Source of the DNA: Erythrobacter sp.
GTDB taxonomy: Bacteria > Pseudomonadota > Alphaproteobacteria > Sphingomonadales > Sphingomonadaceae
Reading direction: 5' to 3'
Assembly (NCBI GenBank): GCA_024642335.1
Contig: JAHEBH010000028.1
Coordinates: forward strand, 1 to 35,600
Length of the DNA: 35,600 nucleotides
Position 1 is the first letter of the stretch. Each line of letters opens with the position of its first letter. A program made the translations under genes and the position numbers. The notes beneath the pieces are model-generated. The model did no database searches. It saw only the letters and a list, made by a program, of their open reading frames with translations, and was not told the DNA's origin. Below, piece after piece: positions 1-35,600 of the stretch.

Positions 1-915
1 TGCTCGGGTATCGACCTTACCCAACCGCTGACCGAGGCGGAGCTGGCGGAGATTACCGATGCCATGGATACCTATGGCGTCACCGTGTGGCGCAATACCG
101 GCCTGACCGACGAACAACACGTCGAATTCAGCCGCAATTTCGGTTATCTGGAAAAGGTTCCCCAGCGCAAGGATGGGTCGAGGATGCGCCTGCCCTTCCG
201 CGAACTGTTCGACGCCTCCAACCTCAATCTCGAGGGCGAGATCACCCGCGATCCGGCGGCGATCGAATATCGCAAGGGCGACCGGTTGTGGCACACAGAC
301 AGCGCCTTCCTCGAAAAGCGCACCTCCTATTCGATCCTGCTTGCGCATGAAGTGCCGCCCGAAGGCGCAGGGGGCGAAACATGGTTTGCCGATTCGCGCA
401 CAGCCTATGAGGATTTGCCGACCGAAACCAAGGATCTGATCGAGGATAAGGTAGGCATCAACACGCTGTGGTGGAGCCGCAAGAAGGCGGGGGCCGACAT
501 TCCCGAAGAGGAAATCGACCAGCGCCCCAAGGCCAGGCACCCCATCGTCCACACGCACAAGGGATCGGGCCGCAAGAGCCTGTTCATCGCTGCGCATACG
601 ATGGATATCGAAGGCATGGACAAGGAAGAGGGGCGCAAGCTGATCGCCGATCTCATCGCCCATACTACCCAGCCCAAATACACCTTCAGCCACAGCTGGC
701 AGGTGGGCGATATGGTGATCTGGGACAATTTGTGCACCATGCATCGCGGCGGCGAATATGACTACAACGCCCACAAGCGCGACATGCGCCGAACCACCGT
801 GCGCGAAGGCACCGAACCGCACCTGATGGAAACGGGCGACGATCCCTATACCGAGCTCTTCGCCAGGAGCCCGACCGCGGTCGATATCAACCGCGCGAGG
901 GATGCGGGGCGTTAG
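1..915 (+). CDS. TauD/TfdA-family 2-oxoglutarate/Fe(II)-dependent dioxygenase, 5' end outside window
   Basis: The frame is open from the first base, so the start lies upstream; about 304 residues are visible and perhaps 15-20 are missing. The first visible residues (SGIDLTQPL followed by an acidic helix) match the usual N-terminal region of the TauD/TfdA family. The iron-binding facial triad is visible as H98 and D100 in WHTD and a distal His at about residue 248 in MHRGGEYDY. An arginine pair (about 263-264, RRTTV) fits the 2-oxoglutarate-binding Arg. The family couples oxidative decarboxylation of 2-oxoglutarate to hydroxylation of a substrate in the cytoplasm, often taurine, alkyl sulfates or aryloxyacetates. 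The substrate cannot be read from this sequence, so TauD or TfdA should not be assigned. It is followed by a strong hairpin terminator. Confidence 0.88.
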   Translation, partial: CSGIDLTQPLTEAELAEITDAMDTYGVTVWRNTGLTDEQHVEFSRNFGYLEKVPQRKDGSRMRLPFRELFDASNLNLEGEITRDPAAIEYRKGDRLWHTDSAFLEKRTSYSILLAHEVPPEGAGGETWFADSRTAYEDLPTETKDLIEDKVGINTLWWSRKKAGADIPEEEIDQRPKARHPIVHTHKGSGRKSLFIAAHTMDIEGMDKEEGRKLIADLIAHTTQPKYTFSHSWQVGDMVIWDNLCTMHRGGEYDYNAHKRDMRRTTVREGTEPHLMETGDDPYTELFARSPTAVDINRARDAGR

Positions 916-950
916 CGGCTTCGCTCCTGACCGCTGCCACAGACCAAACG

Positions 951-986
951 AAACGCCCGGCCCTCCACGCGGAGGACCGGGCGTTT
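951..986. terminator. Intrinsic terminator shared by convergent genes
   Basis: A near-perfect 16-bp stem (left arm 951-966, right arm 971-986, one mismatch) closes a 4-nt loop ACGC. The arms end in AAA and TTT, so a short U-run is available on either strand. It sits 35 nt after the dioxygenase stop and 41 nt beyond the minus-strand small ORF, so it probably ends transcription from both sides. Confidence 0.8.
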
Positions 987-1027
987 GCTTGCGGGCTGGG
1001 GGAGTAGGGAGCGCCCGCGAGCCTGGT

Positions 1028-1111
1028 TCAGAAAAAGCAGGTGTGAAACATGGTCGCGCTCACGAACATGGCGCAAAACATGGCGACGAGGCGGGTGGAC
1101 ATATCGGTCAT
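1028..1111 (-). CDS. Putative 27-residue hydrophobic small protein
   Basis: A very short minus-strand reading frame starts at ATG 1111 (a second in-frame ATG at 1117 would add two residues) and ends TGA at 1028-1030. An AAGGAAG Shine-Dalgarno-like stretch lies about 9 nt before the 1111 start. After a short polar start (MTDMSTR) the rest is almost wholly hydrophobic and rich in Met, Phe and Cys (LVAMFCAMF, TMFHTCFF), which would form one membrane helix. It lies 25 nt after the 85-residue membrane gene on the same strand and before the shared terminator, so the two could be one transcript. I do not recognise a family. Support is the ribosome-binding site, position and composition only; it may not be translated. 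Confidence 0.4.
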   Translation of the reverse strand: MTDMSTRLVAMFCAMFVSATMFHTCFF

Positions 1112-1136
1112 GGTCATTCTTCCTTGGAATTAGAGT

Positions 1137-1394
1137 TCAGTTGCGGTTGCTGCGGGTGAAAGGACGGAAGCGCTGGAACAGCTTGACCCCGAACCAGGCG
1201 GCGCCGGCATAGAGGATCAGCTCGGTCGCGCCTGCTCCACCGGCAAGAATAAGTGCCTTGGTCCTGAGGTCGGGTTCGAGGGTGGCCAGCGCGGCGAAAA
1301 CGCCGATCCAGATGGCAACAATCAGGACAACTCCGCCGATCACGAAGGGCTTGTTGTTGCGGACCGGCTTGGGGCTTTCGATCTTGGTATTCAT
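1137..1394 (-). CDS. Small two-helix membrane protein (85 aa)
   Basis: The start at 1394 is preceded by a clear AAAGGAG ribosome-binding site. The protein has a short positively charged N-terminus (about 15 residues), a first hydrophobic segment around residues 16-38 (FVIGGVVLIVAIWIGVFAAL), a short loop with charged residues, a second hydrophobic segment around residues 48-68, and an Arg/Lys-rich tail (KLFQRFRPFTR). The TELILYAGAAWFGVKLF stretch is reminiscent of the small proteins annotated as transporter-suffix-domain proteins. That likeness is from memory and weak. It is divergent from the ECF sigma gene with 116 nt between them, so the two may share a control region. Reading the frame further upstream gives a longer ORF, but that part lacks a ribosome-binding site and overlaps the sigma gene antisense. 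Confidence 0.7.
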   Translation of the reverse strand: MNTKIESPKPVRNNKPFVIGGVVLIVAIWIGVFAALATLEPDLRTKALILAGGAGATELILYAGAAWFGVKLFQRFRPFTRSNRN

Positions 1395-1510
1395 GTCTGC
1401 GTCTCCTTTCGTTGAGAACGCTGGACAGTCCGATCGGCCGCTACATTTATTACTGATTTTGTTGAAAAAAGATTTTGTAATAGATCCCGTTCCCGGGGGA
1501 CTACCGATAT
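1395..1510. promoter_or_regulatory. Divergent control region between small membrane gene and ECF sigma gene
   Basis: This 116-nt gap contains a markedly AT-rich core (about 1442-1486) in an otherwise GC-rich window, as expected for a promoter region. I could not place a convincing -35/-10 pair, nor the GGAAC...CGTT promoter of EcfG-type sigma factors. A GGAAC is visible on the minus strand near 1492-1496, but no CGTT follows at the right distance. Confidence 0.35.
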
Positions 1511-1999
1511 ATGGCGAGCACGATAGAGCACATTGTTGCCGAATACGGACAAGGCTTGCGCCGCGTCGCGGCAGCCTATGAGGCGGACGTGATGCTGCAG
1601 GAGGACCTGTTCCAGGAAATCCTTCTTGCCATCCATCAGGCCTTGCCTGCCCTGCGCGAGAAGGACCGGCTGGCACCCTATCTCTACCGCATCGCGCATA
1701 ACCGTGCGGTCAGCCATGTGGCGCGCGCTATCAGCCGCAAGAAAGGTGAAGCCGGGGCCGCCGAAGAGGTGCAGGAGGGCGAGGAGCCCTCGCCGGAGAA
1801 GGTCATGATCGAGAACGAGCAGGCAAACCACCTGGCAAATGCGGTTCGCCGCCTGCCCCTGTCCTATCGGCAAGTGGTGACGCTTTATCTTGAGGACATG
1901 TCCTATGACGACATCGCAGAGGCGCTGGACATCACACAATCGAATGTCGGCGTGCGCATCAACCGCGCCAAACAGATGTTGAAGGAGATGCTGTCATGA
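1511..1999 (+). CDS. ECF-family RNA polymerase sigma factor (162 aa)
   Basis: Two-domain sigma-70 relative of typical ECF length. Region 2 is visible around residues 10-70: the QEDLFQEILLAIHQAL stretch corresponds to the core-binding and -10-reading helices, followed by YLYRIAHNRA. After an acidic linker (about 80-105, EEVQEGEEPSPE), region 4 (about 110-160) shows the usual L-P-x-x-x-R-x-V-x-x-L-Y-x-E pattern and a helix-turn-helix ending in SNVGVRINRAKQMLKEML. It would direct RNA polymerase to a small stress or envelope regulon. The stop codon overlaps the ATG of the next gene by 4 nt, so the pair is translationally coupled, which is the standard layout for a sigma factor with its anti-sigma factor. 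The start ATG is weakly supported: no strong ribosome-binding site is visible. Confidence 0.85.
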   Translation: MASTIEHIVAEYGQGLRRVAAAYEADVMLQEDLFQEILLAIHQALPALREKDRLAPYLYRIAHNRAVSHVARAISRKKGEAGAAEEVQEGEEPSPEKVMIENEQANHLANAVRRLPLSYRQVVTLYLEDMSYDDIAEALDITQSNVGVRINRAKQMLKEMLS

Positions 2000-2577
2000 G
2001 CAGCGACGATTTTCTCGATGACCTGAAAGGCGCATGGCAGAGCCGTGAAACAGATCTAGGCGACATTGCTGCCCGCGTTGCAGATGGCGAACGACAAATC
2101 CGCAAAGAGAAGGCAGGACGTCTCGGCTCGATTGTGGTCTGCAGCGGCGCATGCCTGTTCTTCGTTTACCTGAACTGGGTAAAGGGCGACCCGGCATTCC
2201 ATCTCGCCGCTGTCGCCTTCTTGGTGGCAGGCTTGCTAGCAATCGGTGATTTTGTCTTTCTGCGCCGCAGCAAAGGTTCAGAGCTTTTGGAAGCGCCCGA
2301 AGATGTGCTGGCCGAAGCAGAGCGTCAGGCAATGATCGCATTGCGGTTGCTCGAAGCCAAACTTGCCTATGCAGTCTTGTTGCTTGTCTGTGCGATCATC
2401 TTGGCGGTCTTTGTCCTTGCGAAGATGACGAGCACTTGGAACGGGCTTTTCATTTCCGTAATTTGGGCCGCAGGGGCGGTAGGCGGATTTTTGTATTACC
2501 GCAGGAAAAAGAATACTGCCGACGGCGAACTTCGCGAGGTCAGAAGTTTGCGCGCCGATTTCCGGGGCGAGGGCTGA
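1996..2577 (+). CDS. Four-helix membrane protein coupled to the ECF sigma factor; candidate anti-sigma factor
   Basis: The ATG overlaps the sigma-factor stop (ATGA). The 193-residue protein has a soluble N-terminus of about 45 residues (DDFLDDLKGAWQSRE... with several charged residues), then hydrophobic segments near residues 48-62, 68-88, 122-140 and 145-163, and a charged C-terminal tail (YYRRKKN...). A cytosolic N-terminal arm before membrane helices is how many ECF anti-sigma factors are built. However, no zinc-binding HxxxCxxC motif is present, and no family is recognised. The anti-sigma role therefore rests on the operon layout alone. A strong terminator follows 15 nt after the stop. 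Confidence 0.75.
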   Translation: MSSDDFLDDLKGAWQSRETDLGDIAARVADGERQIRKEKAGRLGSIVVCSGACLFFVYLNWVKGDPAFHLAAVAFLVAGLLAIGDFVFLRRSKGSELLEAPEDVLAEAERQAMIALRLLEAKLAYAVLLLVCAIILAVFVLAKMTSTWNGLFISVIWAAGAVGGFLYYRRKKNTADGELREVRSLRADFRGEG

Positions 2578-2591
2578 GCCACCGAACAAAA

Positions 2592-2615
2592 CGCCCCGGG
2601 GTTTCCCCCGGGGCG
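2592..2615. terminator. Convergent intrinsic terminator
   Basis: A perfect 10-bp GC stem (arms 2592-2601 and 2606-2615, CGCCCCGGGG) with a 4-nt loop TTTC is followed on the plus strand by CCCTATTTT. On the minus strand it is preceded by AAAACA, giving a short U-run there. It separates the sigma-factor operon from dhaK, which ends 27 nt away on the other strand. Confidence 0.8.
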
Positions 2616-2641
2616 CCCTATTTTCGTAACTGCCTTGCAGC

Positions 2642-3634
2642 TTAGAAGATGCGGCAAGCCGTTTCAGCAGGCGCAGCCAGCAGCTTTTCCAGCTCGGCAT
2701 CCAGCTTGAGCAGCGTCAGCGAGCAGCCGGCCATTTCGATGGCGGTGCAATATTCGCCGACGTAGTTGCGGGCGATCGTCAGACCGCGATCGGCGCACAG
2801 CTGGGCAGCCTTGTTGTAGAGCACATAGAGCTCTGCCGGCGGGGTGCCGCCGAGGCCGTTGATCATCAGCGCCACGCGGTCGCCCGAATTGTAGGGCAGA
2901 TCGTCCGCCACGGCGGTGAACAGGATCTCGGTGATCTCGTCGGCGCTCTTGATCTTGGTGCGTTCACGGCCCGGTTCGCCGTGGATGCCGACGCCGACTT
3001 CCATTTCATCGTCGCCGATGTCGAAGATCACGTCGCCCTTGGCCGGCGGGATGCAGCTGGTCAGCGCCAGGCCCATGGTGCGGACATTGTTGTTGACCTT
3101 GTCGGCCATGGCATGGACCGCGTCCAGATCGGCGCCGGTTTCGGCCAGCGCGCCGCAAGCCTTCATCACGAAGAAGTTGCCGGCCACGCCGCGGCGGCCC
3201 ACGGTCCAGGTCGAATCCTGCACCGCAACGTCATCATTGATGATGAACTGCTTCAGCTTGATGCCTTCGGCTTCGGCCATTTCGCAGGCCATGTCCCAGG
3301 CCATGCGGTCACCCTGGTAGTTGTTGACCAGCACCAGCACGCCCGCATCGGTGGCGACCGACTTGATCGTTTCGTAACAGGCATCGACCGGCGGAGCGGC
3401 GAAGACCGGGCCCTGGCAGGCGGCGGTCAGCATGCCCGGGCCAACGGCCATGACGTGCGCCGGTTCGTGGCCGGAGCCCGAACCCTGCACGATGGCAACC
3501 TTGCTGGCATCGACATTCTTGCGCTTGATCAGCTGGAATTCCGGCATGGCTTCCAGCAGGTCCGGGTTGGCGGCGATCACGCCGGCCATGAACTCCGGTA
3601 CGAAATTGGCGGGATCGTTGACGAACTTCTTCAT
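2642..3634 (-). CDS. dhaK: DhaK-like dihydroxyacetone kinase substrate-binding subunit (330 aa)
   Basis: DhaK binds a small keto-sugar through a hemiaminal with a histidine and passes it to the phosphorylating DhaL subunit. The conserved GSGSGHEPAH substrate loop is at about residues 51-60. The covalent-binding histidine in GVGIHGEPG falls at residue 218, the same number as in the E. coli protein. Length is close to the family norm. A GAGAGG ribosome-binding site precedes ATG 3634. The residues after the GHEPAH loop (VMAVGPGMLTAACQGPVFAAPPVDA) differ from the usual AGYVGKGML...PGEVFTSPT pattern, so the substrate may not be dihydroxyacetone. It is the last gene of the operon aldolase-HAD-dhaL-dhaK. 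No DhaM or PTS partner is present nearby, so the phosphoryl donor is not evident. Confidence 0.88.
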   Translation of the reverse strand: MKKFVNDPANFVPEFMAGVIAANPDLLEAMPEFQLIKRKNVDASKVAIVQGSGSGHEPAHVMAVGPGMLTAACQGPVFAAPPVDACYETIKSVATDAGVLVLVNNYQGDRMAWDMACEMAEAEGIKLKQFIINDDVAVQDSTWTVGRRGVAGNFFVMKACGALAETGADLDAVHAMADKVNNNVRTMGLALTSCIPPAKGDVIFDIGDDEMEVGVGIHGEPGRERTKIKSADEITEILFTAVADDLPYNSGDRVALMINGLGGTPPAELYVLYNKAAQLCADRGLTIARNYVGEYCTAIEMAGCSLTLLKLDAELEKLLAAPAETACRIF

Positions 3635-3674
3635 GTCTCATTCCTCTCCGTGAAACAGGTGAATCGGGAAAACT

Positions 3675-4337
3675 TTAGCGGGCAAGCTCGGCGGCATTGG
3701 GCGTGTAGTCAACGCCATAATGCTTGCACCAGTCATAAAGGATGGTCGCAATTCCGACGATGCCAGGATCGGGCGTATTGGCGCTGCGCGCACCCACCTG
3801 GCTGGCCCGGCCACGATGCGCGACAGAAGAGCGCGTTTCGTCGATGGCCTTGTCCGCCTCTGCGGTAATGGCAGCAAGGACTGCGCCGAGGTCGGAGCCA
3901 TCCATTTCCTGCATCTTCTCGTGGATCGGCCACAATGCGTCGAGCAGCGTCTTGTCGCCGCGCTTTGCCCCGCCGCGCGCGACAATGCCTTCAATGGCCG
4001 AGCCGAGCATGTCGGTCAGCTGCTGGTAGGTCACTTCCTCCAGCCCCTTGCCGACCATGCCTGCGCGCATGAAGCCAGTGCCCCAGATCGGGCCTGAAGA
4101 ACCGCCGACATGCTTGGAGCAGATCATGGATATCTTCAGGAACATGGCGCCCACCGCGCTCTTGTCGATTTCAGGCAGGTCCTGCTTGATCACCTTGAAG
4201 CCGGTCGCGAGCGAGGTTCCGAAGTCACCGTCGCCGGCGAGGCCGTCAAGGTCGGAGAAATATTTCTCGTTGCGGATCACCGTATCGCAGGTGACGTCGA
4301 GAGCCTTTTCGATCTGGTCGATAGTAAGTGCAGACAT
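3675..4337 (-). CDS. dhaL: DhaL-like dihydroxyacetone kinase nucleotide-binding subunit (220 aa)
   Basis: DhaL carries the nucleotide of the Dha kinase and phosphorylates the sugar held by DhaK. The three Mg-binding aspartates are visible as D31, D36 and D38 in LDGLAGDGDFG (D30, D35, D37 in E. coli). The glycine-rich GGSSGPIWGT loop (about 78-87) and the C-terminal DPGIVGIATI are also family hallmarks. The residue after the last Asp is Phe where most members have His or Thr, another sign of a side branch of the family. The start at 4337 has a GGGAGAG ribosome-binding site. It is separated by 14 nt from the HAD gene upstream and by 40 nt from dhaK downstream. Split subunits resemble PTS-type systems, but a DhaM gene is not seen in this window. 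Confidence 0.88.
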   Translation of the reverse strand: MSALTIDQIEKALDVTCDTVIRNEKYFSDLDGLAGDGDFGTSLATGFKVIKQDLPEIDKSAVGAMFLKISMICSKHVGGSSGPIWGTGFMRAGMVGKGLEEVTYQQLTDMLGSAIEGIVARGGAKRGDKTLLDALWPIHEKMQEMDGSDLGAVLAAITAEADKAIDETRSSVAHRGRASQVGARSANTPDPGIVGIATILYDWCKHYGVDYTPNAAELAR

Positions 4338-4351
4338 GCGTTTTCTCTCCC

Positions 4352-5080
4352 TTACGCTGTCGCTGCCGCGTTCAGCGCGTTCAGGTCTTCCAAAGTGATG
4401 ATGATGCCGGGCGCATCGCCCAGTTCGGGGACGACCTTCGCCGCCTCCGTGAAATCCTCTTCAGCAGTGTATGTGCTGGTGGTGATCAGCGTGGGAATGC
4501 CCGCGCCGGTAGACGCGAGAAGGCCGTTGCGGCTGTCTTCCACCACAATGCAGGCCGAAGCAGGCAGGCCAAGCGTTTCCAGCGCCATCAGGTAGATTTC
4601 CGGATCGGGCTTCTTCCTGGCTACGACATCGCCGGCATGGACGAATTCGAAGGCTGCCTTGCGCTCTGCCCCGAACAGGTCGAGCACGGCGTCGATGAAC
4701 TTGGGGTTCGAGGTGGTGCACACGCCCAGCCGCACGCCGGCCGCCATCGCCTCGTCGATAATGCGCAAGATGCCCGGGCGAACGGGCAGGTCCTTGACGA
4801 TGTCGGCGGTCATGGCCGTCTTGGTCTTGTGCAGGGCGGCGATCAGTTCCTGCTGCCCGCCATATTCGGCCACCTTGTCTTCCGGCCAGCCGAACTCCTC
4901 GAAATAGACCGTCATGCGTTCCTTGCCGCCAGCGGTGAGCAGCAGCCTGGCATAAAGCTCGACGCTCCACTCGGCGTCGATGCCGAAATCCTTGAAGGCC
5001 AGGTTGAAGCCCACGCGGTGGGCATCGCGTTCGGTATCAACCAGAACGCCGTCGCAATCGAAAATCAGTGCCTTGATCAT
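4352..5080 (-). CDS. HAD-superfamily phosphatase, CbbY/beta-phosphoglucomutase-like (242 aa)
   Basis: The first HAD motif is FDCDGVLVDT with nucleophile D8 and acid/base D10. A helical cap follows, containing LLTAGGKERM, which is the pattern I associate with CbbY, the xylulose-1,5-bisphosphate phosphatase of Rhodobacter. Motif II is the T of VCTTSN, motif III the K of ARKKPDPEIY, and motif IV is VVEDSRNGL. The start MIKALIF at 5080 is chosen because it places the motif at the usual distance; the frame continues upstream only as antisense of the aldolase. It lies 13 nt after the aldolase gene and 14 nt before dhaL, so it is part of that operon. Its role is probably to dephosphorylate a sugar phosphate or a dead-end bisphosphate made by the pathway. 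The substrate is inferred, not seen. Confidence 0.82.
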   Translation of the reverse strand: MIKALIFDCDGVLVDTERDAHRVGFNLAFKDFGIDAEWSVELYARLLLTAGGKERMTVYFEEFGWPEDKVAEYGGQQELIAALHKTKTAMTADIVKDLPVRPGILRIIDEAMAAGVRLGVCTTSNPKFIDAVLDLFGAERKAAFEFVHAGDVVARKKPDPEIYLMALETLGLPASACIVVEDSRNGLLASTGAGIPTLITTSTYTAEEDFTEAAKVVPELGDAPGIIITLEDLNALNAAATA

Positions 5081-5093
5081 TGGTACCGTACTC

Positions 5094-5972
5094 TCAACCC
5101 TTGCTGCCGAGGAATGCGGAGCCCTGGCCCTTGCCGCCGAACTTCTCGATAAAGTCAGCGAACATCGCCTTGCAGGCCTGGTACTGGGCATCGCCCACGC
5201 GCAGCGGTTCGAAGTCCTTCGGGTTGGCCAGGTGGTAGTCCACGAAGCTCTTGACCCACACGTGCTTGAGGTTGGTCGAAATGTTGATCTTGGCGGCGCC
5301 GCGCGCAATGGCAGCGGCGAAGGTTTCGTCCGAAAGGCCGGTTCCGCCATGCAGCGCCATCGGCGTTTTGGTGCGGGAGTTGATCGCGGCGATACGATCG
5401 AAATCGACAACCGGTTCACCCTTGTAATAGCCGTGCGCGGTGCCGACTGCGCAGGCGAAGGCGGACAGGTCCAGCGCATCGCAGAAACGGCCCGCATCCT
5501 CGGGATCGGTCAACACCGAATCCGCCTCGTCCACCACCATGTCGTCTTCCACGCCCATGATCTGGCCCAGTTCGGCTTCCATGCCGACATTGTACTTCTC
5601 GGCGATTGCGCGCACCTTCAGCGACTGGGCGAGGTTTTCCTCGAACGGCAGTTCCGAAGCATCAATCATGATGCTGGTCCAGCCGGCCTTGGCGCATTCC
5701 TCGATCATCGCGATGTCGTGGCAATGGTCCAGATGCAGCACCACCGGCACCGGCGAATCCTCGGCCACGGTGCGGACCCAGGAAACGATTTCCTTGTGGC
5801 TGAAATACTTGATGGTCTTGGAGCTGGTCTGGCAGATCACCGGAGCATTGAGACCTTCGGCCGCTTTCACCATCGCCTTGGTGGTGTTGTAATCGACCAG
5901 GTTGAATGCGGCGACGGCATAACCATTGTCCATGGCATGGCGTAGCAGCGGTTTCATATTGACCAGCGGCAT
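5094..5972 (-). CDS. Class II (zinc) fructose/tagatose-bisphosphate-type aldolase (292 aa)
   Basis: Metal-dependent aldolases join or split dihydroxyacetone phosphate and an aldehyde. The catalytic Asp and first zinc histidine are in VLHLDHCHD (His at residue 83). Further zinc ligands are the His of AVGTAHG and the His of ALHGGTGL, and the C-terminal KINISTNLK is also typical. Length suits the shorter GatY/KbaY/Fba subgroup. The start MPLVNM at 5972 has an AGGAG box 8 nt upstream; longer starts reach into unsupported sequence. It is the first gene of a four-gene minus-strand operon, and the 242-nt gap upstream, in which I see no gene or clear motif, should hold the promoter. Which aldol substrate it uses is open: the kinase and phosphatase neighbours point to a catabolic keto-sugar route rather than central glycolysis. 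Confidence 0.87.
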   Translation of the reverse strand: MPLVNMKPLLRHAMDNGYAVAAFNLVDYNTTKAMVKAAEGLNAPVICQTSSKTIKYFSHKEIVSWVRTVAEDSPVPVVLHLDHCHDIAMIEECAKAGWTSIMIDASELPFEENLAQSLKVRAIAEKYNVGMEAELGQIMGVEDDMVVDEADSVLTDPEDAGRFCDALDLSAFACAVGTAHGYYKGEPVVDFDRIAAINSRTKTPMALHGGTGLSDETFAAAIARGAAKINISTNLKHVWVKSFVDYHLANPKDFEPLRVGDAQYQACKAMFADFIEKFGGKGQGSAFLGSKG

Positions 5973-6214
5973 GAAAAAGCTCCTTATTTGATCCCAGGCC
6001 CGCTCTAAGCTCCCCAGCGTGGCGGCCTTCACGAATCGGCTCCTTAGCCAGACTCTTCACCGCCCGCCACCCGTGAGTGGCGCCTTTGCCGGGAATAGCC
6101 GACGAATCGACCAGCGCGATCCGGATTCTTTCCTGTCAGGATTGTTAGCACATCGCGCAGCAGGGCCGCGATCCTTGTTGCTTTGCCAAGCCGGGGCGAT
6201 AGGCTGGCGCGATC

Positions 6215-7924
6215 ATGGATACACAACATCCGTCCGCCTCTGCAAGGCTTGCCGCCCTGTACCGCCTCGCGGGCAATCTGGCGCGCTATTCGGGAGTACA
6301 CGGGTGGTTCGCCGGTGGATTGATGATCGTCGCGGCGCTGCTGGAGGGTGTGAGCCTTGTGCTGCTGATCCCGATCCTGGGAGTGCTGATAAACGGTCCG
6401 CTGGACAATCCGGCGGGCGAGCTGCTGGCGTTCTTCGGCGCCGCAACACCCGCCGCGCAATTGCAGTTCCTGCTTGCCGGATTCCTGCTTGCCGCGCTGC
6501 TGCGGGCGCAGGTCATCCATATGCGCGATCTGGCGCTCGCGCGCATTCAATATGGCTTTTCCGGCGCGCAAAGAAACGACGTTGTCGGCAGGCTGGCGCA
6601 TGCCGGCTGGAGCAGGCTGGCGACGTTGAACCATGCCGAGGTCACGACACTGATCAACAGTGATGTCGGACTTTCGGTGGTCGCCGCCCAGTTCATGCTG
6701 CGCATGGCGGTTGGCGTGTTGCTGGTTGCGGTCAATAGCGTGATCGCATTCGCCCTTGCCCCGGACCTTGTGGCGCTGCTCTTCGTGTTCCTGGCAATGG
6801 GTGCCTTGTTCCTGTGGGCGACGCAGCGCGATGCGTTTGCCCTGGGCGGACATGCCCGCGATTCCGTGCAAGCCATGCTCGGTACGACGCAGAACCTGCT
6901 GTCGGGCCTGAAGACCGCGCTGGCGCAGCAACAGCAGGGCTGGTTCGTGCGCGAATTCCAGACGGTGCAGGCAGCGGTATTCGACAGCGAGTTTTCCTTC
7001 CAGCACAGCCAGTCGGGCGCGCGCAGGCTCTTTGCCATTGCCAGTGCGCTGGTGGCGACCGGGCTGGTCGCGGGGGGATTTTGGCTGGGCGTGGATCCCG
7101 CGAGCCTGGTCATCGTGGTGGCGATCCTCGCACGGCTGAGCTCGCCGGTGCTGCAATTGCAGCAGGGCGCACAGCAGATACTCTACTGCTTGCCGAGCGT
7201 GATTGCCGTGCAGAAATTGCAGCGGGACTTTCCGGCGGGGCCGCGTGCGGAAGAGGAACAGTCGGCGCGGCTCGGCGGCGAACTCATGCTCGATCTGGCG
7301 AGCTATCGTCATGCCGATGGGGGAGGGGTAGGCCCTGTCACCCTGACCATTCGCAAGGGCGAGTTTCTCGGCATTTCCGGCCCGACAGGTGCGGGCAAGA
7401 GCACGCTGGTGGATTTGCTGGCGGGCCTGCTGGTGCCGCAGCAGGGTCGCATGCTTGTCGCCGGCGCGGTGCTGGATGCACAGGGGTATGCAGCCTGGCG
7501 GCGCAACCTCGCCTATCTCGGCCAGCAGACGTTCCTCTTCAACGACAGCCTTCGCGCCAACCTCGCCTGGAGCGAGGAAGGTTGCAGCGAGGAGCGCATC
7601 TGGGCTGCGCTGGAACTGGCCGGTGCGGCAGAACTGGTGCGCGGGCTTGATCGGGGACTGGATACCCCGCTGGGAGAACAGGGCGTCTTGTTTTCCGGCG
7701 GTGAGCGGCAGCGCATCGCCCTGGCGCGGGCATTGCTCAGAAAGCCGGGTTTCCTGATCCTGGACGAGGCGACCAGCGCCATCGATATCGAGGCCGAAGA
7801 ACAGCTGCTCGATCGCCTGCATTCTCTGGCCGATCGTCCGACCATTGTGATGGTCGCACATCGCCGCGAAAGCCTTGCCCGGTGTGACCGGGTGATAACG
7901 CTCGATGGCGGCAGGATAGTCTGA
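6215..7924 (+). CDS. Single-chain ABC exporter, fused transmembrane and ATPase domains (569 aa)
   Basis: Half-transporter that should dimerise in the inner membrane. The N-terminal about 330 residues hold around six hydrophobic segments (for example VVAALLEGVSLVLLIPILGVL, near residues 35-55). The C-terminal ATPase has Walker A GPTGAGKST (about 389-397), the signature FSGGERQRIALARALL (about 493-508), Walker B FLILDEATSAID with the catalytic Glu, and the switch His in VMVAHR. Together these indicate an exporter of the MsbA/CydCD/lipid-A-like class, but the substrate is unknown. The ATG at 6215 is the best visible start, although the upstream ribosome-binding site is poor. It lies directly before nasT, separated by 55 nt that contain the TGCA box, so it is probably a separate unit with no link to nitrogen use. 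Confidence 0.85.
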   Translation: MDTQHPSASARLAALYRLAGNLARYSGVHGWFAGGLMIVAALLEGVSLVLLIPILGVLINGPLDNPAGELLAFFGAATPAAQLQFLLAGFLLAALLRAQVIHMRDLALARIQYGFSGAQRNDVVGRLAHAGWSRLATLNHAEVTTLINSDVGLSVVAAQFMLRMAVGVLLVAVNSVIAFALAPDLVALLFVFLAMGALFLWATQRDAFALGGHARDSVQAMLGTTQNLLSGLKTALAQQQQGWFVREFQTVQAAVFDSEFSFQHSQSGARRLFAIASALVATGLVAGGFWLGVDPASLVIVVAILARLSSPVLQLQQGAQQILYCLPSVIAVQKLQRDFPAGPRAEEEQSARLGGELMLDLASYRHADGGGVGPVTLTIRKGEFLGISGPTGAGKSTLVDLLAGLLVPQQGRMLVAGAVLDAQGYAAWRRNLAYLGQQTFLFNDSLRANLAWSEEGCSEERIWAALELAGAAELVRGLDRGLDTPLGEQGVLFSGGERQRIALARALLRKPGFLILDEATSAIDIEAEEQLLDRLHSLADRPTIVMVAHRRESLARCDRVITLDGGRIV

Positions 7925-7943
7925 GATCGGCGAACAGCCTGCT

Positions 7944-7968
7944 TGCAACCATCCATGTTGCAGTGCAA
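7944..7968. promoter_or_regulatory. TGCA-rich palindromic box upstream of nasT
   Basis: An inverted repeat TGCAAC (7944-7949), 7-nt spacer, GTTGCA (7957-7962) overlaps the decamer TGCAGTGCAA (7959-7968). The same TGCASTGCAA decamer occurs ahead of both nitrogen leader RNAs (9787-9796 and 18814-18823). It ends 11 nt before the nasT ATG, so it overlaps the nasT translation-start region or promoter. Confidence 0.5.
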
Positions 7969-7979
7969 TAGGGCGGCCC

Positions 7980-8555
7980 ATGAAGATCGCCATCGTCGAT
8001 GAAAGCGCCGTACGCGCCTCGATTATCGAGGAGGGTCTGGCAGAGTTCGACGACCGCGAAGTCTATATCCTGACCGAGCGTCAGGGCTTGCTCGCCCGGA
8101 TCGAGGAGATCGGTCCGGACATCGTGCTGATGGACCTGGGCAACCCTTCGCGTGACATGCTGGAGGAATATTTCGCCGTCAGCCGCGCCCTGGCGCGCCC
8201 CATCGCCATGTTTGTCGATGAAAGCGACGATGATGCCATTGCAGCGTCGATTGACGCAGGTGTTTCCGCCTATGTGGTGGATGGCCTTTCCAGCAATCGC
8301 ATCAAGCCCCTGCTCGATCTGGCGGTGAGGCGGTTCAATGCCTTTGCCCGGCTGCAAAACGACCTGGCCGAAGCCAAGGGCAGACTGGCAGAGCGCGAGA
8401 CGATCGATCGCGCAAAGCGCATCCTGATGGATAGCAAAAGGGTGAGCGAGCCCGAGGCCTATGCCGAATTGCGGCGCAAGGCCATGTCTTCGAACCGGCG
8501 CATTGTCGACATCGCGGAAGCGGTCGTCACGGCGCATGACCTGATGGGAGGTTGA
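7980..8555 (+). CDS. nasT: NasT, ANTAR-type antitermination regulator (191 aa)
   Basis: NasT binds leader RNAs of nitrate-assimilation operons and prevents formation of an intrinsic terminator; without nitrate it is held inactive by NasS. The N-terminal domain is receiver-like (D7, and D52 in IVLMDLGNP), but the usual conserved lysine near the end of the domain is replaced (AYVVDGL instead of a KP-type turn). Phosphorylation control is therefore doubtful, in line with NasS-based control. The C-terminal ANTAR three-helix bundle (about residues 125-190) shows the AEAKGRLAERETIDRAKRIL helix and the conserved Ala-Tyr/arginine-rich AYAELRRKAMSSNRRIVDIA stretch. NasS follows immediately. The matching RNA targets are in this window, ahead of nrtA and nirB. 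Confidence 0.92.
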   Translation: MKIAIVDESAVRASIIEEGLAEFDDREVYILTERQGLLARIEEIGPDIVLMDLGNPSRDMLEEYFAVSRALARPIAMFVDESDDDAIAASIDAGVSAYVVDGLSSNRIKPLLDLAVRRFNAFARLQNDLAEAKGRLAERETIDRAKRILMDSKRVSEPEAYAELRRKAMSSNRRIVDIAEAVVTAHDLMGG

Positions 8556-8560
8556 CGCGC

Positions 8561-9772
8561 ATGGCGACGCGAGAGCTCACGATTGGTTTCCTGCCTCTGG
8601 TTGACGCCTGCCTGCCGATCCTGGCGCAGGAACACGGCTTTGCCGAAGAGGAGGGCCTGTCCCTCACCTTCGTGCGCGATGTCAGCTGGGCCACGGTGCT
8701 TGATCGCCTTCTTTACGGACACACCGACGCGTCCCACATGGTAGCACCGCTGGCCATTGCCACCACTCTGGGCAGGGGGCGTCCTCCGCAAAAGCTGGTT
8801 GCGCCCTTTGTGCTGGGCTTGAACGGCAATGCCATCACCCTTCGCAAGGCACTGGCCGAGAAGGTGTGCGAGCCGGGCAAGTTCGGCGATCCGCGAGAGG
8901 TAGGTGCAAAGTTCAAGCAGCAGGCCGACGCGGCGCTCGCGGCAGGACGCAAGCTGCGGCTGGGCGTGGTGCATCGTTATTCGAGCCACAATTACAAGCT
9001 GCGCTACTGGTTGGCCGAATGCGGCGTGCGGCCCGATGAGGATGTCGAAATCGTCACTGTAGCGCCGCCTTTCGTCGCCGACGCATTGGCCAATGGCGAG
9101 ATCGACGGTGCCTGCGTGGGCGAACCGTGGAATTCGGTCTGCGTGGAACGCGATGTCGGCACCATCGTGCTTGCCACCGCGCAAATCTGGCGCCGCGGCG
9201 TCGAGAAGGTGCTGGCCTTGCGCGAAGACAGGCTGGAGGCGAAGCGCGAAGAAGTGGAGGCGCTTATTCGCGCCATGCGCAAGACCGGCGAGCATTTCGT
9301 CGATCCCGCAAACTGGGAACAGAATTCCCGCGTGTTGGCGAGCGAGAAATACCTTGCGGCAGATGAGCGGCTCGTGAGGCGGTCGATTTCGGACAGGCTG
9401 GTGCTGACCCATGGTGCAGAGCCGGTGCATTTCCCCGATTTCATGTTCCAGCATAGCGAGGCGGCCAATTTCCCGTGGATCAGCCAGGCAAGCTGGCTCT
9501 ATTCGCAAATGGTTCGCTGGGATCAGCTCACCTATGATGCTGCCGAGGCCAGAATGGCAGCGCAGGTCTTCCGGCCCGACGTCTACCGCAGCGCAAAATC
9601 AGGAACGCCCGGGCCCATCCCGGCGGCCAATTCCAAGGTTGAAGGCAGTGTGACGCAATTGACCCAGGTGGGTACGCAGCAGGGATCTATCACTCTGTCA
9701 GACAACAGGTTTTTTGATGGCCGTACATTCGACCCGGAGGATGTGGAGGGCTATCTCGCCTCGCTCCCATAA
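8561..9772 (+). CDS. nasS: NasS, cytoplasmic nitrate/nitrite sensor of the NrtA fold (403 aa)
   Basis: NasS is a periplasmic-binding-protein relative without a signal peptide that binds nitrate or nitrite and releases NasT. Family features are TIGFLPLVDACLPILAQEHGFA at the N-terminus, [26 protein letters not shown], and SSHNYKLRYWLAECG with the GACVGEPWN motif. The same motifs recur in NrtA three genes on, but here there is no signal sequence or lipobox. I chose ATG 8561 because GGGAGG lies 9 nt upstream inside the end of nasT. A TTG at 8552 would add three residues. It is translationally linked to nasT and followed by the first NasT-type leader. Confidence 0.9.
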   Translation: MATRELTIGFLPLVDACLPILAQEHGFAEEEGLSLTFVRDVSWATVLDRLLYGHTDASHMVAPLAIATTLGRGRPPQKLVAPFVLGLNGNAITLRKALAEKVCEPGKFGDPREVGAKFKQQADAALAAGRKLRLGVVHRYSSHNYKLRYWLAECGVRPDEDVEIVTVAPPFVADALANGEIDGACVGEPWNSVCVERDVGTIVLATAQIWRRGVEKVLALREDRLEAKREEVEALIRAMRKTGEHFVDPANWEQNSRVLASEKYLAADERLVRRSISDRLVLTHGAEPVHFPDFMFQHSEAANFPWISQASWLYSQMVRWDQLTYDAAEARMAAQVFRPDVYRSAKSGTPGPIPAANSKVEGSVTQLTQVGTQQGSITLSDNRFFDGRTFDPEDVEGYLASLP

Positions 9773-9781
9773 GTGGAAAAC

Positions 9782-9797
9782 TTTGCTGCACTGCAAA
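9782..9797. promoter_or_regulatory. TTTGC-N6-GCAAA palindromic box upstream of the nrtA leader
   Basis: TTTGC (9782-9786) and GCAAA (9793-9797) form a perfect inverted repeat with a 6-nt centre and contain the decamer TGCACTGCAA. Its twin lies at 18809-18824 before nirB. The centre is about 38 nt upstream of the proposed -10, a position suited to an activator. Confidence 0.55.
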
Positions 9798-9804
9798 AAA
9801 GCTC

Positions 9805-9833
9805 TTTACTGTCACAGGTCGAATCGCTTATTC
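9805..9833 (+). promoter_or_regulatory. Candidate sigma-70-type promoter of the nrtA-cynS unit
   Basis: TTTACT (9805-9810), a 17-nt spacer and TTATTC (9828-9833). The spacer carries TCGAATCG, which recurs in the equivalent spacer before nirB (18849-18856, immediately before TTATCA). The hexamers match consensus poorly, so the call rests on the conserved spacing between the two copies. An activator would be needed. Confidence 0.4.
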
Positions 9834-9839
9834 CGGTAC

Positions 9840-9963
9840 CCGAACGGAGCAACTGCACCCGATGATGGGTGATCGCCGGAAGCTTCGAACTGTTTCAACA
9901 TTGCGTGGCAACGTCGCCGCCCGATCTGGTTCCCCAGCGGTACCAAGTCGAGGCGGCTTTTTT
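9840..9963 (+). ncRNA. NasT-type antitermination leader of the nrtA operon
   Basis: Between the nasS stop and nrtA lies a non-coding leader. A 5-bp hairpin (9856-9860 with 9867-9871, CACCC/GGGTG) closes a 6-nt loop GATGAT. The terminator begins 44 nt after it. Between them is a GCGTGGCAAC stretch that also occurs in the nirB leader. ANTAR proteins such as NasR and NasT recognise hairpins with hexanucleotide loops (typically A at position 1 and G at position 4) just upstream of a terminator. This loop has G at position 4 but G, not A, at position 1. I could not draw a convincing second hexaloop hairpin. The 5' end is inferred from the candidate promoter. Confidence 0.65.
9916..9963 (+). terminator. 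Intrinsic terminator in the nrtA leader (attenuator)
   Basis: The arms GCCGCC-CGA (9916-9924) and TCG-A-GGCGGC (9948-9957) form a 9-bp stem with one bulged A. Inside, a small CTGG/CCAG hairpin is possible. The stem is followed directly by six Ts (9958-9963). It lies 28 nt before the nrtA start, so unless antiterminated it should stop transcription before the operon. Confidence 0.75.
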
Positions 9964-9991
9964 GTTGTGCGTCGGACTGGAGATCAGATTT

Positions 9992-11422
9992 ATGAGCCTT
10001 TCGCGCCGTGACTTTTCCAAACGCCTTTCCCTCGCTGCCATGGCCGGTATCGCCAGCCTTGCGCTGGTGTCCTGCGGATCGGGCAATGAGACATCGGGTG
10101 CGAACGTCGTCGCGGCCAACCTCGACGGTGCGATCGAGAAGCCCAACCTCAAACTGGGCTTCATCAAGCTGACCGACATGGCCCCGCTGGCGATCGCGCT
10201 GGAAAAGGGCTTCTTTGCCGAAGAGGGGCTGAATGTGCAGCTCGAACCGCAAGCCAACTGGAAGGTTCTGCTCGACGGTGTGATCGGCGGACAGCTCGAC
10301 GGTGCGCACATGCTGGCAGGCCAGCCGCTGGCGGCAACCATCGGTTATGGCACGCAGGCAGACCTGATCGCGCCGCTCAGCCTCGATCTCAACGGCAATG
10401 CCATCACGCTTTCCAACCGCGTGTGGGACATGATCAAGGACGATCTTCCCAAGGGGTCTGACGGCCGCCCCGTCCACCCGATTTCGGCTTCCTACCTGAA
10501 GCCGGTGGTCGAACAGTTCGATGCGCAGGGCAAGCCCTTCAACATGGGCATGGTCTTCCCCGTCTCCACGCATAATTACGAGCTGCGTTACTGGCTTGCC
10601 GCAGGCGGTCTTAACCCCGGCTACTATACTACCGGAGACGTGTCCGGCACGGTTTCGGCAGAGGTCAAGCTTTCCGTTACCCCGCCGCCGCAGATGCCCG
10701 CCACGCTCGAGGCAGGAACCATCGAGGGCTATTGCGTGGGCGAGCCCTGGAACCAGCAGGCCGTCTTCATGGGCATTGGTGTGCCGGTGATCACCGACGA
10801 TGAAATCTGGAACGACAATCCCGAAAAGGTTTTCGGCCTGCGCGAGGATTTCGCGGAGAAATATCCCGCCACCACGGCGGCCTTGCTGCGCGCCATTATC
10901 CGTGCGCAGGAATGGCTGGATGCGGATGGAGGTGCCAACCGTGCCGAAGCGGTCGAGATCCTCAGCCGTCCGAACTATGTTGGTGCCGATGCAGAAGTCA
11001 TCGCCGCATCCATGACCGGTGTGTTCACTTTCGAGAAGGGCGACACGCGCCCGGCTGAAGGCTTCAACATCTTTTTCGATAAATTCGCCGGCTATCCCTA
11101 TTATTCGGACGCCATCTGGTACCTCACGCAGATGCGCCGCTGGGGCCAGATCGCCGATGACAAGACCGACCAATGGTATTTCGAAACTGCTGCTGCGGTC
11201 TATCGCCCCGACCTTTACCTCGCCGCAGCCAACAAGCTGGTGGAAGGCGGCTTGATCGAGGAAAGCGATGTGCCGGAAACCGACGGTTTCCGCGCGCCGC
11301 AGAACGGCTTTATCGACGGCATCACCTATAATGGCCGCCAGCCCAACGATTACCTGTCGAAGTTCGCGATCGGCCTGCAACAAGGCCAGCGCGTGACGGC
11401 CTCGGGCGTCACGGGCAGCTAA
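9992..11422 (+). CDS. nrtA: NrtA-type nitrate (or cyanate) ABC importer binding lipoprotein (476 aa)
   Basis: High-affinity solute-binding component of the NrtABC/CynABD family. The N-terminus [11 protein letters not shown] is a twin-arginine motif, followed by a hydrophobic stretch and a lipobox LVSC at about residues 27-30, so it is probably exported folded by Tat and lipid-anchored. Binding-fold motifs shared with NasS are [68 protein letters not shown] and GYCVGEPWN. The start at 9992 has GGAG 9 nt upstream and gives a sensible signal peptide; the open frame runs further upstream only through the leader RNA. It is the first gene of the NasT-controlled unit. The family includes nitrate, nitrite, cyanate and bicarbonate binders, and the cyanase later in this operon makes cyanate a real alternative. 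Confidence 0.9.
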
Positions 11423-11427
11423 GCGAA

Positions 11428-12516
11428 ATGATGAGTGAAGGACATTCCCAGATGGCTACGGCTTATGCAGATTTGCAACCCCAGGAAGAGTTGGAGGACG
11501 GTGCCGTGACACCTCCAGAGCCTCAATCGGTTGCGGCGACAGCCGAGGTGAAGGTCGCTCCTATCAAGGAAAGCAAGCCCTCCTTCTTCGCTGCCAATCG
11601 CGACAAGATCATGCAGATGGTCGTCGCGCCAATGGCAGGCATCCTGATTTTCCTGGGCCTCTGGGCTGTCCTTGCACCGCAGGTTGATACATCCCTGGGC
11701 GCCTTGCCCGGACCGGTCGAGGTGGCTGGCCAGGGTGTAGCGCTGTTCGAGGAATGGTCCGCCGCGAACGAGGTGGAGGCGCAATTCTACGCAGACCAGG
11801 ATGCGCGCAACGCCGCCTTTGTAGAGGCCGGAACGCCGGAACGCGCAACCGAGTTCGCTTATTCCGGCCCGCCGACTTTTCTCGACCAGGTTATCACCTC
11901 GCTGCAGACGGTGGCGCTGGGCTTTATCCTGGCGACGCTGGCGGCGGTGCCGATAGGCCTCGTCTGCGGACTTTCGCCCATCGTCAACGCGGCGATCAAC
12001 CCGCTGGTGCAGATCATGAAACCGGTCAGCCCGCTGGCATGGCTGCCGATCGTGACCATGGTAATCTCCGCATTGGTAACCAGCGCGGAACCCTTGCTGC
12101 CCAAGGCCTTTATCATTTCTGCCTTGGTGGTGATGCTGTGCTCGCTCTGGCCAACGCTGATCAATACGGCGGTGGGCACGGCAAGCATCGACAAGGACCT
12201 GCTCAATGTCGGCCGCGTGCTCAGGCTCGGTTTTTTCGCCAAGTTGAGGCGGCTCGTGCTTCCGGCCTCACTTCCCTATATCTTCACCGGCATGCGCCTG
12301 TCGCTGGGCGTGGGCTGGATGGTGCTGATCGCGGCGGAAATGCTCGCGCAGAACCCCGGTCTCGGCAAGTTCGTGTGGGACGAGTTCCAGAACGGCTCCA
12401 GCCAGTCGCTCGCCCGCATCATGTTTGCAGTGGTTGTGATCGGCTTCATCGGCTTCGGTCTCGACCGGATCATGATGGCGCTGCAGGGCTTCGTTTCCAA
12501 GAACCGGACAGTGTGA
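11428..12516 (+). CDS. nrtB: NrtB-type ABC importer permease (362 aa)
   Basis: Inner-membrane subunit of the importer. A polar, proline- and glutamate-rich cytoplasmic tail of about 55 residues comes first, then a membrane segment (about 68-88, MAGILIFLGLWAVLAP). A roughly 70-residue loop follows that is probably periplasmic, then further helices from about residue 155. The cytoplasmic coupling loop that meets the ATPase is visible around SIDKDLLNVGRVLRLGFFAKLRRLVLPASLPYIFTG, with the EAA-like Gly. Two adjacent ATGs (11428, 11431) or ATG 11452 (AAGGAC upstream) could be the start; I kept the first. It is 5 nt after nrtA and 2 nt before nrtCD. The long loop and tail make it larger than many NrtB proteins. 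Confidence 0.88.
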   Translation: MMSEGHSQMATAYADLQPQEELEDGAVTPPEPQSVAATAEVKVAPIKESKPSFFAANRDKIMQMVVAPMAGILIFLGLWAVLAPQVDTSLGALPGPVEVAGQGVALFEEWSAANEVEAQFYADQDARNAAFVEAGTPERATEFAYSGPPTFLDQVITSLQTVALGFILATLAAVPIGLVCGLSPIVNAAINPLVQIMKPVSPLAWLPIVTMVISALVTSAEPLLPKAFIISALVVMLCSLWPTLINTAVGTASIDKDLLNVGRVLRLGFFAKLRRLVLPASLPYIFTGMRLSLGVGWMVLIAAEMLAQNPGLGKFVWDEFQNGSSQSLARIMFAVVVIGFIGFGLDRIMMALQGFVSKNRTV

Positions 12517-12518
12517 TC

Positions 12519-14225
12519 ATGAGCGGCGCGGCAACCCCCATCCTTTCCCTGAAGGGCGTCAGCAAGAGCTACAAAGGCCAGGGCAGCGGAACCACCCATG
12601 TGCTGGACGGGATCGATATCGAAATCGCCGAAGGCGAATTCGTCGCGATCCTGGGTTTTTCCGGTGCCGGAAAGACCACGCTGGTCAATTCGATCGCCGG
12701 GCTGGTCGAACCCGACGCGGGCGAAATCCTGCTGAAGGGCAAGGCAATTGACGGGCCGGACAAGGATCGCGGCCTGGTCTTCCAGTCCTATTCGCTCTTC
12801 CCCTGGCTGACGGTGGAACAGAATGTCGCGCTGGCGGTGGACGCGGTGCACAAGGACAGGACCAAGGCCGAGCGCGAGGCGCTGGTCAGGCAGAAGGTCG
12901 AACTGGTGGGGCTGGGCCATGCGATGGACCGCAAGCCGGCGCAGCTTTCCGGCGGTATGCGCCAGCGGGTGGCGGTTGCCCGTGCGCTGTCGATGGAACC
13001 CGAAATCCTGCTGCTCGACGAGCCGCTCTCCGCGCTCGATGCACTCACGCGTGCCAAGCTGCAGGACGAGATCGAACGTATCCGCAAGGAAGAAGGGCGC
13101 ACGATCCTGCTTGTCACCAACGATGTCGACGAGGCGCTGCTTCTGGCCGACCGTGTCGCGGTGCTTACCCCTTCGCCCGCGGCACGGATTGGCCAGATCT
13201 GGGATGTCGATGTCGCCCGCCCGCGCGATCGCGAGGCAGTGAATGACGACGTGCATTTCCAGAAGCTGCGCAAGGAAATCGTTTCCTATCTCGGCAAGCT
13301 CAACGACCAGAGCGGAAGCGTGGGCGAAAGCGCGGTCGACCTGCCCAATGTGACGCCGCTGGATCTTGCCAGTGCAGGCAAGGAAGGCCCGCCGCAGGCC
13401 TATCGCGATGCCGCCCGCAGTCCGGTCGAAAAGCGCTATCTGGAATTCTACAAGCTCGACAAGGTCTATCCCACGCCCAAAGGCCCGCTGACCGTGGTCG
13501 AGAATTTCAACCTGATCATGGACCAGGGCGAGTTCATCTCGCTGATCGGCCATTCGGGATGCGGCAAATCCACTGTGCTGACCATGGCAGCAGGACTGAA
13601 CGAGATATCCAGCGGCGCCATCGTGCTCGACAATCGCGAGATCAGCGCGGCGGGGCCGGACAAGGCGGTGGTATTCCAGGCGCCGAGCCTGATGCCCTGG
13701 CTCACCGCGCGGCAGAATGTCTCGCTGGGTGTGGAGCGCGTCTATCCGCATGCAAGCCGGGCAGAGCGGCGCGATATCGTTGACTACTATCTCGACCGTG
13801 TCGGCCTGGTCGACTCCAAGGAAAAGATGGCGGCGGAAATGTCCAACGGCATGCGTCAGCGCGTGGGTATCGCCCGTGCCTTCGCGCTCAGTCCGCGCCT
13901 GCTGCTGCTCGACGAACCTTTCGGCATGCTCGACAGCCTGACGCGCTGGGACCTGCAGGATGTGCTGGTGGAAACCTGGAACCGCACCAAGGTCACCGCG
14001 ATCATGGTGACGCACGATGTGGACGAGGCGATCCTGCTGGCGGACAAGGTGGTGATGATGACCAATGGCCCGCGCGCCACCATCGGCAAGGTGCTGGAAG
14101 TCGACCTGCCGCGTCCGCGCGATCGCAAGGCGCTGCTCGAGCATCCGAAATTCTATCAATACCGGCAGGAGGTGCTGCACTTCCTGGCGGAATATGACCA
14201 CGGACCGGCCGCAAAGGCGGCCTGA
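12519..14225 (+). CDS. NrtC-NrtD fused double ATPase of the nitrate/cyanate importer (568 aa)
   Basis: Two complete ABC ATPase domains lie in one chain. Domain 1 (about 5-240) has Walker A GFSGAGKTT, Q-loop VFQSYSLFPW, signature LSGGMRQRV (about 143-151) and Walker B ILLLDEPLSALD. A linker of about 75 residues follows. Domain 2 (about 310-560) has Walker A GHSGCGKST, Q-loop VFQAPSLMPW, signature MSNGMRQRV (441-449) and Walker B LLLLDEPFGMLD, and ends with the PRPRDRKALLEHP tail typical of Nrt ATPases. Domain 1 has Asn201 where the switch histidine belongs (LVTNDVDE), while domain 2 keeps it (H499, MVTHDVDE). The altered signature of domain 2 would sit opposite the domain 1 site, so one composite site looks weakened and the other normal. 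Unlike cyanobacterial NrtC there is no binding-protein domain. The start MSGAATP is 2 nt after nrtB. Confidence 0.9.
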   Translation: MSGAATPILSLKGVSKSYKGQGSGTTHVLDGIDIEIAEGEFVAILGFSGAGKTTLVNSIAGLVEPDAGEILLKGKAIDGPDKDRGLVFQSYSLFPWLTVEQNVALAVDAVHKDRTKAEREALVRQKVELVGLGHAMDRKPAQLSGGMRQRVAVARALSMEPEILLLDEPLSALDALTRAKLQDEIERIRKEEGRTILLVTNDVDEALLLADRVAVLTPSPAARIGQIWDVDVARPRDREAVNDDVHFQKLRKEIVSYLGKLNDQSGSVGESAVDLPNVTPLDLASAGKEGPPQAYRDAARSPVEKRYLEFYKLDKVYPTPKGPLTVVENFNLIMDQGEFISLIGHSGCGKSTVLTMAAGLNEISSGAIVLDNREISAAGPDKAVVFQAPSLMPWLTARQNVSLGVERVYPHASRAERRDIVDYYLDRVGLVDSKEKMAAEMSNGMRQRVGIARAFALSPRLLLLDEPFGMLDSLTRWDLQDVLVETWNRTKVTAIMVTHDVDEAILLADKVVMMTNGPRATIGKVLEVDLPRPRDRKALLEHPKFYQYRQEVLHFLAEYDHGPAAKAA

Positions 14226-14252
14226 CGTTCAAGGCCTTTGGGGGAGGCCGGG

Positions 14253-14304
14253 GGCAGCAAGGGGGCTGCCTTCGTGAAGACCAACATAACCGGCTGCGGC
14301 CGGT
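14253..14304 (+). other. Intercistronic stem-loops between nrtCD and the porin gene
   Basis: Two hairpins lie in the 157-nt gap: GGCAGC/GCTGCC (14253-14258, 14265-14270) and ACCGGC/GCCGGT with loop TGCG (14289-14294, 14299-14304). Neither has a T-run, so RNA processing or stability control is more likely than termination. Nothing else is seen in the gap apart from a GAGGGAG ribosome-binding site for the porin. Confidence 0.35.
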
Positions 14305-14382
14305 GCCTGGCGGGCAACGGAGCTCGTCTCTCATTCCAATCCTGGAAGGCCACTCGCTGTGGCCGTTTGAGGGAGTATCCGT

Positions 14383-15594
14383 ATGCGTTTGAAGACCTGC
14401 CTGCTCGCCGCAACCTGCATTGCCGCCACTTCCACCCCCGCCTTCGCCGCTCCGGGCGATCCGATCGTACTGGGCGACGATCTGGTCATGGACATCCTCG
14501 CCAATGCGCGTTTGCGTTATGAGACGGTCGATCAGGACAATGCCCTGGAAGATGCCGATGCCGTAACTTTGCGTGGACGCCTGGGTGTGGAATTTGCCAC
14601 CAACGGCTTCAAACTGCTGGCCGAAGGCGAGGGCACGGTGGCCCTGGGTGACAATTACAACGACACCATTCCCGGCAATGGTGCGGAACCCTATTCGGTT
14701 GTTGCCGATCCCGAGAGCCTCGAACTCAACCGGCTGCAGCTTTCCTATACCGATACCGGCTTTACCGGCACCTTTGGCCGCCAGCGCATCAACATGGGCA
14801 ACCAGCGCTTCATTGGTGCGGTTGGCTGGCGCCAGAACGAGCAGACGTTCGACGCGCTGCGGGTCCAGGTCGGAACCGGTCCTTTCAGTGCCGATGCCGC
14901 CTGGGCCATCTCGCAGCACACGATCTTTGGCCATGACAGCCCGAACCGGACATTCGATGGCGACTTCTACCTCCTGAACCTGCGCGGGGATTTCGACGTC
15001 ATCGACGTCACGGCCTATTCCTACACCATCAACTACGACACGCGCGTCGCCTTCTCTAGCCAGACCTTCGGCCTGACGGCGAGCACCGAACTTCCGCTGG
15101 GAACGACCAAGCTCAACCTTTCGGCGAGCTATGCCACACAGTCCGATGCTGGCGGCAACCTGGCCGATTACAATGCGGACTATTTCGACGTATCGGCCAG
15201 CACGTCATACGCCGGTTTCACGCTCGCTCTGAACTACGAGGAACTGGGCAGCGATGGCGGTGTCGCCGCGTTCCAGACTCCGATGGCGACGCTCCACGCT
15301 TTCCAGGGCTGGGCGGACATCTTCCTCACCACGCCCAACGCCGGTGTGCGCGATTACAACGCCACGCTGCGCAAGCAGTTCTCCGTTCCGGGCATCGGCA
15401 ATGTGACGGGGGCGGTCACCTATCACGACTTCGACAGCGACTTTGGGGGCGTCGATTACGGCTCCGAATGGGATGCCTCGCTGGGCTTCAAGCTGGGTCC
15501 GGTCAACCTGCTGGCGAAATACGCCAATTACGATGCCAACGCCCTTTCCGTGAATACGGAAAAGTTCTGGATACAGGCAGAGTACGGCTTCTGA
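14383..15594 (+). CDS. Outer-membrane beta-barrel porin, alginate-export (AlgE)-like family (403 aa)
   Basis: A signal peptide is clear: MRLKTCLLAATCIAATSTPAFA with likely cleavage after the AFA (about residue 22). The mature part is rich in alternating hydrophobic/polar strands with many Gly, Asn, Asp and Tyr residues, and the chain ends in Phe, the usual C-terminal signal for barrel assembly. Stretches such as ANARLRYETVDQDN, LEGEGTVAL-like segments and GRQRINMGNQRFIGAVGWRQNEQTFD are what I associate with the alginate_exp/porin group in alphaproteobacteria. It lies between the ABC importer and the FNT channel in a nitrogen operon, so it probably passes nitrate, nitrite or cyanate across the outer membrane. 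The ligand is inferred from context only. Confidence 0.82.
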   Translation: MRLKTCLLAATCIAATSTPAFAAPGDPIVLGDDLVMDILANARLRYETVDQDNALEDADAVTLRGRLGVEFATNGFKLLAEGEGTVALGDNYNDTIPGNGAEPYSVVADPESLELNRLQLSYTDTGFTGTFGRQRINMGNQRFIGAVGWRQNEQTFDALRVQVGTGPFSADAAWAISQHTIFGHDSPNRTFDGDFYLLNLRGDFDVIDVTAYSYTINYDTRVAFSSQTFGLTASTELPLGTTKLNLSASYATQSDAGGNLADYNADYFDVSASTSYAGFTLALNYEELGSDGGVAAFQTPMATLHAFQGWADIFLTTPNAGVRDYNATLRKQFSVPGIGNVTGAVTYHDFDSDFGGVDYGSEWDASLGFKLGPVNLLAKYANYDANALSVNTEKFWIQAEYGF

Positions 15595-15628
15595 TTCAAT
15601 GAGTTAAACCACCAGGACGGAGGGAAAC

Positions 15629-16441
15629 ATGTCCTATTTGCAACCAAGTGAGTTCGTCACCAAGCTGGTCGATGCTGGCGAAGCCAAGATCTTCATGTCG
15701 ACCAAGGACACGCTGATCCGCGCCTATATGGCCGGTGCAACACTGGCGTTAGCCGCGGCCTTTGCGGTGACCATCAACGTCCAGACCGGCCAGCCGCTGG
15801 CGGGTGCCGTGCTGTTCCCGGTGGGCTTCTGCCTGCTCTACCTGCTCGGCTATGACCTGCTCACGGGCGTCTTCGTACTCTGCCCTCTCGCAGTCTGGGA
15901 CAAGAGACCCGGATGTACCTGGGGAGGCGTCATGCGAAACTGGGGCCTGGTCTTCACCGGTAATTTCGCCGGTGCGCTGACTACTGCTGTGATGATGGCG
16001 ATCTACTTCACCTATGGCTTCCAGACCGATCCTAGCCCGGTTGGCGAAACGCTGGCAGGCGTCGGTGTCGCGCGAACATTGGGCTACGAACAATACGGTG
16101 CAGCCGGCTGGATGACCATCTTCGTGCGCGGCATGCTGTGCAACTGGATGGTTTCGACTGGTGTTGTCGGTGCCCAGGTATCGACTAGCGTTTCGGGCAA
16201 GGTTCTTGCGATGTGGATGCCGATCATGCTGTTCTTCTACATGGTCTTCGAACACTCGATCGTAAACATGTTCCTGTTCCCGACCGCGCTGATGATGGGT
16301 GGTGACTTCACTATCGGTGACTACTTCTGGTGGAACGAAATCCCGACTGTGCTGGGCAACCTTGTGGGCGGCCTGACCTTCACTGGTCTGATGCTTTATT
16401 CCACCCACGTGAAGACGGGCGCATCACGCAAGGCGGCGTGA
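15629..16441 (+). CDS. Formate/nitrite transporter (FNT) family channel (270 aa)
   Basis: FNT proteins are pentameric inner-membrane channels for nitrite, formate or related anions. Six hydrophobic helices are readable, from IRAYMAGATLALAAAFAV near residue 33 to the end. The half-helix break LLYLLGYDLLTGVF and the pore-lining histidine in FEHSIVNMFL (His near residue 210) are typical. A strong GGAGGGAAAC site precedes ATG 15629. Its place after a porin and ABC importer and before nirBD points to nitrite import or export; nirC would be the nearest name, but I leave the symbol open. Confidence 0.9.
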   Translation: MSYLQPSEFVTKLVDAGEAKIFMSTKDTLIRAYMAGATLALAAAFAVTINVQTGQPLAGAVLFPVGFCLLYLLGYDLLTGVFVLCPLAVWDKRPGCTWGGVMRNWGLVFTGNFAGALTTAVMMAIYFTYGFQTDPSPVGETLAGVGVARTLGYEQYGAAGWMTIFVRGMLCNWMVSTGVVGAQVSTSVSGKVLAMWMPIMLFFYMVFEHSIVNMFLFPTALMMGGDFTIGDYFWWNEIPTVLGNLVGGLTFTGLMLYSTHVKTGASRKAA

Positions 16442-16482
16442 TCGCAGGAGACATTCGTATCGACTGACCCCGATGCGATGGC

Positions 16483-16516
16483 GGAAGGCGGGCTTCGACG
16501 GACGGGCCCGCCTTCC
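16483..16516 (+). other. Intercistronic hairpin between FNT and kinase/phosphatase genes
   Basis: A perfect 11-bp stem GGAAGGCGGGC/GCCCGCCTTCC (16483-16493, 16506-16516) with a 12-nt loop lies in the 98-nt gap. It is followed by ATTCCTG with no T-run. It could lower read-through into the two downstream genes or protect the upstream mRNA from 3' decay. Confidence 0.5.
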
Positions 16517-16539
16517 ATTCCTGAAAGAGCACCACTTTG

Positions 16540-18336
16540 ATGCCAGTCATGGCCAAGCCACTTCTATCGATCTCGATTGGCCAGCATTCGACTGCCGGAG
16601 CCAAGTCCGAGAACCAGGATTTTCACGGCGCGCTCGTGCCCGAAGGGGCGGACCTTGCCAGCAAGGGCATTGCCTGCGTCATCGCCGACGGCATCTCCAC
16701 CAGCCAGCGTGGGGCAGAAGCGGCCGAGATCACCGTCAAATCATTCCTCAGCGATTATTATTGCACTTCCGAAGGCTGGTCGGTCCGCAAGTCAGGCGAA
16801 TGCGTGATCGGCGCCACCAACAGCTGGATGCATTCGGAAAATTCGCGCCAGCGCCCACGCGAGGAAGGCTTCGATCGCGAGGCGGCGGGCCTGATCTGCA
16901 CATTGAGCGCTCTCGTGTTCAAATCGCGCATGGCGCATGTCTTCCACATCGGAGACGGGCAGGTGATGCGCCTCGCCGAAGACCGCTGCGATGTGCTGAC
17001 CACTCCGCACCGCGTGTCGCTGGGCGGGGGTACGAGTTACCTTGGCCGCGCGCTGGGCATGAACCGCCATGTCGAAGTCGAGTATTGTCAGGCACCGTTG
17101 CAGGTGGGCGATATCTTCGTTCTTACCACAGACGGCGTGCATGAGCTTGTTGGCGAGGACGATGTTCGCAAGGCGATAGGCGTAACGGGCGATCTCGACG
17201 TAGCAGCCCGCGATCTGTGTGCTCTGGCACTGGAACGCGGCAGCACGGACAATCTCACCATCCAGCTTCTGCGTGTGGACGATCTCCCATTGGGCGAGGT
17301 GGAAGACCTGCTGGGGCAGGATACGCGCCTGCCGCCCGCACCTTTGCTCGAGGTTGGGCAAACATTCGAAGGTTACGCGATCCTCGAGAAAATCCACTCG
17401 GGCAATCGCAGCCATGCCTATCTGGCATGCGACCTGGCCGAGAATTCACCAGTGGTGATCAAGGTCCTGTCCACCGAGCAGACGCAAAACCCCGACGCGG
17501 TGGCGGCTTTGCTGCTGGAAGAATGGGTCATGCGGCGGCTCAGCCACCCCAATCTGCTGGCTGCCGCCCCCACTCATGCGCCGCGCCGCCATGTCTTCTG
17601 CGTCAGCAGGCTGGTGGAGGGCAAGAGTCTGTACAAAAGCCTGCTCGATAACGGGCCCATGCCGCTCTCGGTCGCAAGAAAGCTGGCCAGCCAGATCGCC
17701 GCGGGGCTGGAAGCCATGCACCGGCGCGAGATGCTGCACCGCGACCTGCGACCGCAGAACATCATCCTCAACGATCGCGGCCATGCCACCATCATCGATT
17801 TCGGATCAACGCAGGTCGCCGGGATCGACGAGGCCGTGCCGCGCGCGTTCGAGGACGCCGCCTTTGCCGGAACCATGCAATATTCCGCGCCCGAGCTCTT
17901 CCTGGGCGATCCCGCCAGCGTGCGCAGCGATATCTTCTCTTTGGGGGTGATCGTCTACCAGTTGCTGACGGGCGAATTGCCTTATGGCCCTCGCGTTTCG
18001 GCCGCCAGCACGCCCGCTGCGCAAAGGAAGCTACGCTACACACCAGCTACCACCCACAATCCCGACATTCCCGAATGGGTCGATGCCGCGATCGCGCGTG
18101 CCGTCTCGGTCGATCCGCGCCAGCGCTATGCCGAACCAGCGTTGTTCGTGGACGATCTGGCAGGGCCCAATCAGGAACTGCTCAAGGGAGCACATCTGCC
18201 GGCACTGCAACGCGGCTCGGTCCGCGTGTGGAAGCTCGTCTCCGCAGCGCTGGCCGCTGCACTCCTGATTTCGATTATCACCCGCCCGGATGTCTATTCG
18301 GGTCCAACCACTCCATCCGAGGAGCCAGCACCATGA
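16540..18336 (+). CDS. Bifunctional PP2C phosphatase / Ser-Thr protein kinase with C-terminal membrane anchor (598 aa)
   Basis: Residues about 5-240 are a PP2C-type phosphatase: the metal-binding motifs ENQD (N25, D27), IADGIS, GDGQVMR, TTDGVHEL and TDNLTI are all present. Residues about 265-540 are a Hanks-type kinase: VVIK (K308), HRDLRPQN (400-407) and IDFGS (420-422) are intact, with PELFL and SDIFSLGVIVYQLLTG as later motifs. The glycine-rich loop is degenerate (KIHSGNRSHAY lacks GxGxxG). A hydrophobic segment near residues 565-582 would tether it to the inner membrane, with only about 18 residues outside. I start at ATG 16540; ATG 16549 is equally possible. Similar fusions lie by nirB/nasA in Pseudomonas, so a role in the control of nitrate assimilation is likely, but targets are unknown. 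Its stop overlaps the cyanase start. Confidence 0.9.
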   Translation: MPVMAKPLLSISIGQHSTAGAKSENQDFHGALVPEGADLASKGIACVIADGISTSQRGAEAAEITVKSFLSDYYCTSEGWSVRKSGECVIGATNSWMHSENSRQRPREEGFDREAAGLICTLSALVFKSRMAHVFHIGDGQVMRLAEDRCDVLTTPHRVSLGGGTSYLGRALGMNRHVEVEYCQAPLQVGDIFVLTTDGVHELVGEDDVRKAIGVTGDLDVAARDLCALALERGSTDNLTIQLLRVDDLPLGEVEDLLGQDTRLPPAPLLEVGQTFEGYAILEKIHSGNRSHAYLACDLAENSPVVIKVLSTEQTQNPDAVAALLLEEWVMRRLSHPNLLAAAPTHAPRRHVFCVSRLVEGKSLYKSLLDNGPMPLSVARKLASQIAAGLEAMHRREMLHRDLRPQNIILNDRGHATIIDFGSTQVAGIDEAVPRAFEDAAFAGTMQYSAPELFLGDPASVRSDIFSLGVIVYQLLTGELPYGPRVSAASTPAAQRKLRYTPATTHNPDIPEWVDAAIARAVSVDPRQRYAEPALFVDDLAGPNQELLKGAHLPALQRGSVRVWKLVSAALAAALLISIITRPDVYSGPTTPSEEPAP

Positions 18337-18776
18337 TGACCAAATCCGATGTCACTTGCCTGATCCGCGCCGCCAAGCGCGAAAAGAAGATTTCATGGGC
18401 GCAGATCGCCGAGGCTGCCGGGCAGAGCGAGATATTCGTTACCTCGGCCTGCCTGGGCATGAACTCGCTGCCGCCCGAACCGGCGGCAAAGGTGGCCGAA
18501 TTGCTGGGCCTGCCGGATGAGGCTGTCACCGTGCTGACCGAATATCCGACCAAGCAGTTCGACAAGACCGTACCCACCGATCCCTGTCTCTATCGCTGGT
18601 ATGAAATCACCGGCGTCTTTGGCGAAGCCTTCAAGGAAGTGGTGCAGGAGAAATTCGGCGACGGCATCATGAGCGCGATCGATTTCGACATGGAGATCGA
18701 AAAGGTCGAGCACCCTAAGGGCGACCGCGTGAAGGTGGTGATGACCGGCAAGTTCCTGCCCTACAAGAGCTGGTAG
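18333..18776 (+). CDS. cynS: Cyanate hydratase (cyanase), 147 aa
   Basis: Cyanase converts cyanate and bicarbonate to carbamate and CO2, giving ammonia. The catalytic triad is visible as R88, E91 and S114, with the same spacing (3 and 23) as R96, E99 and S122 of the E. coli enzyme. The C-terminal GDRVKVVMTGKFLPYK strand is also typical. It is nine residues shorter than the E. coli protein, at the N-terminus. The ATG at 18333 overlaps the kinase stop (ATGATGA), with GAGGAG about 10 nt before it. As last gene of the NasT-controlled unit it ties cyanate use to the nitrate regulon. No carbonic anhydrase (cynT) or CynR regulator is seen nearby. Confidence 0.95.
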   Translation: MMTKSDVTCLIRAAKREKKISWAQIAEAAGQSEIFVTSACLGMNSLPPEPAAKVAELLGLPDEAVTVLTEYPTKQFDKTVPTDPCLYRWYEITGVFGEAFKEVVQEKFGDGIMSAIDFDMEIEKVEHPKGDRVKVVMTGKFLPYKSW

Positions 18777-18785
18777 GGGGCGAAC

Positions 18786-18803
18786 TGCCGTCTGCGGGCG
18801 GCA
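18786..18803 (+). terminator. Weak hairpin after cynS, possible end of the nrtA-cynS transcript
   Basis: A 7-bp stem including one G-T wobble (arms 18786-18792 and 18797-18803) with loop TGCG starts 10 nt after the cynS stop. There is no T-run after it. It overlaps the left arm of the larger inverted repeat around the nirB operator. Confidence 0.3.
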
Positions 18804-18841
18804 AGCCGTTTGCTGCAGTGCAAAAAAACAGGCTTGCCGCC
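18797..18841. repeat. 11-bp perfect inverted repeat enclosing the nirB TGCA box
   Basis: GGCGGCAAGCC (18797-18807) and GGCTTGCCGCC (18831-18841) are exact reverse complements separated by 23 nt that hold the TTTGC-N6-GCAAA box. The right arm contains the proposed -35. The left arm and box also give GGCAAG...TTTGCT, which resembles a sigma-54 -24/-12 element (GG and GC 10 nt apart). Confidence 0.6.
18809..18824. promoter_or_regulatory. TTTGC-N6-GCAAA palindromic box upstream of the nirB leader
   Basis: TTTGC (18809-18813) and GCAAA (18820-18824) with the decamer TGCAGTGCAA; the copy before nrtA differs by one base in the 16-nt core. Its centre is about 40 nt upstream of the proposed -10, within 2 nt of the distance seen at nrtA. 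Confidence 0.55.
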
Positions 18842-18862
18842 ACCGCATCGAATCGGTTATCA
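18834..18862 (+). promoter_or_regulatory. Candidate promoter of the nirB-cobA unit
   Basis: TTGCCG (18834-18839), a 17-nt spacer and TTATCA (18857-18862). The TCGAATCG at the end of the spacer is shared with the nrtA promoter region. A sigma-54 site overlapping the box about 40 nt upstream is an alternative that only this copy supports. Confidence 0.4.
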
Positions 18863-18868
18863 GGGTTT

Positions 18869-18978
18869 CAGCGAATGACATGCCCGTCCATTGAAGGACG
18901 ATCAGGCACAATCGCAGACAGATCTAATCTCAACGTGGCAATGGCGCCGCCAGTCTAATCAGACTTGGCGGCTCTTTT
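18869..18978 (+). ncRNA. NasT-type antitermination leader of the nirB operon
   Basis: A 5-bp hairpin CGTCC/GGACG (18885-18889, 18896-18900) closes the hexaloop ATTGAA, with A at position 1 and G at position 4 as expected of ANTAR targets. The terminator begins 45 nt after it, against 44 nt in the nrtA leader, and AACGTGGCAA lies between. The two leaders otherwise differ in sequence, including the hairpin arms, so the stem is kept by compensating changes. The 5' end is inferred from the candidate promoter. Confidence 0.7.
18946..18978 (+). terminator. Intrinsic terminator in the nirB leader (attenuator)
   Basis: GCCGCCAGTCT (18946-18956) pairs with AGAC-T-TGGCGGC (18961-18972), an 11-bp stem with one bulged T and loop AATC, followed by TCTTTT. 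It lies 29 nt before the nirB ATG, the same arrangement as at nrtA. Confidence 0.75.
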
Positions 18979-19007
18979 GCGTGCGTTGTCGGCAAGGAAA
19001 GTGGACG

Positions 19008-21488
19008 ATGAACGCCCCGACGAAGTTACCCCAACCGGCGAAGGAAAAGCTGGTTGTCATCGGCAACGGCATGGCCGGGTGCCGCGCTGTTGAGGAACTG
19101 CTGGAACGTGATCCGGACCGCTATTCGGTCACCATTTTCGGTGCCGAGCCGCGCGTGAATTACAACCGCATCATGCTTTCGCCGGTGCTCGCGGGCGAAA
19201 AGACATTCGACGAGATCGTGATCAATTCTGCCGAATGGTATGCAGAAAACGGCATCGAACTGGTCGGCGGGGATCCGGTGGAACAGATCGATCGGCAGGC
19301 GAAATCCATCATCGCGAAATCGGGCCGCGTGGAACCTTACGACAAGCTGCTGATCGCGACCGGTTCCGATCCCTTCATCATTCCAATCCCCGGCAACGAC
19401 CTGGCGGGCGTGGTCACTTTCCGCGACCTCGACGATGTCGACAAGATGCTCGCCGCTGCACAGCAGGGCGGCGATGCGGTGGTGATCGGCGGTGGCCTAT
19501 TGGGGCTGGAGGCTGCGCATGGCCTTTCGCTTCGCGGTATGAAGGTCACCGTCGTTCACCTCATGCCCGCGCTGATGGAACGCCAGCTGGATGAGGCCGC
19601 CGGATATTTGCTGCGGCAGGAACTCGAAAGTCGCGGACAGACCATCCTCACCAGCGCCAACACCAAGGTCATCCACGGTGTGGAGGGCAAGGTTGTCGGG
19701 ATCGAGCTGGAAGACGGCACCAAGGTGAAGGCAGACATCGTGGTGATGGCCGCGGGCATCAAGCCATCCACCAGCCTTGCCCGATCGGCCGACCTGGAAT
19801 GCGAACGCGGTATCGTGGTGGATGACAATATGGTCACCTCCGATTCCGATATCCTGGCAGTTGGCGAATGCGTTCAGCATCGCGGTACCTGCTACGGCCT
19901 CGTCGCGCCGCTGTGGGACATGTGCCGTTCACTGGCCGATTACCTGACCGGCGCGCCCAATGGCTATGAGGGATCGGTCACTTCGACCAAGCTCAAGGTG
20001 TCGGGGATCGATCTCTTCTCCGCTGGCGATTTCTCCGGCGGCGATGGCTGCGAGGATATCGTCATGCGCGATGCCGCGCGCGGTGTGTACAAGCGCGTGG
20101 TCCTGAAGGACGACAAGATCATCGGCGCCGTGCTCTATGGCGATACGGCGGACGGGAACTGGTATTTCGACCTCCTCAAGAAGGAGGAGGATGTCGCCGA
20201 CATCCGTGAGGGGCTGATCTTCGGCCAGGCATTTGCCAGCGGAGGCGCCCTGGCGGACCCTAATGCCGCCGTTGCTGCCTTGTCGGATGATGCAGAAATC
20301 TGCGGCTGCAACGGCGTTTCCAAGGGCAAGGTCATCTCCTGCATCGCCAAGGGCGCGCACAGCGTGGATGCGGTGCGTTCCACCTGCAAGGCATCGGCCA
20401 GCTGCGGCAGCTGCACCAATCTGGTCGAGAGCCTGCTTGCGCTGACGCTGGGCGACGATGTGCAGACCGGTCCCAGGACGCTGTGCAAATGCACCAGCTT
20501 CACCCACGACGATGTGCGCCGCCTGATCCTGGAAAAGGAACTCAAGGTCATTCCAGAGGTCATGCAGGAACTGCACTGGACGACGCCTGAAGGCTGTGCA
20601 TCCTGCCGCCCTGCGCTCAACTATTACCTGCTTTGCGCATGGCCGGGCGAATATGAGGATGATGAGAAGAGCCGCTACGTCAACGAGCGGCTGCATGCCA
20701 ATATCCAGAAGGACGGCACCTATTCTGTCGTGCCGCGTATGTGGGGCGGCCTCACCACGCCCGACGAATTGCGCGCCATTGCCGATGCGGCGGAGAAATA
20801 CGGCGCGCGCACGGTCAAGGTTACCGGCGGCCAGCGTATCGACCTGTTCGGCATCAAGAAGGAAGACCTGCCCGCGATCTGGGGGGACCTTAATGCTGCC
20901 GGCATGGTGTCCGGCCATGCCTATGGCAAGGCGCTGCGCACGGTGAAGACCTGCGTCGGCAGCGAATGGTGCCGCTTTGGAACACAGGACTCGACCGGCC
21001 TCGGCGTCAAGATAGAGAGGATGACCTGGGGCAGCTACATGCCGCACAAGTTCAAGATCGCCGTCAGCGGCTGCCCGCGCAATTGCGCCGAGGCGACGAT
21101 CAAGGACTTCGGCGTGGTCTGCGTCGACAGCGGCTACGAACTGCATGTTGGCGGCAACGGCGGCATCCATGTCCGCGCGACCGACCTGCTCTGCAAGGTG
21201 GAGACCGAAGAGCAGGCGATGGAATATTGCGCCGCCTTCATCCAGCTCTACCGTGAAGACGCACATTACCTCGAACGCACGGCTCCCTGGCTCGAACGCA
21301 AGGGGCTGGACTGGATCAAGTCGCAGCTGTTCGACGATCCCGATGCGATCAAGAACTACGCCAAGCGTTTCCGCTTTTCGCAGAAGTTCTGGCAGGTCGA
21401 TCCCTGGGCGAACCGCGCTGGCGGTGCGCATAAGGATTTGCACAGCCACCTTGCCGAAGTGCGCCCCCTTTCCATGGAGAATGCATGA
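19008..21488 (+). CDS. nirB: NADH-dependent assimilatory nitrite reductase large subunit (826 aa)
   Basis: Reduces nitrite to ammonium with six electrons from NAD(P)H in the cytoplasm. Domains in order: FAD-binding (VVIGNGMAGCRAVEELLE, about 14-31), NAD(P)-binding (AVVIGGGLLGLEAAHGL, about 155-172), a BFD-type [2Fe-2S] domain with Cys in EICGCNGVSKG and CKASASCGSC (about 430-470), and the sulfite/nitrite-reductase halves. The siroheme/[4Fe-4S] cysteines are in TCVGSEWCRFG (about 649 and 655) and SGCPRNCAEA (about 688 and 692). I start at ATG 19008 (AAGGA about 9 nt upstream); the frame upstream is leader RNA. It overlaps nirD by 4 nt. Length is normal for NirB/NasB. Confidence 0.95.
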   Translation: MNAPTKLPQPAKEKLVVIGNGMAGCRAVEELLERDPDRYSVTIFGAEPRVNYNRIMLSPVLAGEKTFDEIVINSAEWYAENGIELVGGDPVEQIDRQAKSIIAKSGRVEPYDKLLIATGSDPFIIPIPGNDLAGVVTFRDLDDVDKMLAAAQQGGDAVVIGGGLLGLEAAHGLSLRGMKVTVVHLMPALMERQLDEAAGYLLRQELESRGQTILTSANTKVIHGVEGKVVGIELEDGTKVKADIVVMAAGIKPSTSLARSADLECERGIVVDDNMVTSDSDILAVGECVQHRGTCYGLVAPLWDMCRSLADYLTGAPNGYEGSVTSTKLKVSGIDLFSAGDFSGGDGCEDIVMRDAARGVYKRVVLKDDKIIGAVLYGDTADGNWYFDLLKKEEDVADIREGLIFGQAFASGGALADPNAAVAALSDDAEICGCNGVSKGKVISCIAKGAHSVDAVRSTCKASASCGSCTNLVESLLALTLGDDVQTGPRTLCKCTSFTHDDVRRLILEKELKVIPEVMQELHWTTPEGCASCRPALNYYLLCAWPGEYEDDEKSRYVNERLHANIQKDGTYSVVPRMWGGLTTPDELRAIADAAEKYGARTVKVTGGQRIDLFGIKKEDLPAIWGDLNAAGMVSGHAYGKALRTVKTCVGSEWCRFGTQDSTGLGVKIERMTWGSYMPHKFKIAVSGCPRNCAEATIKDFGVVCVDSGYELHVGGNGGIHVRATDLLCKVETEEQAMEYCAAFIQLYREDAHYLERTAPWLERKGLDWIKSQLFDDPDAIKNYAKRFRFSQKFWQVDPWANRAGGAHKDLHSHLAEVRPLSMENA

Positions 21489-21847
21489 TGTCCGCGCCTG
21501 TCGGCACCTGGCTCGATATCGGGCCGACCACACAGATTGCCCCCGGTACCGCCCGCACCCTGCCCGTCGTGGGCGGGGAAGAGATCGCCGTCTTCCACAC
21601 CATGCGCGGCGAATTCTACGCGCTGGTCAATTCCTGCCCGCACAAGCAGGGACCGCTCAGCCAGGGCATCGTCCATGGCGACACGGTGACATGCCCGCTG
21701 CACAACTGGCGCATCTCTCTGCGCACGGGCGAGGCGCAGGGCGATGACGAGGGCTGTACGCCCACCATCCCCCTCAAGGTGGATTCGGGACGGCTGTTCC
21801 TGCTGCGCGAGGCGGTCATCCCTTCCGGAAAGCCAAAGGCGGCCTGA
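21485..21847 (+). CDS. nirD: Nitrite reductase small subunit, Rieske type (120 aa)
   Basis: Rieske-fold partner of NirB. The cluster ligands are complete: NSCPHKQGPLSQG and TCPLHNWRISL give the C-x-H and C-x2-H pairs. The NirD of enteric bacteria has the fold without the ligands, so this one probably holds a real [2Fe-2S] cluster. The start ATG at 21485 overlaps the nirB stop; a second ATG follows at 21488. It is 3 nt before nasA. Confidence 0.93.
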   Translation: MMSAPVGTWLDIGPTTQIAPGTARTLPVVGGEEIAVFHTMRGEFYALVNSCPHKQGPLSQGIVHGDTVTCPLHNWRISLRTGEAQGDDEGCTPTIPLKVDSGRLFLLREAVIPSGKPKAA

Positions 21848-21850
21848 TAG

Positions 21851-24427
21851 ATGAAGCCGCGCCCCGTCCGCACCACCTGCGCCTATTGCGGAGTAGGCTG
21901 CGGCATCGAGGCGACAGCCTCTGCAGGGCGATCGGTCACCATCAAGGGCGACAGGGCGCATCCCGCCAATCAGGGCAAATTGTGCTCCAAGGGCACCCAT
22001 CTGGGCGAAACCGTGGGACCGGAAGGACGGCTGCTGCATCCCATGATCGGCGATGCGCAGGTGAGCTGGGACGTCGCGCTCGGTGAAGTCGCGGGTCGCA
22101 TGCGCTCGGCGATCGAAGAGCATGGTCCTGATGCGGTGGCCTTCTATGTTTCGGGCCAGTTGCTGACCGAGGATTATTACGTCGCCAACAAGCTGCTGAA
22201 GGGCTTTGTCGGCTCGGCCAATATCGACACCAATTCGCGCCTGTGCATGGCGAGCGCGGTCGCCGCGCACAACCGAGCCTTTGGCGAGGATGTGGTGCCA
22301 TGCTCTTACGAAGACCTCGACTGCGCCGATCTGATCGTGCTGGTGGGATCGAACACCGCCTGGTGCCATCCGGTCATCTGGCAGCGGATCGAGAAGCTGC
22401 GCGAAAGGCGCGGTGCCAGGCTGGTGGTGATCGACCCGCGCCGCACCGAAACGGCGGAGGGAGCTGACCTGCATATTCCCGTCGCTCCCGACGGCGATGT
22501 GGCGCTGTTCAACGCGCTGCTCGGCGCCATGCGCGACAAGGGCAGGCTGGACCGCAAGTTCATCGATGCGCAATGCGATGTGCCCGAAGCCTATATCGAA
22601 GGCCTCGATGCGGCGGCGCATGGCATTTCACCCGCGAAATTTGAAAAACTCGTCGCGCTTGTCGCCGATCGCGAGCGCATGGTCACGCTGTTCAGCCAAG
22701 GCGCCAACCAGTCCGTCTGCGGCACGGACAAGGGCAATTCCATCATCAATTTCCACCTCGCCACCGGCCGCATCAACCGGCTAGGCGCGGGGCCGTTCAG
22801 CATCACCGGCCAGCCCAATGCCATGGGCGGGCGCGAGGTGGGCGGGCTTGCGAACATGCTCGCCTGTCATCTGGGCTTTTCGCAGGGTGAACTGGATGCG
22901 GTTTCAACCTTCTGGGATGCGCCCAATCTCTGCACCGGCCCAGGCCTCAAGGCAGTGGACATGTTCCGCGCCGTGCACGACGGGCGGATCAAGTTCATCT
23001 GGGTGATGGCGACCAATCCGGCTGTCTCCATGCCCGATGCCGGCTTTGTCCGCGAGGCGCTGGCGCAGTGCCCCACCGTGGTGGTCTCCGATATCATCGC
23101 CGATACCGATACGGCGCGGCTCGCCCATATCCGCCTGCCCGCAATGGGCTGGGCGGAAAAGGATGGCACGGTCACCAATTCGGAACGTTTCATTTCCCGC
23201 CAGCGCGGCTTCCTGCCTGCACCGGGTGAGGCAAGAGCGGACTGGCGGATCATCTGCGATGTTGCGGGAAAGCTTGGCTTTGGCGAGGCGTTCGATTTCG
23301 CCAATAGTGCCGCTGTCTTCCGCGAATATGCGGGCATGACAGGGCTTGCTGGCGAGCATGGCAAGGTCCTCGACCTTACCCGATGGGCCGACTGCAGCGA
23401 TGACGAATACGATGCGATGGAGCCCTTCCAATGGGGCGGCCGCCATCCGCTGAAGCAGGGCTTTTCTACGCCCAGCGGCAAGGCGCAGATCGTGCCGGTC
23501 CAATCGCCGGACAAGGCCGAACCGGAAGGCCGGTTTGTGCTCAACACAGGCCGCTATCGCGATCACTGGCACACGATGACGCGCACTGGCCTCAGCGCCA
23601 CGCTGTCGATCCACCGCCGCGAGCCTTTGCTCGAGATCGCCCCTGCAGATGCGGAACGGGTGGGTGTGAAGGATGGCGGGCTGGCGCAGGTCTCCACCGC
23701 ATATGGCCAGTCGCTTTACCGCGTTGCCATCAGCGAAGGACAGGTTGCAGGCCAGCTTTTCGTTCCCATGCATTTCACCGATGCCAATTCGCGCGGCGGA
23801 CGCACGGGCAGGCTGGTACATCCGCTGACCGATCCGGTCTCCGGCCAGCCCGGCTTCAAGAATGTCCCCGCAGAGATAGAGCCATTTGCGCCCGACTGGC
23901 GGGCCTTTCTCCTTACGCGCGAGGAGCTGGAGCCGGCGTGTGAATACTGGGTCCGCGCACGGGTGAAGGACGGTTGGCTGACCGAAATTGCGGGAATGGG
24001 CGCGGTCGATGCCGATGCGCTGCTGCCCGCAGGAACTCGTCTCGAAGTCACCGATATCAAGCGCGGCATGCTGCGCGTTACCGTGCAGGACGAAGCGGGC
24101 GCATTGCTCGCCGCGCTTTTTGCAACCCGCACTGGCCAGCTGCCCGATCGCTACTGGATAACCCGGCAGTTTGCCGCACCCGAAGCCAGTACTGCGGAAC
24201 TGGTCGCCGGTCGCCCCGCCACGCCCATGCCCGATCGCGGCAAGCTCGTCTGCCTGTGCCACGATGTCGGCGAAAAGACGATCGAGGCCGCCGTCGCCGA
24301 AGGGGGAGACAGCGTCGAGGCCGTGGGCAAGGCAACGTGCGCTGGCACCAATTGCGGCTCCTGCCGCCCCATCATCGCGCGGCTGATCGAAAGGCAGCGT
24401 GCATTCCTGAACGAGGCAGCGGAATGA
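21851..24427 (+). CDS. nasA: Assimilatory nitrate reductase catalytic subunit with C-terminal [2Fe-2S] domain (858 aa)
   Basis: Cytoplasmic molybdenum enzyme that reduces nitrate to nitrite. The N-terminal [4Fe-4S] site is C10, C13, C17 and C45 in TTCAYCGVGC and GKLCSKG. The bis-MGD domains follow, with typical stretches such as NSRLCMASAVAAHNRAFGED, GSNTAWCHPV, WVMATNPAVSMPDA and FVLNTGRYRDHWHTMTR. The last about 60 residues form a BFD-like [2Fe-2S] domain (C801, C803, C835, C838; LVCLCHDVG and CGSCRP), as in Klebsiella-type NasA. No separate NADH- or ferredoxin-linked electron-transfer subunit (NasC) is encoded here, so the electron donor must come from elsewhere. The stop overlaps cobA by 4 nt. 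The symbol nasC is used for this protein in some species. Confidence 0.95.
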   Translation: MKPRPVRTTCAYCGVGCGIEATASAGRSVTIKGDRAHPANQGKLCSKGTHLGETVGPEGRLLHPMIGDAQVSWDVALGEVAGRMRSAIEEHGPDAVAFYVSGQLLTEDYYVANKLLKGFVGSANIDTNSRLCMASAVAAHNRAFGEDVVPCSYEDLDCADLIVLVGSNTAWCHPVIWQRIEKLRERRGARLVVIDPRRTETAEGADLHIPVAPDGDVALFNALLGAMRDKGRLDRKFIDAQCDVPEAYIEGLDAAAHGISPAKFEKLVALVADRERMVTLFSQGANQSVCGTDKGNSIINFHLATGRINRLGAGPFSITGQPNAMGGREVGGLANMLACHLGFSQGELDAVSTFWDAPNLCTGPGLKAVDMFRAVHDGRIKFIWVMATNPAVSMPDAGFVREALAQCPTVVVSDIIADTDTARLAHIRLPAMGWAEKDGTVTNSERFISRQRGFLPAPGEARADWRIICDVAGKLGFGEAFDFANSAAVFREYAGMTGLAGEHGKVLDLTRWADCSDDEYDAMEPFQWGGRHPLKQGFSTPSGKAQIVPVQSPDKAEPEGRFVLNTGRYRDHWHTMTRTGLSATLSIHRREPLLEIAPADAERVGVKDGGLAQVSTAYGQSLYRVAISEGQVAGQLFVPMHFTDANSRGGRTGRLVHPLTDPVSGQPGFKNVPAEIEPFAPDWRAFLLTREELEPACEYWVRARVKDGWLTEIAGMGAVDADALLPAGTRLEVTDIKRGMLRVTVQDEAGALLAALFATRTGQLPDRYWITRQFAAPEASTAELVAGRPATPMPDRGKLVCLCHDVGEKTIEAAVAEGGDSVEAVGKATCAGTNCGSCRPIIARLIERQRAFLNEAAE

Positions 24428-25203
24428 TCGAAACAGGCGAAGTCTGGCTGGTGGGCGCAGGCCCGGGCGATCCCGACCTGCTGACGCGCAAGGCAGAAAA
24501 GCTCATCTGCGCGGCGAGCGTGATCTTCTACGATGCGCTGGTGGGGCCAGGCGTGCTCGCCTTGGTGCCCGCGCACGTGCGGCTGGTTCCTGTGGGCAAA
24601 CGCGCCGGGCGGCACTCGAAGGACCAGCAGACCATCGATGCGCTCATTGTCGAAGCAGCGCTGGCAGGCGAGAAGGTCGTGCGCCTCAAAGGCGGTGACC
24701 CCTCGATCTTCGGCCGCGCGATGGAAGAGCTGAACGCCTGCCGCGATGCGGGCATACCCGTGCGCATCTGTCCCGGTGTCACGGCGGCGAGCGCGGCATC
24801 GGCGAGCCTGGGCATGTCGCTGACATTGCGTGGGCTCGCCCGGCGGCTCACCTTCGTCACCGCGCATACGCAGAGGGGCAAGGTGCTCGCGCTCGACTGG
24901 CAGGCGCTGGCCGATCCCGAAGCGACGCTGGCCATCTATATGGGCAAGTCCGCCGCGGCGCAGATCGCCGAGGGGCTGATTGCGGCGGGCCTGCCGGGCC
25001 GCACGCCCGTCGCGCTGGTGGAAAACGCCAGCCTCGATGGCGAGGCAAGCTTTGTCACACGGCTGGACCTGTTGCCGCTTGCCGCGAAAACTGCCGTGGG
25101 CGATGGGCCTGCCCTGCTGCTGATCGGCGAGGCGATCGGTGCCGCCGCCAAGGCGCAGAACAAGGCCAGCCTGCAAAGCGCCGATTTCGACCCGCAGCGA
25201 TAG
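24424..25203 (+). CDS. cobA: Uroporphyrinogen-III C-methyltransferase (SUMT, 259 aa)
   Basis: Uses S-adenosylmethionine to methylate uroporphyrinogen III at C-2 and C-7, giving precorrin-2, the precursor of the siroheme needed by NirB. Family motifs are WLVGAGPGDPDLLTRKA at the N-terminus, FYDALVGPGVL, VRLKGGDPSIFGRAMEE and CPGVTAASAA. The oxidation and iron-insertion domain of CysG is absent, so another enzyme must finish siroheme. The ATG overlaps the nasA stop (ATGA), so it is co-translated with the nitrate/nitrite reductases. A short 5-bp stem (CCTTC/GAAGG) follows the stop, but I would not call it a terminator. Confidence 0.93.
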   Translation: MIETGEVWLVGAGPGDPDLLTRKAEKLICAASVIFYDALVGPGVLALVPAHVRLVPVGKRAGRHSKDQQTIDALIVEAALAGEKVVRLKGGDPSIFGRAMEELNACRDAGIPVRICPGVTAASAASASLGMSLTLRGLARRLTFVTAHTQRGKVLALDWQALADPEATLAIYMGKSAAAQIAEGLIAAGLPGRTPVALVENASLDGEASFVTRLDLLPLAAKTAVGDGPALLLIGEAIGAAAKAQNKASLQSADFDPQR

Positions 25204-25262
25204 GACCTTCCACGAAGGATTGACCGCCCGGCAAGCAAGTGGCAATCGCGCCTCTCGCCCAC

Positions 25263-25336
25263 GCGGGTGTAGCTCAATGGCAGAGCAGCAGCTTCCCAAG
25301 CTGACGACGAGGGTTCGATTCCCTTCACCCGCTCCA
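25263..25336 (+). tRNA. tRNA-Gly (anticodon CCC)
   Basis: A full cloverleaf is readable. Acceptor GCGGGTG pairs with CACCCGC; D stem GCTC/GAGC; anticodon stem GCAGC/GCTGA (the outermost pair is a G-A mismatch) with loop TTCCCAA; T stem AGGG/CCCT around TTCGATT. T is the discriminator and CCA is encoded (25334-25336). The loop places CCC as anticodon, reading GGG. Confidence 0.93.
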
Positions 25337-25362
25337 GCTTCTCCGTAGTGATGGAGCGCGCG

Positions 25363-25914
25363 ATGTATGCCTTCTTCCTCAGCTTTGCGGCATGTCTGAT
25401 GGCCACAATGGCCGGACGCGAGCAATTGCGAGTGGCGCGGCTGGCGAGTGTATTGGGCGCGCGCGCAGGCTTGCTTGTGGCAGTCGGGATTTCCGTGGCC
25501 GTCACCAGTGCCATTTCCGCATGGGCCGGGACGCTGCTTCTGCCTGTTCTGCCGGATTCTGCCAGATCCACGGTCATCGCCACCGCCTTGCTGCTCGCCT
25601 CTCTGCAGCTTGCAGTGCTGCGTGCCAAGCCCGCCCCGAAGGAACCGACCTGGTCCTTCGGGGCGATCCTGATGGTGCTGACTGCTGCGCAAATCTGCGA
25701 TGCTCCGCGCCTCTTGATGTTGGCCATATTGTTGCAAACAGGCGATGTCATTCCTGTCGCAGCGGGCGGGGCCTTGGGCAGCGGATTGGCTCTGCTCGCC
25801 GGCTGCTGCACTGGCGACCAATGGGAATTGCGCGTCCCGCATCGCATATTTTCCCGGGCTGTCGCCGCGCTGTTGCTGATTACCGGCCTTTTGATCGGGT
25901 CGTCAGTCCTTTAG
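25363..25914 (+). CDS. Membrane protein, possible degenerate UPF0016/GDT1 relative (183 aa)
   Basis: Almost entirely hydrophobic, with about six segments in two similar halves (residues 1-90 and 95-183). In each half the first helix ends in a position resembling the E-x-G-D-K-T/S motif of UPF0016 cation transporters, but the residues are changed (MAGREQLRVARLA in the first, AQICDAPRLLMLA in the second). The likeness is structural impression rather than clear identity. I start at ATG 25363 because GGAG lies 6 nt upstream; GTG 25348 and ATG 25351 are alternatives. It begins 26 nt after the tRNA-Gly and ends 10 nt before pgl, so it may be cotranscribed with pgl. Confidence 0.65.
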   Translation: MYAFFLSFAACLMATMAGREQLRVARLASVLGARAGLLVAVGISVAVTSAISAWAGTLLLPVLPDSARSTVIATALLLASLQLAVLRAKPAPKEPTWSFGAILMVLTAAQICDAPRLLMLAILLQTGDVIPVAAGGALGSGLALLAGCCTGDQWELRVPHRIFSRAVAALLLITGLLIGSSVL

Positions 25915-25924
25915 GACATGCTGC

Positions 25925-26545
25925 ATGAGCAGGATTCACTTTGTCGAGAATGCCTCCAGCGCGGACATTGCCGCATGGGTTGAGGCAAGGCTGGGCGATG
26001 CACTGGCCGCCAGCGATGGCACGATTGCCATTGCCGTGCCGGGCGGATCATCTCCCTTTCCGATCTTCGAGGAACTGGCGAAGAGCGCCCTCGACTGGAC
26101 GCGAGTTGCAATCTGGCCGGGGGATGACCGGCTGGTGCCCGAGGATCACGCTGCGAGCAATGTCGGCAAGATCCGCGCGATCCTGGAACCGGCTGGCGCG
26201 CAGATCGTGCCGCTGACCGAGGATTCCCGGCCGCCGCATTTCGCGCTTACCTGGCTGGGCATGGGGGCTGACGGGCATATCGCCAGCCTCTTCCCCAACA
26301 CCGATCCGCAAGCGGATGATCCGCAAATGGTCCGGCGCCTGACACCCGACCCGCTCCCGCCCGAAGCTCCCTTTGATCGTGTGACGCTGACCATTCCTGC
26401 CCTGCTAGACAGCGATGCGCTGATGTTCGTTATCCGCGGAGAAGAGAAGCGCGCGGTATTCGATGCAGCCGTGGCGGGTGAGCATGACCTGCCCGTGGTG
26501 CGCCTGCTGCGCGCCGCAAGTCAGGAAGTGACCTGTTTCACCTAG
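25925..26545 (+). CDS. pgl: 6-phosphogluconolactonase (206 aa)
   Basis: Hydrolyses 6-phosphogluconolactone to 6-phosphogluconate in the oxidative pentose phosphate or Entner-Doudoroff pathway. Signature stretches are IAVPGGSSPFPIFEEL, DWTRVAIWPGDDRLVPEDHAASN and the conserved WLGMGADGHIASLFPN (about residues 113-128). Late motifs VTLTIPALLDSDALMFVIRGEEKR are also typical. Slightly short (the family is about 220-270). zwf and edd are not adjacent in this window. The stop TAG lies in the same CTAG that forms the stop of dinB on the other strand. Confidence 0.9.
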   Translation: MSRIHFVENASSADIAAWVEARLGDALAASDGTIAIAVPGGSSPFPIFEELAKSALDWTRVAIWPGDDRLVPEDHAASNVGKIRAILEPAGAQIVPLTEDSRPPHFALTWLGMGADGHIASLFPNTDPQADDPQMVRRLTPDPLPPEAPFDRVTLTIPALLDSDALMFVIRGEEKRAVFDAAVAGEHDLPVVRLLRAASQEVTCFT

Positions 26546-27669
26546 AGCAACGACAATTGTGCGGTGTCCTGCGGCGGCTCTGCCGCTTCCTTTCCGTCGC
26601 TATCGAGATTGCTCAGCGTCAGCCCCATCAGGCGGATGGGCATGGGCAGGGGCATTTCGTCTTCGAGGATTTCGCGTGCCATCCGGGCGAAGGTCTGCCG
26701 GTCGGGTATCGCATGCGGCAATGATCGTGACCGGGTGGCGAGCTGGAAGTCGTTGTACTTGAGCTTGAGCGTCACCGTGCGCCCCTGCGCCTGCTTCTCG
26801 GCGATCCGCTCCCATACGATGCCGATGATCCGCTCCAGCGTATCGCGCAAAGCATCGGGATCGGAAATATCCTCACCGAAGGTCCGTTCCCCGCCGATGG
26901 ACTTGCGGATGCGATTGGATCGCACGGGGCGCAGGTCAATCCCGCGTGCTGCGCGGAACAAATACTCGCCGAAACTGCCGAAATGCTGGCGCAGCCAGTC
27001 GGCATCCTTCGCCGCCAGATCGGCCCCGGTGGCAATACCCAGCTTCGCCATCTTCTCCGCGCCTTTTGGCCCGATGCCGTGGAAACGCCGCACCGGCAGC
27101 GACTGGACGAAGGCGGCGCCCTGTCCCGGCCTGATCACGCACAGCCCGTCGGGCTTGTTCTGGTCGCTCGCCAGCTTGGCGAGGAACTTGTTGTAGGACA
27201 CGCCCGCGCTGGCGGTGAGCTGCGTCTCCTCGCGGATGCGGGCGCGGATCAGCTCGGCGATGCGCGTGGCAGAGCCGATGCCGCGAATGTCATCGGTGAC
27301 GTCGAGATAGGCTTCGTCCAGGCTCAGCGGTTCGACCTGCGGGGTGTAGTGGCGGAAGATGGCGCGGATCTGGCGGGAGACTTCCTGGTACACCTCGAAA
27401 CGGTGCCTCACGAAGATCAGGTCGGGGCATTTCCGCCTGGCGGTGACCGAAGGCATGGCGCTACGCACGCCGAACTTGCGCGCTTCATAGCTGGCGGCCG
27501 CCACCACGCCGCGCCCGCCTGCGCCGCCCACGGCCACCGGCTTGCCGCGCAGATCGGGATTGTCGCGCTGTTCCACGCTGGCGAAGAAGGCATCCATATC
27601 GACATGGATGATCTTGCGCAGGCCCTGCGCCTCATCCCCGTCATCGTCACGTTCTGCGCCGTTCGTCAT
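26542..27669 (-). CDS. dinB: DNA polymerase IV, Y-family translesion polymerase (375 aa)
   Basis: Low-fidelity polymerase that bypasses DNA damage. The first catalytic motif is IIHVDMDAFFASVEQRDNPDLRGKPVAVGG near the N-terminus, with D and the steric-gate region. The second, PLSLDEAYLDVTD (about 122-134), holds the acidic pair. SAGVSYNKFLAKLASDQNKPDGL is the conserved palm/thumb stretch, and FHGIGPKGAEKMAKLGI is a helix-hairpin-helix. The little-finger domain fills the C-terminus, which ends in QLSLL, a clamp-binding-like peptide. I start at ATG 27669; the much longer frame upstream is antisense to the exporter. It is convergent with pgl with no room for a terminator between them. Confidence 0.93.
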   Translation of the reverse strand: MTNGAERDDDGDEAQGLRKIIHVDMDAFFASVEQRDNPDLRGKPVAVGGAGGRGVVAAASYEARKFGVRSAMPSVTARRKCPDLIFVRHRFEVYQEVSRQIRAIFRHYTPQVEPLSLDEAYLDVTDDIRGIGSATRIAELIRARIREETQLTASAGVSYNKFLAKLASDQNKPDGLCVIRPGQGAAFVQSLPVRRFHGIGPKGAEKMAKLGIATGADLAAKDADWLRQHFGSFGEYLFRAARGIDLRPVRSNRIRKSIGGERTFGEDISDPDALRDTLERIIGIVWERIAEKQAQGRTVTLKLKYNDFQLATRSRSLPHAIPDRQTFARMAREILEDEMPLPMPIRLMGLTLSNLDSDGKEAAEPPQDTAQLSLL

Positions 27670-27774
27670 GCGGCAAGGATAGTAGGCAGCAGCGTGTCCG
27701 TCATCCCGCTTGGTGCCGGACAATGTCAACAAAGTCTCTTTTCGCAACGCAACATAGCGGCTAGGGCGCCTCCC

Positions 27775-29034
27775 ATGACCTCTCCAGCTTCGCCTCTCGA
27801 TTCCATACACATGGGCAAGCGCGAGCTGATCGTGCTGCTGGCGCTGTTGATGAGCCTCAATGCGCTGTCGATCGATGCCATGCTGCCCGCGCTCGACGAC
27901 ATGGCGCATGAACTGGGCGTTTTGGACGGCAACCGCAGGCAATTGGTGGTGGCGGTCTATTCGATTGCCATGGGCATCGGCTGCCTGGTGCCGGGCTCCT
28001 ATGCCGACCGATATGGACGCAGGCCGATCCTGCTCCTCTCGCTCGCCTGTTACACTGGTTTTGCCCTGCTTGTGGCGATGCTGCACGATTTCGAGATGCT
28101 GTTGTGGGCGCGCGGTATCGGCGGCGTGCTGGGCGCGGGACTGATGGTGGCGCCAATGGCTATCGTGCGCGACCTTTATGACGGCGACCGCATGGCGCGG
28201 CTCATGAGCGTGATTGCCGCCGTCTTTATCACGGTTCCCGTGATTGCACCCAGCCTGGGACAGGCGGTGTTGCTGGTGGCGGGATGGCGCTGGATCTTCG
28301 TGGCGCTTGCCGGCATTGGCCTGATCGCGGCGGCCTGGGTCTATTTCCGTCTGCCCGAGACGCTTGCGCCGGAAAACCGGCAGGACATCAACCTTCCGGT
28401 GATCGCGCGCAACATGGCGGCGGCGCTCGCGAACCGCCAGTCGATCGGTTACGTGTTCGGAACCATGCTCGTGATGGGCGGGGTGTTCGGTTACGTGAAC
28501 ACCGCGCAGCAGCTCTATACCGAGGATTTCCACGTCGGCGAAGCGATGTTCCCCATCGTCTTCGGCAGCACGGCGGCGATGATGGCAGTGGCCAATATCA
28601 CCAACTCGCGCATCGTCATGCGCTTTGGCGCGCGGCGCGTGTCGCATAGCGGCGTGCTGGTATTCATCACGGTCGCCGCGGTGCAAGTCTGGGCGGCGCA
28701 CTACCGGCCCGGGCAGCTCGCCTGGTTCCTGCCGCTGACCGCGATCAACCTCGGCCTGCTCGGATTCCTGGGGGCCAATTTCGGCTCCATTGCGATGCAG
28801 CCCTTTGCGCATATCGCGGGTGCGGCGTCGAGCGTGCAGAGCTTCTTCCGCATGTTTGGCGCGGCCATGGTCGGGCTGGTGATCGGCCAGTTCTTTGATG
28901 GCACGGCCAGACCTTTTGCATGGGCGCTGCTGATCTGTTCTACCATGGCGCTGCTTTTCGTGCTCTATAGCGAGAAAGGCGTGCTGTTCCGCCGCCTCAA
29001 TGTGAAACCGCCGCAGGAGCGTATCGTCCCGTGA
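27775..29034 (+). CDS. MFS exporter of the Bcr/CflA drug-resistance type (419 aa)
   Basis: Twelve-helix proton-driven exporter. The first helix holds SLNALSIDAMLPALDDMA, the D1 motif of Bcr/CflA proteins. The MFS loop 2-3 signature is GSYADRYGRRPILLLSL (about 79-95), and helix 5 has APSLGQAVLLVAGWRWIF. Hydrophobic segments continue to a basic C-terminus. The start MTSPASP at 27775 follows a 105-nt gap divergent from dinB. The stop overlaps the glpD GTG start by 4 nt. Substrate not predictable. Confidence 0.87.
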   Translation: MTSPASPLDSIHMGKRELIVLLALLMSLNALSIDAMLPALDDMAHELGVLDGNRRQLVVAVYSIAMGIGCLVPGSYADRYGRRPILLLSLACYTGFALLVAMLHDFEMLLWARGIGGVLGAGLMVAPMAIVRDLYDGDRMARLMSVIAAVFITVPVIAPSLGQAVLLVAGWRWIFVALAGIGLIAAAWVYFRLPETLAPENRQDINLPVIARNMAAALANRQSIGYVFGTMLVMGGVFGYVNTAQQLYTEDFHVGEAMFPIVFGSTAAMMAVANITNSRIVMRFGARRVSHSGVLVFITVAAVQVWAAHYRPGQLAWFLPLTAINLGLLGFLGANFGSIAMQPFAHIAGAASSVQSFFRMFGAAMVGLVIGQFFDGTARPFAWALLICSTMALLFVLYSEKGVLFRRLNVKPPQERIVP

Positions 29035-30506
29035 CCCAATCATATGACCTCATCGTCATCGGCGGCGGGGTCAATGGTGCGGGCGTGGCGCGCGATGCGG
29101 CGGGCAGGGGCGCGAAGGTCCTGCTTCTCGAAGCGCACGATCTGGCGAGCGGAACCTCGAGCAAGTCCACCAAGCTGGTCCACGGCGGCTTGCGCTATCT
29201 CGAATATATGGAATTCGGCCTCGTGCGCGAGGCGCTGAACGAGCGCGAGACGTTGTGGCAGATCGCTCCGCACATCATCCGCCCGATGCGCTTTGTCCTG
29301 CCGGTCAACGCGGCGATGCGGGCGCACTGGAAACTGCGGGCGGGACTGTTCCTCTATGACCATATCGGCGGCAAGGGTACGCTACCCGATAGCGAAGCGA
29401 TCAATCTGGAGAAACACCCGGCGGGCAGGCCGCTGGAGGCGGGTGTCACCAGCGGGTTCGAATATTCGGATGGCTGGGTCGACGATGCGCGGCTGGTGGT
29501 GCTCAATGCAGTGGATGCGAAGAACCGCGGGGCCGAGATCCGCACGCGCTGCAAAGTCACCTCGCTCAAGCGCAAGGGCGACCTGTGGCAGGTCAAGGCG
29601 GGAAAAGAGAGCTTCACTGCGCGCGCGGTGGTGAATGCCGCAGGTCCCGCAGTGGACGATCTGGCGAAGCTGGCGGGAACCACGCCCAAATATGGCATCC
29701 GCCGCGTGCGCGGATCGCACATCGTGGTGCCCAGGATGTTTACCCACGATTTCGCCTATATTCTGCAGCAGCCCGATACGCGTATCTGCTTCGCCATTCC
29801 CTATGAAGGCGATTACACGCTGATCGGCACGACCGATGCCGATCATGACGGCTCGCTCGACAAGGTCGAGGCCGATGCCGGCGAAATCCGTTACCTCTGC
29901 GATGCAGTGAACCGCTATTTCGAAAAGGACATCGCGCCTGATGACGTGGTCTGGTCCTATTCCGGGGTGCGGGCGCTGGTCGATTTCGGCAAGGACCGGC
30001 TAGAGGCGGCCACGCGCGGTTACCGGCTGGTGATGAGCGATGCAGACGAGGGCGCGCCGCTGCTGGGCATTTATGGCGGCAAGATCACCTCCTATCGCCA
30101 CGTCGCCGAAGAGGTGGTGGACATGCTCGCAAAACGCATGCCTGATGTTCTCACTGGCAAGAAATGGACCGCGACAGAATCCCTGCCCGGCGGCGATTTC
30201 CCGCGCGATGCGCAGGGCCTGCTGATGGGCGAGCTGCGCGGTGAATACCCCTTCCTGTCGAAACAGGACGCGATCCGCATTTCGCGTGCCTATGGCCTTG
30301 ATGCCGTGCGTTGGCTGGGCGACGCCACGAGCTGGCTCGATCTGGGCCGCAATTTCGGCTGTGGCCTGAGCGAGGCGGAAGTGACCCATCTGCGCGAGAA
30401 GGAATGGGCGATCACGGCAGAAGACGTGCTCTGGCGCCGTACCAAGCTTGGCCTGCATATGGATGAGAGCGAGCAGGCGGCCCTGAAGGAATTTATGGGC
30501 GGTTAG
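29031..30506 (+). CDS. glpD: Aerobic glycerol-3-phosphate dehydrogenase, FAD-dependent (491 aa)
   Basis: Membrane-associated flavoenzyme that oxidises glycerol-3-phosphate to dihydroxyacetone phosphate and feeds electrons to quinone. The FAD dinucleotide-binding motif is LIVIGGGVNGAGVARDAAGRG at residues about 7-27. Other family hallmarks are SGTSSKSTKLVHGGLRYLE, AAGPAVDDLAKL-like region, VRGSHIVVPRMF, FAIPYEGDYTLIGTTD and GGKITSYRHVAEE. The start is GTG at 29031, overlapping the exporter stop (GTGA), so the two are coupled, although no functional link is evident. glpK and glpF are not adjacent. It ends just before the stem-loop repeat. Confidence 0.94.
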   Translation: MTQSYDLIVIGGGVNGAGVARDAAGRGAKVLLLEAHDLASGTSSKSTKLVHGGLRYLEYMEFGLVREALNERETLWQIAPHIIRPMRFVLPVNAAMRAHWKLRAGLFLYDHIGGKGTLPDSEAINLEKHPAGRPLEAGVTSGFEYSDGWVDDARLVVLNAVDAKNRGAEIRTRCKVTSLKRKGDLWQVKAGKESFTARAVVNAAGPAVDDLAKLAGTTPKYGIRRVRGSHIVVPRMFTHDFAYILQQPDTRICFAIPYEGDYTLIGTTDADHDGSLDKVEADAGEIRYLCDAVNRYFEKDIAPDDVVWSYSGVRALVDFGKDRLEAATRGYRLVMSDADEGAPLLGIYGGKITSYRHVAEEVVDMLAKRMPDVLTGKKWTATESLPGGDFPRDAQGLLMGELRGEYPFLSKQDAIRISRAYGLDAVRWLGDATSWLDLGRNFGCGLSEAEVTHLREKEWAITAEDVLWRRTKLGLHMDESEQAALKEFMGG

Positions 30507-30510
30507 CTGG

Positions 30511-30646
30511 GTTCCTCCCTGTCGCGTAGCGATGGGGAGGTGGCAGCGCAACGCGCTGACGGAGGGGCTTTGGTCGGAGAGCGCTCGATTGCCCCTCCAC
30601 CGCCTGCGGCGGTTCCCCTCCCCATTCCTGTGGAACGGGGAGGAAT
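30511..30646. repeat. Intergenic composite stem-loop repeat (REP-like)
   Basis: The gap between the convergent glpD and crtB genes is filled by nested palindromes. Pairings are CCTCCC/GGGAGG (30514-30519, 30535-30540), CAGCGC/GCGCTG (30544-30549, 30553-30558), GGAGGGGC/GCCCCTCC (30561-30568, 30591-30598), ACCGCC/GGCGGT (30599-30604, 30608-30613) and CCTCCCC/GGGGAGG (30617-30623, 30637-30643). This pattern resembles dispersed palindromic elements common in sphingomonad and caulobacter genomes (from memory). It may also terminate both transcripts. No second copy was seen in the window. Confidence 0.6.
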
Positions 30647-30650
30647 ATGC

Positions 30651-31598
30651 TCAACTCCGCGCCAACTTCTCCAATTCACCACGCGTCCAGCGCGGCATTT
30701 CATCGACAGGCGCCGGATCGCGCATGGCATCGCGCAGGCCCTGCCACAGGAATGCTAGCTTTTGCCGCTTGGAAGTGTGCACGCGGTGGTCCCAGGCATG
30801 GGTGCCCAGCGCGCGCACTTCGCGCCCGATTGCGCCATAGATATGCGCAGCGGAAAGGACCGCCCAGCGATGGCGGAAGCGCAGTCTGGCTGCACCCAGC
30901 CGCGCGGCGGCTTCGTGTTGTTCGGCCAGATCGACCAGGCGTTGCACCAGCTGCACCAGCTGCGCACGATATTGCGGCTTCATGTGCTGGCCGGGCGGGA
31001 TGTCCGCCTCCACCAGCCATTCGACAGGCAGGTAGCAGCGGCCTGCCGCGTCATCCTCCCTCACGTCGCGGGCGATATTGTTGAGCTGGAAGGCGAGGCC
31101 GAGGTCGCAGGCGCGGTCCAGCGTATCGCTGTCCTCTGCTGCAACGCCCATCACACGCGCCATCATCACGCCCACCGCACCGGCGACATGGAAGCAATAG
31201 CGCATGAGGTCGCCTTCACTGCGCGGCCGCCAGCCTTGCGCGTCGAGCACGAAACCGTCGATCACGTCGTCGGCCATCTGCGCGGTCAGCCCGCATTCGC
31301 CGGCGACGATGCCCAATGCATCGAAGGCCGGATCGCCCGTCTCATCCCCCGCAAGTGCGCGATGCGTGCGGCTGCGGATATCCCCGACGCGGGCCAGCGC
31401 GTCCTCGCCTTCGCCCTGCATTGCGCCGCCGTGATCCTGCCCGTCAGCCAGGTCGTCGCAGCGGCGGCACCAGGCATAGAGCAAGTGCGCCTGCTCGCGC
31501 GTTGCACGGTCGAACAGCATGGAAGCGGCAGCAAAGCTCTTCGATCCCTTGCGGATCGATTGCTGTGCCTGGCGGATGAGCTCAGAGCGCTGGGTCAC
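30651..31598 (-). CDS. crtB: Phytoene synthase (315 aa)
   Basis: Condenses two geranylgeranyl diphosphates to phytoene, the first step of carotenoid synthesis. Both aspartate-rich motifs are visible: YAWCRRCDDLADG (about 42-54) and LAFQLNNIARDVREDDAAGRCYLP (about 168-191). Other typical stretches are GKGSKSFAAAS-like RKGSKSFAAASMLF at the N-terminus and IYGAIGREV. Its ATG overlaps the stop of the LOG gene by 4 nt, making it the last gene of crtY-crtI-log-crtB. It ends at the edge of the stem-loop repeat. Confidence 0.95.
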   Translation of the reverse strand: MTQRSELIRQAQQSIRKGSKSFAAASMLFDRATREQAHLLYAWCRRCDDLADGQDHGGAMQGEGEDALARVGDIRSRTHRALAGDETGDPAFDALGIVAGECGLTAQMADDVIDGFVLDAQGWRPRSEGDLMRYCFHVAGAVGVMMARVMGVAAEDSDTLDRACDLGLAFQLNNIARDVREDDAAGRCYLPVEWLVEADIPPGQHMKPQYRAQLVQLVQRLVDLAEQHEAAARLGAARLRFRHRWAVLSAAHIYGAIGREVRALGTHAWDHRVHTSKRQKLAFLWQGLRDAMRDPAPVDEMPRWTRGELEKLARS

Positions 31599-32188
31599 AG
31601 ATCCTCGCTGCGGATTTGCAGCACGGTCTTGATCGGAGCCGAATGGGCCATCGCCTCCAGCAGTTCCCCGATGCTGGTGGCATCGATGATTATGCCGCGA
31701 TGCGGTTCGCGCACGAAGCCCTCTGCCGCCATCCTGCGGTTGAAGCTGAGAAGCTCGTCATAGAAGCCGAAGGCGTTGAGCAGCCCCACCGGACTGGTGT
31801 GATAGCCCAGCTGCGCCCAGCTGACCGCCTCCCACAATTCGTCCATCGTGCCCACGCCGCCGGGCAGCGTTACGAAGCCGTCGGAAAGATCAGTAAAGGC
31901 CTGCTTGCGCTCGTGCATGGTCTCGACCACGTGCAGCTCGCTGCAGCCCAGATGCGCCAGTTCGTGGCCCTTCAGTGCATTGGGGATCACGCCGATCACC
32001 TCTCCGCCTGCGGCCAAGGCGGCATCGGCCACCGCGCCCATCAGCCCCACCTTGCCGCCGCCATAGACCACGCCGATGCCCTTGCGCGCCAGCGCATCAC
32101 CCACCTCGTTTGCCAGCGCGACATAGCGCGGATCGGCAGGCGTGGCGGAACCGCAATAGACGGCGAGGCGTTTGAAGCGGGAGATCAA
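31595..32188 (-). CDS. LOG-family phosphoribohydrolase (TIGR00730 type) within the carotenoid operon (197 aa)
   Basis: The LOG family hydrolyses nucleoside 5'-monophosphates (in plants and pathogens cytokinin ribotides) to free base and ribose 5-phosphate. The fold motifs are AVYCGSATPADPRY at the N-terminus, VYGGGKVGLMGAVADAAL (about 41-58), and the catalytic PGGVGTMDELWE (about 111-122). METMHERK-like VETMHERKQAF contains the conserved Arg. Its start overlaps crtI and its stop overlaps crtB, each by 4 nt, so it is translated with the pathway enzymes. No role in carotenoid synthesis is known to me; a link through isoprenoid-modified adenines is possible but speculative. Confidence 0.9.
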   Translation of the reverse strand: MISRFKRLAVYCGSATPADPRYVALANEVGDALARKGIGVVYGGGKVGLMGAVADAALAAGGEVIGVIPNALKGHELAHLGCSELHVVETMHERKQAFTDLSDGFVTLPGGVGTMDELWEAVSWAQLGYHTSPVGLLNAFGFYDELLSFNRRMAAEGFVREPHRGIIIDATSIGELLEAMAHSAPIKTVLQIRSEDL

Positions 32189-33678
32189 CTCAGATCACCG
32201 ATCATCAGCCCCGCGGTCGCCTTGGCACTGCCAACCACGCCGGGAATGCCAGCTCCGGGGTGCGTGCCTGCGCCGACGAGGTAGAAATTCTTGATCACGT
32301 CGTCACGATTGTGGCCGCGGAACCAGGCGCTTTGGGTCAGCACCGGCTCAAGGCTGAAGGCGCTGCCGAGATGGGCGTTCAAATCATGGCTGAAGTCGCT
32401 TGGCGTATAATGAAAACTGGTCACGATCCGGTCATGGATATCGGGGATCAGGCGGCGGCCGACCTCGTCCAGTATCCGCTTTTCCAGCTGCGGGCCGACA
32501 ACATCCCAATCGACAGAGAGCTTGCCCAGATGTGCCACCGGCACCAGCGCGTAGAAGGTGCTCTTGCCCTTGGGCGCCATCGCAGGATCGGTCACCGTGG
32601 GGTGGTGGAGGTAGATCGAGAAATCCTCCGGCAGCACGCCGCGATCATAGATGTCGTCGAGCAGGCCTTTGTAGCGCGGACCGAACAGGATCATGTGATG
32701 CGGGATGCCCGGCCATGTCCCCTCCACCCCGAAATGGACGACGAAGAGGCTGGGTGAGAAGCTCTTGCGGGCAAGGCCGCTCGCATATTTCTTGCCGCGA
32801 GGGCTGGAGCCCAGAAGGTCGCGGTAGGAGTGCATGATATCGGCATTGCTGGCCACCGCATCGAAGCGGCTTGCCCATCCCGATTGGGTTCGCACCGCGG
32901 TTGCGCGCTTGCCCTCTGTCTCCACCTTGATGACGGGATCGCCCAGCCTGATCGTGCCCCCCAGCCGCTCGAAATGACGGACCATGCCCGCAATCAGCCT
33001 GTTGGTGCCGCCGCGCGTCCACCACACGCCGCCATCCTTTTCCAGCTTGTGGATGAGTGCGTAGATGGAGCTGGTCTTCATCGGATTGCCGCCGACCAGC
33101 AAAGTATGGAAACTCAGCGCCTCGCGCAGTTTCTCGTTACGGATGAACTTGCTGACGATGGAATAGACGCTGCGCCAGGCCTGGTGCTTCATCAGCGCGG
33201 GAGCGGCCTTGATCATGGAACGGAAGTTGAGGAAGGGCACCGTGCCCAGCTTCACATAGCCTTCTTCATACACCCCGGCGGCATAATGCAGGAAAGCCTC
33301 GTAGCCCTGCACATCGGCAGGATCGAGCTTGCCGATTTCCTTGTGCAGGCTTGCTTCGTCATTCGAATAATCGAAGTTGGTCCCGTCCGGCCAGTTGAGG
33401 CGGTAGAAGGGCATGACGGGCAGCAGTTCCACGTCCTCGGCCATGTCGTGGCCGGTAAGTTCCCACAATTCCTTGAGGCAGGCCGGATCGGTGACGACGG
33501 TGGGCCCTGCATCGAAGGTGAAGCCGTCCTTCTGCCAGAAATAGGCGCGGCCGCCCGGCTTGTCGCGTCCTTCCACTACGGTGGTGGCGATGCCTGCGCT
33601 TTGCAGGCGGATGGCCAGCGCAAGCCCGCCGAAACCCGCACCGATGACACATGCTGAACGGCCTTCGGGAGATGTCAT
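32185..33678 (-). CDS. crtI: Phytoene desaturase (497 aa)
   Basis: Bacterial-type flavoenzyme that introduces four double bonds in phytoene to give lycopene. The FAD motif CVIGAGFGGLALAIRLQSAG lies at the N-terminus (about 10-29), followed by DKPGGRAYFWQKDGFTFDAGP. The C-terminal CrtI signature is LVGAGTHPGAGIPGVVGSAK. Central stretches such as GGNPMKTSSIYALIHKLEKDGGVWW fit. Length is normal. The ATG overlaps the crtY stop by 4 nt, and its own stop overlaps the LOG gene. Whether the end product is lycopene or a shorter-desaturated compound cannot be told. Confidence 0.95.
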   Translation of the reverse strand: MTSPEGRSACVIGAGFGGLALAIRLQSAGIATTVVEGRDKPGGRAYFWQKDGFTFDAGPTVVTDPACLKELWELTGHDMAEDVELLPVMPFYRLNWPDGTNFDYSNDEASLHKEIGKLDPADVQGYEAFLHYAAGVYEEGYVKLGTVPFLNFRSMIKAAPALMKHQAWRSVYSIVSKFIRNEKLREALSFHTLLVGGNPMKTSSIYALIHKLEKDGGVWWTRGGTNRLIAGMVRHFERLGGTIRLGDPVIKVETEGKRATAVRTQSGWASRFDAVASNADIMHSYRDLLGSSPRGKKYASGLARKSFSPSLFVVHFGVEGTWPGIPHHMILFGPRYKGLLDDIYDRGVLPEDFSIYLHHPTVTDPAMAPKGKSTFYALVPVAHLGKLSVDWDVVGPQLEKRILDEVGRRLIPDIHDRIVTSFHYTPSDFSHDLNAHLGSAFSLEPVLTQSAWFRGHNRDDVIKNFYLVGAGTHPGAGIPGVVGSAKATAGLMIGDLS

Positions 33679-34862
33679 GGATGCTTGCTTTCAATGAGGG
33701 ATGGACGCTTGCTGGCGAGTGCTCGCAGCGCACCGGAAATAGGCACGGGCGGGCGTCCGATCAACAGGCGCGCCTTATCTGCCAGTGTGGACTGTCCGGC
33801 ATAGAAGCGCTCGATCAGATTGTCGGGCATGCGGTAGAAGCGCTGGAACACGCGGACGCGCCGTTCGGGCGCTGCGGCGCCGAACAGCATCGAACCGAGC
33901 AGGCGGTAGAATGCCATCGCGCTCCAGTGCTTGCGCGCGCGCGCCTCCATCTTTGCGGCGAGCTGGTCTCCGGGCAAATCGGCATCCTCGGCAATGGCCA
34001 GCGCGCATTGCACCGCGAAGGGAAGGGTGTAGCTCGTCAGCGGGTGGGTGAAGCCGCCGCGCGCGCCCAGCATGGTGACGCCCCCCATGCGGTTCTGCGC
34101 CTGGAAGCGCCCGAAATCGCCGCCGGTAATCACCGGCAAAACACCCGTTTCGAAGCCCAGAATCTCGCCGTCCCAGCCATGCTCGCGGATATAGGCATCG
34201 ATCCGGGCCGAAAGCGCCGGGCGATCGAGCGTGGGCGTGTCCTGGTAATAGGTATCCTCGACAAACAGCTCATGCGCGCTCAGCGGCAGGACATAGACGA
34301 AGCGGTAACCGTCCAGTTGCTCCACCCGCGCATCCATGATGGTGGGGCGGGCCAGCCCATGCGGCGTGGCGAGGCGGATATGGCGGCCCATGAAGACCTG
34401 CCATCCGCCCTGCAAGTGCGGCGTCGGGGCAAAACCGCGTGCGTCCACCACGGCCCGGGCGCTGATGCGCGTGCCGTCCTCCAGCGTGACTCCCGTCGCA
34501 TCCAGCGCTGTGGCGCGTCGCCGCAGGACCAGCACCTCTTCCGGCAAGCTGCGCGCCAGTGCTTCGGCGAGGTCATGCGAGGACATCGAACAATAGGGCG
34601 TAGAGAGCTGCCTGCGGTAATCGGGGAAGGCGACTTCATTGCCGCTCTCCCATACGTTCCGGCGGATCGGGCCGAGCAGTTCTGCTCCTTCCTGGGAGAG
34701 GTCGCTGCCGAACCAGCTCCAGCGGTGGTTGCCGCCGATCGCTTCGCCCGCTTCTATCAGCCGCACGGTGATGTCGGGCCGTTGGCGGGCCAGCGCCAGC
34801 GCGGCAAGACTGCCCGACAGCCCGCCGCCAACAATGGCCAGATCGCAAGTGCGCCCATTCAT
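33675..34862 (-). CDS. crtY: Lycopene beta-cyclase, CrtY type (395 aa)
   Basis: Cyclises both ends of lycopene to beta-carotene. The N-terminal nucleotide-binding motif is LAIVGGGLSGSLAALALA, then GGNHRWSWF, the Arg/Asp-rich STPYCSMSSHDL, LFVEDTYYQDTP, and the GARGGFTHPLTSYTLPFAV motif, which are typical of bacterial CrtY. I start at ATG 34862 (MNGRTCD) because it puts the nucleotide motif at the normal distance; an in-frame TTG at 34898 would add 12 residues. The ribosome-binding site is weak for either. It is the first gene of the operon, with the promoter expected in the 149 nt to the divergent DUF2585 gene. No hydroxylase (crtZ) or ketolase gene is in the window. Confidence 0.94.
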   Translation of the reverse strand: MNGRTCDLAIVGGGLSGSLAALALARQRPDITVRLIEAGEAIGGNHRWSWFGSDLSQEGAELLGPIRRNVWESGNEVAFPDYRRQLSTPYCSMSSHDLAEALARSLPEEVLVLRRRATALDATGVTLEDGTRISARAVVDARGFAPTPHLQGGWQVFMGRHIRLATPHGLARPTIMDARVEQLDGYRFVYVLPLSAHELFVEDTYYQDTPTLDRPALSARIDAYIREHGWDGEILGFETGVLPVITGGDFGRFQAQNRMGGVTMLGARGGFTHPLTSYTLPFAVQCALAIAEDADLPGDQLAAKMEARARKHWSAMAFYRLLGSMLFGAAAPERRVRVFQRFYRMPDNLIERFYAGQSTLADKARLLIGRPPVPISGALRALASKRPSLIESKHP

Positions 34863-35011
34863 GCGGAAAGGACTTAGCCGATTGAGCGCGCGGCGCAATC
34901 ATGCCCATAAGGTCATGGTCGCGTAACTTTGCCCGGAGCTTCGAAAAATCCTGTTACCTTTCGCCAGCTTGGCTTAGTCAGCGGACTGGGACTGAGAGGG
35001 GAGTTCGATAT
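34863..35011. promoter_or_regulatory. Divergent control region, crtY operon and DUF2585 gene
   Basis: A 149-nt gap that should hold promoters for both directions. A short AT-rich stretch around 34942-34955 is visible. I could not place a confident -35/-10 for either side, nor a PpsR-type TGT-N12-ACA site that would link crt expression to light. Confidence 0.35.
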
Positions 35012-35600
35012 TTGAAAGCGGGCAAGGCACTTTCGCCGCATCGCAAGGCGTGGTTCGCCGGTTTGGCGGTTTTTGTTATCGCCGTGGCCATCCTCTTCGC
35101 CATGGACCGTCCGCTGATGTGCGAATGCGGCACGGTGAAGCTGTGGCACGGTGTGGTCGAATCCTCCGAAAACTCGCAGCACATTACTGATTGGTACGCG
35201 CCCAGCCATTTCACCCACGGACTGATCATGGCCGGTGTCGCCTGGCTGCTGTGGCGCAAGTGGAACCTGTTTGGCGGTGCGCCCTCCCGCTGGGCGCTGC
35301 CGATCGCGGTTTTCGTGGAATCCGCATGGGAAATTGCCGAGAACACGCCGCTCATCATCAACCGCTACCGCGAGGTGACGATCAGCTGGGGTTACAGCGG
35401 CGATTCCATCGTCAATTCGGCATCGGATATCGGCTGGATGACCCTGGGCTTCCTGCTCGCCCTCCGCCTGCCCGCCTGGGCCACGGTGGCGCTCGGCCTG
35501 TTCCTCGAACTGCTGGCGCTGGCGGTGATCCGCGACAACCTCACACTCAACGTGCTGATGCTGCTCTATCCGATAGAGGCCGTGGCCGCATGGCAGGCGG
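35012..35600 (+). CDS. DUF2585 (UPF0314-type) membrane protein, 3' end outside window
   Basis: Open to the end of the window; 196 codons are visible. Start is TTG at 35012 with AGGGGAG 8 nt upstream; the next in-frame ATG (DRPLM region) would remove the first membrane segment. Hydrophobic segments lie near residues 14-33, 69-82, 92-106, 141-155 and 160-180. Family marks are SQHITDWYAPSHFTHG, VESAWEIAENTPLIINRYRE and the GYSGDSIVNSASDIGWM stretch, which I recognise as DUF2585. Function is unknown. It is divergent from crtY with no shared pathway evident. Confidence 0.85.
   Translation, partial: MKAGKALSPHRKAWFAGLAVFVIAVAILFAMDRPLMCECGTVKLWHGVVESSENSQHITDWYAPSHFTHGLIMAGVAWLLWRKWNLFGGAPSRWALPIAVFVESAWEIAENTPLIINRYREVTISWGYSGDSIVNSASDIGWMTLGFLLALRLPAWATVALGLFLELLALAVIRDNLTLNVLMLLYPIEAVAAWQA

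Follow-up and report, generated by a model that had tools for sequence, protein, structure and literature searches.

In a nitrate assimilation island of Erythrobacter sp., the three transcription units, headed by nasT, nrtA and nirB, are each preceded by one copy of a conserved box, which on sequence grounds is probably an operator of PhaR, most likely a repressing one (rough probability 0.72). PhaR is a regulator removed from DNA by polyhydroxybutyrate (PHB) granules and, in the best reading of the box, such an operator would add carbon-storage control above NasT antitermination. The three sites are conserved among relatives and match PhaR sites from other bacteria, and the genome encodes a PhaR. 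The window, i.e. the whole stretch of DNA analysed, comprises 35,600 nt (assembly GCA_024642335.1, contig JAHEBH010000028.1, positions 1-35,600, forward strand).

A sequence-only reading of the window had pointed to the decamer TGCASTGCAA ahead of all three units, and it is indeed found at 7959-7968 (nasT), 9787-9796 (nrtA leader) and 18814-18823 (nirB leader), the nasT copy also reading on the minus strand at 7958-7967. These four strand matches in the window compare with 0.16 expected, and 0 of 100 dinucleotide shuffles reached four. The palindrome TTTGC-N6-GCAAA, said to enclose the latter two copies, is exact at 9782-9797 (nrtA) and 18809-18824 (nirB), with its centres 38 and 40 nt upstream of the respective proposed -10 as had been claimed, and TCGAATCG, noticed in both spacers, occurs at exactly two places in the window, 9819 and 18848. 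A third exact copy of the palindrome lies at 8343-8358 within the nasT gene and, allowing up to two mismatches, 17 copies are observed in the window versus 16.5 expected. Since this frequency is no higher than chance, the bare outer palindrome was dropped as a signal. The information resides in the inner core TGCRNYGCA plus flanks; the nasT copy has this core in common with nrtA and nirB but is devoid of the TTTGC left arm. A genome-wide scan, proposed earlier with a frequent motif as the outcome speaking against the box, finds it infrequent: in the 2.66 Mb of the own genome, the decamer is present at 11 distinct places (14 strand matches, against 7 for the reversed-pattern control) and the full 16-mer at two places exactly, at none with one mismatch and at four with two mismatches.

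Regarding the organisation of the island, all features of which lie on the plus strand, the nasT box TGTTGCAGTGCAATA (7956-7970; core TGCAGTGCA at 7959-7967) has its core starting 21 nt upstream of the nasT ATG and overlaps the -10 of a putative promoter at 7943-7971 (-35 TTGCAA at 7943-7948, 17-nt spacer, -10 CAATAG at 7966-7971), the transcript of which would start at or adjoining the ATG at 7980. An alignment of 32 nasT promoters, namely 31 of 34 with the box at most 25 nt from the start, plus the window's own, shows TTGC-like letters conserved at the spacing that separates this putative -35 and the box. The gene nasT (7980-8555) encodes an ANTAR-domain antiterminator (PF03861, E 2e-17) and nasS (8552-9772) an NMT1-like binding protein (PF13379), presumably the nitrate-sensor partner as in the known NasS-NasT pair. 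The nrtA box TGCTGCACTGCAAAAAAG with its A-tract (9784-9801; core 9787-9795) lies immediately upstream of the -35 of a predicted promoter at 9804-9832 (CTTTAC at 9804-9809, fixed GAATC at 9821-9825, -10 TA at 9829-9830), its core centred at about -50 from the predicted start. A leader with a terminator hairpin GCCGCC...GGCGGC-TTTTTT follows at 9833-9970 (weak fold, z -1.1), and then nrtA itself (9992-11422), encoding a nitrate-binding protein (PF13379). Likewise, the nirB box TGCTGCAGTGCAAAAAAAC with its A-tract (18811-18829; core 18814-18822) is centred by its core at about -52 from the start of a predicted promoter at 18833-18861 (CTTGCC at 18833-18838, fixed GAATC at 18850-18854, -10 TA at 18858-18859), ahead of a leader at 18862-18985 with a terminator hairpin (fold z -3.57, a stability reached by none of 200 shuffles) and of nirB (19008-21488), encoding the assimilatory nitrite reductase large subunit (PF07992, PF01077 and PF03460). 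From known NasT systems, the nrtA leader hairpin would be the expected target of NasT antitermination, and NasT would be expected to act at the nirB leader as well; at gathering scores, Rfam returned one tRNA only and no family for either leader.

Footprinting in relatives, the other check proposed at the outset, shows that the box is kept. The comparison took in nirB loci of 80 named sphingomonads, of which 54 gave a usable match for NasT, 47 for NrtA and all 80 for NirB. In these, the core TGCRNYGCA is found upstream of nrtA in 45/47, nirB in 62/80 and nasT in 34/54 cases (shuffle means of 2.8, 5.5 and 2.7, respectively), with 1, 1 and 3 of these cores away from the usual distance; the exact core is missing upstream of 2/47 nrtA, 18/80 nirB and 20/54 nasT. 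When TGCNNNGCA is anchored by position, the middle reads R-N-Y in 136/136 sites versus 750/2,418 (31%) in the background over the same 80 loci, the distance windows being derived from the same core-conservation count and the sites not being independent as the species are related. In the promoters of relatives with a recognised CTT, to which the alignment was restricted (39/45 for nrtA and 47/62 for nirB), GAATC stands 17 nt after the CTT start in 36/39 nrtA and 32/47 nirB promoters, and the -10 TA is present in 37/39 nrtA promoters. A chance repeat of a TGCA-rich word would agree with the bare gapped palindrome being no rarer than chance, but this explanation is refuted by such footprinting over 80 loci; besides, the 15-mer is present in 258 copies versus 5 for the reversed pattern in 50 genomes, each counted in full, and PhaR-type sites are enriched in nas promoters as detailed hereafter.

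The resemblance to sites of PhaR-like regulators, initially suggested, is borne out by the published sequences, as core and flanks match the experimentally defined PhaR sites of two other alphaproteobacteria. In the literature, R-N-Y is the rule for PhaR as the PHB-sensing regulator (PMC6201568, PMC12542648), and all three boxes fit the PhaR core YGCRNYGCR/TGCRNYGCA and combine AT-rich arms (WNWD2N...NH2WNW) with a high matrix score. The matrix was built from 17 sites of Sinorhizobium meliloti promoters given as efficiently bound by PhaR in Table 3 (gel shift) of PMC12542648, omitting three of the four exoH sites. Among 35,580 window positions, it ranks the nirB box 1st, the nrtA box 2nd and the nasT box 5th, two sites overlapped by open frames scoring above the latter; the nirB box reaches 26.79 versus 26.74 for the own genome's phasin promoter. 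Over the 1.62 Mb of the 80 loci, 187 sites score at least 13.4, of which 143 fall in the nas promoter windows (2.6% of the DNA scanned) versus 4.9 expected, and 150 column-permuted matrices place there a mean of 10.6 and a maximum of 66 sites. The S. meliloti exoY site TGTTGCGATGCAAAAAAA fits the nrtA/nirB consensus, and to the Bradyrhizobium diazoefficiens consensus TGCRNYGCASMA both nrtA and nirB conform on the minus strand in the TGCRNYGCAGCA form, nasT showing one mismatch on that strand (TGCACTGCAACA).

The box is not confined to the island and also marks zwf, phasin and, in other genomes, phaR. The core precedes zwf in 7/7 genomes whose 15-mer sites were read for genes (all sites among the matches listed in the own genome, G249, G250, G251, G253 and G257, and 9/10 in G256); the own zwf is confirmed as G6PD, and in S. 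meliloti this gene belongs to the PhaR targets (PMC12542648). The own phasin promoter carries the core, as do 13 of the 20 phaR promoters read of 48 found (shuffle mean 1.6, maximum 6), and it is missing from the own genome's phaR promoter and from 7/20 others read. The sequence-only reading had called for a regulator separate from NasT and encoded outside the window; a candidate is now at hand in the PhaR gene that this genome carries on a separate contig, the product of which is a TIGR01848 equivalog (150.5 bits versus a cut-off of 109.45; PF07879, E 1.2e-31). Of the 397 genomes of the family with a completeness of 95% or more, 389 have a PhaR; in the PDB, no chain is sequence-related to PhaR at E 1.

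Alternatively, a carbon/nitrogen regulon of sphingomonads could be run by a different regulator that recognises the same pattern (TGC-RNY-GCA), PhaR then binding the phasin-type version only. The nas boxes are asymmetric, the left flank being mostly TGY and the right one AAA or ATA, versus the TTG...CAA form among phasin sites, which makes a second protein of similar taste possible; but 11/34 nasT boxes are TGCRNYGCACAA, the phasin form. The phaR promoters devoid of the core would also suit such a regulator, against which stand the top ranks that the Sinorhizobium PhaR matrix gives to the nirB and nrtA boxes in the window, and zwf as a gene in common with the known PhaR regulon. Co-occurrence of gene and box was further considered among the eight PhaR-less genomes plus A. 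aestuarii (G253) and G216, the latter entering the comparison for NirB alone, where true NirB is found only in G017 and A. aestuarii. In G017, there is a nirB, no PhaR was found and no box is near nirB. A ProS of a different type is present there (PRK12325, over the cut-off), so the absence of PhaR may be real; but as the operon around this nirB is another one, the lack of a box lends weak support. In A. aestuarii, all three boxes are present and no PhaR was found in its data (one search in this comparison taking 50 of the 80 named loci, from 49 genomes), as the different-regulator explanation would have it. ProS, an essential neighbour gene, is also missing there at E 0.001, which weakens the objection without removing it, and the phaR region of this species is probably unassembled. 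For comparison, the own ProS piece, incomplete, is nearest to TIGR00408 with 388 bits, below the 437 cut-off. Altogether, a distinct regulator is judged unlikely.

Coming back to PhaR as the regulator, we infer its binding at the nas promoters, the sign and the physiology, the repressive sign being deduced from box position only. PhaR would lie over the putative -10 at nasT; the nrtA and nirB sites directly precede the -35 and, at about -50, are near the positions of the S. meliloti phaP1, phaP2 and zwf sites. When PHB is low, PhaR would repress nasTS, nrt and nir; under carbon excess and nitrogen shortage, PHB would accumulate and sequester PhaR and the promoters would open. The sensing of nitrate by NasS-NasT would follow as the next step, at the terminators of the leaders. 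Conversely, PhaR could bind and activate nrtA and nirB while repressing nasT, so that PHB build-up would lower nitrate uptake. The nrtA and nirB hexamers are weak at both -35 and -10 with the site lying upstream, seven PhaR-activated genes of S. meliloti carry the motif (PMC12542648), and the fixR-nifA promoter of B. diazoefficiens has a PhaR box at -38, its operon being lower in the phaR mutant. In S. meliloti, however, phaP1 and phaP2, with the PhaR site at a distance of 47 from the start, and zwf, with the site at 53, are repressed; the motif is enriched among repressed genes, the activated carriers being only those seven. Activation is rather improbable, if the likeliest of the alternatives to repression by PhaR.

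The arms of a FNR/FixK-type site are TTGAT-N4-ATCAA, from which those of nrtA and nirB (TTGCT...TGCAA) differ; in relatives, TTG has its first T in 22/59 sites. For NtrC, TGCAC-N5-GTGCA is a typical site pattern. It was scanned with up to two mismatches, together with YGCM-N4-TTNNT-RGCA from the literature (up to one mismatch), and neither matches in the nasT, nrtA or nirB promoters, so a NtrC site was rejected. Sites of NtrC or NtrX would put the island under general nitrogen control, for which Paracoccus denitrificans offers a precedent, its nasT being under NtrBC with a site mutated and tested (PMC5424462), but the box reads TGC-N3-GCA and not TGC-N11-GCA, and such sites are very improbable here. 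Tentatively, in Erythrobacteraceae/Novosphingobium, the PHB pool acting via PhaR might replace NtrC as the direct general-nitrogen input of the island, with nasT, nrtA and nirB derepressed only during carbon storage, GAATC (17 nt after the CTT start) then reflecting another factor or a special promoter class.

Compared with known systems, the boxes share the core TGCRNYGCA and AT-rich arms with the PhaR (AniA) operators of S. meliloti and B. diazoefficiens (PMC12542648; PMC6201568, PMC10888616), as well as zwf, phasin and phaR promoters as members, sites at about 47-53 from the start and a PhaR family gene; the difference lies in the targets, here nasT, nrtA and nirB. In the text available, the only nitrate gene named for S. 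meliloti is napB (PMC12542648), and those named for B. diazoefficiens are nap, nirK and nifR, with no assimilatory nas/nir operons in either case. In the B. diazoefficiens phaR mutant, nap and nirK rise, which links the PHB regulator to nitrogen oxides as here, but the genes affected are respiratory, with an effect suggested to run via FixK2 and NnrR, whereas here assimilatory operons have their own conserved box. With the NasS-NasT systems of Paracoccus, Azotobacter, Pseudomonas and Bradyrhizobium, the island shares the nasT-nasS pair and leader hairpins/terminator before structural operons; the upstream input is NtrC in P. denitrificans (PMC5424462), as opposed to a PhaR-type box here with no match to the scanned NtrC-type patterns. 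A literature search gave no report of PhaR acting on nas genes.

PHB is usually regarded as an outcome of nitrogen shortage. If the PhaR operator is true, the storage polymer would instead be an input, carbon surplus deciding when nitrate is taken up. The PhaR reading would offer a general control of nas where the scanned NtrC-type patterns find no site and, for a whole bacterial family, it points to a protein that may be the missing regulator of this island.

According to Pfam, the island encodes the ANTAR protein NasT and its NMT1-like partner NasS, NrtA, a permease, an ABC ATPase, an alginate-export-like outer membrane protein, a formate/nitrite transporter, a fused PP2C phosphatase and Ser/Thr kinase (16537-18336), NirB, the Rieske protein NirD and a molybdopterin reductase, as well as a cyanase (18348-18776; PF02560, PF21291) flanked by the kinase-phosphatase gene on one side and by the nirB promoter on the other. 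The sequence-only reading had placed a TGCASTGCAA box upstream of nasT (7959-7968), nrtA (9787-9796) and nirB (18814-18823), where it is indeed found, with four strand hits in the window against 0.16 expected and none of 100 shuffles as high. As it had also reported, both leader copies (nrtA and nirB) lie inside an exact TTTGC-N6-GCAAA palindrome and each of the two spacers carries TCGAATCG; these are its only two exact occurrences in the window. By itself, the gapped palindrome is no rarity: with up to two mismatches, the window has 17 occurrences for 16.5 expected, and one exact copy is located within the nasT gene. In the own genome of the window (2.66 Mb, 105 contigs, 98.67% complete), a genome-wide scan recovered the decamer at 11 distinct places, the island accounting for three. 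The 16-mer TTTGCTGCASTGCAAA has two exact matches there and no match with a single mismatch. Of note, 16 nt of the nasT box (ATGTTGCAGTGCAATA) are repeated letter for letter in this genome directly 5' of the start codon (ATG) of a gene encoding a circularly permuted ATP-grasp protein (G000:C25:11877-11891); the same gene also has a box in a relative (G249), and another relative (G250) has one at a transglutaminase/amidoligase-like gene. On a further contig of the own genome (G000:C87), a box lies between a kinase-like gene and a PP2C-like frame on the opposite strand, both named by eye.

Phylogenetic footprinting was performed on 80 named loci collected from NirB relatives, mostly Erythrobacteraceae and Novosphingobium. 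The strict box TG[CT]TGC[AG]N[CT]GC[AG]A is present in 59 of the 80 loci when the 420 nt preceding nirB are considered. The core TGCRNYGCA alone is present in 62/80 for nirB, 45/47 for nrtA and 34/54 for nasT, for shuffle means of 5.5, 2.8 and 2.7, respectively, these counts including one, one and three cores at an unusual distance. The nasT core starts 18-20 nt ahead of the start codon in 27 of the 34 cases, its right arm being ATA in 16 and CAA in 11 of these 34 boxes; 43 of the 45 nrtA boxes have AAA as right arm. At L071, L078 and L087, nirB itself lacks a box and one is seen some 2.3 kb further upstream, which would correspond to the head of a longer operon. The box is a real and conserved regulatory element. 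Besides, some nirB promoters of Novosphingobium and Sphingomonas (six loci) have a second TGCAGTGCA that overlaps the -35, 19-20 nt 3' of the first.

The resemblance to PhaR sites, which the sequence-only reading had pointed out, is borne out by the published consensuses, namely the footprint-derived TGCRNYGCASMA of B. diazoefficiens (PMC6201568, in part) and WNWD2NYGCRNYGCRNH2WNW of S. meliloti (PMC12542648, in part), which the core and its R-N-Y middle match, the nasT box departing by one mismatch from the exact B. diazoefficiens form. When searched with TGCNNNGCA, a pattern that leaves the answer out, the middle at the expected distance is R-N-Y in 31/31 nasT, 44/44 nrtA and 61/61 nirB sites, against 750 of 2,418 for all occurrences of the pattern in these loci, either strand included. 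As the core-based counts defined the distance windows and the species are related, these 136 sites are not independent trials. In addition, a palindromic matrix was built from 17 sites belonging to S. meliloti promoters that are listed as efficiently bound by His6-PhaR (Table 3 of PMC12542648, where efficiency applies to the promoter fragment), three of the four exoH sites being omitted. Among 35,580 window positions, it ranks nirB first (26.79), nrtA second (25.37) and nasT fifth (13.49), ranks that are unchanged after dropping exoY, the most similar site. Ranks three and four (2255-2275 and 27737-27757) are both overlapped by open reading frames and are probably due to chance. Across the 80 loci, 187 positions score at least 13.4, and 143 of them belong to the nasT, nrtA and nirB windows (2.61% of the DNA; 4.9 expected), compared with a mean of 10.6 and a maximum of 66 for 150 column-permuted matrices; four loci are without any such site. 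Several of the 44 sites outside these windows are strong and 2.3-5 kb upstream of nirB, possibly the same promoters ahead of another first gene.

The candidate regulator gene is absent from the window, as initially noticed; the single PhaR gene of the own genome (TIGR01848 equivalog, above cut-off) is encoded elsewhere, between the alanine racemase and prolyl-tRNA synthetase genes. The own phasin promoter contains three TGCRNYGCA sites, the best scoring 26.74 with the matrix. The core is not present in the own phaR promoter; in 20 relatives out of the 48 with a located PhaR, 13 phaR promoters contain it (shuffle mean 1.6, maximum 6), ten of these cores being 70-140 nt 5' of the conserved KKYxNRRLY codons. 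The 15-mer TGYTGCRNYGCAAWA amounts to 258 copies over 50 genomes (1-11 per genome), the reversed pattern giving 5, and stands 56-67 nt upstream of zwf in 7/7 genomes whose sites were read, the own zwf being a G6PD by Pfam; in S. meliloti, PhaR also targets zwf, through a site immediately 5' of the -35 (PMC12542648, in part). Other carriers include genes for a 3-oxoacid CoA-transferase subunit (two genomes), the circularly permuted ATP-grasp protein (two), a malate/lactate dehydrogenase (one) and serC (one). A box is also found upstream of a DnaJ-domain protein gene (own copy 177 aa, PF00226) in 7/7 genomes read, with a small secreted-looking protein (MSKQLA...) on its other side in the five genomes where seen.

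PhaR is present in 389/397 family genomes and 48/49 named genomes. Alteraurantiacibacter aestuarii (G253) carries the three boxes and has the 15-mer at nine sites, and no PhaR was found by family or protein search of its genome data, which could refute PhaR binding. This objection is weakened as prolyl-tRNA synthetase, an essential enzyme encoded beside phaR in the window genome, is likewise missing there at E 0.001, with a query that matched even the distant enzyme of another relative, G017; the gene absence is consequently not to be read as loss, and the phaR region is most likely unassembled, true loss being the alternative. In G017, a genome of the family, nirB belongs to another operon, no PhaR was found, and the 15.4 kb read around nirB yielded no box-like core bearing the usual flanks. 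Since this genome has its own, different type of prolyl-tRNA synthetase, the absence may be real and a true loss is possible; as a single case, boxless and PhaR-less, it agrees with PhaR as the binder. Taken as a sequence-level prediction, the box is most likely a PhaR operator.

Regarding the mode of action, the box overlaps the -10 of the inferred nasT promoter TTGCAA-N17-CAATAG, with a start at or next to the ATG, where a bound protein would block the polymerase. The nrtA and nirB cores adjoin the -35, centred about 50 and 52 nt 5' of the inferred start, and S. meliloti PhaR sites of repressed genes lie at 47 (phaP1, phaP2) and 53 (zwf) from the start (PMC12542648, in part). Because of these positions, repression appears most likely: provided that PhaR binds, the chances are about three in four, by analogy, that it represses and that its sequestration by PHB lifts repression, the main rival being that PhaR activates instead.

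In the literature, P. denitrificans nasT is under NtrBC (PMC5424462, in part), whereas two NtrC-type patterns gave no match in the nasT, nrtA and nirB promoters here. A B. diazoefficiens phaR mutant shows increased nap and nirK, with PhaR-like sites at nirK and nifR (PMC6201568, in part), and PHB-cycle mutants of S. meliloti have altered nitrogen genes, tied to a FixK-like motif (PMC5596199, in part); among nitrate genes, the accessible part of the S. meliloti paper PMC12542648 mentions napB alone. None of the open-licence papers listed deals with PhaR sites at nas operons for nitrate assimilation. PhaR itself is a known regulator; its proposed use on an assimilatory nitrate island appears new within the literature searched.

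The nrtA and nirB leaders each terminate with a G+C hairpin and a downstream run of T's, the nirB fold beating all 200 shuffles (z -3.57) and the nrtA fold showing a slight gain (z -1.10; 24/200 as stable). This agrees with antitermination by NasT, whose role is assumed from known systems. A GAATC element (9821-9825 for nrtA, 18850-18854 for nirB) occurs 17 nt past the start of CTT(T/G) in 36/39 nrtA and 32/47 nirB promoters of relatives, counting those with a recognised CTT; it may be either the site of a second factor or the mark of a special promoter class. The island would then integrate PHB status at initiation through PhaR, nitrate at the leader through NasS-NasT, and a further input from whatever reads the conserved GAATC.
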